64,000 nucleotides of DNA from Alphaproteobacteria bacterium LSUCC0396. GTDB lineage: Bacteria > Pseudomonadota > Alphaproteobacteria > Puniceispirillales > Puniceispirillaceae. The translations under genes and the position numbers were made by a program. Of this stretch, positions 1 through 64,000 are shown in pieces (position 1 is the first letter of the stretch; every line of letters begins with the position of its first letter). The stretch covers positions 806,001-870,000 of the forward strand of contig CP166131.1 of NCBI GenBank assembly GCA_041228345.1. The letters run 5' to 3'. The notes under the pieces were generated by a model that was given only the letters and a program-made list of their open reading frames with translations, did no database searches and was not told where the DNA came from.

Positions 1-1290
1 AAAAAGATTTGCCGCAGGCCTGCCATCCTGCATCAAAACCTGCGCCCGATCATTCACCGCAACCCCCATATAGGTAAAGGTAATCCCTGGTCGCAGCGGG
101 TATCCGTAGAAAGGCGGCTTTTGAAGTGGTGCCGACCAATTGGTTTTTTCCGGGGTCAGGCCAGTCGTGGCTTTGCCATCGAGTATCATCTGGTCGATCG
201 GGCCAGAGGGACAGGCTGCATTGAACGCATCAATCGTTTTCTTTGCCGCAGTGGGATCAATGCCGAGCTGGCTTGCCAGCCCCTCAATCGTATCGTCAAC
301 AATCGGTGTAAAGACCGAAGGCATGAACCGTTCCACCCCTTCAGAGTCAACGATTGCATAGGCAATTTGATCCGGCTGCGCGGCCACCAAACGCCCCCAG
401 ATCGCATAGCGCTTTGGCCAAAAATCTTCACCCTCGTCATAGAATCGCTCAGCGCTATTATTAAGCACCACACCAAACGGAACCCCATCAACGCGGCTGG
501 CAATTCCGCCATCATATTTCGGCGCGCGGGCGTCAATTGCCACTGCATGGCATTGATCAAGCGCACCCACCGGCTGTGCCCCACGATCAAGCAACACGCG
601 CAACACTCTGCCTTTATTATACGGCGTGCCGCGAACCAGAAAATTCTTGGCGGCGTCTCCCCAGCCCTCGGCCAGCCAATCGAGATCAGCCTCAAACCCG
701 CCTGCCGCGGTAATAAGCTGTTTGCAACGGATACGATGCGATTGACCCTGCCAAGAAACGTCAACCGACTCACAAAAGCCGTTTTCAAGCGCAATATCGG
801 TTACTTCAGCCTCATAGATGAACTGCACCCCAACCGACTCCGCATGACGGCACAGGCTGTTCAGCATTGCCCGGCCACCGCCAAGGAAAAAGGCATTCGT
901 ATGGTTCAGGTTTAATGTGCCAGATAAGGCGGTTTGGAATCTGACCCCGCGCTCAATCAACCATTCCATCAACGCTTGTGAACTTTCCAATGTTAGTTTT
1001 GCAAGATGCTCATTTGTAACGCCTTTGGTAACCCTCATAAGGTCATCCCAATATTCCTCAAAGGTGTAGCGATCCGACATAACATCTGTTGGCTCGTCAT
1101 GAACCGAGCGAAGGTTTCGAGTATGCCGCGTATTGCCACCACGGAATTCGCGAGGTGCGGTCTCTATAACCAAAATTGAACACCCACGCTCAGCGGCGGT
1201 AATAGCTGCGCAAACGCCAGCATTTCCACCGCCAATAACCACGATATCCCACGATCTTTCAAAAAGAGACTGACTGTCGTTATCTAACAT
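1..1290 (-). CDS. tcuA: FAD-dependent tricarballylate dehydrogenase-like flavoprotein (3' end outside window)
   Basis: Reading the minus strand from the ATG at 1290 gives 430 open codons to the window edge; the C-terminus lies outside. The start MLDNDSQSLFERSWDIVVIG leads into a Rossmann FAD-binding motif VIGGGNAGVCAA (about residues 18-30). RGGNTRHTRNLR and NAFFLGGGRAM follow, motifs I associate with the TcuA/CobZ-N branch of the fumarate-reductase flavoprotein superfamily. Family members oxidise tricarballylate to cis-aconitate using FAD; that substrate is inferred here, not shown. It is divergent from a GntR regulator across a 59-bp spacer, which suggests the regulator controls it. Another FAD-dependent acid dehydrogenase of the same superfamily is possible. 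Confidence 0.8.
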   Translation of the reverse strand, partial: MLDNDSQSLFERSWDIVVIGGGNAGVCAAITAAERGCSILVIETAPREFRGGNTRHTRNLRSVHDEPTDVMSDRYTFEEYWDDLMRVTKGVTNEHLAKLTLESSQALMEWLIERGVRFQTALSGTLNLNHTNAFFLGGGRAMLNSLCRHAESVGVQFIYEAEVTDIALENGFCESVDVSWQGQSHRIRCKQLITAAGGFEADLDWLAEGWGDAAKNFLVRGTPYNKGRVLRVLLDRGAQPVGALDQCHAVAIDARAPKYDGGIASRVDGVPFGVVLNNSAERFYDEGEDFWPKRYAIWGRLVAAQPDQIAYAIVDSEGVERFMPSVFTPIVDDTIEGLASQLGIDPTAAKKTIDAFNAACPSGPIDQMILDGKATTGLTPEKTNWSAPLQKPPFYGYPLRPGITFTYMGVAVNDRAQVLMQDGRPAANLF

Positions 1291-1300
1291 TCAGGGCGCC

Positions 1301-1329
1301 TTGATCTATTGCATACATTTGCATACAAT
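1301..1329 (+). promoter_or_regulatory. Candidate sigma70 promoter for the GntR gene
   Basis: TTGATC at 1301-1306 and TACAAT at 1324-1329 are separated by 17 bases. They lie just upstream of a strong ribosome-binding site (GAGGAGG, about 1338-1344) and the ATG at 1350. Assigned from consensus resemblance only. Confidence 0.5.
1308..1329. promoter_or_regulatory. Candidate GntR operator (tandem and inverted repeat)
   Basis: TTGCATACA occurs twice, at 1309-1317 and 1319-1327. The whole 22-bp block also reads as an imperfect inverted repeat with 10-bp arms (8 of 10 positions symmetric) around a TT centre. It overlaps the presumed -10 element of the regulator and lies 18 bp upstream of the divergent flavoprotein start. 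It is therefore well placed for autoregulation and control of both genes. Confidence 0.5.
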
Positions 1330-1349
1330 ATACGAAAGAGGAGGCGTTC

Positions 1350-2063
1350 ATGTCAACAGACTGGGCGGCACATGACCTAATTGTACAGGATCATTACGGC
1401 AACAATCTATCGGCGACGGCGCGGATAAGGCATATTCTGCTGGCGGCGATTACGGCGGGTGATATTGGACCGGGTGCGCGGCTAAAAGAAATTGACCTTG
1501 GGCAAAAGCTAGGGGTCAGCCGGACCCCGCTTCGCGAAGCTATTGCAGGGCTCAAGGCTGAGGGCATTCTGTCGATCGGTGACGATGGTGGGCTGCGGGT
1601 GCGCAAGCTTGGCTATCAGGACATCCACGCGCTCTATCAATTCCGCACCGAATTGGAAGCGATGGCGGCCGCGTTGGCCGCAACACAAGCAAGCCCAGCC
1701 GAACGAGAATTTATTGCCGAGATCAGAGCTCGCGAAACGAGCCTTGTCATTGCAGACAGTGATCCGGCAGCTCTTGCCAAAATCAACGGTCAGTTTCATC
1801 AATCGATCGCTCTTGCCAGTCACAATTCTTTTCTGATCGAAACCTTGCAGCGCCTCAGCACCCTGATGGTTTTGCTTGGCCCGACCGCCTATAGCCTGAG
1901 CGTGCGTGTGCGTGAAATCGGCACCGAACATGATGCGATAAATGCCGCCATTCAGACGCATGATCCAGTCGCAGCCAAGCTGGCAGCCGGAACGCATTTA
2001 CAAAATGCTGTCAAGGCGCGCCTGCAAATCATCGCAACTGGCCATAAGGAAAATATTGATTAG
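1350..2063 (+). CDS. GntR-family transcriptional regulator, FCD (FadR) subfamily
   Basis: This 237-residue protein has an N-terminal winged helix-turn-helix (about residues 20-88, recognition motif LGVSRTPLREA). A C-terminal FCD all-helical ligand domain follows (about 95-225), with conserved histidines in FHQSIALASHN and EHDAINAAI that in this family bind metal or carboxylate ligands. The ATG follows an AGGAGG-type Shine-Dalgarno. FCD regulators usually sense organic acids. Its divergence from the TcuA-like gene and adjacency to an AbrB-type membrane protein and a hydroxyacid dehydrogenase suggest it controls an organic-acid catabolic unit. Confidence 0.88.
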   Translation: MSTDWAAHDLIVQDHYGNNLSATARIRHILLAAITAGDIGPGARLKEIDLGQKLGVSRTPLREAIAGLKAEGILSIGDDGGLRVRKLGYQDIHALYQFRTELEAMAAALAATQASPAEREFIAEIRARETSLVIADSDPAALAKINGQFHQSIALASHNSFLIETLQRLSTLMVLLGPTAYSLSVRVREIGTEHDAINAAIQTHDPVAAKLAAGTHLQNAVKARLQIIATGHKENID

Positions 2064-2165
2064 CCTGCTTATTAACTAGATGTCACATAACCGAACTTTA
2101 TAAAACGTGATGTCATAAAGGGGCGCAAGCCGCCCGAATATGACCCACCCCTTAAAGGAGTTTCC

Positions 2166-3269
2166 ATGCGGCCCGTGCTGTCGGATATCCCAAACATCAT
2201 TGTTACCGCAACCATTGCCTTTGGTACCGGCTATGCCTTTCAGTTTATTGGCCTGCCTGCACCGTTCCTGCTTGGTAGTCTTTTTGGCGTTTGGATTATC
2301 GGCGCGGCCGTGCCGCCCATTCAAACCCGTATCGGCATTCCGCGCTGGCTTCATGTGCCGGTTATTCTTGGGCTTGGCACATTGATCGGGGCCAATTTCC
2401 GGCCCGATGTTCTGGCGCATATAGGATCGGCTGGCATTACTGTTGCGGCAATGATTTTTGCAACGGTTCTGGCGACCTTAGTTGGCCTTTTTTATCTGAT
2501 GCGGGTGCGTAAATACAGCTTTGTGATGGCTTTATTGAGCTGCATTCCGGGCGGCCAGGCAGAGGTGATCGTGATGAGCCGCGATCTGGTGGAAAAAGAC
2601 TATGTTGTGGCATTATTTCATCTGGTGCGTGTTGCACTTGTATTCTGCTCAACCCCTTTGATCCTCGCATTGGTTGAGGGTCAGGCAGCGGTTGCGGCGT
2701 CAAATACGGCCCTGCTGGCCATGCCAAGCATCGTCAACATCGATATAGAGACCATGCTGACGTTTTTGGCGATTGCCACATTCAGCTTGCCACTAGCGCG
2801 GCTGCTCCGTATTCCGATGCCGCATCTAATCGGGCCCCTATTGTTCAGCTCGTTACTCCATATCATCGGATGGGTCGAGTTACCGCGGATTAGTGAATTT
2901 GTTATCATCGCCCAGATCATCATTGGCGGGTCGGTTGGCGGGCGGCTGGCGCGGGTACCATTTATCGAGCTATCTGTCTATTTACGCGATGCTATGGTCA
3001 ATTCGGTCATCATATTGCTGGCCTATGGCGGCACTGCTTATGCAATCGCCGCCCTGACCGGTGTTGATTTCATTATGATGCTTCTCGCCTTTGTTCCCGG
3101 CGGCCTTTATGAAGTGACCTTGCTGGCTTTGATATTCGGATTTGATGTCGCCTTTGTCGCCTTTCATCATACGATTAGAGTGATGTTGGTATTCATCAGC
3201 CTGCCGTTTATCGTCGCCTATGCACAGAAACGAAACCTCATTCCAAATAACGCAAAATCACCGCATTAA
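2166..3269 (+). CDS. AbrB-family (AbrB_dup) integral membrane protein
   Basis: A 367-residue, highly hydrophobic protein with about ten membrane segments and a clear internal duplication. LPAPFLLGSLFG (about residue 25) parallels MPHLIGPLLFSS (about 220), and SCIPGGQAEVIVMS (about 125) parallels AFVPGGLYEVTLLA (about 308). This is the Gram-negative AbrB duplication family, once mislabelled ammonia monooxygenase. Its function is not established; members often sit beside organic-acid uptake genes, so a transporter role is inference. AAAGGAG lies 5 bases before the ATG. It probably forms an operon with the dehydrogenase 16 bp downstream. Confidence 0.85.
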   Translation: MRPVLSDIPNIIVTATIAFGTGYAFQFIGLPAPFLLGSLFGVWIIGAAVPPIQTRIGIPRWLHVPVILGLGTLIGANFRPDVLAHIGSAGITVAAMIFATVLATLVGLFYLMRVRKYSFVMALLSCIPGGQAEVIVMSRDLVEKDYVVALFHLVRVALVFCSTPLILALVEGQAAVAASNTALLAMPSIVNIDIETMLTFLAIATFSLPLARLLRIPMPHLIGPLLFSSLLHIIGWVELPRISEFVIIAQIIIGGSVGGRLARVPFIELSVYLRDAMVNSVIILLAYGGTAYAIAALTGVDFIMMLLAFVPGGLYEVTLLALIFGFDVAFVAFHHTIRVMLVFISLPFIVAYAQKRNLIPNNAKSPH

Positions 3270-3285
3270 AGATAAGGACTGAAAA

Positions 3286-4227
3286 ATGAAAATAGCAATT
3301 CTCGATGACTGGCTTGATTGCGCGTTAACCAGCTGTGACTGGAGCCGACTTGGCGAACATGTCCAAATCGACATATTTCGCGACACCATCACCGGCGATC
3401 CGCTTGTTGCACGCTTGCAGCCCTATGACATCATTTGCATGATGCGCGAGCGCACCCCCATTACCGCTGCCGTAATGGATAAGCTGCCTAACCTAAAGGG
3501 CATTGTGACCAGCGGCATGCGAAATGCAGCACTGGATATTGATGCGGCCAAAGCCCGAAACATCATGCTAAGTGGCACCGGATCACCTGGCCATGCGACC
3601 TCAGAGCTTGCCTTTAGCCTAATTGCAATGCAGGCCCGCCACCTCTTTGAGAGCGCAACTTCAATGCGCAATGGCGGCTGGCAGACACATCTTGGGCGTG
3701 ATCTTCGCGGTAGCAATCTTGGCATTTTAGGGCTTGGCCGCCTCGGAGGACAGCTCGCCAATTATGCCAAGGTTTTTGGCATGAATATTCAGGCGTGGTC
3801 GCAGAACCTGACGGTTGAGAGGTGTAACGAGGTCGGTGTTTCCTATGTTGATCGCGATACGTTGTTCAAAACTTCGGACTTTATCTCAATCCATTTGAAA
3901 CTATCTGATCGGGTTCGTCACCTGGTCGCGGCAAAAGAATTGGCGATGATGAAGCCAGACGCATATTTAGTAAATACATCACGCGCCCCAATCATTGATA
4001 TGCAGGCATTGACCACCGCGCTCGCCACCGGACAAATTGCCGGCGCGGCAATTGATGTTTATGATCTTGAACCTGTGCCAGCAGATGATCCCTTGCGTAA
4101 AACACCCAATCTGTTGATGACCCCCCATATAGGTTATGTCACGCGCGAGACTATGGCAATTTTCTACGGTGAGACCCTCGAAGCAGTTGCGGCAATGATT
4201 GCTGGCCAGCCGATCCGCGGCTTATAG
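3286..4227 (+). CDS. NAD-dependent D-2-hydroxyacid dehydrogenase
   Basis: This 313-residue protein has the usual length of the D-isomer 2-hydroxyacid dehydrogenase family. The nucleotide-binding motif GILGLGRLGGQ lies at about residues 145-155. The catalytic arginine is in NTSRAPIID (about 231-239), the glutamate in DVYDLEPVP (about 258-266) and the histidine in TPHIGYVT (about 279-286). It interconverts a 2-oxoacid and a D-2-hydroxyacid with NAD(P)H; the substrate is unknown. It follows the AbrB-type gene closely and is probably the third gene of the unit. Confidence 0.88.
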   Translation: MKIAILDDWLDCALTSCDWSRLGEHVQIDIFRDTITGDPLVARLQPYDIICMMRERTPITAAVMDKLPNLKGIVTSGMRNAALDIDAAKARNIMLSGTGSPGHATSELAFSLIAMQARHLFESATSMRNGGWQTHLGRDLRGSNLGILGLGRLGGQLANYAKVFGMNIQAWSQNLTVERCNEVGVSYVDRDTLFKTSDFISIHLKLSDRVRHLVAAKELAMMKPDAYLVNTSRAPIIDMQALTTALATGQIAGAAIDVYDLEPVPADDPLRKTPNLLMTPHIGYVTRETMAIFYGETLEAVAAMIAGQPIRGL

Positions 4228-4463
4228 CAATAGCATCTCCATGCGGCAATTTTCTGCCAAAAATGCCGAATAAGGCTGCGCTCAATCTGTAAAAAATGCC
4301 GTCGTCAGTTTTGGTTTTCATAAGCCAAAACATCGCGGCGCAGAATTATTTCTGGGGCTGATTTGGATTTTTCATGCCAAAATCAGAAAATGCTGCTTTC
4401 ACAGCACCTAAAAAATGCTATCTTTGGGTAGTATAGGATGGTTTCCAGAGGAATCCGCTGCGT

Positions 4464-5318
4464 ATGCGACCAAATGTCTCTCACCCCACCGATTTGCACC
4501 CTATCTTTTCGTTTGCGAACGGCGAAATGGGCGCACTCTCAAACCATTTTATCAGGTCAATTGAAAAAATCACCGGGCAACCTCGGATCCGCAAATTGTA
4601 CTTTGATTATGTTAAAGACGATTTACCACCCGAGAATTTCTGGTCTGATGCGCTCCGACGGCTGAATATTTCAATTGATCTGACACGCAGCAATACCGAC
4701 GGCATTCCCGCCTCGATTCCGGCTACAGGCCGGGTTCTGGCGATTGCCAACCATCCATATGGGGTGATCGATGGTTTGGCGTTATGCGCACTAATGGCTG
4801 ATGTGCGGCAGGATTATAAGATCATCACACATCGGGTTTTGCGCCAGGCACCTGCAGTTATGGACAAGATTTTGCCGGTTGATTTTGATGAAACCGAAGC
4901 CGCACTTGCCAGTAATTTGAAAACCCGTGCCGACGCTACTAAACACATGAAAAATGGAGGCGCGGTGATTATTTTTCCAGCCGGAGCAATTTCTCTAGCG
5001 CCCAACTTTGTTGGCAACGCTATCGACACCGACTGGAAAACTTTTGCGGCAAAGCTGGCGCAAGTTCCCGATACAACGACGATCCCGTTTTATTTTGATG
5101 GACGAAATTCACTATTATACCAGATGGCGCGCAGGATTAGTGTCACATTGGGCTATTCACTAATGTTCCGTGAAATCTGTAAAAAAATGGGACACTCAAT
5201 CTCCCTACATATGCGCCAGCCAATTCATGCCAGCACATTATCGCAGTTTGGCTCCCGCACCGAAGTAACTGAGTATTTGCGCCGCTGCACATATGGCAGT
5301 GATAATATTCAGCGATAA
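4464..5318 (+). CDS. PlsC-like lysophospholipid acyltransferase family protein
   Basis: A 284-residue protein with the acyltransferase block I motif NHPYGVIDG (NHx4D, about residues 97-105) and the later block IFPAGAIS (about 173-180). In PlsC-type enzymes these bind and transfer the acyl group onto glycerophosphate or another acceptor. The N-terminal 90 residues lack a strong membrane helix and resemble hemolysin-like or ornithine-lipid acyltransferases. The acceptor cannot be read from the sequence. The ATG at 4464 has no clear ribosome-binding site, so the start is uncertain. It converges on the DUF3604 gene with a 22-bp gap. Confidence 0.75.
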   Translation: MRPNVSHPTDLHPIFSFANGEMGALSNHFIRSIEKITGQPRIRKLYFDYVKDDLPPENFWSDALRRLNISIDLTRSNTDGIPASIPATGRVLAIANHPYGVIDGLALCALMADVRQDYKIITHRVLRQAPAVMDKILPVDFDETEAALASNLKTRADATKHMKNGGAVIIFPAGAISLAPNFVGNAIDTDWKTFAAKLAQVPDTTTIPFYFDGRNSLLYQMARRISVTLGYSLMFREICKKMGHSISLHMRQPIHASTLSQFGSRTEVTEYLRRCTYGSDNIQR

Positions 5319-5340
5319 AGTTCGGCTATAGTGATAGGCT

Positions 5341-7677
5341 CTAGCGATAGAGGTAGGTCGGGCTGGTCCAGCACAAGGTGCCATCTTCTAGCGTCACCCG
5401 AATAAAGATTGGATTATCCCCGTCGCCATCAAGCGCGACCTTGCGCTCGAACTGCAAGGTTTGATGCGGATTAATTGTCGGCAGCCGAAATAGCTTTAGG
5501 TAGCGCGGCAGAACCCCGCTATTATCAAACACCTCATCTTCAAAACCAATATCTTCCAGTGGAACACCAGCCTTGATCAATGGTGTTTCGATCTTCAGCG
5601 TGCCGCTATAAGGATCGGCTAGTATCATATCAAAGCCGCCAATATTTCCTGTCGTTAATGCACGCCAGTTCAATTCAACAGGTGATGGCTGGTTCAGCGT
5701 TTTATCCTTGTTGAAAAAATTAATCGAACTTGCCGAAATAATTTCATTTTCTGACAAGAAGGCTGATCCATCCCAGATCACCTGCCTGAAACGGCCCCGA
5801 TATTCAGCGCCTTCCCAGATTACGCGAATACGGCTGCCAAGATCTTCCTTGGCATAGGGGCGAATAGTTTCAATCAAGTTTAAACCGTTGAAGATATCAA
5901 CACGTTCAATTGCCACACTGGCACGGATATCTACCTTGATCGACACATCGCCCGATGGCAAATGGACAATATCACCCATAATTGCCTGATCTGCCGCTTT
6001 ACCCGTGTCACGCCCATGGCGGGGATCTTCATGGAATTTTGTGCCGCCTTGCGGAAAATCTACATCAAGCGTGATCAATGGCCGGCCGTTTTCACCGCCA
6101 GTGGTGGCGTAATGGTGACGTTTCCGGATTGCCTCTAAAATCGCTTCACGGCTTAGTTTATCTATCAAAAAGCAAGTCAGCCCACCTACTGCCCCGAACA
6201 GCGCAGCGCCTGGATAGCTGGCACCAGGCCGGCCCTTATGCCCATCTGAATTAGCAACGATACCGACACGGTAACCAAGACGAAACGCATCTTGCACCAG
6301 CCATTCGAAACTGCCCCAGCTTGAATGAATTTCCATGGCCTTTTCAAACCGCCCGTCGTGTGCCAGTTCAATATCGGCATAACGGCCACCACAATGCGCG
6401 AAAACAACAACATCATCCTCGCCGTGCTCTGCAAAAGCGGCAAATAGCTCAATAGCTGAATTACAGTCAGTATCAATGTCAGAATGGTCGCTTACCAAGG
6501 CGTGCGACGACCGACGGATGGTGCGTCCTTCGGTTGGGAAATAGATATTGCGGTCACCGCCAAGCCCGGTATTGCCAGACCATTCATAGCCCGGAATGGC
6601 AACAAATTTACCATCCTCGTTAAACGCTTTACATAGGCGGTCAAGCTCACCCCATAAATCACCAGTAATCTGAAAATCGTTACCCTGATGACCTGTGGCA
6701 TCAACAAACGCATAGTCACGCGCAAACCTGAAATAGGCCTCAGCGCTGCCGGTGCCGATGGTTTCCTCCGACTGGCCATGAAGGTCACCCCAGAAATGTC
6801 TCGATACTGGACTATCCTCAATCCGGATTGGGTTTGTCCGGCAAATTACGGTGCCTGACCGATCCAGAAAATCCACATGTAGATCAGCTGCCTCTGCAAC
6901 CAAAAGGTCAGCAATCTCACCAGAAAAAGACCCGGGCTTCAGACTAACACTCTCGGGCAGCCCTTTAACAGGATGACTGGAGCGAGGATATAACACAATA
7001 TCGCACTGGTCTGACGGATTGCCCCATTTATCCTCACCCTTGAATTTAATTGAAAACACCTCATTCACCGCACGGATTGTTGGTGCGACCGCCAAATAAC
7101 GATCCGGCTTACCTGGAATAATTGTAATCGCCGGTTGGACGGGCATCGGCTGATAACAATAGGTCGCAATCGGATCAACCAATACATGGAACTCATAGCT
7201 CTCTTCACAGAATGTCTGCAACCGCATCCCCGGCGAGCCACCAGACCGGTCACCAAAGGTGATGGTAATTTGATCACCTTCACGCAAAAACCCACGCACA
7301 ACTTTCACATAAAGCGTTCTATCCCACGGGCGCACATTACCCTTTGGATCATAATGATACGTGAGAATAGCATTGTTAGACGCTTCAATAGTCGTGTAGT
7401 TCGGCCCCTCTGGATCTTCAAATTGTGGTCGAGTTTGGTCACTAGCAAACCGAAAACAAACCCGGATTGATCCAGAATCATCAATGCCAAATTTGCCCGC
7501 TGTATAGGTAAGCACAAATGTTTGATAACTTCCCGCCTCAAAGGCGCCGTCGGGGGAAATAGAGACACTGCCCAGTTCATCAGCCGGAATGGGAAATGCA
7601 ACTGGCGAGCTAGTTGTACCACCAGTGCCGCCTCCAGCAAGAACATCATCCCGGCTTCCCATTGGCATTTCAGTCAT
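5341..7677 (-). CDS. DUF3604 family protein with PHP-type metallohydrolase core
   Basis: A 778-residue protein. The N-terminal third looks beta-rich. From about residue 288 there is a DUF3604 domain with PHP-like metal ligands: GDLHGQS, TGHQGNDF, an IPGYEW block, VVFAHCGGRY and IVANSDGHKGR. These suggest a multinuclear metal site for hydrolysing a phosphoester or similar bond; no substrate is established. There is no signal peptide, so it is probably cytoplasmic. AAAGGTG precedes the ATG at 7677. A TauE/SafE permease lies 52 bp upstream on the same strand, a pairing that suggests import or export of its substrate or product. Confidence 0.85.
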   Translation of the reverse strand: MTEMPMGSRDDVLAGGGTGGTTSSPVAFPIPADELGSVSISPDGAFEAGSYQTFVLTYTAGKFGIDDSGSIRVCFRFASDQTRPQFEDPEGPNYTTIEASNNAILTYHYDPKGNVRPWDRTLYVKVVRGFLREGDQITITFGDRSGGSPGMRLQTFCEESYEFHVLVDPIATYCYQPMPVQPAITIIPGKPDRYLAVAPTIRAVNEVFSIKFKGEDKWGNPSDQCDIVLYPRSSHPVKGLPESVSLKPGSFSGEIADLLVAEAADLHVDFLDRSGTVICRTNPIRIEDSPVSRHFWGDLHGQSEETIGTGSAEAYFRFARDYAFVDATGHQGNDFQITGDLWGELDRLCKAFNEDGKFVAIPGYEWSGNTGLGGDRNIYFPTEGRTIRRSSHALVSDHSDIDTDCNSAIELFAAFAEHGEDDVVVFAHCGGRYADIELAHDGRFEKAMEIHSSWGSFEWLVQDAFRLGYRVGIVANSDGHKGRPGASYPGAALFGAVGGLTCFLIDKLSREAILEAIRKRHHYATTGGENGRPLITLDVDFPQGGTKFHEDPRHGRDTGKAADQAIMGDIVHLPSGDVSIKVDIRASVAIERVDIFNGLNLIETIRPYAKEDLGSRIRVIWEGAEYRGRFRQVIWDGSAFLSENEIISASSINFFNKDKTLNQPSPVELNWRALTTGNIGGFDMILADPYSGTLKIETPLIKAGVPLEDIGFEDEVFDNSGVLPRYLKLFRLPTINPHQTLQFERKVALDGDGDNPIFIRVTLEDGTLCWTSPTYLYR

Positions 7678-7729
7678 AACAACACCTTTGAAACTGATTG
7701 TTAAACTTCAGAATGGAGCAATTAAACAC

Positions 7730-8485
7730 CTACATTGATGTTATGATAGCAGTTAATTCGCGTCCCGCAAGAACAAGACCAGATGCAAGAATCAACCATA
7801 TGAGCAGCCGTTGAAACTGCTGATCATTTAACCGGCGAAACACAAAAATGCCAGTTTGCGTGCCAATAATCGAAAATGGAAAGGCCACCGCAACAATCAG
7901 CCAGATATGCTGGTCAATTAACCCACGCAACGCCATCAAAACCATCACCGTTCCCAAAACGATCATGTTAAACGGCTGTACCAGTGCGCGCCGACGCGCC
8001 TTGGACCAATCATAAAGTGAGCATCCCATAGTTAAAATCGCTCCGGACATTCCAGCCACCATTCCAAAGAGACCACCAATAAACCCAACAAACACATCGG
8101 CTAAAAGATAACGCTTGGTCAATTTTGGCAAAGTCTTACGAAAGGTAAAAAACCCACCAAACAGGATCAGCAGGCTCGCTGCCAAAAATTTCAGTATGGC
8201 GACATTGACCGCGTCCAAAACCAGATAGCCAATGATGATGCCAAACAGTGCCGGTACTAAAAACCGAAATTGGTCGGCCTTATCAATCGCATTGCGGACA
8301 GCATATAGGCCTTGTACCCCCCCAACTAGCGACATGATCACAACCGTGACAACCGCATCCAGTGGTGGCATCGCCGCCAGCCACCAACCAAGCGCAAAAA
8401 GGCCGGTGCCAAATCCAGCAAGACCATTGGCAAAACCACCAGCAAGCGCACCAGCGATGATCAACACTATTACATCAATGCTCAT
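7730..8485 (-). CDS. TauE/SafE family permease (first of three)
   Basis: About 251 residues from the ATG at 8485, with eight or so hydrophobic segments. It has the repeated family signature: LAGGFANGLAGFGTGLFALG near the N-terminus and GFIGGLFGMVAGMSGAILTM around residue 135. TauE/SafE proteins move sulfite-, sulfonate- or carboxylate-type anions; the cargo here is unknown. A TTG six codons upstream (8503) is possible, but the ATG matches the usual family N-terminus. It lies upstream of the DUF3604 gene on the same strand, probably in one transcript. Confidence 0.85.
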   Translation of the reverse strand: MSIDVIVLIIAGALAGGFANGLAGFGTGLFALGWWLAAMPPLDAVVTVVIMSLVGGVQGLYAVRNAIDKADQFRFLVPALFGIIIGYLVLDAVNVAILKFLAASLLILFGGFFTFRKTLPKLTKRYLLADVFVGFIGGLFGMVAGMSGAILTMGCSLYDWSKARRRALVQPFNMIVLGTVMVLMALRGLIDQHIWLIVAVAFPFSIIGTQTGIFVFRRLNDQQFQRLLIWLILASGLVLAGRELTAIITSM

Positions 8486-8612
8486 CACAGCCCAATTCTT
8501 CAAGCAAAGGTGCGGAGATAAATGGTCCAGGCATGACGGTTTCTAAACATGGGTAGAGCCGAAGGGCTACTGGCTTTGAATCAACCAACACTTGCCTAAT
8601 AAATCTGCTCAT
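8475..8612 (-). CDS. Possible small protein or gene remnant overlapping the permease start
   Basis: A 45-codon frame from ATG 8612 ends inside the first codons of the TauE gene, so stop and start overlap. The frame stays open upstream to a TAG near 8722, giving about 80 open codons with protein-like composition, for example GWFAAYEAERLLELAG before the ATG. I recognise no family. It could be a translationally coupled small protein, the 3' remnant of a decayed gene, or chance. Confidence 0.25.
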   Translation of the reverse strand: MSRFIRQVLVDSKPVALRLYPCLETVMPGPFISAPLLEELGCDEH

Positions 8613-8881
8613 AGGAGCCCCCGCTAACTCCAAAAGTCGTTCGGCCTCATACGCCGCAAACCACCCTTTGGGGCCTGCCGACGTTAGGCTTATTTTTTTA
8701 AACCGACAATCCCTTTCACCCTAGACTACCCATAAACTGTGTCATCATATTACTCTTGAAATAAAATTAGCGGCTTCGTCCACATAGATGATTAATGTAA
8801 ATTGTGAGGTAAAACTAACACAGCATCATGTTTTCAAGCTGAACACAATCTCAGCCGTTGTTTATATCAGGATATAACAAG
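8613..8881. other. Spacer between divergent TauE permease genes
   Basis: An AT-rich stretch that must hold the promoters of the two divergent units. I see no convincing -35/-10 pair, operator or RNA. Its low-coordinate third is part of the open frame described at 8475-8612. Confidence 0.5.
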
Positions 8882-9658
8882 ATGATTATTGAAGCTCAAA
8901 TTTCAGCCGATTTTATAATCGTGATAACGGCAGTTCTTCTTGGCTGTTTTGTAAAGGGCGCGTTGGGATTTGGCCTGCCGCTGATTGCTACACCCATTAT
9001 GCTATTTGCACTCTCGCTTCCCGAAACTGTTGCTATTCTTGCTTTGCCGATAATCGTGGCCAACATCCAACAAATCTGGCTGAACCGATCGCATTGGCGT
9101 ATTTTGAGACAATTTTGGCCACTTGTCGGCGTCGCTACACTAATAATGCTAGTTGGGGCGCCAATTATGGTAACGGTTGATAGTCGTTTGCTCGGCATCT
9201 TGATTGGATCACTTATTGTGCTTCACGCTACCTTGTCCAGCTTTCCATTGCCCCAACTTCGCCAACGACGGATCAAAGCCAAAAGCCTCAAACGACTCAT
9301 TGTTCCAGCAGGTATTACATCCGGCGTTCTAGGCAGTTTTACCAGCATGTATTCTTTTCCGAGCGTTCAGTTATTTATGATGATGCGTATTGATAAAAAC
9401 GACTTTGCGATGTTACTTGGCGTGTTTCTATCGATGGGCTATACCGCTTTGTGGCTGGGTATTTCTAATGCTGGCTTTCCTGTTGGTGATAGCTTGTTTT
9501 TATCAGCTACCATGATTATTCCAGCCATCGTTGGACAACAAGCGGGGCACTTAACACGACAGCACATCACTGAAGAAACCTTTCGTCATTTTGTCCATTT
9601 TGCTCTGGCTTGCGGTGGTTTCACGCTTATGATACGGGGTCTGTGCAGTATTGTTTAA
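8882..9658 (+). CDS. TauE/SafE family permease (second of three)
   Basis: About 258 residues from the ATG at 8882, chosen because AGGA lies nine bases upstream; a TTG at 8858 is in frame but has no such site. The family signature GCFVKGALGFGLPLIATPIM lies near the N-terminus, with a second loop AGITSGVLGSFTSMYSFP around residue 140. Cargo is unknown. It is divergent from the first TauE gene and separated by 12 bp from the downstream GMC oxidoreductase, so transport and oxidation of one compound are probably coupled. Confidence 0.85.
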   Translation: MIIEAQISADFIIVITAVLLGCFVKGALGFGLPLIATPIMLFALSLPETVAILALPIIVANIQQIWLNRSHWRILRQFWPLVGVATLIMLVGAPIMVTVDSRLLGILIGSLIVLHATLSSFPLPQLRQRRIKAKSLKRLIVPAGITSGVLGSFTSMYSFPSVQLFMMMRIDKNDFAMLLGVFLSMGYTALWLGISNAGFPVGDSLFLSATMIIPAIVGQQAGHLTRQHITEETFRHFVHFALACGGFTLMIRGLCSIV

Positions 9659-9670
9659 GGAGCAGCGGTA

Positions 9671-11305
9671 ATGGCATATGATCACAATCAACCTGACTAT
9701 ATTGTCATTGGGGGCGGATCTGCTGGCTGCGTGATGGCCGCCCGTTTAAGTGAAGATCCGGCTTGTCATGTGGTGCTTCTTGAGGCCGGTGGCGAAGACC
9801 GCAACCCGCTAATTCATATTCCGGCAGGCTATATCAAGACGATGGTTAATCCGGCAATGAACTGGATGTTTGAGACCGAGCCCGAAGACAGCAGCGGAAA
9901 CCGCCGGATCGCCATTCCGCGAGGTAAAGTGCTTGGCGGATCATCTGCGATTAATGCAATGCTATATGTTCGCGGCCAGTCAGCTGATTATGATGGCTGG
10001 GCCCAACGCGGCAATCGTGGCTGGTCATATAATGATGTGCTGCCGTATTTCCGTAAGGCCGAGCATTGTGAAGCATTGGCAAATGGTGATGATGATTTTG
10101 ACAGCGAGATCCATGGCATTGACGGGCCGTTGAATGTGGCGCCGGTACGCACGCGCTATGAAGCCCTTGATATGCTGATTGATGCCGCGGAGAAGCTGGG
10201 CTATCCGCGCAACAAGGACTATAATGGCGCCAGTCAGGACGGGTTTGGCTATTATCAGGTAACGCAGAAAAACGGGCTGCGGTTTTCGGCCAAAAAAGCC
10301 TACCTACAACCTGCGCGAAGCCGGCCTAACCTTCGTGTTATCACCCATGCGCATGTCACCTCGATCAGCCTAAGCGGAAAGCGCGCCGATGGGGTTCATT
10401 ATATCCGCCGGGGCAAGGCGCATCATCTAAAGGCGGGGCGCGAAGTTATCCTGTCGGCCGGTGCAATTCAATCGCCGCAAATTCTCGAATTGTCAGGCAT
10501 CGGCGCGCCCGATCATATCAACCGTCACGGCATCAGTGTTTGCCATGAATTATCCGGTGTTGGCAGTCATCTAGCCGATCATTATATCTCGCGTTTATCA
10601 TGGCGGTTGCGGCGGAATATTTCGCTTAACAACCGCGCGCACGGGCTTGGGCTTGCTGCCGAGATTATCCGCTATGGCCTGACCCGTCGCGGCCTGCTCA
10701 GCCTGCCGGCCGGGGTCCTTAGTGGGTTTGTTAGATCGCGTGACGGTCTTGCCGGTCCCGACATTCAATATCACATTGCTCATGCCAGCTTTGCTAACCC
10801 GGCAAAACGCGTCTTTGATAAATTCCCCGGCATGACCTTTGGCCCTTGCCAGCTTCGGCCAGAAAGCCGTGGCTCGGTTCATATCAAATCATCCGATCCT
10901 ATGGCAGCGCCCGAAATCCGGCAATGTTACCTAAGCACTGATGAAGATTGCCGGGTGCATGTTGCCGGCATGAAAATCGCCCGATCAATCATGCAAAGTG
11001 AGCATATGGCACCGCTGGTTGAATCAGAAATGCGTCCGGGCAAAGAGCTTGATACCGATGATGCGCTGCTGGCTTATGCGCGTGAAACCGGCGTGACCCT
11101 TTATCATCCGGTTTCAACCTGCCGTATGGGGCCTGATGCAAAATCGGGTGATGTTGTTGATGCGCGGCTTCGGGTTTACGGCCTTGAGGGGCTGCGCGTA
11201 GTTGACGCGTCCATCATGCCAACATTGGTGTCCGGCAACACTAATGCACCGACGATCATGATTGCCGAAAAAGCGGCTGATATGATTATTGCTGATCAGC
11301 ACTAG
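9671..11305 (+). CDS. GMC-family FAD-dependent oxidoreductase (choline dehydrogenase-like), copy 1
   Basis: A 544-residue flavoprotein. [20 protein letters not shown] (residues 10-29) is the ADP-binding motif, and [19 protein letters not shown] (about 84-102) is GMC signature 1. [15 protein letters not shown] (about 263-277) is signature 2, and the active-site histidine region is [11 protein letters not shown] (about 476-486). GMC enzymes oxidise primary or secondary alcohols to aldehydes or ketones using FAD. AAGGAG precedes the ATG. It follows a TauE permease and closely resembles a second GMC protein at 23.3 kb. Substrate unknown; choline is possible but the context does not support it. 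Confidence 0.9.
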
Positions 11306-11320
11306 ACCGGGCGGTTAATC

Positions 11321-12310
11321 CTAATTGCCGCTGAAGCAGGCTTGCATCGCTGTGGCATAGCTTTGCAAAAGATCGGGGTAAAGCTCGACGCCAGCAGGCA
11401 GATTACTGGCCACCGGATCTAACCTCCCAATGCGAACCTTGCTGCCCTCGGCGATCAGGTCTAAGGCTTTCTGTCCCAACAACGGTTCAGCGAAAATACA
11501 ATCAATCTGATGTGTGCTGAGTTCGGAACGTAGCGCCTTTATCCGCGATGCCGTTGGCATGACGTCAGGCTCGCTTGTAATTGCCCCATGATTGCGCAAA
11601 CCGAACCGACGCTCAAAATAACTATGTGCATCGTGCAGCACCAGAAATCTGGCGGCGGAATATGGTGCCAGCTGCCTTGCAATATCGGCCTGCAAACCTG
11701 CAAGACGCACCGACATCTGATCAGCATTCGCCGCATAGATCTTGGCATTTTCTGGATCGGCCTTGCCAAGCCGCGATGAGATCTCCCGAAGCATTACCTG
11801 AGCATTTTGCGGATCAAGCCAGATATGCGGATTAATCATATGGCCGTCGTGATCACCATGTTTTTCGTGCCTATCGTGATCGTCACGCTGTTCAAGGCCA
11901 GGCTTTTGATGTGCGGGCGCATCGTTGTTAAATTCAAGCAACATCAGACCAGTGGCATTGATCAGCGGTGTCGTTTGGGCGTGTGGCGCAAGCGTCGCCA
12001 GTGCTTTTGTTAGTGGCTGTTCCATCGTCGGGCCAACCCAGAAGACGATATCCGCCGCCTGTAAAATGCGGGCCTGTGAAGGTTTTAAGGTAAAATGATG
12101 CGCCGATGACGGCGCCTTAAGCAGCAATTCCGGCGTACCAATATCACCCATCACCGCCGCAACCAATGAGTAAATTGGTTTTATTGAAGCAACCACAGAT
12201 AATGGTCTCTGCGATGCCATTGCAGTAGAATGTACCCCAATTAGGAGCAAGCCCAGCCCACAGAACCTAAAGAAACTGATCAGATGATTTATCGATCCTC
12301 GTACCATCAT
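11321..12310 (-). CDS. znuA: Zinc ABC transporter periplasmic-binding protein ZnuA
   Basis: A 329-residue cluster-9 (zinc/manganese) binding protein. It has an N-terminal signal peptide (hydrophobic core about residues 10-30), the metal-site region SAHHFTLKPSQARIL, and an acidic histidine-rich loop DDHDRHEKHGDHDGH followed by NPHIWLDP. The His-rich loop is characteristic of zinc-specific ZnuA. AGGGAAAG precedes the ATG at 12310. No permease or ATPase genes are adjacent, so znuB and znuC must be elsewhere. A Zur-like palindrome lies about 100 bp upstream. Confidence 0.9.
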   Translation of the reverse strand: MMVRGSINHLISFFRFCGLGLLLIGVHSTAMASQRPLSVVASIKPIYSLVAAVMGDIGTPELLLKAPSSAHHFTLKPSQARILQAADIVFWVGPTMEQPLTKALATLAPHAQTTPLINATGLMLLEFNNDAPAHQKPGLEQRDDHDRHEKHGDHDGHMINPHIWLDPQNAQVMLREISSRLGKADPENAKIYAANADQMSVRLAGLQADIARQLAPYSAARFLVLHDAHSYFERRFGLRNHGAITSEPDVMPTASRIKALRSELSTHQIDCIFAEPLLGQKALDLIAEGSKVRIGRLDPVASNLPAGVELYPDLLQSYATAMQACFSGN

Positions 12311-12701
12311 TGTCTTTCCCTAATCCATAATGCTGCAAGCTAGCTTGCGGTTGGGCTTAGTCGATAGTCAGCGCAGTCGACCACGCGTCGAAAGTTCATA
12401 ATGTAATGTTATACTATAACAAACCAGAAAACTCAACCGACTTTTAATGATACCAGCATCTATGCAGCTGCCGGGTCATTCGCGCCGAGCTGATCGAATC
12501 ACAAAGTGAGTGAAAACCGCCGCATATAATCTGGGGTGAATCGTGCGGCACCGGTGGTTTTGGTGTTTTCTGCTTGATTTCATCATTCCAGCGGCGTCAA
12601 ACTAAACCTATCACTCAGTTGGCGGTCGCCAGGTGACGCTGTTCACATCATGATGTACTCCGTTATCAAGAGACAATTCCACCGTTTTTTTAGAGGTTAT
12701 G
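12311..12701. other. Divergent spacer between znuA and the cupin gene
   Basis: Apart from the Zur-like palindrome at 12408-12420 I see no gene or RNA. An AGAGG ribosome-binding site at 12692-12696 serves the cupin gene. Confidence 0.5.
12408..12420. promoter_or_regulatory. Zur-box-like palindrome upstream of znuA
   Basis: GTTATACTATAAC is a perfect 6+1+6 inverted repeat inside a longer run beginning GTAATGTTATA. Zur and other Fur-family sites in alphaproteobacteria are AT-rich palindromes of the GTTATA-TATAAC type. The position about 90-100 bp before the znuA start fits repression by zinc-loaded Zur. Confidence 0.6.
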
Positions 12702-13076
12702 ATGAGCCAGAAAGATACTAATTTTTTCAATATTGATGCCATGGATCAAGGGATTGCTCGCACCCTTGGCGAGGGGCTTACGACCCGTATTTTCCCCGGT
12801 GATCACGCGATGTTATCAGTGGTCCGCATTGCGCCAAATGCTGTTGGCGCAATCCATGGTCACCCGCAGGAACAATGGGGGGTGATGCTGGAAGGCAGCG
12901 CGATCCGCATTCAAGCCGGTGAAGAAATTCCCGTTCAAAAGGGTGATTTCTGGTGCAGCCCGTGCGGCGTTGAACATGGCATTATTGGCGGGCCTGACGG
13001 TGCTGTCATCCTCGATGTCTTTAGCCCACCACGCCCAGAATATACCCGCCCCGGAAGTGGTTTTGCAACGGAGTAA
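12702..13076 (+). CDS. Small cupin-domain protein
   Basis: About 124 residues forming a single cupin barrel. The first motif is IHGHPQEQWGVMLEG, with the HxH and E metal ligands. The second is GDFWCSPCGVEHGI, containing the fourth ligand histidine. Two ATGs are adjacent (12699 and 12702); the second has better spacing from AGAGG. Such stand-alone cupins act as metal-dependent isomerases, lyases or sensors. It sits 4 bp before an RraA-like aldolase gene, so both probably act on one oxoacid-type metabolite. Exact reaction unknown. Confidence 0.8.
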   Translation: MSQKDTNFFNIDAMDQGIARTLGEGLTTRIFPGDHAMLSVVRIAPNAVGAIHGHPQEQWGVMLEGSAIRIQAGEEIPVQKGDFWCSPCGVEHGIIGGPDGAVILDVFSPPRPEYTRPGSGFATE

Positions 13077-13080
13077 ATAA

Positions 13081-13743
13081 ATGTCAGTTCAAATTTTTAA
13101 AAATGACTTCGCCCCGCTATCTGCCGAGAAACTGATACAATGGGCCAGCATACCTCCAGCAATTGCCGGTGATGTGATGAACCGTCAGAATGTCATGGCG
13201 GGTCGCATCTCGCCGCTATCAACCGGAATGACAATCGTTGGACAGGCACGAACAGTCAGCGTTCTTGCAGGCGATAATGCCGCCCTTCATGAGGTGATTG
13301 GCCGCTTGAACCCAAAGGAGGTTCTGGTGATTGACGCAGCAAACTATAGCGATCGCGCGGTCTGGGGCGGAATTTTGAACACACGCGCGAAGTTGCGCGG
13401 CATAAACGGAGTTGTGCTTGATGGCGCGGCGAGAGATGCAGCTGAAATGCGAGCTATGGGGTTGCCAGTTTTTTTGAGTGCTTTATCGCCTGCAGGACCG
13501 CACAAAGGCTGGGGCGGCTCAATTGATGATCGCATCAGCTGTGGTGGAGTTGTTGTCATGCCAGGTGATATAATTCTCGGTGATGACGATGGCGTTACTG
13601 TTGTGCCACTAAACCGCGCCGATACCATACTTGAGGCGTCACTTGCGCGTATGGCATATGAGGCTGATATATTGGAAAAGTTAGCGTCAGGAGCCGATGT
13701 AAGCGGATTATTTCCATCACCAGAATTGGAAATAATATCTTAG
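13081..13743 (+). CDS. RraA-like / HMG-CHA aldolase family protein
   Basis: A 220-residue member of the RraA-like fold. The segment after WGG contains G, twenty residues, then RDAAE, matching the G-x20-R-D-x2-E/D signature of 4-hydroxy-4-methyl-2-oxoglutarate / 4-carboxy-4-hydroxy-2-oxoadipate aldolases. Those enzymes split hydroxylated oxo-diacids to pyruvate or oxaloacetate with Mg2+ and often decarboxylate oxaloacetate. Presence of the full motif argues for an enzyme rather than an RNase E inhibitor. It is translationally close to the cupin gene upstream. Confidence 0.83.
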   Translation: MSVQIFKNDFAPLSAEKLIQWASIPPAIAGDVMNRQNVMAGRISPLSTGMTIVGQARTVSVLAGDNAALHEVIGRLNPKEVLVIDAANYSDRAVWGGILNTRAKLRGINGVVLDGAARDAAEMRAMGLPVFLSALSPAGPHKGWGGSIDDRISCGGVVVMPGDIILGDDDGVTVVPLNRADTILEASLARMAYEADILEKLASGADVSGLFPSPELEIIS

Positions 13744-14077
13744 TTCAACTTTGCGCAATAAGATAGGTGAGCACATCTTATTACACGCTAATTTTGCAGA
13801 CTTAAACATATTTTGGGATATATAATTTCCATAGCCTCATGTGAATCACAATAAGACACCTGACTTTTCAATTTAATGAACCTAACGTCAATGCTTGAAA
13901 GACGGGCTTACATTATTTCATGTTAATCTCTGGAGCCAAACTTACGTTAGGGAGAGCACCAGAACCTATTTGAAAGGCAGGGACGAAACAAAAACCAACT
14001 TCGCACAGTTGTTATACAAAACTGCATGAAAAGCTCAGCTCTCCGCTAAACTTTAAAACATTCACCAGACACTGACC
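13744..14077. other. Convergent spacer between the aldolase and TRAP operon
   Basis: AT-rich; no gene seen. CCTAACGT (13881-13888) and ACGTTAGG (13944-13951) form an 8-bp inverted repeat 55 bases apart, too far apart and without a T-tract to be called a terminator. Confidence 0.4.
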
Positions 14078-15412
14078 CTAGCCGAACTTACCATAGACCA
14101 AATTCGGCAACCAAGTGACGACATCTGGGAAGAGCGCAACAAGCACAAGCACACCAATATAAGCCAGAAGAAACGGGAGAACCGCAACCGAAATCTTGTC
14201 AATTCCAAGGTTTGTTATTCGCGCAGCAACGAAAAGGTTTGCGCCAACAGGCGGCGTCAAAAAGCCCACCTCACAGGAAATTACCATCACAATGCCAAAT
14301 ACTATAGGATCAATACCGAGCGCCACCACGATAGGCAGCAGCAAAGGCGTAAGAAGAATAATCTGAGCAATTGACTCAAGGAACATGCCAGTAATTATCA
14401 AGATTACTGAGATAATCATCAGCAGCAAGAATGGGTTTTCCGTCACGCCACTTAAAGCTTCTCCAATCATGTCCGGAACAGACAAAAGGCTCATCAACTC
14501 CCCAAAAGCTTTGGCTGGACCTACAATAATCAAAACTGCACCTGAAATCATTGCGGTCACTTTTAGGCAGACCAGTATTTTTTTAACTGTTAGCTCTCTG
14601 TAAACAACACCACCAATCAGTAATGCATAAAAAACAGCTACAGACGCGGCTTCTGTGGGGGTAAAAGCCCCACTGTAGATACCCCCGAGAATTATGAATG
14701 GAGCAAGTATGGCCCATTTCCCATCAGCCATTGTCCTCCCAACCTCTGCCCAAGAGAAAATTGAACCATCACCAACATAATTTCGCCGTTTGGCGATTAT
14801 ATAGACCGTTAACATCAACAGAGCAGTTGCAAAGAAACCAGGTATGAAGCCAGCGAGAAATAAACGCGGAATGGATTGTTCGGCAACAATACCATAAATA
14901 ATCATTAGGTTACTTGGCGGAATGAGACTCCCAAGCGCACCGCCAGCTGCAGCAATTGCACCGCCCATCGCAGGATCCCAACGCTGCTTAATCATTGATG
15001 GTATCATAACAGCGCCGATAGCAGCGGTAGTCGCTGGGCCAGACCCAGACAAGGCTGCAAAAAAAGCACAGCCCAGAACTGCCACTAGACCCAAACTTCC
15101 CGTATAATTGCCGATCATTGATTGCGCCATATTCACAATACGGCGTGCCATACCTCCCTGCTCCATTAAGGAGCCCGCGAAAACAAATAATGGAACTGTT
15201 ACCAGCGGGAATGGCTCCACGCCAGTATACATGGACAGCACAACTTGAACCAAATTCAGGTCCATCATAAAATAACCAATCGCTGTACCTATAGCGACAG
15301 CTATTGGAATTGGAACTGCGAGAACAATCATTAAGATCATTGAGCCAAACATGATCAAAGCCTGCTGGCCTTCTGACAGGTCAAAAATAAAGTCCATCAA
15401 AAGGTCAAGCAT
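14078..15412 (-). CDS. dctM: TRAP transporter large permease, DctM
   Basis: A hydrophobic protein of about 444 residues with twelve or so membrane helices. It has family motifs such as GSGPATTAAIGAVMIPSM, GSLIPPSNLMIIYGI and LTPPVGANLFVAA. It is the sodium-driven translocator of a tripartite ATP-independent periplasmic transporter. The chosen ATG overlaps the dctQ stop by 8 bases and has AGGA upstream; an in-frame GTG seven codons earlier (15433) is possible. With dctQ and dctP it completes a three-gene TRAP operon for an organic acid; the substrate cannot be read. Confidence 0.9.
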   Translation of the reverse strand: MLDLLMDFIFDLSEGQQALIMFGSMILMIVLAVPIPIAVAIGTAIGYFMMDLNLVQVVLSMYTGVEPFPLVTVPLFVFAGSLMEQGGMARRIVNMAQSMIGNYTGSLGLVAVLGCAFFAALSGSGPATTAAIGAVMIPSMIKQRWDPAMGGAIAAAGGALGSLIPPSNLMIIYGIVAEQSIPRLFLAGFIPGFFATALLMLTVYIIAKRRNYVGDGSIFSWAEVGRTMADGKWAILAPFIILGGIYSGAFTPTEAASVAVFYALLIGGVVYRELTVKKILVCLKVTAMISGAVLIIVGPAKAFGELMSLLSVPDMIGEALSGVTENPFLLLMIISVILIITGMFLESIAQIILLTPLLLPIVVALGIDPIVFGIVMVISCEVGFLTPPVGANLFVAARITNLGIDKISVAVLPFLLAYIGVLVLVALFPDVVTWLPNLVYGKFG

Positions 15413-15914
15413 GAGGTAAATCCTCATCGTCACGGGGCTCTAGGATTGGCTCGCCATATTTTATCCAGCGATAATAAACCTGCGCCAACCTCAAAGTCAT
15501 CAGACCAAAGCCAAGGATAAGGCACATGTATGGCCATTTTTGATCAATATCTAACGCTGGTGAACGGTATTCGTCTTTCCAGAAAGACAGGTCCAACAAA
15601 ATGCTCTGATAGGTGAGAAAAATTCCAAAAAGAAACCATATAAGATCACTAAAAATTGTCATCCCAAGGGCCATTTTTGATGGCAACAATTGTACAAAAT
15701 TCATCACACGAATGTGCGCGCGCTCTCGAACTGCCCATGCGACTGAGATATAAACTGACCACAACATTGCATAAATTGCCAATTCGTCGGACCAAGAGGT
15801 CGGCATATTAAACAAGTAGCGCATGACGACCTGGAAAAACACCATCGAAGCCATGAACATCACAAGAATACCAGCTAAAATTTCTTCAAAATGTTTTTCT
15901 AAAAATTTCCACAT
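15405..15914 (-). CDS. dctQ: TRAP transporter small permease, DctQ
   Basis: About 169 residues with four predicted membrane helices. Family features include MRYLFNMPTSWSDELA and VRERAHIRVMNF, the conserved loop between helices 2 and 3. It anchors the large permease. The ATG at 15914 was preferred over a TTG at 15935 because AGTGAGA lies suitably upstream. Its stop overlaps the dctM start, indicating translational coupling. Confidence 0.88.
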   Translation of the reverse strand: MWKFLEKHFEEILAGILVMFMASMVFFQVVMRYLFNMPTSWSDELAIYAMLWSVYISVAWAVRERAHIRVMNFVQLLPSKMALGMTIFSDLIWFLFGIFLTYQSILLDLSFWKDEYRSPALDIDQKWPYMCLILGFGLMTLRLAQVYYRWIKYGEPILEPRDDEDLPHA

Positions 15915-15942
15915 TTTAGCAATCTCACTTGTCAAAATGTAA

Positions 15943-15972
15943 AAGCTGGCCCCCAGGTTTGGGAGCCAGCTT
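15943..15972 (-). terminator. Intercistronic hairpin between dctP and dctQ
   Basis: AAGCTGGC (15943-15950) pairs with GCCAGCTT (15965-15972). Three more G:C pairs lie inside, past one mismatch, around a 6-base loop. Read on the minus strand it is followed by TTTTAC. This is probably a partial terminator or mRNA-stabilising element that raises binding protein over permease, as often seen in TRAP operons. Confidence 0.65.
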
Positions 15973-15985
15973 GTAAGTTACTTAT

Positions 15986-16978
15986 TTACTTTGCCGCTGC
16001 ATAGATCTTATCCATGATTGCGGCATACTCGGGACCGCGCTCCTTGGCGAAAGCAGTGTGCACAGCCTTTGCCTTTTCAACCCAAGGGCCGATATCTGGC
16101 TGAGTAAACGTCACACCGGTCGCTTCCATCTTTTTTTGCACGATAGACATACCGTAGTTAGTGTGGAACCGTGATGCAGCAGTGGCAATCTTCGCCGCCA
16201 TTTGCATAGCTTCCATTTGACTGTCGTCAAGCTTTTTCATAAACGAGTCACTAACAAAAAATGGCGGAGCCAGGACAAAATGTCCAGTCATCGCTACATG
16301 CTTTGCAATGTCGTGGAACTTCTGTGAGTACTGAACGTCCAAAGGCAAGTCACCGCCATCAACAGTTCCAGTCTGCGTAGCGGTCAGCGCCTCTGACCAA
16401 GCAATTGGCACAGGGTCTGATCCAAACGCCTTATATGTATCAACCATCACAGTGTTTTTTGGCACCCGATACTTCATTTTTGCAAAGTCAGCTAGATTGT
16501 TGATAGGCATCTTAGTGTTGTAGATGTGACGGAATGAGAACAGTGGGATCGTGACAAGGTGAACACCAACTTCTTTTGGCATTCCACCCCAAATGTCTTG
16601 ACCAACCGGACCATCTGCAATCTTCACAGCATGATCATAGTTTTGGATCATATAGGGCAGCACCAACAAATCAATTTTTGGGTAAAATGGTCCGGCGTTG
16701 TTCTGCGCAATCATTGTCCCATCAAGAGTGCCAAGCTGAAGTTTCTTAAATTGCTCCTGCTCACTACCCATTTTATGGCAGCAGTGCACCTTCACACGTA
16801 CCGTGCCGCCTGAAAGTGTCTCGAAGCGCTCAGCAAACAAATGCATGAAAGTGCCATATGGGTGGCCTTCGTTAACCGAGTAACCAATGTTCATCGTTAC
16901 TTTTTTTGCGTTTGCAGGTCCTGCTACTAGCAGCAGAGCCGCAAACATTGAGCCAAGAACTGGCTTTAAAATTTTCAT
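15986..16978 (-). CDS. dctP: TRAP transporter solute-binding protein, DctP
   Basis: A 330-residue periplasmic protein with a Sec signal peptide ending ALLLVAGPANA. The DctP fold follows, including YSVNEGHPYGTFMHLFAERF and the carboxylate-binding arginine region MKYRVPKNTVMVDTYKAFG (about residues 165-183). GGGAGGAA precedes the ATG at 16978. It captures the substrate for DctQM. First gene of the operon, with a 227-bp upstream region before the third TauE gene. The ligand is an organic acid by family; nothing more specific is visible. Confidence 0.9.
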   Translation of the reverse strand: MKILKPVLGSMFAALLLVAGPANAKKVTMNIGYSVNEGHPYGTFMHLFAERFETLSGGTVRVKVHCCHKMGSEQEQFKKLQLGTLDGTMIAQNNAGPFYPKIDLLVLPYMIQNYDHAVKIADGPVGQDIWGGMPKEVGVHLVTIPLFSFRHIYNTKMPINNLADFAKMKYRVPKNTVMVDTYKAFGSDPVPIAWSEALTATQTGTVDGGDLPLDVQYSQKFHDIAKHVAMTGHFVLAPPFFVSDSFMKKLDDSQMEAMQMAAKIATAASRFHTNYGMSIVQKKMEATGVTFTQPDIGPWVEKAKAVHTAFAKERGPEYAAIMDKIYAAAK

Positions 16979-17205
16979 TTCTTCCTCCCTAAAATCAAAT
17001 CCAACAAGCCTATAACTTCACTAGGCAATTAACTTTGATTAAAAAAACGTTCCAAAATTTTAATGGTTTTGCAAGTTAATTGATCACTTATCTGCCGGTG
17101 TATGAAAAAGAATGTTCTTTAGTCTCAAAAATAATTAAATTTTATCGCCAAAAGAATTTGGTGTTAACGCCGCTGGACCAGATTGAACCCTGAATGCCTG
17201 AGCTT

Positions 17206-17952
17206 CTATGATAAGTTTGTGTAAATTGTTACAATGGCAATCAACGCAAGCGCAATGAGTGCCGCACGGCGAAAATGTTCGTTGCCCTGCTGACGAAAAA
17301 ACTGTGCGCCCAAATAATTTGACAACACATATATGGGGGCACTGATGATGCCAAACGTTAAAACGTCATTGCTGAACTGACCGTAAACAAGTAAAGCAGC
17401 AAAGTTAATCAATGACATTGAACTGAGTGCAATGACAATATTGCCGCGGGTAGTGCTTGCATTATCCGGTAATGACATTAACGCTGTCACTAGGGGAGGC
17501 CCGCCCATTCCAGCAGCGCCTTGTATAAATCCGCCTACCAACCCTGAACCTGACATAACAGACTTGCCGACAACACCCTTTATACGCCAGCCCGAAGCGA
17601 GAAGAGCCACGGTCATTAGTAGAGTAAAAGAAATGACCAGTTTCATTTTAGCGGGATTGACCTCAACTAAAACAGCGGTACCTAAGGGCACGGCAACAAT
17701 AATACCGATTAACATCGGCATAACAGTCTTTAAATTCGAATCACGAATACTAGTTGGCACGAGGTAAAGTATCGTTGGAATCTCAATTATAACGAGTATA
17801 GCAACAGCAACAACTGGCGGGAGTGTGAAACTAAGCGTTGGCACAATTACAAGTGCTGCGCCGAAACCGAGAAAGCCCCGCATGAACCCCCCAGCCACTA
17901 TGCTAAGCAGACAAATTAATAAATTTTCATAACCAAGCCCAAGAAAATCCAT
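17206..17952 (-). CDS. TauE/SafE family permease (third of three)
   Basis: A 248-residue membrane protein with the two half-signatures GGFMRGFLGFGAALVIVPTL (about residues 21-40) and GGFIQGAAGMGGPPLVTALM (about 139-158). Eight helices are likely. It lies 12 bp downstream of the EamA gene, probably co-transcribed, and upstream of the TRAP operon on the same strand. Cargo unknown. The ribosome-binding site is weak. Confidence 0.85.
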   Translation of the reverse strand: MDFLGLGYENLLICLLSIVAGGFMRGFLGFGAALVIVPTLSFTLPPVVAVAILVIIEIPTILYLVPTSIRDSNLKTVMPMLIGIIVAVPLGTAVLVEVNPAKMKLVISFTLLMTVALLASGWRIKGVVGKSVMSGSGLVGGFIQGAAGMGGPPLVTALMSLPDNASTTRGNIVIALSSMSLINFAALLVYGQFSNDVLTFGIISAPIYVLSNYLGAQFFRQQGNEHFRRAALIALALIAIVTIYTNLS

Positions 17953-17964
17953 TTTTCTAATTTA

Positions 17965-18855
17965 TCAACCCTTAGTTCGCTGTTTACAAATTTCATACAT
18001 CGCCAAGCCAAATACAGATAAAAAGATTAGCCCCCCGCCAAAAAGGGTACCGTGACTTGCGAACTCATCAAAGAAGATCCAAACCCATATTGGTCCAAGC
18101 GCAAATTCAAGAAGCATAATAAGAGGGATTTCAGCAGCCTTTAAAACTTTTGTAGACAGCACTAGAAGGGTTTGCCCACAACCTTGCAAGACGCCGCCCC
18201 AAATAAAACATAATGCTATGTCGCGTATTTCTGGTACAGCGCTCCACTGACTAAAGATCAATCCAACGACCATGCTAAAGAGCCCAGTAAGTAATAGCAC
18301 TGGCAACATTTCTACATGCCTATTTCGCCGAAGGGTGACAGCAAAGCAGGAAAAACAAAAGGCTGTCATCAAAGCAAAGACTACGCCCACCAATCCCTCT
18401 GAAGTAACGTCATTAGCTATAATAGAGAAGATACCAATGCTCGCAGTGGCCATCGCGAGCTGGGTGGCTCTGTCAATGCGCTCCCCTATCACAAAAAATG
18501 CAATTAGGGCCGTAATAAAGGGCGCGAGGGCAATGGTAAATGTTGTATTGGCAACTGTAGTGTTTGAGAAAGCAAAAACATAAAAGGTCTGAGCTCCAGT
18601 AAAAAACAGGGCGCCAAGTATACCTTGCCTTCCAATGCTCCAGATTGCCGAAAAAACCCGCTGCCTGTAAAGAGCAGTCAAGACGACTAACATCACAAAT
18701 GAAAGTGCGAGCCCTCGAAAAAAAACAACTCCAAACGGATCAATATTGTCTAAGCTGCGAAAAATAAGGCCAGCAGTGCTCACAATGGTTGCTGATGCAA
18801 TCATCATTTTAATTGCTGAGTGCCGTTTTACAACTGAAGAAAGAAAAGTCACCAT
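17965..18855 (-). CDS. EamA/DMT-superfamily transporter
   Basis: About 296 residues with ten predicted helices in two EamA halves. Features include NTTVANTTFTIALAPFITAL near the end of the first half and GVLQGCGQTLLVLSTKVLKA in the second. DMT proteins usually export metabolites or amino acids. The ATG at 18855 was chosen; a TTG at 18867 is also open. It is followed by a TauE permease after 12 bp. Confidence 0.83.
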   Translation of the reverse strand: MVTFLSSVVKRHSAIKMMIASATIVSTAGLIFRSLDNIDPFGVVFFRGLALSFVMLVVLTALYRQRVFSAIWSIGRQGILGALFFTGAQTFYVFAFSNTTVANTTFTIALAPFITALIAFFVIGERIDRATQLAMATASIGIFSIIANDVTSEGLVGVVFALMTAFCFSCFAVTLRRNRHVEMLPVLLLTGLFSMVVGLIFSQWSAVPEIRDIALCFIWGGVLQGCGQTLLVLSTKVLKAAEIPLIMLLEFALGPIWVWIFFDEFASHGTLFGGGLIFLSVFGLAMYEICKQRTKG

Positions 18856-18929
18856 CGATAAGTCCAAAGGCCTGCAAGTTTTGGGAGAACCGGGTAAAAG
18901 CTAAATTTTGACTTAACAGACAAAGCGGC

Positions 18930-19415
18930 TTAAAAACGGCATTCAGAGTACTGGCTGGCTTGACATGCAGTCGCCTGCGCGACAATTTCATCAAAAGTTC
19001 GCGCTGGCAATTCTGCAGCAATTGCCTGAACCATAAACGCAGCGTTGGGGTCAAATTCAGCTGATAACAAGAACCAATACAGCGCCTTTCTTAGACTTTT
19101 TTCGACACCCATTCCTTCGTGGTAGCTGTTTGCAAGAGCCGTAAAAGCAAACGGATAACCCTGCTTCGCCGATTGCCTAAAAAGCTCAACAGCTCGCAGT
19201 TGGTCTTGGGCCACCCCCTGGCCAGTCTGGTAGAGCAAACCAAGACTTGCCTGTGCAACTTTGTCACCAGATTCTGCCAATGGTACCCATAGTTTGACTG
19301 CCTCATCTGGTTTGCCCTCTGAGAGTTTTACAAAGCCAGAATTTAAATCATCTGCAACGGCTGAGGACATATAAAACGCAACCATGGCGATCAATATTAT
19401 CTTTAGCCACTGCAA
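18930..19415 (-). CDS. Secreted Sel1-repeat protein
   Basis: About 161 residues. The start is taken as the TTG at 19415 because TTTAGGAGAG lies just upstream; it yields a clean signal peptide (QWLKIILIAMVAFYMSSAVA). A longer frame from 19448 would bury that signal. At least two Sel1 (TPR-like) repeats follow: VAQASLGLLYQTGQGVAQD and FAFTALANSYHEGMGVEKS. They form a protein-binding scaffold, probably periplasmic. The C-terminus has two cysteines. The partner is unknown. Confidence 0.7.
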   Translation of the reverse strand: MQWLKIILIAMVAFYMSSAVADDLNSGFVKLSEGKPDEAVKLWVPLAESGDKVAQASLGLLYQTGQGVAQDQLRAVELFRQSAKQGYPFAFTALANSYHEGMGVEKSLRKALYWFLLSAEFDPNAAFMVQAIAAELPARTFDEIVAQATACQASQYSECRF

Positions 19416-19548
19416 ATTTTTCTCTCCTAAATATGAGCTTTTGGGCAAATCAAATTGGCAAACATTAAATTTTAGCCATATGATCTTAAAACATGTAGGC
19501 TATGAGCGACTTTTTAAAAGTTAAACATCAATCATGTGAGGCGCGTCA

Positions 19549-19713
19549 ATGATCATTTATCGATCAGCAAAAGTGATTGAAGAACTATTCTTGTCAGCCA
19601 TCCAGAAAATCACTGCACCCAAATCCGTAAAAGATACAATTTACGGAACCTTTCTTGCCCTTGCAGCTTTGTTCTGCCTGTTGTTTGCATTTGAGCAGTT
19701 GATTGGCCGTTGA
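19549..19713 (+). CDS. Possible small single-span membrane protein
   Basis: A 54-codon frame from ATG 19549 to TGA 19711-19713. GTGAGG lies seven bases before the ATG. The C-terminal part GTFLALAALFCLLFAFEQLI is a good transmembrane helix after an amphipathic, basic N-terminus. It is the only plus-strand frame in a short gap between two minus-strand genes. No family recognised. Confidence 0.4.
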   Translation: MIIYRSAKVIEELFLSAIQKITAPKSVKDTIYGTFLALAALFCLLFAFEQLIGR

Positions 19714-19743
19714 CATGTTGATTGATTAGCTTTTAATGCGCAG

Positions 19744-20631
19744 TCACTGGGAGCCCATGAAATATTCAAGAATAGCTGTTTGATCAAGGGTCCCCATCCC
19801 AGCTTTTTCTGCACTGATGAACTCTTCTCGAGCCACTCTTCCAAATTGAACTTTGTGGTTTGCAATTTCTGCAAGCTCTATTGCCATATTCAAATCCTTA
19901 ACCGCCATAAAAATCGGAAAGTCTGGCGTCAGGTCGCCTGCAAGAACTTTTTTAGGATAATTTGTATTGAGTTGACCAAGCCCAGCCGCCGTTGAACTCA
20001 TCAATTTTGCCATAGCCCTTACATCAAGTCCCGCAGCCTTTGCTAGAGAAAGCGTTTCTCCAGTCAATGCGTTATTGACCATAGCCATGTAATTATTGAC
20101 AAGTTTTGCTTTCAAGCCGCAACCTACTGGACCAACATGAAGAATTGTATCGCCAACGGCGTTGAAAACACCATCAAGCGCTGCAACGTCATCTGCCTCT
20201 CCACCCGCCATCACGAGAAGGTTGCCGGTGATTGCCTCCCGAGGTGTCCGGCCAACAGGTGCATCAACAAATCTGTGACCCCGGTTGGCAACACGCTTTG
20301 CTGTTTCCATCAATTGTGGGTATGAGCCTGTCGACATATCCACAATAAGGCTGTTTGGTGCACAGGTTTCCAAAACGCCACCCTTATCAAACAACACTGC
20401 ATCAACAACATCACTGTTTGGCAGTATCATCATAATTACATTACGTTGATCAGCCGCCTCACAGGGATTAGTCGATCCGGCCAAGGCGACGCCCTTAAAT
20501 CCGTCGACAACATTCTGCTGAATGTCGCACACAGCAACGTCAAAGCCCTCTCGAATAATGTTTTTTGCCATTGGAGCTCCCATAATTCCGAGCCCAATAA
20601 AAAGGATTTTTTGTTCCACAGTTCCCAACAC
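19744..20631 (-). CDS. 3-hydroxyisobutyrate dehydrogenase-family (beta-HAD) protein, copy 1
   Basis: A 295-residue NAD(P)-binding beta-hydroxyacid dehydrogenase. The Rossmann motif is FIGLGIMGAPMAKNI, the substrate-binding motif is FVDAPVGRTPREA, and the catalytic lysine lies in GCGLKAKLVNNYM (KxxNN, about residues 170-182). It oxidises a beta-hydroxy acid to its semialdehyde, or reduces one. The start (GTG 20631, TTG 20628 or GTG 20619) is uncertain. It is downstream of the SDR gene and resembles the second HIBADH at 24967-25854. Substrate unknown. Confidence 0.85.
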   Translation of the reverse strand: MLGTVEQKILFIGLGIMGAPMAKNIIREGFDVAVCDIQQNVVDGFKGVALAGSTNPCEAADQRNVIMMILPNSDVVDAVLFDKGGVLETCAPNSLIVDMSTGSYPQLMETAKRVANRGHRFVDAPVGRTPREAITGNLLVMAGGEADDVAALDGVFNAVGDTILHVGPVGCGLKAKLVNNYMAMVNNALTGETLSLAKAAGLDVRAMAKLMSSTAAGLGQLNTNYPKKVLAGDLTPDFPIFMAVKDLNMAIELAEIANHKVQFGRVAREEFISAEKAGMGTLDQTAILEYFMGSQ

Positions 20632-20698
20632 TTCCTAAAGCTACACTCACATAAGAATTTGATTAAAAGAAAGTTTGATCAATACAGATACATATTGT

Positions 20699-21475
20699 CT
20701 ACTTAGGTAACTCTCCATATGGAAGATATCCGCCGGCAAGTGTTATGCCACAATCAGCAACAGTGACAGAACCTGTCATGGCGCTCGATAAATCAGATAA
20801 CAAAAACAAAGCAATATTGGCAATCTCTGACGGCAAGGCCATTCTGCCCAGCGGCGTCATGTTGAGAATTGGTGATAAATCCCGTCCCGCTGCTTCCTGT
20901 TTTCTGATAAATGGGGTGTCAACCCAACCCGGACAGATTGTGTTGACACGGATATTTTTTTTGCTCCATTGAACAGCCATGGCCTGGGTAAGATTCTTTA
21001 TTGCTGCTTTACCAGCGCCATATCCTAGTACAGGCCCAGGTCTCAAGGCCAACACTGATGACATTGTAACTATAGAACCTCCACCTGTGGCTAGCATTCG
21101 CCTGCCAACTAATTTGCAAGTAACGAATGTGCCGTTGATATGATTTTCAAGCACTCTTTTAAAATTTTCTAGTGGCATTTCTTCTATTGGTTCTCGGGTT
21201 GGCATTATGCCCGCGGAGGTCACACAACCGTTAAAGGCAGGCATGCTTGTAGAGAGCTTCTCCAGCGCAGCATCTATTGATCCTTCAGACTCAACATCAC
21301 CAACCGCAAAGTGAGCGCGACGGCCAAGCGCTGTGCATAACTCTTGCGCCGCATCACCATTAATATCAATGATACCAACCGTAGCCCCTTCTTTATGCGC
21401 AGCAGTGCAAATAGCGGCTCCAATACCGCTGGCACCACCTGTAACTACGATCGATTTTTGTTGAAGTCTAATCAT
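20699..21475 (-). CDS. Short-chain dehydrogenase/reductase (SDR)
   Basis: A 258-residue classical SDR. The cofactor motif TGGASGIG lies near residue 14, the acidic residue after beta-2 (GIIDINGD) suggests NAD(H), and the catalytic Ser and Tyr-x3-Lys lie in MSSVLALRPG and YGAGKAA. The ATG at 21475 is preferred over an adjoining TTG. It interconverts an alcohol and a ketone. It is divergent from the Baeyer-Villiger monooxygenase and could supply that enzyme's ketone; this link is inference. Confidence 0.88.
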   Translation of the reverse strand: MIRLQQKSIVVTGGASGIGAAICTAAHKEGATVGIIDINGDAAQELCTALGRRAHFAVGDVESEGSIDAALEKLSTSMPAFNGCVTSAGIMPTREPIEEMPLENFKRVLENHINGTFVTCKLVGRRMLATGGGSIVTMSSVLALRPGPVLGYGAGKAAIKNLTQAMAVQWSKKNIRVNTICPGWVDTPFIRKQEAAGRDLSPILNMTPLGRMALPSEIANIALFLLSDLSSAMTGSVTVADCGITLAGGYLPYGELPK

Positions 21476-21671
21476 CAAACCACAATCCTTTTCAAAGAAT
21501 TTTTATCGCAAGGAGAAACGATTACACCATCACGGACCTACAACTGCAAATTTTTCATATTTGAACAATTCGCATGAGTTGGTAACTTTGCATACAACCG
21601 TAGTACAGCTAATCGCACTGAGTACAATTTCTAGTTGAATTGAAAAAAATAATTTCTTGAAAGTTGGTACA

Positions 21672-23285
21672 ATGAAACATGACAATCACACCCTTGACGC
21701 TATCGTTGTTGGTGCAGGGTTTTCAGGCCTATATCAGCTGTATTGCTTGCGTGAAAAACTAAATCATAAAGTTAAGGTTCTTGAGGCTGGAGGTGATGTA
21801 GGGGGCACCTGGTATTGGAACCGCTACCCCGGTGCGCGTTGTGACTCTGAAAGTCATACTTACTGCTACTATTTTGACAAGCATTTGCTTGAAGAATGGT
21901 CATGGTCTGAACGGTATCCTGGACAAGCAGAAATCTTGCGCTACCTAAATTTTTGCGCCCAAAAACTGGACCTCAAAAAAGACATTCGTTTTAATGAGCG
22001 TGTGATAAAAGCCGAGTGGGACGCTAATTCACAACTTTGGCACGTAAAAACACAAACTGGTCAGACTTTCATAGCGCGTTTTTTAATTACTGCCGTTGGG
22101 TGTCTTTCTTCAGCAAATATGCCAGATATTGATGGCCTTTCTGATTTTAAAGGTGAAATTTATCACACTGGTCAATGGCCCCATGACACAGTTGATTTTG
22201 AAAAAAAGACAATCGTCGTTATTGGTACAGGCTCAACCGGAATTCAGGCAATTCCTGAAATTGCGAAGTATGCGAAAAAACTTTACGTGCTTCAGAGAAC
22301 GCCTAATTATAGCGTACCCGCGCGTAATAGGCCGCTATCCAAAGATTTCCATTCGGCATTCATCGAAGACATTGATTCTTGGAGATCAAAAATGCTTAAG
22401 TCACGCCATGGACACCCATGGATAGCACCGGATCGTCAGGTCCGGAAAACCTCACCAGAGGAACGCTACAGGATTATGGAATCTGCATGGGAACATGGTG
22501 GGCTCAGTTTTCGTGAAAGTTTTGACGATGTACTCCTAGATGAAGAGTCAAACAACATAATGTCTGAATTTATCAGGCAGAAAATCATGAGTACCGTCCG
22601 CAATGTCGAAACAGCGAAAAAATTATTACCGAAAGATCACCCGTTTGGTACCAAGCGGCCACCAATCGATACTAATTATTTTGAGACATACAACCTTGAA
22701 CATGTGCATCTTATTGACGTCAGGCAAAACCCTATAGCTTCATGCTCCTCTGCAGGAATAATATTTACCGATGACACAAAAATAGAAGCGGATATGATAG
22801 TCTTTGCGACAGGCTTTGACGCGATGACCGGAGCACTGCAAAAAATGAACCTTAAAGGGAGGGACGGCCTAAAACTAGAGGAAGCGTGGCTTACTGGCCC
22901 ACAAACATATCTAGGTCTAGCTGTCCCAAAATTCCCAAACATGTTCACCATAACTGGGCCTGGCAGCCCATCAGTATTAACAAACATGCCACGCGCAATT
23001 GAACAGCATGTCGATTGGATTACAGATTTGCTATGCCACATGGTTCAGAGAGGTTACTCCAAGGTTGAAGCCAGCGAGGCAGCTGCCAACGAATGGACCG
23101 AACATGTTACCGATGTAGCCAACAAAACGCTTTTACCGAAAGCTAATCATTCCTGGTACCTTGGGGCAAACGTTCCCGGAAAACCACGGGTCTTTATGCC
23201 ATACGTTTTTGGATTAAATCATTATCGGAACCACTGTGATTCCATCGCGGCAAGCGGATACCAAGGCTTTCTAATCACTGAGTAA
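21672..23285 (+). CDS. Baeyer-Villiger-type flavin monooxygenase
   Basis: About 537 residues. Features are an N-terminal FAD motif (VVGAGFSGLYQLYCLRE), the GGTWYWNRYPGARCDSES block, the Baeyer-Villiger fingerprint FKGEIYHTGQWP (FxGxxxHxxxWP), and a second Rossmann motif VIGTGSTGIQAIPEIA for NADPH. This combination marks cyclohexanone/phenylacetone-type monooxygenases, which insert oxygen next to a ketone to give an ester or lactone. The start ATG at 21672 is preferred over a TTG at 21657. It is followed by a GMC oxidoreductase after 37 bp, suggesting one catabolic unit. Confidence 0.9.
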   Translation: MKHDNHTLDAIVVGAGFSGLYQLYCLREKLNHKVKVLEAGGDVGGTWYWNRYPGARCDSESHTYCYYFDKHLLEEWSWSERYPGQAEILRYLNFCAQKLDLKKDIRFNERVIKAEWDANSQLWHVKTQTGQTFIARFLITAVGCLSSANMPDIDGLSDFKGEIYHTGQWPHDTVDFEKKTIVVIGTGSTGIQAIPEIAKYAKKLYVLQRTPNYSVPARNRPLSKDFHSAFIEDIDSWRSKMLKSRHGHPWIAPDRQVRKTSPEERYRIMESAWEHGGLSFRESFDDVLLDEESNNIMSEFIRQKIMSTVRNVETAKKLLPKDHPFGTKRPPIDTNYFETYNLEHVHLIDVRQNPIASCSSAGIIFTDDTKIEADMIVFATGFDAMTGALQKMNLKGRDGLKLEEAWLTGPQTYLGLAVPKFPNMFTITGPGSPSVLTNMPRAIEQHVDWITDLLCHMVQRGYSKVEASEAAANEWTEHVTDVANKTLLPKANHSWYLGANVPGKPRVFMPYVFGLNHYRNHCDSIAASGYQGFLITE

Positions 23286-23322
23286 ATTTACCCAAGCCGG
23301 TCAGAAAACGGAGTGGTGAGTT

Positions 23323-24945
23323 ATGACTGAAAACGTTGAAATTTTTGACTACATAATAATAGGCGCAGGCTCGGCAGGGTGCATTCTAGCAAACCGCCTC
23401 AGCGCATGCGGTAAGTATAGTGTCTGCGTTATTGAAGCAGGCCCAAAAGACTGGCACCCTATGCTTCATATACCAGCTGGTTTTGTCAAAACTTTAGTTA
23501 ACCCAAAATTCAACTGGATGTATTCGAGCGAACCAAGTGCGGGCACCAATGGCCGCACCATACCAGCTCCCCGAGGTAAAGTGCTTGGTGGATCAAGCTC
23601 AATTAATGGAATGGGGTTCAACAGAGGCCAGAAAATGGACTTTGATGTCTGGGCACAAAAAGGCAATACAGGTTGGTCCTATGACGATATTTTGCCTTAT
23701 TTCCGAAAATTTGAGAGTTATCAGTCCCAGGATGATCAGTCCTATCGCGGCACCGATGGTGAAATGACCATCAGTGATCTCGATTGGCGAGACCCTCTCT
23801 GTGAGGCCTATATCAAAGGAGCAGAGAGTCTAGGCATTTCAAGGAATGCAGATTACAACGGTGCGACACAAGAGGGGATTTCATATCTTCAACGTACCGT
23901 ACGTGGGCGGTTTCGCATGAGTGCTGCCCGAGCTTTTTTAAACCCAGCTAAAAGACGTCCTAATTTGCGAGTGGTTACAAACGCCCACGTTACCCGCATT
24001 CTTTTACAAGGAAAGCGCGCAACTGGCGTCACATTCAAACTCGTTAAAAATCAAGAAATAGAGCGGCAAATTGATGCAGGCCGAGAACTGATTTTATGTG
24101 CCGGCGCTATTAATTCTCCGCACCTTTTACAGCTATCAGGAATTGGCGACGCGGATCATTTAAAAGAGATTGGCTGCGAGGTACGTCATGACCTGCCAGC
24201 TGTGGGAACCAATTTTCAGGACCATTACGCGACCCGGTTGACGTACCGGGTTCGCGGAGTTAACACAATCAACAATCGCGCGCATGGACTGCCATTGATT
24301 GCTGAGATTGCAAAATACTGTTTTGGTAAAAAGTCGATATTAAACCTTGGCCCAACAGCCGTTTTTTGTTTCCTTAAGTCAAATGAGAGTCTGAGCTCCC
24401 CTGATATCCAGATCAACTTTACCCCGGGAACGCACCAACGTGGCATGCAGTCTACGTTGGAGAAACAGGCCGGATTTACCATGGCGACCTGGCAACACCG
24501 TCCCGAGAGTCACGGATATATCAAGGCAAAAAGCTCAAACCCATTTGAGCACCCAGAAATTCAGCCAAATTACCTGGCCGCCGAAACTGACCAAAACGTA
24601 ATTTTGGCGGCAATCAAAATATGTCGTAAGCTCGCTCAAACTGATGCCTTGAGACCTTTTATTGTAGAAGAGACTTTTCCAGGTGTTGCCTGCCAAAATG
24701 ATGAGGAATTGTTGAATTCAGCGCGTGAAATCGGTCAATCAATATACCATTTGATGGGAACCTGCCGTATGGGTACCAGAAATGACAAAACTGCCGTTGT
24801 GGATGCAGACCTAAAGGTTCATGGCATTGAAAATATTCGGGTAATTGACGCATCTATAATGCCAACTATGGTATCGGCAAACCTAAACGCAGCGGTAATG
24901 ATGATTGCTGAAAAGGGGGCAGACATGGTTCTTGGGAGCAATTGA
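23323..24945 (+). CDS. GMC-family FAD-dependent oxidoreductase, copy 2
   Basis: A 540-residue homologue of the GMC enzyme at 9671-11305. It shares IPAGFVKTLVNPKFNWMY and [19 protein letters not shown] (signature 1), GAINSPHLLQLSGIG (signature 2) and the active-site region IYHLMGTCRMG. In this copy the HPVST of copy 1 reads HLMGT. It oxidises an alcohol. Located downstream of the Baeyer-Villiger gene, it might act on the alcohol released from the ester or lactone product. A GGAG lies about 12 bases before the ATG. Confidence 0.9.
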   Translation: MTENVEIFDYIIIGAGSAGCILANRLSACGKYSVCVIEAGPKDWHPMLHIPAGFVKTLVNPKFNWMYSSEPSAGTNGRTIPAPRGKVLGGSSSINGMGFNRGQKMDFDVWAQKGNTGWSYDDILPYFRKFESYQSQDDQSYRGTDGEMTISDLDWRDPLCEAYIKGAESLGISRNADYNGATQEGISYLQRTVRGRFRMSAARAFLNPAKRRPNLRVVTNAHVTRILLQGKRATGVTFKLVKNQEIERQIDAGRELILCAGAINSPHLLQLSGIGDADHLKEIGCEVRHDLPAVGTNFQDHYATRLTYRVRGVNTINNRAHGLPLIAEIAKYCFGKKSILNLGPTAVFCFLKSNESLSSPDIQINFTPGTHQRGMQSTLEKQAGFTMATWQHRPESHGYIKAKSSNPFEHPEIQPNYLAAETDQNVILAAIKICRKLAQTDALRPFIVEETFPGVACQNDEELLNSAREIGQSIYHLMGTCRMGTRNDKTAVVDADLKVHGIENIRVIDASIMPTMVSANLNAAVMMIAEKGADMVLGSN

Positions 24946-24966
24946 TAGTCTTTTAATCAAAAAAAA

Positions 24967-25854
24967 CTATTCCGATATTTTTGAGAGGTTTTTTAAAGTT
25001 CTGTATATTCCTGTTGTCCAATCCTCCTCCCCACGTCCCGCTGCACTTGCAATATTGTATACCTCACGGGCAACAGAACCTGTGGATAACGGTACTTTGG
25101 AGGATGCTCCAGCCGTTAGGGCTAGACCAATGTCCTTACGCGCCAGATCCAACATAAAAGCTGGCAAGGGATTGTCGCATAAGGCTTTCTCTGGCCAAGC
25201 CGTGGTGATGTGCCCAAGCCCTGCCGGAGTCTTAGAGATCACTTCCACCATTACGTCTTGACTAACACCCGACTTAAGGCCTAGTGCTAACCCTTCTGCC
25301 GTAACAAGGTTAGATACGGCTGAAATATAGTTGTTAACTAACTTTACGACAGAACCTGAACCTAGTTCACCACAGTATGTTATAGCCTCTCCCATGCATT
25401 CCAGGAATGGCACCACACGATCAATATCTTGTTTTTTGCCTCCAACCATGAAAGTTGACTTCCCATTGATTGCATGCGCCGATGTTCTGCCTACAGGAGC
25501 ATCAACCATAGAAAACCCCCGATCGACAAGGCGTTTGCCAATCTGACGAGTTTCGTCTGGCAGTATCGTGCTCATATCAACAAATATTGCATTACCAGAC
25601 ATTCCATCCGCAATTCCATCTGGACCGAAAACAACCTTTTCTACTATTGATCCAATCGGCAAAATGGCAAAAATCGCCTCGCAGCCTTGTGCGGCTTCTT
25701 TTGGTGACTTCGCACCTTTTGCGCCTTGCTTTTCAAGGGCAGCTACAGCTTCTTGCGAAACGTCATAGACCGTAACGTGGTGACCATTTTTTATAAGATG
25801 AGGGCACATTGCGCTACCCATCTGCCCTAGGCCTACAAATCCAATTTTTGCCAT
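24967..25854 (-). CDS. 3-hydroxyisobutyrate dehydrogenase-family protein, copy 2
   Basis: A 295-residue beta-hydroxyacid dehydrogenase with FVGLGQMGSAMCPHLIKNG, MVDAPVGRTSAHAI and GSGSVVKLVNNYI (catalytic Lys in KxxNN). It is the same length as copy 1 at 19744-20631 and shares the unusual APVGRT substrate loop. AAAGGGCG precedes the ATG. It converges on the GMC gene with a 21-bp gap. Likely oxidises a hydroxy acid in the same pathway. Confidence 0.87.
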   Translation of the reverse strand: MAKIGFVGLGQMGSAMCPHLIKNGHHVTVYDVSQEAVAALEKQGAKGAKSPKEAAQGCEAIFAILPIGSIVEKVVFGPDGIADGMSGNAIFVDMSTILPDETRQIGKRLVDRGFSMVDAPVGRTSAHAINGKSTFMVGGKKQDIDRVVPFLECMGEAITYCGELGSGSVVKLVNNYISAVSNLVTAEGLALGLKSGVSQDVMVEVISKTPAGLGHITTAWPEKALCDNPLPAFMLDLARKDIGLALTAGASSKVPLSTGSVAREVYNIASAAGRGEEDWTTGIYRTLKNLSKISE

Positions 25855-26008
25855 ATGCGCGCCCTTTCCAAGCGACTATATAGAAAATCTAATAGTGATA
25901 CTTCTAAGAATATTACGCAATAATGCGACACTCACTGTTAGCCTAGACCAGATTTTTTTTGAGGAACCCGACAAAACAAAAGACTGTCCTCTTCAGCACA
26001 ACGCCAAA

Positions 26009-28414
26009 TTATCCACGAATCACAGCACCGCAGTTTTTGCTGGCAGCGGCAATCACAGCATCACTGATCGCGTCGATTTCAGCCTCACTCAAAGTCGCCT
26101 TTTGCGGCGTCAATGTGATTGTAACTGCCAATGATTTATGACCTTCGGCAATCGTCCTTCCCTGATAAACATCGAACAGCTGAACATCACTTACCAATGG
26201 TCCCGCTGCCGATTTCACCGCGCGAAGCAGCTGGCTTGCGGCCACATCTTCGGCAAGGATAAAGGCAAAATCCCGACTGACCGGCTGGAATGGCGACATT
26301 TTGAGATAGGTACGCGCCGGCCCTCTTGATTTGGCGACCGGCACGTCTTCCAAGAATAATTCAAACCCCACAAGTGTGCTGCGCAAACCGAAATGTGCGG
26401 CAATTTGTGGGTGCAATTCACCAAATTGTGCAAGCAGGTTACGCCCTTGCAACAACCGGCCAGAACGACCCGGATGGAAATAATCAGGCCCACCTGCCTC
26501 AACCTGAAGGCTGCCGCGCCGCACGCCCAGAACCGCCAATGCCGCCTCGGCATCTGCTTTAGCATCAAATAAATCAACCATCCGGCGACTACCATGCCAT
26601 TCACGTGGTGCCATCGCCCCATGCCGGATTGCCGCCACTGCAATGCGCTGCTGATCTGGCTCATCACCAAGGAAAACCGGACCAATTTCAAACAGTGCAA
26701 CGTCGGCCTCGCCGCGATCCTGATTACGCGCCGCCGCTGACAAAAGGTTGGGCAGCGCAGACGGTCGCATGAATGACAACTCCGCGCTAATCGGGTTGAC
26801 CAGTTTCAGACTGGCATCACCACCGCCAAAAATGACCGCTTCTTTTTCTGCAAGAAACGAAAAGGTAACCGCCTCGGTCAAGCCGCGTTCAGCCAGCGCA
26901 CGACGTAAGCGTAACGGGCGCACCTGTTTGGCATTGACCGCGGGCTGTGCGACCACATGTTCGCGGGGCAGATGCGTCATTGGCAAATGATCAAACCCGA
27001 ATATACGGCTCACCTCTTCGACCAGATCGGCCGCACCGTCGATATCACCGCGCCATGCGGGAGGGCTGACCTGCCATCCACCGGCATCATCACGAACTGT
27101 AAAGCCAAGGCTTTCCAGAATTGCCTGCTGGCGGGAGGGCGGTACTTGCATACCGGTCAACCGCTCAACCTTATCAGCGGCAAGGAAAATCTCACGCCGC
27201 CATTTAGCACCGTCGCCAGCGGTCACGACATGGCTTGCCTGTCCGCCGCAAATCTCGAGAATCATGCGCGCAACATAACCTGATGCCCATTCAGGCGAGG
27301 TTACATCTAGACCGCGCTCAAACCGAAAGCGTGCGTCGGAATGAATATTCAGCTTGCGACCGGTTGTGGCAACCGCAATCTGATCAAAGATTGCAATCTC
27401 TAAAAACATCTTATCGGTGGCATCGCTGACCCCCGAGCGTTCACCGCCCATGATGCCAGCAAGATCATCCGGCCCGTTCGCATCGCCGATGACGAGCATG
27501 TCCTCATTAAGCTCATAGGTCTTTTCATTCAAGGCCGTCATGGTTTGGCCAGATTTGGCCGGGCCGATAATCAACTTACCACCATCAATCTTATCGATGT
27601 CATAGGCGTGTAACGGGCGGCCAAGATCAATCATAATATAGTTGGTGATATCCACCAGGGCGCTAATCGGGCGCTGTCCAATTGCGGTTAGCCGGTTTGC
27701 CATCCATGCGGGGCTGGCACCATTTTTAAGGCCTGTAAAAGCCCGACCTGAAACCAGCGGGCAGAGATGCGCCTGCTCCGGTTTTAAGTTCAGTTCCCAT
27801 GATATCGGGCTATCAAAACTGCCGTCCAGCGGGCTGGTGTCGAGTGCTTTCAGCGTGCCATAACCTGCTGCCGCCAGATCACGCGCAACGCCACGAACGC
27901 CAAGACAATCAGCGCGGTTCGGGGTAATCGCGATTTCAATGATCGGATCATCGAGACCGGCATAGGTGGCAAAAGCCATGCCAACAGGTGCATCAGCAGC
28001 TAGGTCAATAATGCCGTCATGCTCGTCAGAAAGCTTCATTTCGCGTTCAGAACATAACATGCCATTCGACAGCTCACCGCGAATCTCGCCAGTTTTCAGG
28101 GTCAGATCAATTCCCGGAACATACGCCCCAACTGGTGCAAAAACACCCTTCATGCCAGCGCGGGCATTTGGCGCGCCGCAGACAACTTGCACGGGCTCAC
28201 CCGCACCAATATTGACCATGCAAACCCGTAATTTATCTGCATTTGGATGCTGTTCTGCCGAAATCACCTCGGCAATAACGAACGGCGACAATATCTCGGC
28301 ACGGTCGACAAGGGATTCAACTTCCAGCCCAAGCATGGGCAAAACGTCAATAATCTCGGCCAATGGGCGATCTGTCTCGAGATGCGAGAAAAGCCAGTCA
28401 CGGGTGAATTTCAT
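26009..28414 (-). CDS. pheT: Phenylalanyl-tRNA synthetase beta subunit
   Basis: An 801-residue protein of normal length. An N-terminal EMAP-like tRNA-binding domain (about residues 40-150, with AEQHPNADKLRVC) leads to B3/B4 editing and B5 domains. A C-terminal FDX-ACB anticodon-binding domain (about 705-800, SPFQPVSRDFAFI) ends the protein. With PheS it forms the alpha2-beta2 enzyme charging tRNA-Phe. Its ATG shares a base with the pheS stop (TAATG), so translation is coupled. Confidence 0.98.
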   Translation of the reverse strand: MKFTRDWLFSHLETDRPLAEIIDVLPMLGLEVESLVDRAEILSPFVIAEVISAEQHPNADKLRVCMVNIGAGEPVQVVCGAPNARAGMKGVFAPVGAYVPGIDLTLKTGEIRGELSNGMLCSEREMKLSDEHDGIIDLAADAPVGMAFATYAGLDDPIIEIAITPNRADCLGVRGVARDLAAAGYGTLKALDTSPLDGSFDSPISWELNLKPEQAHLCPLVSGRAFTGLKNGASPAWMANRLTAIGQRPISALVDITNYIMIDLGRPLHAYDIDKIDGGKLIIGPAKSGQTMTALNEKTYELNEDMLVIGDANGPDDLAGIMGGERSGVSDATDKMFLEIAIFDQIAVATTGRKLNIHSDARFRFERGLDVTSPEWASGYVARMILEICGGQASHVVTAGDGAKWRREIFLAADKVERLTGMQVPPSRQQAILESLGFTVRDDAGGWQVSPPAWRGDIDGAADLVEEVSRIFGFDHLPMTHLPREHVVAQPAVNAKQVRPLRLRRALAERGLTEAVTFSFLAEKEAVIFGGGDASLKLVNPISAELSFMRPSALPNLLSAAARNQDRGEADVALFEIGPVFLGDEPDQQRIAVAAIRHGAMAPREWHGSRRMVDLFDAKADAEAALAVLGVRRGSLQVEAGGPDYFHPGRSGRLLQGRNLLAQFGELHPQIAAHFGLRSTLVGFELFLEDVPVAKSRGPARTYLKMSPFQPVSRDFAFILAEDVAASQLLRAVKSAAGPLVSDVQLFDVYQGRTIAEGHKSLAVTITLTPQKATLSEAEIDAISDAVIAAASKNCGAVIRG

Positions 28415-29499
28415 TAGACAGCCCCCCCAGCAAGACCGGCATGGATAGACGGCGCATCAAACGGCAGAAATCCGTAATGGCGCATCCAGCGCAAATCGCT
28501 GTCATAGAAAGTGCGCAAATCAGGAATGCCATATTTCAACATGGCAATACGCTCGATCCCCATACCAAAGGCAAAGCCCTGATATTTTTCCGGATCATAA
28601 CCACAATTTGCCAACACCCGCGGGTTGACCATGCCAGACCCCAGAATTTCCAGCCAATCATCACCCGCACCGATTTTCAGCGCGCCATTTTCACGGGTAC
28701 AGCCAATATCAACTTCGGCTGACGGTTCGGTAAAAGGGAAATAGCTTGGCCGGAATCTTACCGGCAAATCATCAACGCCAAAAAAGGCGCGGCAGAAATC
28801 AATCAGACACCCTTTAAGATGCCCCATATGAATACCGTCGCCGATCACCAGACCCTCGCATTGATGAAACATCGGCGAATGGGTTGCGTCATGGTCAGAC
28901 CGGTAAGTACGGCCCGGCACAATGATGCGGATTGGCGGCTCGTTCGCCTCCATCGTGCGGATTTGTACTGGCGATGTGTGGGTGCGCAGCACTTTGCGCT
29001 TACCATCGGCATCAGCTGGCAGATAAAATGTGTCATGCTCCTGACGGGCGGGATGTTCAGGCGGAATATTCAGCGCGGTGAAATTATAGTAATCGGACTC
29101 GATATCGGGGCCTTCGGCGACCTGAAACCCCATCTCGGCAAAGATTGCAATCACTTCTTCGATTGTACGCGACAATGGATGAAGGCGGGCCTCGGTTTCC
29201 GGCCGGCTTGGCAAGCTGACATCAATCCGTTCCGCCGCCAGCCTTGCATTTAATGCGGCCGCGGCCAATGTGGTCTGCTTGGCGTCAATCGCCGCAGCAA
29301 TCATATCCTTGACCTTGTTCAGTGCCTGTCCGGCCTGTTTGCGTGCCTCGGCATCCATGCCGCCAAGGTCGCGCATCATCACTGAAATCCGCCCCTTTTT
29401 GCCAAGCGCATCAATGCGGATCGCCTCCAGCGCATCAAGATTGTCGGCGGCACCAATGGCGTCGATAATTTCTGTGGATACAGCATCAAGGCTTTGCAT
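28414..29499 (-). CDS. pheS: Phenylalanyl-tRNA synthetase alpha subunit
   Basis: A 361-residue class II synthetase catalytic subunit. It has an N-terminal coiled coil (about residues 1-90) and the class II motifs in the region of [19 protein letters not shown] and [14 protein letters not shown]. It activates phenylalanine and pairs with PheT. It follows the rplT gene across a 165-bp leader containing a large hairpin with a U-tract, so expression may be set by attenuation. Confidence 0.98.
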
Positions 29500-29547
29500 T
29501 ATGTGTCACCGTTGGTCGTCATGTCGTTTTGAACAGAAATTTAGCTT

Positions 29548-29638
29548 TAAAAAAACGAGCCGCTGTGATCGCAGTCGCCAGATCAATCATGGTCAAAACC
29601 AATCATTTTTTCTGGCACCGGTCAACACAACGGCTCGT
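29548..29638 (-). terminator. Hairpin with U-tract between rplT and pheS (terminator or attenuator)
   Basis: On the minus strand ACGAGCCGTTGTG (from 29638 down) pairs over 13 positions, one a G:U, with CACAGCGGCTCGT. The second arm is followed at once by seven T. The interior contains a further GCCAG/CTGGC stem. The U-tract ends only about 48 bases before the pheS ATG, leaving little room for a new promoter. Either it ends the ribosomal operon or it gates read-through into pheST. Confidence 0.7.
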
Positions 29639-29664
29639 CTGTCGTCTCGATTTTGGGATGATCC

Positions 29665-30018
29665 CTAGCTTGCCGCTTTTGACCGCTCTACCAGGGCCTC
29701 AAATGCGCGTGGCTCGTTCACTGCCAGATCGGCAAGCATCTTGCGATCAATCTCGATTCCAGCTTTGATCAGGCCGCCCATCATCTGTGAATATGTCACA
29801 CCATATAGGCGTGCCGCAGCATTAATCCGCTGAATCCACAAGGCGCGAAACTCCCGCTTGCGCACACGCCGGTCGCGATAGGCATATTGACGTGCCTTGT
29901 CGACGGCTTGGGTCGCGGTTCTGAATGTGTTTTTACGACGTCCGTAATAGCCTTTTGCCGCCTTGATTACCTTGGCGTGCCGGGCGTGAGTCGTGGTACC
30001 TCTTTTAACGCGTGCCAT
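29665..30018 (-). CDS. rplT: 50S ribosomal protein L20
   Basis: 117 residues, the usual length, with the typical start [19 protein letters not shown] and the conserved block [20 protein letters not shown]. It binds 23S rRNA early in assembly. It lies 13 bp after rpmI in the standard infC-rpmI-rplT order. Confidence 0.99.
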
Positions 30019-30031
30019 GTTCCAGCCTCCG

Positions 30032-30229
30032 TTAAGCGTATGGAAGGAAACGTTTTACAATGCGCGCATCGGCATCACACAAGATCATGGTGCCACGAGC
30101 TTGACGTTTCATTTTCTGGGAACGGCGACGTAGGTTATGGCTGAGGAAGGCAGCTGAGCCGCGAACCTTGCCATTTGCGGTGAGGCGAAACCGTTTTTTC
30201 GCACCGCTTTTGGTCTTCATCTTGGGCAT
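30032..30229 (-). CDS. rpmI: 50S ribosomal protein L35
   Basis: 65 residues with the standard start [20 protein letters not shown] and the basic [17 protein letters not shown] stretch. A 5' AAAGAGG site precedes the ATG. It probably has its own promoter in the 258-bp spacer after infC. Confidence 0.99.
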
Positions 30230-30360
30230 TTTGACCTCTTTCTTCTTAAAAGGAAGCTTGTTCCATCCCCATCAATCGATAGGCATGAAAAAGCGATAAG
30301 CCGGCCGGGCATGCCCCGTTTTTTCAGGCCCGGACGCGACGCAAGACTTTTGATGGCCGG

Positions 30361-30389
30361 TTTATATAGCCAAAGCCCAGTGGAATCAA
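30361..30389 (-). promoter_or_regulatory. Candidate sigma70 promoter for rpmI-rplT
   Basis: On the minus strand TTGATT (from 30389) and TATAAA (from 30366) are 17 bases apart. They lie about 130 bases upstream of rpmI in the infC-rpmI spacer. Consensus match only. Confidence 0.5.
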
Positions 30390-30487
30390 GCCCTGATCCC
30401 ACTGAACGATAAATGTTTGTGACGCAGAAATGCTAGCGTGCGGATGCGATCCAGAAATCGTGATCGTCGATCAAAGTCCGAAAGCGG

Positions 30488-31024
30488 TTATTTTGGTGCC
30501 AGAACCATAATCATCTGGCGACCTTCCATTTTCGGCATGGCCTCGACCTTGGCAAATTCGTCAGTTTCGTTGCGAACTCGTGTCAGAACAACCGCACCAA
30601 GATCTTGGTGTGCCATTTCCCGGCCGCGAAAACGCAAGGTCACTTTGACCTTATCACCACCGCTCAGGAATTTCTGCACGCTGCGCATTTTGACCTGATA
30701 ATCATGCTCGTCAATATTCGGACGAAGCTTGATTTCCTTGACCTCGATGATCTTTTGTTTTTTACGGGCTTCGTTGGCGCGTTTCTGCGCTTCATACTTG
30801 AATTTACCGTAATCAAGTATTTTACAAACTGGCGGGTCAACATTCGGTTGCACCTCAACCAGATCAAGCCCGAAATCTTCGGCTTGACGAATTGCTTCTG
30901 TTGTATCCAGAACGCCAAGCTGGTTACCTTCTGGATCAATGCAGCGTACTTTTGGTGCACGAATGGCGCCATTGACGCGCGGGCCATCCAAAGTGGGCGG
31001 CGTATTACTATGTGGACGTGCTAT
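30488..31024 (-). CDS. infC: Translation initiation factor IF-3, apparent AUA start
   Basis: 178 residues if translation starts at ATA 31024. The next codons read [20 protein letters not shown], extending the conserved [18 protein letters not shown] start. A TAA stop lies directly before the ATA, and TAGGAGAG sits just upstream with normal spacing. The only later usual start is a TTG 11 codons in, with no ribosome-binding site. IF-3 rejects non-standard starts, so a rare start codon allows autoregulation, as AUU does in E. coli. Domains: N-terminal about residues 12-85, C-terminal about 90-175. Confidence 0.95.
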
Positions 31025-31204
31025 TTAACTCTCCTATAGCGGTGTATATTGCTCAGTTTGATGCAAACCATTCATCGGCAAGCCTGCAACCGTTATTTAA
31101 TTACCAAAAACAGCGGATTGATACCAGTTTTTTCGATTTTCTCAACATTCAATTATCATCACTGGTGTTTTTATCTCTCAAGATAGCCCTTGATGACCAG
31201 ATAC

Positions 31205-33127
31205 CTAGCCAGCCATATCCGGGGCCAGACTTTCGCCTTTCAGCATTGCTAGTGCGTCTGCCATATCAATAACCTGCTGATCAGTCGAGCCAAGACGGCG
31301 AAGCGCAACAGTTTTCGCCTCGGCTTCACGCCCGCCAACCGCCAGAATAAATGGCACTTTCATGACACTATGTTCGCGAACCTTATAGCTGATCTTCTCG
31401 TTCCTCAGATCGGTCTCAACCCGCAGGCCCATCGCCGCTGCTGCATCGGCAACCTCGCGGGCATAATCATTGGCCTGATCGGTAATCGACGCGACGACAA
31501 TCTGCACCGGTGCCAACCATGCCGGCATCCGCCCAGCATATTGTTCGATCAAAATGCCAATCCAGCGTTCCATTGACCCCAGAATCGCACGATGCAGCAT
31601 AACCGGACGATGCCGGTTACCATCTTCGCCGACATATTCGGCATTCAGCCGGTCAGGCAGAACAAAATCGACCTGCAAGGTACCGCATTGCCAGTCGCGC
31701 CCAATGGCGTCGCGCAACACAAATTCCAGTTTCGGGCCATAAAACGCACCTTCTCCCGGGTTCAATATTGTATCCAGCTTGGCCGCCTTGGTGGCATCGG
31801 TCAGCGCCGCCTCGGCGCGGTCCCATGTGGCATCACTGCCGGCACGCACGTCAGGACGATCAGAAAACTTCACCCGTACATCGGTAAAGCCAAAATCAGC
31901 ATAGATGGATTGCAACAGCGAACAGAATTTCACCGACTCAGCAGTGATCTGATCCTCGGTACAGAAAATATGCGCATCATCTTGGGTAAAGGCGCGCACC
32001 CGCATGATGCCATGCAGCGCTCCAGACGGCTCATTACGATGGCAAGATCCAAATTCAGCCATCCGCAATGGCAGGTCACGATAGGATTTAATGCCCTGCC
32101 GGAAAATCTGGACATGACAAGGGCAATTCATCGGCTTTAGCGCCAATGTGCGCTCATCTTCCGATTGCGCGGTAAACATATTCTCACCGAATTTTTCCCA
32201 GTGACCCGACGCCTCCCACAGGCTGCGGTCAACCAGTTGCGGGGTTTTGACTTCGCTATAGCCGGCGGCATCAAGACGGCGCCGGACATAGGCCTCAATT
32301 TCGCGGTAAAGCACCCAGCCCTTGGCGTGCCAGAACACCGACCCAGCCGCCTCTTCTTGCAAATGGAACAGGCCAAGCTGACGCCCCAATTTACGATGAT
32401 CACGTTTTTCAGCCTCTTCCAGCATATGCAGATAGGCCGCCAAATCCTTTTCATTTGCCCATGCGGTGCCATAGATGCGCTGTAGCATCGGCCGCTTGGA
32501 GTCGCCCCGCCAATAGGCACCGGCGACTTTCATCAATTTAAACGCATGACCCAGCTTTCCGGTTGAAGGCAGGTGCGGTCCACGGCAAAGATCAATAAAA
32601 TTGCCTTGCTGATAAAAGGTAACGGTTTCATCCGCAGGAATCGCCTCAACAAGCTCAATTTTGAACGGCTCATGGTTTTTCTTGTAAAAGGCGACCGCCT
32701 CATCGCGGCTCCAGACGTTGCGGATAATCGGCTCATCACGATCAACAATTTCATGCATCCGCGTTTCAATGGCGGCTAGATCATCCTCGCTAAAGGCGGT
32801 TTCGCGGTGGAAGTCATAGTAAAATCCGTTTTCGATTGCGGGGCCGATGGTAACTTGTGTTTCGGGAAACAGTTCCAGCACTGCCTCGGCCATTACATGG
32901 GCGCAATCATGACGCAACAATGCCAGTGCCTGCTCATCCTTTAGCGTGACCAGCGATAGCCGCGCATCGGTCTCGATCGGACGGGTTAGATCCCACTCAG
33001 CATCATCAACCACTGCCAGCAATGCCGCCTTGGCAAGACCCGGCCCAATATCGGCCGCAATCGTTGCAGGTGTTACCGGCGCGGCATATGATCGCTGTGA
33101 TCCATCGGGAAGCGTAATATTTGGCAT
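31205..33127 (-). CDS. thrS: Threonyl-tRNA synthetase
   Basis: 640 residues. A TGS domain (1-65) is followed by the editing domain with its HxxxH zinc motif (HDCAHVMAE) and [14 protein letters not shown]. The class II core has LKPMNCPCH and [11 protein letters not shown], and a C-terminal anticodon-binding domain ends the protein. First gene of the conserved thrS-infC-rpmI-rplT-pheST order. Its upstream region contains an 18-bp tandem repeat. Confidence 0.99.
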
Positions 33128-33439
33128 TATTGTTCGAAACCTCTTATTATCAATGCGGCCAGTTTTTGTGAAACCGCGTCACTCTGCGCCCGTGCCGACC
33201 ATAGCCTCACCCTCGCTTAAACTCAAGCACACTAAACGTAAATAGACTGGTAAACGCAAGTACACTGGTGCTTTACCATGTTAAACTTTGGGCATGGTGC
33301 TTTGGGTGTCAGATGTTGGGTGCAAATCATGTGCCGTACCTAGACACAGCATGGCAGCTATTATCCGTGCCGGCACAATCCGCCAAAAAACACGTTCACA
33401 ATTGCCGTGTATTCCCTATGCAGAATTGCCGTGTATTGC
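33128..33439. other. Spacer upstream of thrS
   Basis: No gene. It contains two unrelated groups of degenerate tandem repeats (33218-33268 and 33393-33464) and must hold the thrS promoter, which I could not place with confidence. Confidence 0.6.
33218..33268. repeat. 18-bp degenerate tandem repeat upstream of thrS
   Basis: TAAACGTAAATAGACTGG (33233-33250) is followed by TAAACGCAAGTACACTGG (33251-33268), 15 of 18 bases identical. A 15-base partial copy TAAACTCAAGCACAC precedes them. Confidence 0.75.
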
Positions 33440-33464
33440 CTATGATTTTTTGCCGTGCTTTGCC
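33393..33464. repeat. 24-bp tandem repeat, three copies, running into a gene end
   Basis: Three consecutive 24-bp units at 33393-33416, 33417-33440 and 33441-33464 share the core TTGCCGTG followed four bases later by CC. The last unit lies inside the 3' end of the glycosyltransferase gene and encodes its final residues (AKHGKKS). Confidence 0.75.
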
Positions 33465-34642
33465 GCATTCTGATCCAGCACACGCCGGTAAATTTTCATC
33501 GTTTCCCAACACATTGTTTCAGTGGAGAAATGCGCCTCAATATGCTGGCGCGCGGCGATCGAAAGAGCCTTACGTTTGCGCGGGCTAAGGTCAAGCGCCG
33601 CCTTTATTGCGGCGGCAAGACTATCAACATCTCCCGGGATTGCCAGCCAACCGGTTTCACCATGCTTGATCGACTCGATGGCACCGCCATGTTCGAACGC
33701 CACAACCGGCCGCCCCATTGCCTGCGCCTCGAGGGCGACGCGGCCAAACGGTTCAGGGGTGATCGATGGCATCACAACCACATCCGCAACCATAAGCGCG
33801 GCGGGCATATCATCAACAATCGGCGTCAGGCGGAACCGGCCTTCCAGCCCCAATTGCTGACCATACCGCACCAAGTCGGACACAAAGGCCGGCTTACCGT
33901 CACCAGCACCAACCATCAGACAGATAAAGGGCTGGTCTTTGATTTTCACCAGCGCCTCTAACAATATCCGGTGGCCTTTCCATGCGGTGGCACGGGCTGG
34001 CAACATGATCACCGGCGCATCTTCGGGAATTGCCATGCTATCGACAAAATTAACAATCCGCGTCTGGTTTACCTTTCCGGGATTAAACAGATTTGTATCA
34101 ACGCCGCGATGCACCACTGTCATCCGGTTCTCGATGCCGACATATTGCTGGGTGATTAATTCTTTCACATAATTTGAAATCGCAATCACATGATCGGTTT
34201 TCAGCAATTTCGCATTGTAGAACCGTTTGAGCGCAGATATGGCGACAAAGCGGCCATGGACGGTACTGACCGTGCCGATCCCAAGGGCAGCAGCGGCAGG
34301 CAGCGCAATCCAAGCCGGCGCGCGGGAGCGTACATGGACAAGATCCGCGCCTTCACTGCTAAGAATAGCCTTTAGCCGGCGCCGGATCTGCGGCCAGCGA
34401 AACGGGTTTTTGCTATGCACATCAAGCTGATGGTGGGTAACCCCAAGCCGATCAAGATGGCGCACCATGGGCCCCCCGCACGACACAACAACCGCACGAC
34501 CACCATGTCGTTGAATGGCATCAGCCGTTTCAACCGTGCCGCGTTCAACGCCGCCACGCACCAATGCTGGCAGGATCTGCACAATCGTTGGCGCGCTCCT
34601 GCAACGCTGTTTCAGCAAATTTGATTCTGGTGATAATGTCAT
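33440..34642 (-). CDS. Glycosyltransferase, GT4-like
   Basis: About 400 residues from ATG 34642; a TTG 13 codons upstream is open but would overlap the divergent gene's leader. The N-terminal half has LPALVRGGVERGTVETADAI and the donor-binding half has VMPSITPEPFGRVALEAQAM, the E-x7-E motif of GT-B GT4 retaining enzymes. It transfers a sugar, probably to a lipopolysaccharide-type or other surface glycan. Acceptor unknown. The C-terminal tail comes from a tandem repeat. Confidence 0.85.
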   Translation of the reverse strand: MTLSPESNLLKQRCRSAPTIVQILPALVRGGVERGTVETADAIQRHGGRAVVVSCGGPMVRHLDRLGVTHHQLDVHSKNPFRWPQIRRRLKAILSSEGADLVHVRSRAPAWIALPAAAALGIGTVSTVHGRFVAISALKRFYNAKLLKTDHVIAISNYVKELITQQYVGIENRMTVVHRGVDTNLFNPGKVNQTRIVNFVDSMAIPEDAPVIMLPARATAWKGHRILLEALVKIKDQPFICLMVGAGDGKPAFVSDLVRYGQQLGLEGRFRLTPIVDDMPAALMVADVVVMPSITPEPFGRVALEAQAMGRPVVAFEHGGAIESIKHGETGWLAIPGDVDSLAAAIKAALDLSPRKRKALSIAARQHIEAHFSTETMCWETMKIYRRVLDQNAAKHGKKS

Positions 34643-34747
34643 TGGCTTTCTAAGATGGCTATGATTTGCAAGATTGGTCAAGATTTATTCAGGATAGAAC
34701 CAAATGATAAAAGAACTGGCGATTACCGGATCAAGAAAGATAGGCTT

Positions 34748-35509
34748 ATGGACTCTATTTCGCGGCACACAATAAACCACTCAACCAAGATCGCCTATAA
34801 AAGACTTGTTGGTAAGGCACCGGGCATTATCTTTTTATGTGGTCATGGCTCAGACATGGAAGGCAGCAAGGCGCTATTTCTTGAAAATTGGGCGCAACAA
34901 CAAGGTCGTGCCTTTCTGCGGTTTGACTATAGCGGGCATGGCCGCTCGGATGGCGTGTTTCTGGAAACCAATATTTCCAACTGGACAGCCGATGCAATCG
35001 CAGTTCTCGATGATTTGAGCGAAGGCCCGCAAATCCTTGTCGGATCATCACTCGGCGGCTGGATCATGCTGAATGTCGCGCTGGCCCGGCCAGATCGGGT
35101 TGCTGGCTTGATTGGCATTGCGGCCGCACCAGATTTTACCGAAGATTTAATCTGGCAACCGCTTGACGCCCAATCCCGCGCTGATATGCAAGCCACCGGC
35201 CATATCGCCATGGCCAACCCCTATGCTGATGATCCGGTCATCTACCCCTATCATCTAATCGAAGACGGTCGTCAGCACCTTCGCCTTCGAGGGCCTTTGC
35301 CCATTCACGTGCCAGTGCGTCTTTTGCAGGGCATGAATGATGCCGAAGTGCCATGGCAAACCGCGACACGGCTTGCTGATTGCCTAGAGTCTGACGATGT
35401 CATGCTGCATTTTGACAAGACAGCGACACACCGGTTTTCAGAACCGGCACAATTGCAATTGATTGAGACAACCATCACAGAATTGCTTGATCGGCTGGGG
35501 GCAGATTAA
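34748..35509 (+). CDS. Alpha/beta hydrolase, ABHD10-like
   Basis: About 253 residues from ATG 34748; in-frame ATGs at 34655 and 34661 would add a non-conserved leader. HGSDMEGSKALFLE, FDYSGHGRSDG and the nucleophile elbow LVGSSLGGWIML are present. The acid is probably in LQGMNDAEVPW and the base in HRFSEPAQ. The pattern resembles ABHD10-type acyl thioesterases and esterases. Divergent from the glycosyltransferase. Substrate unknown. Confidence 0.85.
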   Translation: MDSISRHTINHSTKIAYKRLVGKAPGIIFLCGHGSDMEGSKALFLENWAQQQGRAFLRFDYSGHGRSDGVFLETNISNWTADAIAVLDDLSEGPQILVGSSLGGWIMLNVALARPDRVAGLIGIAAAPDFTEDLIWQPLDAQSRADMQATGHIAMANPYADDPVIYPYHLIEDGRQHLRLRGPLPIHVPVRLLQGMNDAEVPWQTATRLADCLESDDVMLHFDKTATHRFSEPAQLQLIETTITELLDRLGAD

Positions 35510-35579
35510 CGCGTCAGCGTTGGTAGGCTAGCGATCAATTAGAAAACCGGCTTGCCCCCTAAATTCAGCCAGCTTGGGT

Positions 35580-36254
35580 TCAAAAATCTAAATCGCTGTA
35601 ATGATCTGGTGGGGTCAGGCCAACAACCTGATCGCCAAGCAGATCGCGGAATGATGGGCGCGACTTGATTTTTGCGTACCAGCTTTTTGCCTCAGGGTGG
35701 CGGCTCCAATCGATATCACCCAAGAAATCCACCACCGACAAATGCGCCGCTGCCGCCAGATCAGCCAGCGACATCTGTTTACCGGTCAGCCAGTTGCCCT
35801 GCTCGGCAAGCCAGTCGATATAACCAAGATGGATTTGCAGGTTACTCATCGCGGCGCGCAAAACGACCGATGATGGCGTGCCCTGCCCTGAAAACCGTTT
35901 CACCACCCGTTCGGACAAAAGCGGCGTTCCCACTTCACGGCTGAATTTATATTCAAACCAATGTACCAACCGGCGAATCTCGGCACGCGCGGGGGCTTCA
36001 CCCCATAACAGATTATGCTGCGTGGTATCTTCGGTTTCTTCGATAAATTCGGCAATCACCATTGCACCGCTTATTGCCAGCCCATCCTCGGTGACCAGTA
36101 CCGGCACATCACCGGCCGGATTTAAACTCAGAAAATCCTCACTACGCTGCCACGGAATTTCGAGCTTTGGCAAAACCAGCAAGCCACGCTCGGCTAGCAA
36201 AAGGCGGATAAAACGTGACGATGCTGATAATTGATAATGATGCAAGACCCGCAT
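35580..36254 (-). CDS. Glutathione S-transferase family protein
   Basis: 224 residues with an N-terminal thioredoxin-like domain (RVLHHYQLSASSRFIRLLL, then NPAGDVPVLV with the conserved cis-proline region). A helical C-terminal domain (about residues 90-215) includes MSLADLAAAAHLSVVDFLG, the N-capping box. It conjugates or reduces with glutathione. Specific role unknown. Starts with ATG at 36254. Confidence 0.87.
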   Translation of the reverse strand: MRVLHHYQLSASSRFIRLLLAERGLLVLPKLEIPWQRSEDFLSLNPAGDVPVLVTEDGLAISGAMVIAEFIEETEDTTQHNLLWGEAPARAEIRRLVHWFEYKFSREVGTPLLSERVVKRFSGQGTPSSVVLRAAMSNLQIHLGYIDWLAEQGNWLTGKQMSLADLAAAAHLSVVDFLGDIDWSRHPEAKSWYAKIKSRPSFRDLLGDQVVGLTPPDHYSDLDF

Positions 36255-36329
36255 AAAACTCTAACCCCTTCGCCGAACACAGCCAGAACGCGCCGCCAAA
36301 ATCATACAGTGTTCCGGCATCATATAAAA

Positions 36330-36833
36330 TTAAAGTGGCGGGGTAAGTCCCCGCACAACAAGGCCAGCCTTTGGCAGACTTGCCAGCGCGCCCGGCACCA
36401 GCTCGCAAAATTGTAGTCGTTCCGGTTCGACAAACCCGGGCCAATCGAGGCCAAAGCCGGCAGCCGGTATAAATCCAAATTTCGGATAATAGTCAGGCTC
36501 TCCCGACACCAGCACCAACCGCCATTCGCCAAGCCGCGCAAGACGCATACCCTCGATAACTAATTGCCGGCCAAAGCCCTGCCCGCGAACATGCGGCTGA
36601 ACTGCAAGCGGCCCAAGCAATAAAATTGTCTCATCGCCAAGCATCACTTCCCAAAAGCGCAACGAGCCAACGGGTTGATCATCATCATAACCAACAAGAC
36701 ACAAGGTCTCGACAGGCGCACCCGGACGCAAGGCCCAAACCGATCGGTCATACCGATCCGGTCCGAATGCCTTAATCATCAATTCCTCGACGACCGCACT
36801 ATCTGCCTGTGTTTGGTGCTTAATCTGGAACAT
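36330..36833 (-). CDS. GNAT-family N-acetyltransferase
   Basis: 167 residues. The acetyl-CoA-binding segment LLLGPLAVQPHVRGQGFGRQ (about residues 71-90) contains the R/QxxGxG/A motif, followed by LVSGEPDYYPKFGF. This resembles YhbS-type acetyltransferases. Acceptor unknown. It lies between the GST and gltB genes on the same strand and has its own upstream gap. Confidence 0.87.
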   Translation of the reverse strand: MFQIKHQTQADSAVVEELMIKAFGPDRYDRSVWALRPGAPVETLCLVGYDDDQPVGSLRFWEVMLGDETILLLGPLAVQPHVRGQGFGRQLVIEGMRLARLGEWRLVLVSGEPDYYPKFGFIPAAGFGLDWPGFVEPERLQFCELVPGALASLPKAGLVVRGLTPPL

Positions 36834-36899
36834 AATTATGCTTTATAGCAAAGCAGTACTGGAAACAATCTGCTTTTATACTCCATGCAAAATCAGCTG

Positions 36900-39800
36900 T
36901 TACGCAGTTTCAGACAGATCATCCTCAACGCTAAGTGGTACATCCAGAACTGGAATAATCTCGGTTGGCACCACCTGCCAGAAATTTGCCACGGCGGTAT
37001 CCCACTGATTCAAGATCCGAGCTGCAAGCGCGCTCTCAGTTTCACGGGCGTGCTCGGCAACCAGATCGCGTAGCACCGTTTCCCAATGCGGGTGCGCAAT
37101 GCGGCCAAGCTGCAGGCTTTCCGGATTAACGCGGGATTCAAACGTTCCCGCCTCATCGTAGATAAAGGCCATACCGCCAGTCATGCCAGCCCCGAAATTA
37201 TCACCAACTTCGCCAAGGATGACGACCTTACCGCCTGTCATATATTCACAAGCGTTCGATCCACTGCCCTCTACAACAGCTGTTGCACCAGAATTACGAA
37301 CGCATAAACGTTCGCCCGCCTGGCCAGCCGCAAACAGCTTGCCCGACGTCGCCCCGTAAAGCACGGTATTCCCGATGATGGTATTCGCACTGGCAACAAA
37401 ACTGACCGCTGCCGATGGCCGCACCACAATCATTCCGCCTGAAAGACCCTTGCCGACATAGTCATTGGCGTCACCGATGACATCGAGGCGCAGGCCTTGT
37501 GTGGCGAAGGCGCCCAAGGACTGACCGGCTGAGCCACGAAGCCTCACAAGAATATGCCCCTCACGAAGTCCGGTCATACCGAACCGCCGCACAATATGCG
37601 AGGACAGCCGCGTGCCGATGGCGCGCTGGGTGTTTTCAACATTGTAAGACAATTGCATCTTTGATCCATTTTCAAGAGCCAGCTTGGCATCGACAACCAT
37701 CTGCGCGTCCAGCGTGTCCGGCACTTCGGTGCGCGGGCCGCCACGGCTGCTGGTCAATTCATCTTCGCCATCAGCCCGAACCAGAATCGGGTTGAGATCA
37801 AGATCATCAAGTGCCTCATCACCGCGGCTAACCTGCGTGAGAAGATCCGTCCGGCCGATCACCTGCTGTAATGAGGTGAACCCAAGTCCTGCCAGAATTT
37901 CCCGCACTTCTTCTGCTAGATGGGTGAAGAGCTGCACGACTTTTTCTGGTGTGCCTTCAAATTTTGCACGCAGATCATCGCGCTGGGTACAGACCCCAAC
38001 CGGACAGGTGTTCGAATGGCACTGACGCACCATGATACAGCCCATGGCAATCAGTGATGATGTGCCGATGCCATATTCATCCGCCCCAAGCATCGCCGCC
38101 ATAACCACATCACGGCCGGTTTTCAGGCCACCATCAGCTCGCAAAACCACCTTGTTGCGAAGGTCATTCATCGACAGAACTTGATGGACTTCAGACAGAC
38201 CCATTTCCCATGGGAGACCCGCATATTTGATTGAAGATTGCGGGCTGGCACCAGTACCGCCGCCATGACCCGATACCAGAATCGAGTCGGCCTTGGCCTT
38301 GGCAACACCGGCGGCAATCGTGCCGATACCGGTCGATGCCACCAGCTTTACGCAGACCTTTGCATCGGGGTTAATCTGCTTTAAATCATAAATCAGCTGC
38401 GCCAGATCCTCGATCGAATAGATATCGTGATGTGGTGGCGGCGAAATCAATGTCACCCCGGGGGTCGAGTGGCGCAGGCGTGCAATCAGGCTATCAACCT
38501 TAATGCCGGGCAATTGCCCGCCTTCACCGGGCTTTGCACCCTGTGCGACCTTAATTTCAATTTCCTCGCAATTATTCAGATATTCAGCCGTGACCCCAAA
38601 CCGGCCCGAGGCGATCTGTTTGATTGCGCTTGACGGATTGTCACCATTTTCACGAAGTTTAAACCGCGCTGGATCCTCGCCGCCTTCACCCGAATCAGAC
38701 TTTGCCCCAATCCGGTTCATTGCGATCGACAGAGTTTCATGTGCCTCGGGGCTGAGTGCGCCAAGTGAGATACCCGGCGAGACCAGCCGTTTACGGATGT
38801 TGGTGATCGACTCGACACGGTCAATCTCGACCGGCGCATCGGCTGGTTTAAACTCCATCAGATCGCGAAGATTAACCGGCCCCTGACCGTTCACCAATGA
38901 TGAATATTTTTTCCAGCTTTCAAACGACCCACTGTCGCAAGCATGCTGCATTGCATGGATCATCTGGCCGTCAAAGGCATGGCGCTCGCCTGATTTGCGA
39001 TAGCGGAAGAAACCACCGACCGGCAAATGCAAATCATCGTTGGCATAGGCCTTGTTGTGCATATCAATGACGCGTGTCGCAATGCCCTTCAGGCCAAGGC
39101 CCGAAATACGTGATGAAATTGGCGGAAAGAAATCGGCAACAAGTGACCGCGATAGGCCAAGCGCCTCGAAATTATAGCCACCGCGATAGGATGCGATAAC
39201 CGAAATGCCCATTTTTGACATGATTTTCAGCAGGCCTTCTTCGACCGCCTTGGCAAAATTGGCAACCGCATCACGCAGCTCCATACCGACCAGCAGGCCG
39301 CGCTCATGCCGTTCAGCAATTGCCGCTTCGGCCACATAGGCGTTGACCGTTGTCGCGCCAACCCCGATCAGCACAGCAAAATGATGCACATCCAGACATT
39401 CACCACTGGCGACATTAACCGAGGTAAATGTCCGTAATTGCTGGCGGACAAGGTGCGAATGCACCGCCCCTGTTGCTAGGATCATCGGGATCGGAATGCG
39501 GGTTTCCGAGACGTGACGATCGGTCAGCATCACATGCTCACACCCCGAGCGTACCGCCTCTTCAGCTTCGGCCCGGATCCGTTCAATCGCGTCAGTAAAC
39601 GCAGTGTCTGATCCATCATTTTCAAAGCTACAGTCAATTTCAGCAGCCTTGTCGCCAACGTAACGGCACAGCGCGTCCCATTCTGGTACGGTCAAGACCG
39701 GCGAATTCAGGACAAGGTGATCGCATTGTTCGGGTGCCTCATCAAGAATATTGCCAAGATTGCCGAGGCGCGTGCGCAGCGTCATCACATGACGTTCACG

Positions 39801-41438
39801 CAGCGAGTCGATGGGCGGGTTGGTCACTTGCGAGAAATTCTGCCGGAAGAAATGATGAAGGCCGCGATAGCGATTCGACAACACCGCCAGCGGGGTATCA
39901 TCACCCATCGAACCGATGGCCTCTTTGCCGGTTTGCGCCATTGGCTGCAAGACCAGTTCCATATCTTCCATGGTCCAGCCAGCCATCATCTGGCGCCGGC
40001 GGGCCTCAGTTTTGCTCAGCGGCTGACTGGTTTTGCCCGTTGAATTGGCCAACAACGCATCCATCTGTTTGGCGCGGCCAATCCATGAATTCCAATCGCA
40101 TTTTTTGGTGAGGGCATCTTTTAATTCGCCATCTTTATAAAGACGGCCCTCGGCAAGATTAATGCCGATCATCTGTCCCGGCCCAAGCCGCCCACGTTCG
40201 GCGATTTTCGTATCGGGAACAACCACCATACCGGTTTCAGAGCCGGCAATAATCAACCCATCATGGGTCACCACATACCGCAATGGCCGCAATCCGTTGC
40301 GGTCTAGGCCGGCAACAACCCAGTCACCGGCATAGGCGGCAATCGCTGCCGGCCCATCCCACGGTTCCATCACCGAATTGCAATAGGCATAAAGTTTGGC
40401 GCGCGGGTGATCACTGCCAACATCAATCGCCTCGGGGATCATCATGGTTTTGACCATCGGCAATTGCCGCCCACCATGCACCAGTAATTCAAACACCGCA
40501 TCCAGCGCTGCTGAGTCCGAGCTACCGCCAGCCACGACCGGTTTCAAATCATCAATATGATCACCAAAAACGGCCGATTCCATACGGTCTTCATGGCAGC
40601 TCATCCAATTCTGGTTGCCACGAATGGTATTGATCTCACCATTATGCGCCAGCACCCGGAACGGCTGTGCCAGCTTCCAAGTTGGCATTGTATTGGTTGA
40701 ATAGCGCTGGTGATAAATCGCAAAGGACGAAATAAAGCGCGGATCAAGCAAATCAGGGAAAAACGCCGTAACCTGTTCGGCCAGAAACATGCCTTTGTAA
40801 ATGATTGACCGGCTGGACAGCGAGCAAAGATAGAAATCGCTGATCATATGCTTCATCACTGCTTTTTCGATCCGGCGACGCACAACATAAAGCTGGCGTT
40901 CAGCCTCTGTTGCGTCCATTTCAACCGGCATCGAGAACATGATCTGCTCGATTTCAGGCCGTGTCGCGATCGCCTTTGTGCCAAGCGCCTTGATATCAAC
41001 CGGCACCTGCCGCCAGCCATAGATGCTGTGACCCACGGCCAGAATTTCCTGCTCGACAATACAGCGGCAACGTTCCTGCGCCGCTAGGTCAGTGCGCGGC
41101 AAAAACACCATGCCAACCGCAAGCCTGCCACCATCATCATCATGGCCGGTACGCGCAATATGCTCGATGAAAAAGTCCCGCGGGATTTCAATGTGAATAC
41201 CGGCGCCGTCACCCGTCATGCCATCCGCATCCACCGCACCACGATGCCAGATCGCCTGCAATGCCTCGATCGCAGACTCGACCACTGCGCGATTTGGTTT
41301 GCCATCACGCGCCGCAACAAAGCCAACGCCACAAGCATCATGCTCCATTTCTGGCCCATAGACACCAGCCTCAATTAACTTTGCCTCATTTGCAGCACGG
41401 CGCTGAAGATAGGCAGCTTCATCAAAAATCTTGGTCAT
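36900..41438 (-). CDS. gltB: Glutamate synthase (NADPH) large subunit
   Basis: 1512 residues, full length. A short propeptide precedes the nucleophilic cysteine in HDACGVGFVAARDG (about residue 36). The glutamine amidotransferase domain follows, then a central domain and the FMN-binding synthase domain. The latter carries the 3Fe-4S cysteines CIMVRQCHSNTCPVGVC, and a beta-helix GXGXG domain ends the protein. It transfers glutamine's amide to 2-oxoglutarate. It is 24 bp downstream of gltD, the reverse of the E. coli gltBD order. A weak AAAGCAG/CTGCTTT hairpin lies just past its stop. Confidence 0.99.
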   Translation of the reverse strand: MTKIFDEAAYLQRRAANEAKLIEAGVYGPEMEHDACGVGFVAARDGKPNRAVVESAIEALQAIWHRGAVDADGMTGDGAGIHIEIPRDFFIEHIARTGHDDDGGRLAVGMVFLPRTDLAAQERCRCIVEQEILAVGHSIYGWRQVPVDIKALGTKAIATRPEIEQIMFSMPVEMDATEAERQLYVVRRRIEKAVMKHMISDFYLCSLSSRSIIYKGMFLAEQVTAFFPDLLDPRFISSFAIYHQRYSTNTMPTWKLAQPFRVLAHNGEINTIRGNQNWMSCHEDRMESAVFGDHIDDLKPVVAGGSSDSAALDAVFELLVHGGRQLPMVKTMMIPEAIDVGSDHPRAKLYAYCNSVMEPWDGPAAIAAYAGDWVVAGLDRNGLRPLRYVVTHDGLIIAGSETGMVVVPDTKIAERGRLGPGQMIGINLAEGRLYKDGELKDALTKKCDWNSWIGRAKQMDALLANSTGKTSQPLSKTEARRRQMMAGWTMEDMELVLQPMAQTGKEAIGSMGDDTPLAVLSNRYRGLHHFFRQNFSQVTNPPIDSLRERHVMTLRTRLGNLGNILDEAPEQCDHLVLNSPVLTVPEWDALCRYVGDKAAEIDCSFENDGSDTAFTDAIERIRAEAEEAVRSGCEHVMLTDRHVSETRIPIPMILATGAVHSHLVRQQLRTFTSVNVASGECLDVHHFAVLIGVGATTVNAYVAEAAIAERHERGLLVGMELRDAVANFAKAVEEGLLKIMSKMGISVIASYRGGYNFEALGLSRSLVADFFPPISSRISGLGLKGIATRVIDMHNKAYANDDLHLPVGGFFRYRKSGERHAFDGQMIHAMQHACDSGSFESWKKYSSLVNGQGPVNLRDLMEFKPADAPVEIDRVESITNIRKRLVSPGISLGALSPEAHETLSIAMNRIGAKSDSGEGGEDPARFKLRENGDNPSSAIKQIASGRFGVTAEYLNNCEEIEIKVAQGAKPGEGGQLPGIKVDSLIARLRHSTPGVTLISPPPHHDIYSIEDLAQLIYDLKQINPDAKVCVKLVASTGIGTIAAGVAKAKADSILVSGHGGGTGASPQSSIKYAGLPWEMGLSEVHQVLSMNDLRNKVVLRADGGLKTGRDVVMAAMLGADEYGIGTSSLIAMGCIMVRQCHSNTCPVGVCTQRDDLRAKFEGTPEKVVQLFTHLAEEVREILAGLGFTSLQQVIGRTDLLTQVSRGDEALDDLDLNPILVRADGEDELTSSRGGPRTEVPDTLDAQMVVDAKLALENGSKMQLSYNVENTQRAIGTRLSSHIVRRFGMTGLREGHILVRLRGSAGQSLGAFATQGLRLDVIGDANDYVGKGLSGGMIVVRPSAAVSFVASANTIIGNTVLYGATSGKLFAAGQAGERLCVRNSGATAVVEGSGSNACEYMTGGKVVILGEVGDNFGAGMTGGMAFIYDEAGTFESRVNPESLQLGRIAHPHWETVLRDLVAEHARETESALAARILNQWDTAVANFWQVVPTEIIPVLDVPLSVEDDLSETA

Positions 41439-41462
41439 TTTAAACTCCCTTTACGCGGCGCT

Positions 41463-42908
41463 CTAACGTCCGGCACCAGCGGCACGCGGCGCATCAGCGG
41501 CGGCCGTAATCCATTGATCAATTGCTTCGGCCGCATCACGGCCATCACGAACACCCCAAACGACAAGCGAGGCGCCGCGAACAATGTCACCAGCTGCAAA
41601 CACGCCATCCAAATTCGTCATCATGGTTTGCCAGTCAATTTTCAAAGTTCCCCAGCGGGTAACCTCCAGCCCTTTTTGATCAAACATCGCTGGCAGATCC
41701 TCAGGATCAAACCCAAGCGCCTTGATCACCATATCGGCTGGCAGTTCATGCGATGAGCCCTCAATTACCTCGGGCACCTGCCGGCCGGTTGCATCGGGCT
41801 GGCCAAGGTGGATCCGCTGTGCCTGAACGGCCCGTACCTTGCCATCACCCAGAAACGCTTGCGGGGCAGACAGCCATTTGAAAACGACACCCTCTTCTTC
41901 GGCGTTCTGCACCTCACGTTGCGAGCCCGGCATATTCGCCCGGTCACGACGGTACAGACAGCTAACCGATTTGGCCTTTTGGCGAATCGCCGTACGAACG
42001 CAATCCATCGCCGTATCGCCGCCGCCAATTACCACAACATCTTTGCCTTCGGCATTCAGCGCCCCAGACTCAAACACCTCAACCTTGTCACCAAGGCTTT
42101 TCCGGTTTGATACCGTCAAATAGTCGAGCGCCGGAACAATCCCATCAAGCCCGCTTCCCGGTGCCGCGATGTCGCGCGCTTTATAAACGCCAGTTGCCAC
42201 CAAAATAGCATCATGTTTTGCCCGGATATCGGCAAAGCTGGTCTCGCCACCAATATCAACGCCAAGATGGAAATGAACCCCGCCATCGCGCAATAGCTGT
42301 CCGCGCCGCTCGACAATAGATTTTTCCAGCTTAAAGCCCGGAATACCATACATCAGCAAACCGCCAATCCGGTCATAGCGATCATAGATATGCACCTGAT
42401 AGCCCCGATGACGCAGCATCTCGGCAGCGGCCAGACCTGCCGGCCCCGCCCCAATAATGCCAATTGATTGTGCGCGCTCGATGCGCGGGGCTGCTGGCTT
42501 GACCCAGCCTTCGGCAAAGGCGGTCTCGGTAATATGTTTTTCAACCGCGCCAATGGTTACCGACTCGAACCCTTTTTCGATCACACAACTGCCTTCACAC
42601 AGCCGATCCTGCGGACAGATGCGGCCACAAATCTCGGGAAAATTATTGGTCTGCGATGACAGCTCATAGGCTTCCTGCATCCGGCCTTCGGCGGTTAGCA
42701 TCAACCAATCGGGAATATTGTTGTGAAGCGGACAATTCACCTGACAGAACGGAACCCCGCATTGCGAACAGCGCGATGCCTGTGATTCGGCTTCGGACGC
42801 ATCAAACTCGTCATAAATCTCGTCAAAATCAGCGACGCGTTTTTCCGCCTTGCGCTTTTCAGGCATGGCTTTTTCAGTCGATACAAATTTCAACATCTTC
42901 GACGACAT
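41463..42908 (-). CDS. gltD: Glutamate synthase small subunit
   Basis: 481 residues. N-terminal 4Fe-4S cysteines lie in CSQCGVPFCQVNCP and CGRICPQDRLCEGSC. The FAD motif is IGIIGAGPAGLAAAEMLRHR (about residues 148-167) and the NADPH motif is VVVIGGGDTAMDCVRTA (about 288-304). It passes electrons from NADPH to GltB. First gene of a gltD-gltB operon, with a long upstream region. Confidence 0.98.
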   Translation of the reverse strand: MSSKMLKFVSTEKAMPEKRKAEKRVADFDEIYDEFDASEAESQASRCSQCGVPFCQVNCPLHNNIPDWLMLTAEGRMQEAYELSSQTNNFPEICGRICPQDRLCEGSCVIEKGFESVTIGAVEKHITETAFAEGWVKPAAPRIERAQSIGIIGAGPAGLAAAEMLRHRGYQVHIYDRYDRIGGLLMYGIPGFKLEKSIVERRGQLLRDGGVHFHLGVDIGGETSFADIRAKHDAILVATGVYKARDIAAPGSGLDGIVPALDYLTVSNRKSLGDKVEVFESGALNAEGKDVVVIGGGDTAMDCVRTAIRQKAKSVSCLYRRDRANMPGSQREVQNAEEEGVVFKWLSAPQAFLGDGKVRAVQAQRIHLGQPDATGRQVPEVIEGSSHELPADMVIKALGFDPEDLPAMFDQKGLEVTRWGTLKIDWQTMMTNLDGVFAAGDIVRGASLVVWGVRDGRDAAEAIDQWITAAADAPRAAGAGR

Positions 42909-43631
42909 TTTAGCTTCTCCTAACCACTTCAGCTATTCAGCTGGGTGATGAACATTGCGCTCAACACCGATTATCCAACCCCGAACCCGAACCAATTGTC
43001 CGGCACGCCCCACTTCAGCAGGCCTCACTTCAGCACACACATCATAAGCCAGCCTTTAATCGGCAAAAAGAGGCGGTTTTTTTCGTCTGTGGCGTGCTGT
43101 TTTAGCGGTGCCACTAGCCCCAGCGGTATGGCACCTTCACCCATTCCCCGAGGCCGTTAAATCAGTTTACATCTTGTCAAAAAAAGGCAGGATCTACCCA
43201 CCTTCCCAGCGACTGTTTCGCCTATTTTCAGTCTCTATTTTTCTTTTCTGGCCTTAACACCCGAAATCAGCGCCGCTTTTTATCACTTTTGTCTTGCGGG
43301 GCCCTTTTCCACCTGCCGGTTGGCTGGGGCGACTACACAGAGACAAAGCGAAAGCGAATAATTAGTCAACAACTGTTACCTTTTTTCAAACATAATTGCA
43401 AGTGAGATTCAATTATGCGCATGACTATCAACAGAATCCGCCAAACTATGGCCGATTTGGTACTAATTAAAATCTGGCCTGACGAAAACCCCACCGCGCC
43501 TGACCCGTAATTCACCGAATATCTCGCCGAACAGATTGCGGTATGGTATATCGCGGTATAGCTGGATGACCAAACCTTTCAGCACCGACTGTCGGCAGGC
43601 GTTTTGAGCCTTGCTGTAGGGAGCCTGTTTG
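42909..43631. other. Long divergent spacer between gltD and uppP
   Basis: About 720 bp with no convincing gene. It must contain the gltD and uppP promoters. A 31-codon plus-strand frame (43415-43510, MRMTINRIRQTMADLVLIKI at its start) has a possible AGTGAGA site but is too short to call. A 15-bp-period duplication lies at 43007-43035. Confidence 0.5.
43007..43035. repeat. 15-bp-period direct repeat, two copies
   Basis: GCCCCACTTCAGCA (43007-43020) and GCCTCACTTCAGCA (43022-43035) differ at one of 14 positions. Confidence 0.6.
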
Positions 43632-44450
43632 ATGCCGATGAGCCTGCTAATTCTTGTTGCTGCAATCCAAGGACTAACTGAATTTTTACCGGTTTCATCA
43701 TCCGGCCATCTGGTCCTTATCCCCATCGTGACTGATTTTCCCTATCAGGGGCGGGCGATTGATGTTGCGGCTCACGTCGGCACCTTGATTGCGGTTGCAG
43801 TTTATTTGCGGGCTGAGATTATCGCCATTCTGCGCGCGCTGTTGCGCCTTGGCCGCGGTGATGAGCATAATGCACGCCTTGGTATCATGCTAGTTTTGGC
43901 AACCATTCCGGTGATTATCGTCGGCTATATCGTGAATTACGCCAATTGGCACTGGCTCGACATGGTTCACACCCTTGCCGTTGCCAATCTGGTATTTGCC
44001 GCAATTTTGTGGGGCGCGGATAAAGTGCCGGCCGCACAGCATGATCTAAAACAGATCAGCTGGCGGCACGCGCTGGTGATCGGCGTTGTGCAAATCTGTG
44101 CGCTGGTTCCCGGCGCCTCGCGGTCGGGTGTGACGATGAGTGCTGCCCGCTTCCTCGGCTTTGACCGGGTTACAGCGGCGCGGTTTTCGTTGCTATTGTC
44201 GCTGCCAACAATTGCTGGTGCGGGCTTGCTGAAAACGATTGATCTGGTGCAAAGCGGCGATGCCGCGCTTGGCAGCGATGCGGTGATTGTTGCGGTCTTA
44301 TCCGCCGTGCTCGCATGGCTTGCCATACGCTGGATGATGGGCTGGCTTGCCGTCGCCAGCTTTGGAATTTTTGTCTATTACCGTCTGGTGCTTGGCGGGC
44401 TGTTATTGCTAGCGTTAACGCAAGGCTGGATCGCCCCCAGCATCACCTAA
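43632..44450 (+). CDS. uppP: Undecaprenyl-diphosphatase UppP (BacA)
   Basis: About 272 residues with eight or so helices. The catalytic motifs are GLTEFLPVSSSGHL (about residues 13-26) and PGASRSGVTMSA (about 162-173). It dephosphorylates undecaprenyl diphosphate, recycling the lipid carrier for peptidoglycan and other glycans. The ATG at 43632 follows AGGGAG. Its stop overlaps the convergent NDUFA9-like gene by 4 bp. Confidence 0.97.
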   Translation: MPMSLLILVAAIQGLTEFLPVSSSGHLVLIPIVTDFPYQGRAIDVAAHVGTLIAVAVYLRAEIIAILRALLRLGRGDEHNARLGIMLVLATIPVIIVGYIVNYANWHWLDMVHTLAVANLVFAAILWGADKVPAAQHDLKQISWRHALVIGVVQICALVPGASRSGVTMSAARFLGFDRVTAARFSLLLSLPTIAGAGLLKTIDLVQSGDAALGSDAVIVAVLSAVLAWLAIRWMMGWLAVASFGIFVYYRLVLGGLLLLALTQGWIAPSIT

Positions 44451-45397
44451 GACCGAAAAAGACCACCCGGCCGATAACGGTCAAGATAGCTTGGTAACAC
44501 CATATCAACCGACGTTGCCGTGACGCCGAGATCAGCCAGAGTTCGGGCCTTTTTCGAAACGACATTATCGCATTTCAGCAACCTTACCTGATCACGCGTA
44601 ATCGGCGGGTTTGGAAATAATCCGGCAAATGCCGCACCGCATGACAATGCCAAAAATGGCACTGGCACAAGCAGGCGCCGGCGCTCAATTTGCCGTAAAG
44701 TTATTTCCATCAACCGGCGAAAGCTATAGGCTTCTGGCCCGCCAAGTTCATAAATATTGCCCGCGGCAGGCTTGGCCAGTTTACCGCCTAGCCCCAGACT
44801 TGCCATGATTGCACTGACAACATCTTCGACATAGACCGGCTGCATCTTCATTTTGCCGCCACCCGGCAATGGCAGAGCCGGTGCCATCATCGCCATCGCG
44901 GCAAAGCGGTTAAAGAAATCATCGCGCGGGCCAAAAACAATCGACGGCCGCAGCACCACTGCCGCCGGAAACGCCTTTAACAAATTGGCTTCACCTGCTG
45001 CTTTGCTTTGCGCATATTGGCTTGGCGAGTTTGCATCAGCGCCAATTGCCGAGATATGGACAACCGCCTTTACATCATGCGCCGCCGCCAGCGCCCCAAT
45101 GCGCCCGGGCAGGCCCGCTTGCAGCGCCTCAAATTTCTGACCGCCGCCTTCGGCCAATATGCCGACAAGATTTATCACAGCATCGGCTGACTTAATGACT
45201 GTTTCCAGCACAGTCTCATCCAGCGCATTACCCGCCACAAGGGTGATCTGGCCAACATTGCCCATCGGTTTGAGATATTTCGCGCGCTCACTATTGCGGC
45301 ATAAAACCACAATTTGCTTGCCGGCACGTGCCAGCCGCTCGACCGTTGCCCGCCCAACAAATCCAGATCCACCAATTACAGCCACTGTGTTGATCAT
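44447..45397 (-). CDS. NAD(P)-binding atypical SDR, complex I NDUFA9-like
   Basis: About 316 residues from ATG 45397, chosen because CGAGGG lies upstream; an ATG 14 codons earlier (45439) is open. VAVIGGSGFVGRATVERLAR is the NAD(P)-binding motif of atypical SDRs; later segments are VVLRPSIVFGPRDDFFNRFA and YELGGPEAYSFRRLM. This pattern is that of the NDUFA9-like proteins of alphaproteobacteria and mitochondria, an accessory part of respiratory complex I or an assembly factor. Function here is by homology. Confidence 0.85.
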   Translation of the reverse strand: MINTVAVIGGSGFVGRATVERLARAGKQIVVLCRNSERAKYLKPMGNVGQITLVAGNALDETVLETVIKSADAVINLVGILAEGGGQKFEALQAGLPGRIGALAAAHDVKAVVHISAIGADANSPSQYAQSKAAGEANLLKAFPAAVVLRPSIVFGPRDDFFNRFAAMAMMAPALPLPGGGKMKMQPVYVEDVVSAIMASLGLGGKLAKPAAGNIYELGGPEAYSFRRLMEITLRQIERRRLLVPVPFLALSCGAAFAGLFPNPPITRDQVRLLKCDNVVSKKARTLADLGVTATSVDMVLPSYLDRYRPGGLFRS

Positions 45398-45727
45398 CAC
45401 TATAACCCTCGTTGGATTAACCCCTGTTTGACCGCCCATCCCGGAACGGCGCTATCACCCTATCGGCAACAAGGCAGCCGGATAAAACTGGACTTTACGT
45501 CTTTATGATGACTGCAAATTAGGTCAAGCCTGACAGCTTTACAATCCCAGCCGTGCAAATTTGCAATAAATTAGGGTTTGGCGGCCCGATCAAACAGCGA
45601 TGGGGCGGTGCATTTCGGCGCCATGATCGCTGTTATAATACCAGTGTAAAAAGGTTTGACACGCCAGCGTTTGTGGCTATTCTCACGCCGTCAGTAGGGC
45701 AGCGGTTTTTCGCAAGGCCAATGGCGA
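45398..45727. other. Spacer upstream of tRNA-Leu
   Basis: No gene seen. It carries a good promoter for the tRNA at 45656-45683 and a separate TATAAT at 45634-45639 with no good -35 partner. Confidence 0.55.
45656..45683 (+). promoter_or_regulatory. Candidate sigma70 promoter for tRNA-Leu
   Basis: A perfect TTGACA (45656-45661) and TATTCT (45678-45683) are separated by 16 bases. They lie about 45 bases before the mature tRNA. Confidence 0.65.
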
Positions 45728-45814
<87 letters not shown>

Positions 45815-45924
45815 TTGTCTTTATAACCGGAAACCCAAGGCACCATAGCCGGTGTGAGGGAGGCGCAGCCCGGGTCCTTTGATCGAGGCTCAACAAGACG
45901 CATTGGCCAAAAAGCGAGGCATCT

Positions 45925-46536
45925 ATGACAATTTATATTCATTCAGACGATTTGCCAGCTGATGTTGATCTTGGCGATGTGGTGGCAATTGACACTGAAA
46001 CAATGGGGCTTAACCCCCAGCGTGACCGTCTATGCGTTGTGCAGCTATCGAGCGGTGATGGCGATGCGCATCTTGTGCAAATCGCAAGCCCGAAAAAGCC
46101 CAGCCCGAACCTTGCTGCCTTGCTTGCCAACCCTGCCATTACCAAACTTTTCCATTTTGCCCGTTTTGATATTGCCAGCCTGAGCCATGGCATTGGCCCG
46201 GTCGCTGGCCCCATTTACTGTACCAAGATTGCCTCAAAGCTAGTCCGCACCTATACCGACCGACACGGCTTGAAAGAGCTTTGCCGCGAATTGCTGCAAA
46301 TTGATATTTCGAAACAGCAGCAATCATCAGATTGGGGCGCAGCCGTCTTAACACCCGAACAGGCCGAATATGCAGCGGGAGACGTATTATTTTTGCACCG
46401 CATTCGCGAGCGGCTTGACATGATGCTGGCACGCGAAGGCCGCAGCGATGTTGCCGCACAATGCTTTGCATTTCTGGCAACGCGTGCCAAGCTTGATCTT
46501 GACGGCTTTGCTGATATGGATATTTTTCACCATTAA
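45925..46536 (+). CDS. rnd: Short RNase D-type 3'-5' exonuclease
   Basis: 203 residues containing only the DEDDy exonuclease domain: AIDTETMGLNP (D and E), FHFARFDIASL (D) and YAAGDVLFLHRI (Y and D). The HRDC domains of the E. coli enzyme (375 residues) are absent, as is usual for the alphaproteobacterial form upstream of lptC. It trims RNA 3' ends; an exact target is unknown. Confidence 0.93.
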   Translation: MTIYIHSDDLPADVDLGDVVAIDTETMGLNPQRDRLCVVQLSSGDGDAHLVQIASPKKPSPNLAALLANPAITKLFHFARFDIASLSHGIGPVAGPIYCTKIASKLVRTYTDRHGLKELCRELLQIDISKQQQSSDWGAAVLTPEQAEYAAGDVLFLHRIRERLDMMLAREGRSDVAAQCFAFLATRAKLDLDGFADMDIFHH

Positions 46537-46598
46537 AGCGCGGCCAGCTGGTAAAGCGCGGCCAGCCGATTGCTGGCAGACGGTTGCTGGCAGACGCA
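46535..46598. repeat. Back-to-back tandem duplications between rnd and lptC
   Basis: Two 18-bp units (AAAGCGCGGCCAGCTGGT at 46535-46552, then AAAGCGCGGCCAGCCGAT) are followed directly by two 14-bp units starting TGCTGGCAGACG (46571-46584 and 46585-46598). The block begins inside the rnd stop codon. Confidence 0.8.
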
Positions 46599-46634
46599 TC
46601 CATTAACGATCGTTCAGGAACTGACTTTAAAGAA

Positions 46635-47351
46635 ATGGCCGAGACAAAAGGACAAAGACAAAGCCGCTTTACCCCGCGCGCCAAAGCCGCAGCAGTTCCG
46701 AGCCAGCGGCGCTATCCATTATCATTGCTATTGCTTGGCGTTGGTGCGGTCTTGACCCTTGCTGTTGCCAGCTGGCTTGGCCTGTTGGCGAACGGCAAGG
46801 ATGTATCGCTTGAGATCAAAGAGGTGAAACGCAACGACACCGGCGAGGTGCAGCTGACCGGAGCGCGCTATCGCGGCCTGACCCCGGCTGGCAGGCCATA
46901 TCAAATTACCGCAGCCAAGGCCAATGAAGCGCCCGACGGGTCGGGTCGGGTCGACATGGATCAGCCAACAGCCATCGTGACCTTGAGCAATGGCGCGTTG
47001 GTAAATCTTGAGTCAAATGCTGGCACATATAATAAAGAAACCGATATCGTGATCATGACCGGCGCGGTTGTCGTAACCCAGCCCGCCCGCAATCTTCGCC
47101 TCAATACCGAAGCATTAGAGGCAAATTTGCAAGCCGGTGAGATGCAGAGCGATGTGCCGGTTGAGGTGCAAGACATTGACAGGCGCATCAATGCCGATAG
47201 CATGAAAGTCTATGACAATGGTGCGCGTATTATTTTTGGCGGGGCGGCAAAAATGGTGATCAAAAACAGTAACGCCATCGCGCCGTCACCCACACCATCA
47301 CCCGTACCAGACGCCGACAAGGAACTGCAAAAAACCAAGGCTAAAACCTGA
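46635..47351 (+). CDS. lptC: LPS export system protein LptC
   Basis: About 238 residues from ATG 46635; a TTG at 46584 is in frame but lies within the tandem repeat. A basic cytoplasmic start, one membrane helix (SLLLLGVGAVLTLAVASWLG) and a periplasmic LptC beta-jellyroll follow (GARYRGLTPAGRPYQITA, SNAGTYNKETDIV). It passes lipopolysaccharide from LptBFG to LptA. Followed by lptA and lptB, the standard order. Confidence 0.9.
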   Translation: MAETKGQRQSRFTPRAKAAAVPSQRRYPLSLLLLGVGAVLTLAVASWLGLLANGKDVSLEIKEVKRNDTGEVQLTGARYRGLTPAGRPYQITAAKANEAPDGSGRVDMDQPTAIVTLSNGALVNLESNAGTYNKETDIVIMTGAVVVTQPARNLRLNTEALEANLQAGEMQSDVPVEVQDIDRRINADSMKVYDNGARIIFGGAAKMVIKNSNAIAPSPTPSPVPDADKELQKTKAKT

Positions 47352-47467
47352 TTATTGGCGTGAAATTAGCGTGATATTGATTGGCAGAACAACGACTTAG
47401 CAACAAACCCTAGAATTCAAACGGAAAGCCTAACCAAAAGCCTAGCGAAAAGAAAGTAACCGACATT

Positions 47468-48292
47468 ATGCGCCGACCTCTTCCATCCTTGTTATACACG
47501 TCTCGCATAATTGCCGCCGGTGTAATTGGTCTGGTACTGATCAGCAGCCTAGCCACTGCATCTATGGCGCAAACGTCCAAAAACTCGGGCGATGCTGCCC
47601 CGTTACCGATCACGATCGAGGCCAGTGAATTCCTAGAATGGGATCAAAATAACGGCACATATGTTGCCAAGGGTAATGCCTATGTCGAACAGGGCAGCGC
47701 GAACATTTCAGCCAATCATATTATAGCAAATTACGAAACCGGCAGAGAATCCCGAGACATCACCCGCGTGATCGCCACCGGTGCCGTCACCTATGTTGAG
47801 GGTGAAAATACTGCCAAGGGAGACAGGCTGGATTATGATCTTAACTCCAGCCGTTATGTATTGACTGGCAAAAAGGCGTCGGTCGTTGGGCCGCGCGGTG
47901 CGATGACGGCAACCCAATCAATCACATATGATACGACTGATGAAGATAACCGCAAAGTCACTGCAATTGGCAAGGCGCATTATAAAAACAGCGATGGCCG
48001 CAGCATATTTGGCGATAAACTGATTGCCTATATTGGTGCCGATGGCAGCTTGAAAACCATAGATGCCTTTGACAATACCAAAGTCATAACCACCGAAGGC
48101 ACCACCGCAACTGCCGATGAATTGAATTATGTCGCCAGTACGTCCCTTGCAAATCTTGTCGGGAATGTTGAAATCAACGATAAGGCGAATATCATGCGCG
48201 GCGATCGTGCAGAGATTGATTTTGACAAAGAAATCAGTAAGATAATGTCAAGCCCAACCGGCAAGCGCGTCACTGGCATCCTGACGCCGTAA
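47468..48292 (+). CDS. lptA: LPS transport periplasmic protein LptA (OstA-like)
   Basis: 274 residues with a signal peptide (hydrophobic core about residues 14-33, cleavage after SMA). OstA/LptA repeats follow, including ITIEASEFLEWDQNNGTYVA and GNAYVEQGSANISANHI. It forms the periplasmic bridge for LPS. It is somewhat longer than E. coli LptA (185 residues), with two to three OstA-type segments. Confidence 0.9.
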   Translation: MRRPLPSLLYTSRIIAAGVIGLVLISSLATASMAQTSKNSGDAAPLPITIEASEFLEWDQNNGTYVAKGNAYVEQGSANISANHIIANYETGRESRDITRVIATGAVTYVEGENTAKGDRLDYDLNSSRYVLTGKKASVVGPRGAMTATQSITYDTTDEDNRKVTAIGKAHYKNSDGRSIFGDKLIAYIGADGSLKTIDAFDNTKVITTEGTTATADELNYVASTSLANLVGNVEINDKANIMRGDRAEIDFDKEISKIMSSPTGKRVTGILTP

Positions 48293-48423
48293 ACCTTGCG
48301 GCCGGATTTACCATCTGGCATTGCGGGTATTGCGCCGACAACTCATTGACAATTAGTGATTAATCGGCCGATATATAGATATTCATTGGGGCGTCAAAGC
48401 CTGATCGCTTTAAAAAGGGCATC

Positions 48424-49206
48424 ATGGTGTCTGACAATATACAATTAGATTTTGGAATGGTGCGGCCCGTTTTGGTGCCGGGGAATGAGGGACTGCGTGC
48501 CAAAGGCCTTGGCAAGAGCTTTAACAAACGGCGTGTAGTCCGCAACGTATCGCTGGGGCTGCAACGCGGTGAAGCGGTTGGCCTGCTCGGGCCAAACGGT
48601 GCCGGCAAAACGACAACTTTTTATATGCTTGCTGGGTTGCTGCCGGCTGATGAAGGTCAGGTTTTCATTGATGGGCGCGACGTTACCGGCCTGCCGATTT
48701 TCCAGCGCGCACGCTTTGGCATGGGCTATCTTCCGCAAGAATCGAGTATTTTTCGCGGATTGACCGTTGAACAGAATATCCGCGCCGTTCTTGAAACGCT
48801 GGAAGATTACGAAGATGAACGCGACGCGACCCTAGATGACTTGATGGCCGAATTTGGCATCACCCATCTTCGCAACACCCCGTCAGTCAGCCTTTCAGGT
48901 GGCGAGCGCCGCCGTCTTGAAATTGCGCGCGCCCTTGCTGCGCGCCCAACATTCCTGCTGCTAGATGAGCCACTTGCCGGTATTGACCCGATTGCACTTG
49001 GTGAAATCCGTGATTTGATTAGCCACCTCAAAACGCACGGAATTGGCGTTTTAATTACCGATCACAATGTTCGTGAGACACTCGATATTGTAGATCGCGC
49101 CTACATCATCCATGACGGCACTGTGCTGATGGAGGGCACCCCTGATGAGGTGGTTCAGCATAGCGGTGTGCGCCAAGTCTATCTTGGTGAGCGTTTTAGC
49201 ATCTAA
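48424..49206 (+). CDS. lptB: LPS export ABC transporter ATP-binding protein LptB
   Basis: 260 residues. Walker A is GPNGAGKTTTF, the Q-loop is YLPQESSIFRGL, the signature is LSGGERRRLEIARALA, Walker B is LLLDEPLAGIDP, and the switch His is in ITDHNVRETL. An N-terminal extension of about 25 residues precedes LRAKGLGKSF. It powers LPS extraction with LptFG. The gene is followed by ptsN, not rpoN. Confidence 0.97.
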   Translation: MVSDNIQLDFGMVRPVLVPGNEGLRAKGLGKSFNKRRVVRNVSLGLQRGEAVGLLGPNGAGKTTTFYMLAGLLPADEGQVFIDGRDVTGLPIFQRARFGMGYLPQESSIFRGLTVEQNIRAVLETLEDYEDERDATLDDLMAEFGITHLRNTPSVSLSGGERRRLEIARALAARPTFLLLDEPLAGIDPIALGEIRDLISHLKTHGIGVLITDHNVRETLDIVDRAYIIHDGTVLMEGTPDEVVQHSGVRQVYLGERFSI

Positions 49207-49330
49207 AAGCCGGCGATCACCGCTTGACAGCCTATCACGCACACCCTATACCTGCGCCGCTTTGGCACTGCTTGCCGTCTCGATAGGGGCTAGCGATGTT
49301 AAGGCACGATTCATTTCACAGGTCTATTTT

Positions 49331-49792
49331 ATGTCCATCATTGATTATATCGCCGCCGATCAGGTAATGGTTGGTGTCGTCAGCAGCAGCAAAAAGCAGC
49401 TGATTGAACAGCTTGCTGAACGCGGTGCGGTGCTTACTGGCATTTCCCAACGCAGCCTTTTTGAGATGATCATGCGCCGCGAGCGTCTTGGCAGCACCGC
49501 CATTGGTGACGGGATTGCGATTCCCCATGCCGTGCATGGCGACCTCACCCGCACGATTGGCATCATTGCTGTTCTCGCCACGCCGATTGATTTCGATGCG
49601 GCCGATAAAAAACCCGTCGATATTGTGTGCCTTGTGATCGGCCCACAAGACGCGGATTGCGATCATCTGAAATGCGTTTCAAGCGTGGCAAAATTGCTTG
49701 GTGACGTCGCTGTTCGTAATCAGCTTCGCCAGGCCAAAACTGCCGAGGCGTTACTGCAATCTCTTGCAGCCCGCAGTGACGTTGCCGCCTAG
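49331..49792 (+). CDS. ptsN: PTS IIA-Ntr protein PtsN
   Basis: 153 residues from ATG 49331 with the phosphorylatable histidine at 66 in GIAIPHAVHGD. The frame is open upstream to 49145 inside lptB but that part is not family-like. It is the terminal acceptor of the nitrogen PTS, regulating potassium, carbon and nitrogen functions by its phosphorylation state. In many alphaproteobacteria rpoN and hpf lie between lptB and ptsN; here the gap is only 124 bp. Confidence 0.93.
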   Translation: MSIIDYIAADQVMVGVVSSSKKQLIEQLAERGAVLTGISQRSLFEMIMRRERLGSTAIGDGIAIPHAVHGDLTRTIGIIAVLATPIDFDAADKKPVDIVCLVIGPQDADCDHLKCVSSVAKLLGDVAVRNQLRQAKTAEALLQSLAARSDVAA

Positions 49793-49914
49793 TCAGCCCC
49801 ATCGCCTGATTTTTTTTAAGACATGAAAACGCTTGCAAGCCCGCACCGTTTGTAGCCCCCAGTTTTTGTTCCCCTCGGCTGGGCGCAAACAGTCAGGCCA
49901 ACGCTAGACGACCA

Positions 49915-49986
49915 GCGGAAACTGCTTGGATCGCGGAAACTGCTTAAAGCGCGGCCACTGCTTAGATCGCGGCAATGCGTCTAGGC
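49915..49986. repeat. 18-bp tandem repeat, four copies
   Basis: Units GCGGAAACTGCTTGGATC, GCGGAAACTGCTTAAAGC, GCGGCCACTGCTTAGATC and GCGGCAATGCGTCTAGGC follow without gaps from 49915, progressively diverged. It lies between ptsN and tRNA-Ala. Confidence 0.85.
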
Positions 49987-50027
49987 TCCTCTGCCGCCAG
50001 CTTTCTGCTTTGGAATATATGGGAAAT

Positions 50028-50103
<76 letters not shown>

Positions 50104-50220
50104 TTGTTACCGTTTATGCCGTGCCTAATGTTTTTATCGTTGCACCGGCTAACGGGTCCCAATTCGTGCGGCGCCTGCGCGCTGAGATGGATGTTTATCG
50201 CAGGGGCGATGCCCGACGCA

Positions 50221-50280
50221 AGTGATTTTTATCCGGTATAGGTAATTTTTACCCCGCAGCGGGGATTTTTATCTGGCAAC
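50221..50280. repeat. 20-bp tandem repeat, three copies
   Basis: Units at 50221-50240, 50241-50260 and 50261-50280 share a four-base start, ATTTTTA at positions 5-11 and a G/C-rich second half, for example GGGGATTTTTATCTGGCAAC. It lies between tRNA-Ala and the FYDLN-acid gene. Confidence 0.75.
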
Positions 50281-50345
50281 GGGCGTTTCGATTGCCGTCG
50301 CCAGATACGCACCGATCAATCAAGCCTTGGCAGGCGTGATCACGG

Positions 50346-50747
50346 TTACTCGTCTTTCTTGTCAAGATTGGGCAATAATTCATCGCCATCGCTGATATCA
50401 TCATGAATGATGCCGGGCCCGTCCGCGTCATCGACATCAACATCGTCATCATCGTCAAAATCGATATCATCATCGATCTCGTCAACGGCAGTGTCAGTAT
50501 CGACATCTTCATCTTCATCAAGATCAAAATCGTTATTGTCAAGATCATCCGCATCATCGGCGTCGCCAGACAGCTGCGCCTTTGACGCGCTTTTCGGTGC
50601 AGCGCGGCCTTTGCGGCCCTTTAGCAAATTTTCTGGATCAAATTCCGTGCCACAGCCCGGACAAATAATCGGACTGCGTTTAAAGTCATAAAAGCGCATG
50701 TCACATGACAGGCAAGACCGCTTAACGCCAAGCTCTACCTTTGCCAT
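50346..50747 (-). CDS. FYDLN acid domain protein
   Basis: 133 residues. An N-terminal zinc-ribbon (CLSC at about residues 14-17, CPGC about 30-33) surrounds MRFYDFKRSPIICPGCG, the family's FYDLN region. A very acidic, low-complexity C-terminal half rich in D and E follows. The family is largely restricted to alphaproteobacteria and has no established function. AGAG precedes the ATG at 50747. It is next to, and divergent from, aroA, a conserved neighbourhood. Confidence 0.92.
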   Translation of the reverse strand: MAKVELGVKRSCLSCDMRFYDFKRSPIICPGCGTEFDPENLLKGRKGRAAPKSASKAQLSGDADDADDLDNNDFDLDEDEDVDTDTAVDEIDDDIDFDDDDDVDVDDADGPGIIHDDISDGDELLPNLDKKDE

Positions 50748-50899
50748 TCTCTAAAATCCCCTGCATTAACCCATAGAAACGACATATTGATCATCATTAC
50801 GGGATTTGAAACAAATTTTGCAAGCTGTCAAAACAATTTTCGCCGGTTTTCTTAATTTTATTTCCAAGCCAGCACTCGGTTTTAACGATTCTGGACTTT

Positions 50900-50943
50900 T
50901 ATGTCATAGATTGCCCAGCGGGTATGTCATAGATTGCCCAGCG
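50900..50943. repeat. Perfect 21-bp direct repeat upstream of aroA
   Basis: TATGTCATAGATTGCCCAGC plus a G occurs at 50900-50920 and again at 50923-50943, identical, with GG between. It lies about 80 bp before the aroA start. Confidence 0.9.
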
Positions 50944-51024
50944 TGCCCTAAAAATGTTAAAAGCGGCCGAGCTAGGAAGAGGCAGGCAAAATCGCCAGTC
51001 AGTAACCCGAAAAAAGGTTTTTTG

Positions 51025-52368
51025 ATGTCATCACATTCGCATGATCAACTTGTCTCGCACAAGGCCGGTTCGCTTCGCGGCACAATGCCAATCCCGGGCG
51101 ATAAATCAATTTCGCACCGCTCGCTTATTCTGGGCAGCCTTGCCATTGGCACGACCAAGGTCAAAGGCCTGCTAGAAGGTGCTGACGTGATCTCGACGAA
51201 AAATGCGCTTGTTGCGCTAGGTGCTGAAATTCGGCGCGATGATGACGGGATATGGCATATTACCGGCGTTGGGCTAAACGGCATGGTCTCGCCGGTGACG
51301 CCGCTTGATCTTGGCAATTCAGGAACTGGCGCGCGGCTGTTGATGGGCGTGGTTGCCGGGCAAAACATTACGGCGACTTTTTGCGGTGACGCTTCATTGA
51401 GCGTGCGGCCAATGGCGCGGATTACTGACCCTCTTGCCGAAATGGGCGCATCTGTTGCCTGCCGTGATGGCGGCCTTTTGCCGGTGACAATTACCGGCGC
51501 CGTTACCCCGATGGCACTCCAATACCGCTCCAAAGTTGCCTCGGCGCAAATTAAATCAGCAATTTTACTGGCTGGATTGAATGCCCGCGGCACCACGACA
51601 GTGATCGAGCCACACGCGTCGCGCGACCATAGTGAATCGATGCTACGCCATTTTGGCGCATCGGTTGAACAGAAAATCGAGAGTGATGGCACGCATCATG
51701 TTCATCTGGCGGGCGCGGCAACCCTTCGCGCCGCAGACATCATCGTGCCAAGCGACCCGTCATCTGCCGCATTTGCCATCGTCGCGGCGTTGATTACACC
51801 GGGCAGCGACATCACCCTCGTTGGGATTGGCATGAACCCGCTTCGTACCGGCCTGATTACAACTCTTGTCGAAATGGGCGGCGACATCGTTAAAAGCAAC
51901 GACCGGATCGAGGGCGGTGAAGCCGTTGCCGATTTAACCATCCGCCACAGCCAGCTGCACGGTATTACCGTTCCAGCCGAGCGTGCCGCATCGATGATTG
52001 ATGAATTTCCGATTTTATCAGTTGCCGCCGCAACGGCAAGCGGCACGACCCAGATGCTTGGCGTTGCCGAATTAAGGGTCAAGGAAACTGACCGGATAAA
52101 GGTGATGGCCGACGGCCTTGCCGCATGCGGCGTTGCGGTTGATTATGATGATGATTCGATGCGCGTTTCAGGCAGTGTCATAAAGGGCGGTGCGACATTA
52201 TCAGCCCAGCATGACCACCGAATCGCCATGTCGTTTTTGACGCTTGGCCTCGTTGCCGAAGCACCGATTGCCGTTACCGGCTGTGCCACAATCGAAACCA
52301 GCTTTCCCGGATTTGCCAATGGGATGAACCAGCTTGGCGCCGATATTCGCCCCGGGCCAAACGCATGA
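51025..52368 (+). CDS. aroA: EPSP synthase (3-phosphoshikimate 1-carboxyvinyltransferase)
   Basis: 447 residues from ATG 51025, where AAAAAGG lies upstream. The frame stays open to 50806 but that stretch spans the direct repeat and is not conserved. Motifs: GDKSISHRSLILG, GNSGTGARLLMG, ASAQIKSAILLAG and ASRDHSESML, resembling class II AroA, with NPLR where class II usually has NxTR. It makes EPSP in the shikimate pathway. The stop overlaps the cmk start (ATGA). Confidence 0.97.
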   Translation: MSSHSHDQLVSHKAGSLRGTMPIPGDKSISHRSLILGSLAIGTTKVKGLLEGADVISTKNALVALGAEIRRDDDGIWHITGVGLNGMVSPVTPLDLGNSGTGARLLMGVVAGQNITATFCGDASLSVRPMARITDPLAEMGASVACRDGGLLPVTITGAVTPMALQYRSKVASAQIKSAILLAGLNARGTTTVIEPHASRDHSESMLRHFGASVEQKIESDGTHHVHLAGAATLRAADIIVPSDPSSAAFAIVAALITPGSDITLVGIGMNPLRTGLITTLVEMGGDIVKSNDRIEGGEAVADLTIRHSQLHGITVPAERAASMIDEFPILSVAAATASGTTQMLGVAELRVKETDRIKVMADGLAACGVAVDYDDDSMRVSGSVIKGGATLSAQHDHRIAMSFLTLGLVAEAPIAVTGCATIETSFPGFANGMNQLGADIRPGPNA

Positions 52369-53012
52369 TCATCGCCATTGACGGATCCGCCGCTAGCGGC
52401 AAAGGCACACTTGCCAAACGCCTTGCCGCGGATCTTGGCTTTGATTATCTCGATACAGGAGCGCTCTATCGCGCCGTTGCACTCAGCCTGCTTAAGGCTG
52501 GCGCGGATGGTGATGATATCAATGAAAAACAGGCAGTTAGGTTATCTGCGTCGCTTGATCTTGAATTAACACAATCACCAGAAATCCGTAATGACCGGAT
52601 TGCCAGCCTTGCGTCGCAAGTGGCGGCACTTGGCCCGGTACGCGCTGAATTGCTGACCCTGCAACGGGCCTTTGCCGCAACGCCACCGCACGGCAATGGT
52701 GCGGTCCTTGATGGCCGCGATATCGGCACAATTGTGCTGCCCAATGCCGATTTGAAATTCTTTATTGACGCCGATATTGACATTCGCGCCGAGCGGCGCA
52801 CCAAAGAGTTGCTTAAGGCGGGACAATCGGTTATGTTCCGCGACGTTCTGGCGGAAATGCAGGCGCGTGATGACCGCGACCGGACTAGGTCGGTGGCCCC
52901 GTTAAGGGCCGCAGATGACGCAATCACCATCGATACATCCAGCATGGATGCAGCGGCGGTTTTAGCACTAGCCCTGTCGCATATTGATCGTGCTTTTCCG
53001 TCAAAGCGATGA
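52365..53012 (+). CDS. cmk: Cytidylate kinase
   Basis: 215 residues with the P-loop IDGSAASGKGTLAKRLA (about 4-20), YLDTGALYRAVAL and DGRDIGTIVLPNADLKFFID. It phosphorylates CMP and dCMP. Translationally coupled to aroA by a 4-bp overlap; a strong hairpin lies 4 bases after its stop. Confidence 0.97.
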   Translation: MIIAIDGSAASGKGTLAKRLAADLGFDYLDTGALYRAVALSLLKAGADGDDINEKQAVRLSASLDLELTQSPEIRNDRIASLASQVAALGPVRAELLTLQRAFAATPPHGNGAVLDGRDIGTIVLPNADLKFFIDADIDIRAERRTKELLKAGQSVMFRDVLAEMQARDDRDRTRSVAPLRAADDAITIDTSSMDAAAVLALALSHIDRAFPSKR

Positions 53013-53016
53013 GCCC

Positions 53017-53047
53017 GAACCGGAAACCTTGCGAACATTTCCGGTTC
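53017..53047 (+). other. Perfect 10-bp stem hairpin after cmk
   Basis: GAACCGGAAA (53017-53026) and TTTCCGGTTC (53038-53047) pair fully around an 11-base loop. There is no T-tract after it, so it is more likely an mRNA end-stabiliser, or part of a factor-dependent stop, than a classic terminator. Confidence 0.6.
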
Positions 53048-53205
53048 ATTCAAATGATAAACAGACTGCCGGCGAAACAAACTGGTCGCCAAAAAACCCG
53101 CTTGGAACCAAGCCATATTGCTAGAAACAGCAACTATGATTTGGTTATCGTTCGTTCAATGCGGCCCTCATGTCGGCTGAGGCACTAAACATTTCGATCC
53201 TGTTT

Positions 53206-53224
53206 CTAGCCGTATGGAGGCTAG
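53206..53224 (+). promoter_or_regulatory. Small hairpin in the rpsA leader
   Basis: CTAGCC and GGCTAG pair around a 7-base loop, ending about 30 bases before the rpsA UUG start. rpsA leaders can bind S1 for autoregulation; this role is inference here. Confidence 0.35.
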
Positions 53225-53254
53225 CATCGGAATAGCGACAAAACGGAGATTTTT

Positions 53255-54967
53255 TTGACATCTACAACGAATTCGGCAGCCGATGCTGCCACTGAAAACT
53301 TTGCCGATCTTCTAGCCGAGAGCTTTGGCGAAGGCACCAATGTCGAGGGCAGCGTTGTCCGCGGCTTTGTTATTGGCATCGAGGGTGATGCTGTCATCAT
53401 TGATGTTGGCCTGAAATCTGAAGGCCGCGTTCCGCTAAAGGAACTTGCTGCCCCCGGACAAAAGGCAGATGTTTCAATCGGCGACGAAATTGAGGTTTAT
53501 GTCGAGCGTATGGAGGACCGCAACGGTCAGGCCGTACTGAGCCGCGACAAAGCCCGCCGCGAAGAAGCTTGGGGCGTTCTCGAGACGTCATTCGAAAAGC
53601 AAGAGCGCGTTACTGGTGTTATCTTTGGCAAGGTCAAAGGCGGCTTTACGGTCGACTTGTCGGGCGCAACCGCGTTTCTGCCGGGAAGCCAGGTCGATAT
53701 CCGTCCGGTTCGCGACCTTGGCCCGTTGATGGGCACCCCGCAGCCATTCCAGATTTTGAAAATCGACCGTCGCCGTGGCAACATCGTTGTTTCACGTCGC
53801 GCTGTGCTGGAAGAATCACGCGCCGAAGCAAGGTCAGAGCTGGTCTCTAACCTGCAAGAAGGTCAGGTTCTTCAAGGTGTGGTCAAGAATATCACCGATT
53901 ACGGTGCGTTCGTTGATCTTGGCGGCGTTGACGGCCTGCTGCACGTGACTGATATTGCATGGCAGCGCATCAGCCATCCATCAGAAGCCCTGCAAATCGG
54001 CGAAACTGTCGAGGTTCAGGTGATCCGCTTTAATGCTGAGACACAGCGTATCTCGCTTGGCATGAAGCAGCTTCTGTCTGATCCTTGGGAAAATGTCGAT
54101 GGCAAATTCCCGATCGGTGCCAAAATGGAAGGCCGCGTCACCAACATCACCGATTACGGCGCATTCGTTGAACTGGAGGCCGGTGTTGAGGGTCTTGTCC
54201 ATGTCTCTGAAATGAGCTGGACAAAGAAGAACGTTCATCCGGGCAAAATCGTTTCAACCAGCCAGCAAGTTGAAGTTATGGTTCTTGACGTTGATCTGTC
54301 AAAGCGCCGTATCTCGCTTGGCCTGAAGCAGTGCACCAACAATCCTTGGGAAGATCTTAGCGCCACCTATCCAGTTGGCACCGAGATCGACGGCGAAATC
54401 CGGAACATCACCGAATTTGGTCTGTTTGTTGGCCTGAATGAAGATATCGACGGTCTTGTTCACCTGTCAGATATCAGCTGGGAAACTGCTGGTGAAGAAG
54501 CGCTTGAAGGCTTTACCAAAGGCGATATGGTCAAGGCGAAAGTCCTCGATATTGATGTGAATAAAGAGCGTATCTCGCTTGGCATCAAGCAGCTTACCGA
54601 CGATCCGTTCGCCGGTCAGGCAGATGCTTATCGCAAGGGTGAAGTTGTTACCTGTACCGTTAGCGCGGTTTCAGACAATGGCATCGATGTAACCATTGGT
54701 GAGAACATGACCGGCTTTATTCGCCGGACTGATCTTAGCCGTGACCGCGCAGAGCAGCGCGCTGACCGGTTTGCCGTTGGCGAAAAAGTTGATGCCATCG
54801 TCACCAGTGTTGACAAGAAAACCCGTAAATTGTCGTTGTCGATCAAGGCCCGCGAGTCAGCCGAAGAGAAGCAGGCGATGGCCGAGTTTGGATCATCAGA
54901 CAGCGGCGCCAGCCTTGGTGATATCCTCGGTGCGGCACTTGCCAAGAAAGAAACCGACGATAAGTAA
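53255..54967 (+). CDS. rpsA: 30S ribosomal protein S1 (UUG start)
   Basis: 570 residues with six S1 RNA-binding domains; repeated features include KNITDYGAFVDLGGVDGLLH and TNITDYGAFVELEAGVEGLV. The start is a TTG at 53255 after GGAG and a T-run. No in-frame ATG follows until about residue 90, which would remove the first S1 domain, so UUG is well supported. S1 binds mRNA on the 30S subunit. A Rho-independent terminator follows. Confidence 0.97.
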   Translation: MTSTTNSAADAATENFADLLAESFGEGTNVEGSVVRGFVIGIEGDAVIIDVGLKSEGRVPLKELAAPGQKADVSIGDEIEVYVERMEDRNGQAVLSRDKARREEAWGVLETSFEKQERVTGVIFGKVKGGFTVDLSGATAFLPGSQVDIRPVRDLGPLMGTPQPFQILKIDRRRGNIVVSRRAVLEESRAEARSELVSNLQEGQVLQGVVKNITDYGAFVDLGGVDGLLHVTDIAWQRISHPSEALQIGETVEVQVIRFNAETQRISLGMKQLLSDPWENVDGKFPIGAKMEGRVTNITDYGAFVELEAGVEGLVHVSEMSWTKKNVHPGKIVSTSQQVEVMVLDVDLSKRRISLGLKQCTNNPWEDLSATYPVGTEIDGEIRNITEFGLFVGLNEDIDGLVHLSDISWETAGEEALEGFTKGDMVKAKVLDIDVNKERISLGIKQLTDDPFAGQADAYRKGEVVTCTVSAVSDNGIDVTIGENMTGFIRRTDLSRDRAEQRADRFAVGEKVDAIVTSVDKKTRKLSLSIKARESAEEKQAMAEFGSSDSGASLGDILGAALAKKETDDK

Positions 54968-55030
54968 GCCGATTATCTGGATGAGGCCATTATCTGCCTT
55001 AACTTTCAGATATTACTGCTTTTAACGATT

Positions 55031-55066
55031 AAGCCAGCCGATCACCAGATTGGCTGGCTTTTTTTT
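55031..55066 (+). terminator. Rho-independent terminator after rpsA
   Basis: AAGCCAGCC (55031-55039) pairs with GGCTGGCTT (55052-55060) and is followed by a further six T. A strong intrinsic terminator between rpsA and ihfB. Confidence 0.93.
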
Positions 55067-55211
55067 AAGCGCCACCCTAGGCCGTAGTGGGCTGGCAGCC
55101 CGTCCATTACCATGCTTATTGCAAACTTCAGCCGATTCTGAGTTGACCCGCGATTGGCAAAAAGGCATCCTTATCAGAATATATAAAAATGAATATAAGG
55201 GAGCGTATTCT

Positions 55212-55490
55212 GTGACACGGTCAGAACTTATCGCGAAATTAGCGGCAAAGAATCCAGCACTTTACCACCGTTATATTGAACGGCTGGTCGGAACAATCCT
55301 AGACGAAATTGGCGGCGCGCTTGAACGGGGAGACCGGGTTGAACTGCGCGGGTTTGGGGCCTTTTCAGTACGCGAACGAAAAGCACGGATCGGTCGCAAC
55401 CCAAGAACTGGAACAAGCGTAGAAGTATCTGAAAAGAAAGTGCCTTTTTTCAAGATGGGAAAAGGTATGCGCGAGCGGTTAAACCGCTAG
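55212..55490 (+). CDS. ihfB: Integration host factor beta subunit
   Basis: 92 residues from GTG 55212, with AAGGGAG upstream; earlier in-frame starts run back into the rpsA terminator. [18 protein letters not shown], the conserved [23 protein letters not shown]-binding beta arm and [12 protein letters not shown] are typical. With IhfA it bends DNA. Its place after rpsA supports ihfB over a generic HU. Confidence 0.96.
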
Positions 55491-55502
55491 ACGGATCAAA
55501 TC

Positions 55503-55898
55503 ATGCGACTATTAGGTCGGCTTTTATGGCTAGGCATCAGCATTGCTTTGGTTTTGTTTGCGGTTATATTTGCAACGTCAAACGAAACCCTGATCACGCT
55601 TCGTCTCTGGCCATTTGAAAGCACCCTGACCGCACCAATATGGTTGCTGATCCTATCCAGCTTTATCATTGGCGGCTTAATGGGCGCTATTACCCTGTGG
55701 GGGCAATGGCTGGCGGTGCGGGCAAAGCTGTGGCGACTCCAAGGACAATTCAACAAGTTACAGGCCAATGCGGATAAATTAGGGGCGGCATCAGCCGCCG
55801 CGCCGCATCCCGTCCTGACAGCACCAGCCAGATCTGTAGGTGCCGACGATCAACCGGCCGCATTAGACCAATTGACCGCCGATCGGCGCTTGCATTAA
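55503..55898 (+). CDS. lapA: LapA-domain (DUF1049) membrane protein
   Basis: 131 residues. Two membrane helices (GISIALVLFAVIFATSN and IWLLILSSFIIGGLMGAITL) flank the conserved SNETLITLRLWPFES loop. A cytoplasmic coiled-coil-like segment follows, with WRLQGQFNKLQ. In E. coli LapA works with LapB in LPS assembly; here this is by homology. It starts 12 bp after ihfB, co-transcribed. Confidence 0.85.
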   Translation: MRLLGRLLWLGISIALVLFAVIFATSNETLITLRLWPFESTLTAPIWLLILSSFIIGGLMGAITLWGQWLAVRAKLWRLQGQFNKLQANADKLGAASAAAPHPVLTAPARSVGADDQPAALDQLTADRRLH

Positions 55899-55935
55899 GC
55901 ATTGATGCCATCCGGCCTCAGCTAAAAGGATAGAC

Positions 55936-56586
55936 ATGACCGCTCAGGTTAAAATCTGCGGAATATCATCGGCAACTGACTATCATATCTGCCGAGAGGC
56001 TGGCGCGCGCTGGGTTGGCATGGTTCATTACCCCGGATCGCCGCGTCATCTAGACGTGGCCAAACTGGCCGAATTGGCCGCCTGTGCCGATATAGCGGGG
56101 CCGAATGACCCTTTGCGGGTATTGCTGAGCGTGAATATTATTGGCGACCAGCTGATGCAGCTGATTGAGGCGGCGCGCCCGGATATTCTGCAACTTCATG
56201 GCACCGAGTCCCAGCAAGATGTGGCCGACATCAAGGCCCGTACCGGTTTGCCGGTCATCAAGGCCATCGCCATTGAAACGCCGCAAGATCTGGATCAATG
56301 CGCGAAATGGGATGATCTTGCTGACTGGTTGCTGTTTGACGCCAAAGTGCAACCGGGGTCTCAGCCCGGCGGCACCGGGCACCGATTTGACTGGACAATT
56401 TTGGCCGGCTATCGCGGCCGCCTGCCTTGGATGCTGGCGGGTGGGCTTGACCGTCATACTGTTGCAAGCGCGGTCAAAATCAGCAGTGCAAAGGCAGTCG
56501 ATGTTTCATCTGGTGTTGAATCCTCCCCCGGAAAAAAGGACGCAGAACAGATTCATGCCTTTATTAGGGCAGCCCAAATGGTTTAA
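55936..56586 (+). CDS. trpF: Phosphoribosylanthranilate isomerase
   Basis: 216 residues with the TIM-barrel motifs VKICGISS (catalytic Cys), LLFDAK (catalytic Asp), PWMLAGGL and AVDVSSGVESSPGKKD at the phosphate-binding end. Third step from chorismate to tryptophan. It begins the trpFBA block and has an AAAGGA site upstream. Confidence 0.97.
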   Translation: MTAQVKICGISSATDYHICREAGARWVGMVHYPGSPRHLDVAKLAELAACADIAGPNDPLRVLLSVNIIGDQLMQLIEAARPDILQLHGTESQQDVADIKARTGLPVIKAIAIETPQDLDQCAKWDDLADWLLFDAKVQPGSQPGGTGHRFDWTILAGYRGRLPWMLAGGLDRHTVASAVKISSAKAVDVSSGVESSPGKKDAEQIHAFIRAAQMV

Positions 56587-56644
56587 AACAATTCCTGGGG
56601 GCCGCGCGTTGGTATTACCGACATTGACAGGATGAGAGCTTTTT

Positions 56645-57868
56645 ATGAGCAAAACCAATCTAAACACGTTCCGTAACCAGCCTGACGAGGCTGGACGCTT
56701 TGGTATTCATGGCGGGCGGTTTGTTGCTGAAACGCTGATGCCGCTGATTTTGAATGTCGAGAAGGCCTATAATGAAGCCCGCGCTGATAAATCATTTCAG
56801 CGAGAGATGCTGTATTATCAAAAACATTATATTGGCCGCCCCAGCCCGCTTTATTTTGCCGAACGCATGACCGCGCATTTCGGCGGGGCCAAGCTATATT
56901 TGAAACGTGACGAGCTAAACCATACCGGCGCGCATAAAATCAACAATGTGCTGGGTCAGGCGCTGCTTGCCAAACGGATGGGGAAAACCAAGATCATTGC
57001 CGAAACCGGCGCTGGTCAGCACGGTGTTGCGACGGCAACTGCCTGTGCCCTGTTTGATATGGAATGCGAAGTCTTTATGGGCGCTGAAGATGTCGAACGG
57101 CAAAAGCCAAATGTCGACCGGATGCGCCTTCTTGGGGCGAAAATCCATCCGGTTACATCCGGGACTGGCACGCTAAAGGACGCGATGAATGAGGCGTTGC
57201 GCTATTGGGTAACCAATGCCGACACGCATTTCTATATTATCGGTACCGCCGCAGGCCCGCACCCATATCCGCAGATGGTGCGTGATTTTCAGTCGGTTAT
57301 CGGCATTGAGGCGCGCGAGCAAATTCTTGAAGCCGAAGGTCGGCTTCCCGATGCGCTGGTTGCTTGTATCGGTGGCGGCTCAAACGCGATTGGCCTTTTC
57401 TACCCTTTCCTAGACGACACTGAGATTGCCATCTATGGCGTTGAGGCCGCTGGCAAGGGGCTTGGTAGCGGTCTTCACGCTGCGTCATTGACCGGTGGAA
57501 CGCCCGGCATCCTGCATGGTAACCGCACTTATCTGCTGCAGAATGATGACGGGCAGATTACTGATGCGCATTCGATTTCCGCCGGATTGGATTATCCGGG
57601 CATCGGGCCGGAACATTCATGGCTGCATGATATTGGCCGGGTCAATTATGTTAGCGCCACTGATGATGATGCGCTTGTTGCATTTCAGCTTTGCGCCCGT
57701 CTTGAAGGCATTATTCCGGCATTAGAGCCATCGCACGCGCTGGCTTATGTCAGCACCGTCATCGGCGATATGGATCCTGACGAGATTGTCATCTTGAATA
57801 TGTGCGGTCGCGGCGACAAGGATTTGGGTGCGGTGCTTCCAGTTCTTGAAAAACTTGGCCGCATGTAA
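56645..57868 (+). CDS. trpB: Tryptophan synthase beta chain
   Basis: 407 residues. The PLP lysine is in [14 protein letters not shown] (about residue 98), the phosphate loop is [10 protein letters not shown], and DLGAVLP lies near the end. It condenses indole with serine, receiving indole from TrpA. 58 bp after trpF. Confidence 0.99.
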
Positions 57869-57903
57869 GCCGCAAGCCCTTTTAGATTGGAAAAGAGATA
57901 ATC

Positions 57904-58737
57904 ATGGCAGGTCGCATCGACATCGCATTTGCAAAGGCCAAAGCCGAAAACCGCGGCAGTCTGGGGGTATTTATCACCGCAGGTGACCCTGATGCTGCCA
58001 CCACTGATGCCTTGCTGGATGGGCTGGTTGAGGTGGGCGTCGATTTTATCGAGCTTGGCATGCCGTTTTCTGACCCTATGGCAGATGGGCCGGCAATTCA
58101 GGCAGCCTCACTGCGCGCCTTGAAAGGCGGCATGACGCTTGTCAAAACTATGGAAATCGCACGTAATTTTCGCCAGCGCCACCCTGATATGCCGCTGGTT
58201 CTGATGGGCTATTACAACCCGATCTATATCTATGGAAATGATCGGTTCATTGATGATGCCGTGGCGGCGGGCGTTGACGGGTTGATCATCGTTGATTTGC
58301 CGCCTGAAGAAGATAGTGAGCTGTGTATCCCGGCGCGCAAAGCAGGTTTGAACGTTGTTCGCCTCATCACACCGACAAGCGATGATCAGCGCTTACCGGC
58401 CATTTTGGCCGAGGCCAGCGGGTTTGTGTACTATGTTTCGGTGACCGGCATTACGGGCATGGCCAGCGCAGCTGCCACCAGCATTGATCAGGCCTACAAG
58501 CGTATCCGCAAACAGACTGACCTGCCGATCGTAACCGGATTTGGCATCCGCACCCCCGAACAGGCGGCCGAGTCAGCGCGCCTTAGCGATGGCGCGGTTG
58601 TTGGATCTGCGGTGGTCGATCTGATTGCTGATGCTGTTGCTAATCCGGCAAGCACCGATGAAGCAGAAAACCGCGCCGCTGTCGTCCGTAAAGTTGCCGC
58701 ATTTGTCGGTGATCTTAGCGCTGCTATCCGCGCATAG
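57904..58737 (+). CDS. trpA: Tryptophan synthase alpha chain
   Basis: 277 residues with [20 protein letters not shown] (catalytic Glu at the start), [10 protein letters not shown] (catalytic Asp) and [10 protein letters not shown]. It cleaves indole-glycerol phosphate to indole. It follows trpB by 35 bp and precedes accD by 10 bp. Confidence 0.99.
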
Positions 58738-58747
58738 GGAGATTGCT

Positions 58748-59617
58748 ATGAATTGGATTACAAATTCTGTCCTTCCAAAAATCAAGGCATGGGTCAAATC
58801 TGATGATGTGCCAGATAATCTTTGGGTAAAATGCGGCGCCTGTAAACAGATGATCTTTCACCGCGAATTTGAACAGGCTCACAATTGCTGTGCAACCTGC
58901 GGCCATCACGCGGCCTTGCCACCGGCAGCGCGTTTTTCAATGCTGTTTGACGCTGGAAAATTCGAGAAAATCGCGTTAACCCCGATTGAGGATGATCCCT
59001 TAAAATTCCGCGACAGCAAAAAATATACCGACCGGCTGCGCGATACCCGTAACAAAACCGGCCTTAACGACGCTATTGCTGTCGGGGCTGGCGAGATTAA
59101 CGGCTATCCAGTAGTGATCGCAGCATTTGATTTTCGCTTTATGGGCGGCTCGATGGGCCGCATGGTTGGCAATGGGATTGTTCGCGCAGCAAAAGAGGCG
59201 GTTGACCGCAAAGCGGCGCTGATTACAGTGCCGTCAACCGGCGGCGCACGGATGCAGGAAGGCGTGTTATCGCTGATGCAATTACCGCGGACAATCGCCG
59301 CTGTTGAGATGGTTCGTGATGCCGGCCTGCCCTATTTTGTTTTGCTGGCGCACCCCACGACCGGCGGTGTTACCGCGTCATTTGCGATGCTCGGGGATAT
59401 CCAGATTGCCGAACCTGGTGCCATCATTGGCTTTGCCGGTCGCCGTGTGATCGAAGAAACTGTCCGCGAAAAACTGCCTGATGACTTTCAGACGGCCGAA
59501 TATCTGATGGACCATGGTATGGTAGATGCCGTTGTGCCGCGTGCCGAACAGCCTGTTTATATCGGCCGCCTGCTTGATTTCATGATGGGATCGAAAGACA
59601 GCAGAAAGCGCGCCTGA
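58748..59617 (+). CDS. accD: Acetyl-CoA carboxylase carboxyltransferase beta subunit
   Basis: 289 residues from ATG 58748. An N-terminal zinc ribbon (CGAC and CATC, about residues 29-54) leads to the crotonase-like core with STGGARMQEGVLSLMQLPRT and GFAGRRVIEETVREKLPDDF. It transfers the carboxyl group from biotin to acetyl-CoA with AccA. The stop overlaps the folC start (TGATG). Confidence 0.98.
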   Translation: MNWITNSVLPKIKAWVKSDDVPDNLWVKCGACKQMIFHREFEQAHNCCATCGHHAALPPAARFSMLFDAGKFEKIALTPIEDDPLKFRDSKKYTDRLRDTRNKTGLNDAIAVGAGEINGYPVVIAAFDFRFMGGSMGRMVGNGIVRAAKEAVDRKAALITVPSTGGARMQEGVLSLMQLPRTIAAVEMVRDAGLPYFVLLAHPTTGGVTASFAMLGDIQIAEPGAIIGFAGRRVIEETVREKLPDDFQTAEYLMDHGMVDAVVPRAEQPVYIGRLLDFMMGSKDSRKRA

Positions 59618-60957
59618 TGCCAGCTTCATCATCGCCGCAGGCTATCGCTGCGGGCCGCGCGGGTGCCGCGCTTGACCGGTTGGCGCGGCTCCACCCAAAA
59701 TTGATTGATCTTGGTCTTGATCGTAGCTTTGCCTTGCTTGAAAAGCTGGGGAACCCGCATCATCGCCTGCCACCAACAATCCATGTCGCCGGCACCAACG
59801 GCAAAGGGTCGGTGATCGCATTTCTGCGGGCCATCGCCGAGGCCGCTGGCCTCAAGGTTCATGTCTATAGCTCGCCGCATCTTTGCCGGTTCAATGAGCG
59901 TATCCGGGTTGCCGGCCAGCTGATTGATGATGGCGCGCTGGCCGATCTGTTGGAAGAGGTCGAAACCGTCAATGGCGATATGGCGGTGACGTTTTTTGAG
60001 GTCACAACGGCAGCGGCAATGCTCGCATTCTCGAAAACACCGGCCGATCTGCTGCTGCTTGAAACTGGCCTCGGCGGCGCCCTCGACTCGACCAATGTCC
60101 TAGCCCAACCCTTGGCAACGATTATCACCCCGATTGCCCAAGATCATGAGCATTTTCTTGGCACCACCCTCACCCAGATCGCTGGTCAGAAGGCTGGTAT
60201 CATGCGGGCCGAAACCCCGTGTTATAGCGCCCAGCAAGCCCCTGAAGCCTTGAGAGTTCTGGATGATTATGCAGCAGAAATAGGCACGGCGGTCATTGTC
60301 GCGGGGCGCGATTTTGGCATCAACAGGCCAGCAGATGGCGGCATTGAAATTACCCTTTATGGCGCGGTCACCTTGCTGCCGCGCCCCGGGTTACGCGGGC
60401 CGCACCAGCTGGATAATGCCGGTTTGGCAGCTGCCTGTTTTTGCGATCTTGCCAGCAAGGGGCTGTTGGCATCATGGCCGCGAAACAGTGACAGAAAAAT
60501 ACTTGCCAGCGGGATAGAATCGGCCGTCTGGCCAGGACGTGTGCAGCATTTGGCAACCGGCGCGTTGGCTAGACATTGGCCACATCAGGCAATCTGGCTT
60601 GATGGGGCCCATAATGCACATGGGGCACAGGCGCTGGCGGCGGCGCTGGGGCAAATTCATCGCGGCAAATGGAACATCATTTGTGGCGCATTAAACACCC
60701 GAAACCCCGCAGAATTCATCGCACCACTCGCCGATCTTGCAGGGCCGGTGCGCTGTCTTGCCATTCCGGATCAGGACGCCAGTCTAAGTGCGGGCCAGAT
60801 GGCCGATGCCGCAACCCAACAAGGGCTAGATGCAACGCCAGTTAGCGGGATCATGTCGGCTTTTGACAATCTCGACTTAACCTGTCCGGTGATCATTTGC
60901 GGCTCGCTTTACCTTGCCGGACATATATTGGTGCAAAATAAAACGCTGCCCGAATAG
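59617..60957 (+). CDS. folC: Folylpolyglutamate / dihydrofolate synthase
   Basis: 446 residues with the Mur-ligase-type ATP motif IHVAGTNGKGSVIAFLRAI (about residues 56-74), HVYSSPHLCRFNERIR and LLLETGLGGALDSTNV. It adds glutamate to dihydropteroate and tetrahydrofolate. The start overlaps the accD stop by 1 base. Its TAG stop lies in the loop of a shared terminator. Confidence 0.95.
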   Translation: MPASSSPQAIAAGRAGAALDRLARLHPKLIDLGLDRSFALLEKLGNPHHRLPPTIHVAGTNGKGSVIAFLRAIAEAAGLKVHVYSSPHLCRFNERIRVAGQLIDDGALADLLEEVETVNGDMAVTFFEVTTAAAMLAFSKTPADLLLLETGLGGALDSTNVLAQPLATIITPIAQDHEHFLGTTLTQIAGQKAGIMRAETPCYSAQQAPEALRVLDDYAAEIGTAVIVAGRDFGINRPADGGIEITLYGAVTLLPRPGLRGPHQLDNAGLAAACFCDLASKGLLASWPRNSDRKILASGIESAVWPGRVQHLATGALARHWPHQAIWLDGAHNAHGAQALAAALGQIHRGKWNIICGALNTRNPAEFIAPLADLAGPVRCLAIPDQDASLSAGQMADAATQQGLDATPVSGIMSAFDNLDLTCPVIICGSLYLAGHILVQNKTLPE

Positions 60958-60967
60958 GACAGCGTTT
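60941..60967. terminator. Shared terminator between folC and trxA
   Basis: AAACGCTG (60941-60948) pairs with CAGCGTTT (60960-60967) around an 11-base loop that contains the folC stop. On the minus strand the stem is followed by TTTTATTTT-type sequence, a good terminator for trxA; on the plus strand the T-tract is weaker. Confidence 0.8.
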
Positions 60968-60993
60968 AAAATTCCAGCCTGTCATTGCCCGCT

Positions 60994-61314
60994 TTAGACT
61001 GATTGTTCAATCCAGCTTTCCAGCTGTGATTTTGGCAGCGCGCCCATTTTTTCGGCGACAACTTCACCATTTTTGAAAATAAGCAATGTCGGGATCCCAC
61101 GAACATTATATTTTTGCGGTGTCAGTGGGTTTTCGTCGATGTTCAACTTAACAATTGAAAGGCTGTCCTGCTTTTCGCCAGCGATTTCTTCGAGCGCGGG
61201 ACCAATTGCCTTACACGGACCGCACCATTCGGCCCAGAAATCAACCAATACAGGTTTGTCCGATTGCAAAACATCTGCACTAAAATCGCTATCCGTGGTT
61301 TTTGAGGTTGCCAT
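60994..61314 (-). CDS. trxA: Thioredoxin
   Basis: 106 residues with [20 protein letters not shown] (active site CGPC), [12 protein letters not shown] (cis-Pro) and a start [15 protein letters not shown]. General disulfide reductase. It lies downstream of addA with a 115-bp gap, the usual alphaproteobacterial addAB-trxA arrangement. Confidence 0.98.
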
Positions 61315-61429
61315 TGTGATTCCATTTCATTGTAAAAATCTGCGGCATTTGCACCGCGGTCTTAACGGTTTGAATTTATGGAACGGGCGGCATCACGTCA
61401 AGCGCAGCGTCGTGAATATTTATCATTGA

Positions 61430-64000
61430 TCAACGATGATAAGCAGCAAAAATTTCGCGCAATGCCTGAACACGCGCCTCATGCTCGATCACCTGATAGT
61501 CAAGCGTATCAACCCATATGAGCCAGCATTCAATGTCTCGCCCCGGATAGATTTCACGAAGCAATCCATCATAAAGCGCCATTTGTTGAAGATAGCTGCG
61601 GGGTATGCTGCCATTTCCAGATTGACCTGTTTTAAAATCAGCCAGAATAATACGCTCAGCATCAACATAGAGCCGGTCAATCTGCCCGGCGATCCCGACA
61701 CCGTTCAACCGCCCATTAATCGGCACTTCAACCAGCGCGTCTGGGCCAAAAAGCGGGGCAAATTCGGGCATCTGAATTAGCCGGAGCAGCCTGTCAATCA
61801 GGCTGGTCGCCATCGTATCTGGAATTATATGGACCTTAGCCGCAACCTGAACAGCGCGATCGCGCCGTGCCGCCGGATCAAGGGCGGGCAGCTGTTCCAG
61901 CAAACGATGCGCAAGCTGACCATAGGCAAGGCTGATTTGCCGTGTTTGCGCGGCCTGCTGGCCAGCATTACCGCCAAGCGATTGCGGATCATGGTCAAGG
62001 CCGGGCTGGGATGGGCGGATTGGCCGCCCCGAACGATCGTCTTTCGGGGCCGGGCGCCACAGCCAGTCAGCCGCATCATCAAGCAGCTTTTTTGGCGGCA
62101 AATTGGGCTTTATCTTTATTTCCTGATCATCATCGCCAGCCTGTTCGGCCATGATCAAAACGGTTCCGTCAGCCAAGGTTTTGGCCTTGTCTGATAATGT
62201 GATCACATCGCTTAATAGCGCGTAATTACTGTCCTTTAATGTGCGCACCCCATGGGGCTTTTCCCAGCCACCAATGACCAGCCCATCGCGGGCACGGGTT
62301 AGCGCCACATAAAGCAGCCGGTTGCTTTCCTCGGCCGCCAGCGCTGCTGCGGCCATGCTCGCATCTTCAATAAAATCAGGCCGCGGCAGACCTGATGGCG
62401 GTAGCCAATAATGGACCCGTCCATCGCGTGATGGCAGGACTGGCGCTGGCCGATTTTTACCGGTCAGAAGGTCAGGCAGGATTACAATTGGCGCTTCTAA
62501 TCCTTTTGCCCCATGGATTGTCATGACGCGCACCTCGTCGCTGCCAGATGCGTCCATATCGCGTTTAACCTCGCCGCCACTACTGCGGATCGTGGTCAAG
62601 AACTCAAGCAACGACACACCGCCACCAAGGGCAAAATTTTGCGCCAGACTCAAAAAATGATCGAGCGATTCATCAACCGCGCGACCAAGGCGATCTCTGA
62701 ATTTCTGCCGCCCACCATCAACAAGAACATAGCTGAAAAAACCGAATACGGATTCGTACTCGGCGCGATTTTGCCATCGGCTGAGCTGGTCAGCCATCTT
62801 GCCCAACGCACTGTCAGCACCGCGATGCACCATCAGCCGCGAAATCAAGCTAGCCTTGCCACGGTCATAAGCAAGGTCATAAAGCTGATCCTCAGTCATG
62901 CCAAATAACGGCGATTTTAACACCGCCGCTAATTGAAGATCATCGTCACCAAGATGCATTACATCACCAAGCGCCAGCAAATCCTGAATTTCAATCTGTT
63001 CGGCAAGTTTCATCCGGTCAGCCCCGGCAACCTGCACATTCATGCTTTGCAGTGCCGATAATAGCAATTCGAAAAACTGTCCGCGTTTACGAAGCAGGAT
63101 CAGAATATCACCAGCATTCACCAATTTACCGGACGGTAGCTGGCGGCTTCCAATCCAGCTTTTAACCCGCCGCGCCAACAAGGTAGCCGCATGCACCTCG
63201 GGCGCAAGATCATCATCCCTCGTTACCAATGGCCATAATTCGACAAAACCGCCAGCGCCACTGCGCGCCATCTCATGCTCAGTAAAATCACTAATACCAG
63301 CAAGATCGGGGATCGCGTCATTCACCAGATTTAAAATCGGGCTTGCCGAGCGGAACGATACCGATAAAGGCACATCACGAAAAATCACAGAAACAGCATT
63401 GGCACGGCGCGCAAGGTCACTCCGGTTTTGGTTCATGACCGCCGGATCGCCCCCCTGAAATGAATAGATCGACTGTTTAAAATCGCCAACAGCAAACATT
63501 GTTCGCCCCGGATCTTGGTCGTCCTTTTTGTGGTGCGCGGCGCCCTCACCGTCGAAAAACTCATCAACCAGCCGCCGCAGCAATTTCCATTGCGCTGGGC
63601 TGGTGTCCTGTGCCTCATCAATCAACAGATGATGGATGCCGTTATCAAGTTTCCACGCAACCCATTGCGACGCCTCACTCATCGCCAGCAGATCATTCGT
63701 GCGGGTAATCAGATCATTGTAATCAAGCAGACCCCGTTGCGCCTTTAGGCGGTTATATTCTTTATGAAAGGCTGTGCCAAACTGATAGAGAGCCATCGTG
63801 CGGTCGCGGCAAATCTGCGCGGCCTGATCAATCAAGAGCGGGCGCAGCCGGTCGGCAACCTGCTGTTGGATCGCGTCTATATCGGGCATAATCTTGCGAA
63901 TAGCCGGATTGGAAAAACTGGCACGTTGGCGGCCTTTGCTGAATAATGCATCAACAAGAAATGACCATTTATCAATGCGGCCTGCGGCATCCTGTGCCAA
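61430..64000 (-). CDS. addA: Double-strand break repair helicase AddA (5' end outside window)
   Basis: The C-terminal 857 codons of a UvrD-type helicase-nuclease. LLIDEAQDTSPAQW (motif II), VGDFKQSIYSFQGGDP (motif III), MTIHGAKGLEAPIVILPD (motif V) and LYVALTRARDGL (motif VI) appear in order. The nuclease core has ADFKTGQ, then YLQQMALYDGLL. The Walker A region lies beyond the edge. With AddB it processes broken ends for RecA, the counterpart of RecBCD. Confidence 0.96.
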   Translation of the reverse strand: MAQDAAGRIDKWSFLVDALFSKGRQRASFSNPAIRKIMPDIDAIQQQVADRLRPLLIDQAAQICRDRTMALYQFGTAFHKEYNRLKAQRGLLDYNDLITRTNDLLAMSEASQWVAWKLDNGIHHLLIDEAQDTSPAQWKLLRRLVDEFFDGEGAAHHKKDDQDPGRTMFAVGDFKQSIYSFQGGDPAVMNQNRSDLARRANAVSVIFRDVPLSVSFRSASPILNLVNDAIPDLAGISDFTEHEMARSGAGGFVELWPLVTRDDDLAPEVHAATLLARRVKSWIGSRQLPSGKLVNAGDILILLRKRGQFFELLLSALQSMNVQVAGADRMKLAEQIEIQDLLALGDVMHLGDDDLQLAAVLKSPLFGMTEDQLYDLAYDRGKASLISRLMVHRGADSALGKMADQLSRWQNRAEYESVFGFFSYVLVDGGRQKFRDRLGRAVDESLDHFLSLAQNFALGGGVSLLEFLTTIRSSGGEVKRDMDASGSDEVRVMTIHGAKGLEAPIVILPDLLTGKNRPAPVLPSRDGRVHYWLPPSGLPRPDFIEDASMAAAALAAEESNRLLYVALTRARDGLVIGGWEKPHGVRTLKDSNYALLSDVITLSDKAKTLADGTVLIMAEQAGDDDQEIKIKPNLPPKKLLDDAADWLWRPAPKDDRSGRPIRPSQPGLDHDPQSLGGNAGQQAAQTRQISLAYGQLAHRLLEQLPALDPAARRDRAVQVAAKVHIIPDTMATSLIDRLLRLIQMPEFAPLFGPDALVEVPINGRLNGVGIAGQIDRLYVDAERIILADFKTGQSGNGSIPRSYLQQMALYDGLLREIYPGRDIECWLIWVDTLDYQVIEHEARVQALREIFAAYHR

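Follow-up and report, generated by a model that had tools for sequence, protein, structure and literature searches.

What does the group of oxidative enzymes encoded next to pheT-pheS in the SAR116-type bacterium LSUCC0396 do, and do its genes belong to one catabolic system? The window analysed here is the whole 64,000-nucleotide stretch covering positions 806001-870000 of this genome (G000, a single contig of 2,592,803 bases), and coordinates are those of the window unless a genome position is specified. The first-pass annotation had described five genes, for an SDR, a Baeyer-Villiger monooxygenase (BVMO), a GMC oxidase and two HIBADH, as an oxidation cluster.

Gene content and limits of the block

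The ORF check and the profile searches confirmed the positions and families of the five genes, and all the reading frames were open. Their grouping reflects a real conserved unit, but this unit is larger and reaches left, with a TauE gene, to TRAP transporter genes at 14078. On the right, the constant core stops at the GMC gene; the second HIBADH-like gene (hibB) is a variable flank. The core, at 14078-24945, encodes DctM, DctQ, DctP, TauE, EamA, Sel1, HibA, SDR, BVMO and GMC proteins. The genes from dctM through the SDR gene are read leftward (minus strand), the last two rightward (plus strand).

The TRAP genes stand side by side: the large permease gene dctM (14078-15433; Pfam DctM, E 3.1e-109; TIGR00786, 384.8 bits against a cut-off of 268.45), the small permease gene dctQ (15405-15935; Pfam DctQ, E 1.8e-31), which overlaps dctM by 29 bases, and the substrate-binding protein gene dctP (15986-16978; Pfam DctP, E 1.5e-56). 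They are followed by genes for a TauE/SafE-type permease (17206-17952; Pfam TauE, E 3.7e-24), a family name which is no proof of sulfite export, an EamA/DMT-type transporter (17965-18867; Pfam EamA, E 6.2e-16) and a Sel1-repeat protein (18930-19448; Pfam Sel1, E 2.9e-15). The enzyme genes are hibA (19744-20631), coding for a beta-hydroxyacid dehydrogenase with YihU (6sm7) as top solved match (201.7 bits), the SDR gene (20699-21478; Pfam adh_short_C2, E 3.1e-56; YGAGK at residue 153), bvmo (21657-23285; type I by its motifs) and gmc (23323-24945), whose choline-dehydrogenase-like product has the Pfam GMC N and C domains and scores 559 bits with PRK02106, below the cut-off of 605. Two accessory genes border the core: hibB on the right (24967-25854, minus strand; YihU, 254.5 bits) and an RraA-like gene of an aldolase family at the left edge (13081-13743, plus strand; Pfam RraA-like, E 6.7e-39). 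A promoter scan returned 30 sites, compared with a mean of 21.4 in shuffled sequence, and 19 terminators were counted against 14.8.

The order from DctM to GMC was read whole, dctM included, in eight loci (the window, L003, L005, L006 and L047 to L050), and L004 starts inside tauE. Since L004, L005 and L006 are mutually 97.8-99.8% identical, they count as about one independent locus, and L005, despite its Planktomarina label, probably represents a misplaced contig from SAR116. Gene content varies to the right of GMC. In L003, L004 and L005, GMC is followed by a gene of the enolase superfamily and another GMC gene, a stretch that the contig end truncates in L004 and L005; in L003 a fatty-acid-hydroxylase gene and then hibB come next, each interrupted in the assembly. 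L047 and L048 carry enolase, alpha/beta hydrolase, EamA, second GMC and aldehyde dehydrogenase (ALDH) genes, and in L049 and L050 the core stands alone, GMC being directly followed by pheT. Among the four loci with a readable gmc-pheT stretch, hibB is found in the window and L003 and is absent between gmc and pheT in L049 and L050.

Distribution, exchange and selection

The SAR116 family was searched with BVMO and dctP as single queries. The BVMO was detected in 11 of 61 genomes (E 1e-60), and in eight of them, LSUCC0396 and seven others (L008-L014), it is flanked in the same order by hibA, SDR and GMC homologues; G012, G014 and G025 have a BVMO with other neighbours. At the same threshold dctP was found in G000, G007, G008, G017, G021, G023, G026 and G027, which are exactly the eight genomes with the flanked BVMO. 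The association has a Fisher probability of 3.4e-10 over the 61 genomes, many of them incomplete, and of 0.0012 among the 28 with at least 90% completeness (four with BVMO, three with dctP), both being guide values that ignore kinship. Chance alone does not explain the grouping. In G023 the block is split, with its halves on different contigs, and G019, labelled as the same species, returned neither BVMO nor dctP in the family search; the block is therefore accessory.

The first-pass annotation had named genes occurring singly in unrelated contexts as evidence against a unit. The outcome is mixed: the BVMO does occur elsewhere (L051, L052, L054 and plasmids), but dctP was never seen without the enzyme set in the 61 family genomes. 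BVMOs of this kind are common, being present in 95 of 385 class genomes (E 1e-120). A single clade of cluster BVMOs was not recovered: in a tree of 47 rows, L051 and L054, which have no cluster, fall within a group of 10 rows (support 94/98) with the cluster enzymes, so that the tie between BVMO and block is not strict. A class-wide trait was not supported either, hibA being found in two of the 385 genomes (E 1e-70), LSUCC0396 and G438 (44% identity, other context), although this sample included just three other genomes of the SAR116 family and says little on SAR116. In the same sample dctP was detected in LSUCC0396 and G423 (E 1e-90; 63%), and G423 has DctPQM with no BVMO, GMC or hibA match within the 18.4 kb read. 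The plasmid collection gave 28 plasmids with a BVMO match (1e-150), all below 60% identity, and no match to hibA (1e-60) or dctP (1e-80).

The comparison with L003 shows a recent exchange of the block, in one piece, between species: the sequences are near-identical inside it and diverge outside. DNA identity is 97.9% over 13849-24937 (89-96% in the final kilobase), against 82.5% on the left (11615-13770) and 87.8% on the right (24932-28817), and a tract of about 99% identity starts at about 13250, inside the RraA-like gene. In agreement, dS is 0.00-0.06 from dctM to bvmo, 0.20 for gmc, 0.58 for pheT and 0.76 for the available part of pheS. The core genes are under purifying selection: dN/dS of the ten genes against L005 and L006 is 0.005-0.163, with the lowest values for dctP (0.005-0.006). 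Between the window and L047-L050, identity is 86-93% for the TRAP proteins but 58-72% for the four enzymes, a difference that suggests import of the same compound at these loci.

Enzymes, importer and candidate substrates

Type I BVMOs are defined by two Rossmann GxGxxG motifs and the FxGxxxHxxxW fingerprint. The window enzyme has GxGxxG at residues 19 and 190 and the fingerprint at 164, and its best solved relatives are phenylacetone monooxygenase (1w4x, 577 bits over residues 10-541) and then steroid monooxygenase (525 bits). The Arg of its GTKR motif aligns with the active-site Arg of phenylacetone monooxygenase. GTKRPP and GPGSPSVLTNMPR are unchanged in all eight cluster BVMOs, and the fingerprint His is replaced by Phe or Tyr in two of the eight (L047 and L048). 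The motifs and the solved relatives are compatible with an enzyme that probably turns ketones into esters; the loss of the fingerprint His in two of eight speaks against it. A detoxifying or sulfide- or amine-oxidising flavoprotein, for which the promiscuity of class B monooxygenases and the loss of this His speak, is most improbable, as the nearest solved relatives are ketone monooxygenases and the match to trimethylamine monooxygenase is weak (47.9 bits, cut-off 675).

YihU, a sulfolactaldehyde (SLA) reductase, is the best solved match of both hibA and hibB. Both products carry the GRT motif (YihU 122-124), whose Arg is presumably the sulfonate-binding residue, and Lys171 of YihU, and hibB equals YihU from K171 to S178 apart from two conservative changes. 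The genome search gave 11 enzymes of this type, and GRT occurs in these two only, the other nine having SGG (six), SGL, CYG or AGG at this position; for this reason the reading of hibA and hibB as ordinary 3-hydroxyisobutyrate dehydrogenases was set aside. Their assignment as HIBADH stands for the beta-hydroxyacid dehydrogenase family, but within it they belong to a YihU-like branch. GRT is present in all eight hibA orthologues. The best solved matches of the SDR (dihydroanticapsin 7-dehydrogenase, 5itv, 137 bits) and of the GMC protein (a chloramphenicol-inactivating oxidoreductase) do not fix a substrate.

The nearest solved chain of DctP is 4pdd (143 bits), presumably an erythronate-bound entry, and the isethionate receptor 8t9t is far weaker (67 bits). 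DctP keeps the two Arg positions of the anion site common to SiaP and 4pdd. In TRAP receptors, according to the available part of PMC11668362, paired Arg residues hold a carboxylate or a sulfonate; the DctP ligand is thus likely to be an anion, either a carboxylate or a sulfonate. Predicted structures were set aside (mean pLDDT of 32.1 for DctP, from a 4-row alignment, and of 54.4 for hibA, from a 5-row alignment).

As the first-pass annotation had noticed, the ORFs of the window block include no lactonase or esterase; none is of the serine type expected in a chn/cpn-type cluster, and there is no ALDH either. That annotation took the hydrolytic step to be missing or spontaneous, but the relatives L047 and L048 carry a hydrolase and an ALDH. 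The hydrolase, which has an Asp nucleophile (GHDWG), epoxide-hydrolase relatives and no serine esterase motif, was rejected as the missing lactonase. Its orthologue (80%) is encoded away from the block, at genome position 1,883,821 of LSUCC0396, and ALDH orthologues (76% and 75%) lie at 1,198,431 and 1,129,615. Six plasmid BVMO loci were also taken, with relatives at 49-57% identity whose substrates may differ. In three of the five annotated ones (L103, unannotated, was left out), from Roseomonas, Pararhizobium and Natronorubrum, a GDSAG serine hydrolase gene is the next one listed after the BVMO gene; on the Novosphingobium plasmid such a gene lies 5.7 kb away, and the Methylobacterium currus locus has no serine hydrolase. 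A CocE-like hydrolase gene also adjoins the BVMO gene of G438, a genome from the same order. These hydrolase neighbours favour ester formation by this BVMO lineage, and the ALDH gene next to the BVMO gene of L051 speaks for the same route.

The block probably consumes one dissolved organic acid, since an importer and four oxidising enzymes have been kept and exchanged together. Our preferred explanation, to which we give an even chance, is that the block is a catabolic cassette, spread by horizontal exchange, through which one organic anion is degraded by an alcohol-ketone-ester route. The TRAP importer would take in an acid bearing, or processed to bear, a secondary alcohol, and the SDR would convert this alcohol into a ketone. 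The BVMO would then insert oxygen beside the carbonyl. The resulting ester or lactone would open spontaneously or through a hydrolase from another locus, yielding hydroxy compounds that GMC and the YihU-like dehydrogenase would oxidise. The first-pass annotation had already proposed the SDR and BVMO steps; their order fits the enzyme families, but the importer and TauE were missing from that scheme. Which reaction each enzyme performs, in what sequence and direction, and that all of them serve one substrate, is inferred; the odds of a path via ketone and ester are about even. Such a route would resemble the breakdown of cyclohexanol or acetone, in which an alcohol likewise passes through a ketone to an ester, with a different importer and different alcohol oxidases in the cassette.

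The block could also serve the catabolism of sugar acids or other hydroxyacids, a tentative reading that we consider rather unlikely. An aldonic-like acid would be imported by the TRAP system, its hydroxyls oxidised by the SDR, GMC and dehydrogenase enzymes, with an enolase-superfamily dehydratase in some relatives, and the BVMO would be a side enzyme or act on a late keto step. The enolase-superfamily gene and second GMC gene beside the core in L003, L004, L005, L047 and L048, the RraA-like gene at the left edge and the closeness of DctP to 4pdd (presumably erythronate-bound) agree with it, as does an enolase-GMC-ALDH set located together at 1.198-1.203 Mb in LSUCC0396, with the enolase orthologue (58%) at 1,202,378. 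The enolase and second GMC genes are, however, absent from L049, L050 and the window block, and the constant BVMO is left unexplained.

It is unlikely that the site beside pheT is a hot spot gathering unrelated oxidoreductases and transporters that travel together without forming a pathway. The differing content to the right of gmc points in this direction, as do an RraA-BVMO-ALDH set at the same site in L051 (ALDH directly 3' of BVMO) and the AT-richness of the block, whose GC content in 2-kb steps is 0.440-0.457 between 14 and 26 kb, as compared with 0.470-0.540 on the left and 0.508-0.555 on the right. Against it, L047 and L048 retain the ten-gene order even though the enzymes have diverged as given above over L047-L050, and dctP keeps to the enzyme set in the 61 family genomes.

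Organosulfonate catabolism is not favoured, and we hold it to be quite unlikely. A small hydroxysulfonate would be imported, the YihU-like enzymes would act on the alcohol or aldehyde, the SDR would give a sulfo-ketone, the BVMO would open it with loss of sulfite, and TauE would export the sulfite. The YihU likeness of hibA and hibB, their GRT motif, which the other nine such enzymes found in the genome lack, and TauE in the core are in agreement with this, and a true Xsc encoded elsewhere (940.5 bits, cut-off 676.4) argues that LSUCC0396 handles sulfonates elsewhere. TRAP receptors for sulfonates exist, according to the accessible part of PMC11668362. On the other side, hibB (315.8 bits) and hibA (248.8 bits) stay under the curated SLA-reductase cut-off (PRK15461, 348 bits), no PF04295 (SuyB-type) gene was found in the genome, DctP is closer to 4pdd than to 8t9t, and TauE is a broad family with three such genes in the window. 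In a highly unlikely variant, a new desulfonation route, the BVMO would insert oxygen on the sulfonate side of a sulfo-ketone and the unstable ester would lose sulfite with neither lyase nor esterase; this would account together for the missing hydrolase, TauE and the YihU-like dehydrogenases. We know of no desulfonation by a BVMO. Sequence does not distinguish between the substrate classes.

The SAR116 clade is common in the surface ocean, and the dissolved compounds that it takes up are incompletely known. As the importer and four oxidative enzymes are kept together across species, the DctP ligand would name the substrate of the whole pathway; should it be an alicyclic acid or a sulfonate, identified genes would be linked to a large marine carbon or sulfur pool.

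Comparison with known systems

The first-pass annotation knew of no named pathway with this exact gene set, and no description was found in open-licence papers. The parts are of known kinds; we could not find described their combination with an own importer in an exchanged SAR116 cassette. In the chn/cpn clusters for cyclohexanol and cyclopentanol, a secondary-alcohol dehydrogenase and a type I BVMO occur together, with further alcohol oxidation. The window likewise has an alcohol dehydrogenase and a BVMO in one cluster, and L047 and L048 add an alpha/beta hydrolase and an ALDH. In contrast, the SAR116 block has a TRAP importer, GMC and YihU-like enzymes, its hydrolase is of the Asp type and lies outside the window block, and the latter has no ALDH.

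In the pdc progesterone cluster of Caenibius tardaugens, a BVMO stands at the entry of a carbon-source route, and steroid monooxygenase is the second-nearest solved relative of the window BVMO. However, as far as the available text of PMC12239570 goes, the pdc BVMO is paired with a luciferase-like monooxygenase and regulators, with no TRAP or SDR-BVMO-GMC set. For SAR202, the accessible part of PMC5395668 proposes an SDR and then a BVMO acting on alicyclic marine organic matter, and so shares the alcohol-ketone-lactone idea, the marine bacteria and the choline-dehydrogenase-like enzymes; the SAR202 enzymes are FMN-type (type II) paralogue families, whereas the fixed SAR116 cassette, which includes an importer, has a single type I BVMO of the FAD type. 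YihU and the DHPS dehydrogenase DhpA belong, from the portions available of PMC9594981 and PMC6278857, to the same beta-hydroxyacid dehydrogenase family as hibA and hibB. GRT and the catalytic Lys of YihU are kept, but the curated cut-off is not reached and the block has no known partner enzyme of those pathways. A 2025 SAR116 pangenome paper discusses, in its available part, the sulfonate monooxygenases SsuD and MsmA.

The plasmid loci of Roseomonas and Pararhizobium differ from the SAR116 block by an ABC instead of a TRAP importer, a serine hydrolase and no hibA (E 1e-60). Their BVMOs (57% and 54% identity) nevertheless lie, as in SAR116, near SDR genes and an importer, which is of the branched-chain ABC type here and on the Methylobacterium currus plasmid, also with SDR genes, and the Pararhizobium plasmid has a GMC gene near its BVMO too.

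Divergence of the hibA-SDR pair and state of the related records

When L005 and L006, two related loci, were compared with the window (19744-21478), dS was 0.44 for hibA and 0.60-0.63 for the SDR gene, the remaining core genes being higher (0.95-1.70). A separate exchange of this pair from the other core genes would look like such low values. The L005 contig carries the title Planktomarina, yet it matches SAR116 records at 97.8-99.8% identity across the shared stretch and was probably assigned to the wrong bin. In the metagenome-assembled locus L003, the fatty-acid-hydroxylase gene and hibB (16363-17394 and 17776-18660) are both broken into two ORFs, reflecting either decay or an assembly error.

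Predicted stem between dctP and dctQ

A terminator-like stem of 13 pairs was predicted between dctP and dctQ (15943-15972, minus strand) and would fit a larger production of the binding protein than of the permease.

Related genes elsewhere in the genome

A true sulfoacetaldehyde acetyltransferase (Xsc) is encoded on the minus strand at 1774237-1775967 of the LSUCC0396 genome (940.5 bits against a cut-off of 676.4). The same genome carries, at 1189000-1208900, an enolase-GMC-ALDH set homologous to accessory genes of L003 and of the related locus L047; it adjoins TRAP-type genes and two proteins which, read by eye, resemble sulfatases. G438, a genome of the same order, has a comparable set of genes that includes a homologue of hibA at 44%.

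Left flank of the block

Besides a DUF3604 protein and two further permeases of the TauE type, the flank (5341-13743) encodes another GMC, at 9671-11305, and ends with the RraA-like gene. The same gene run is present in L051, a family locus with the BVMO outside the cluster, where it ends RraA-BVMO-ALDH-pheT.
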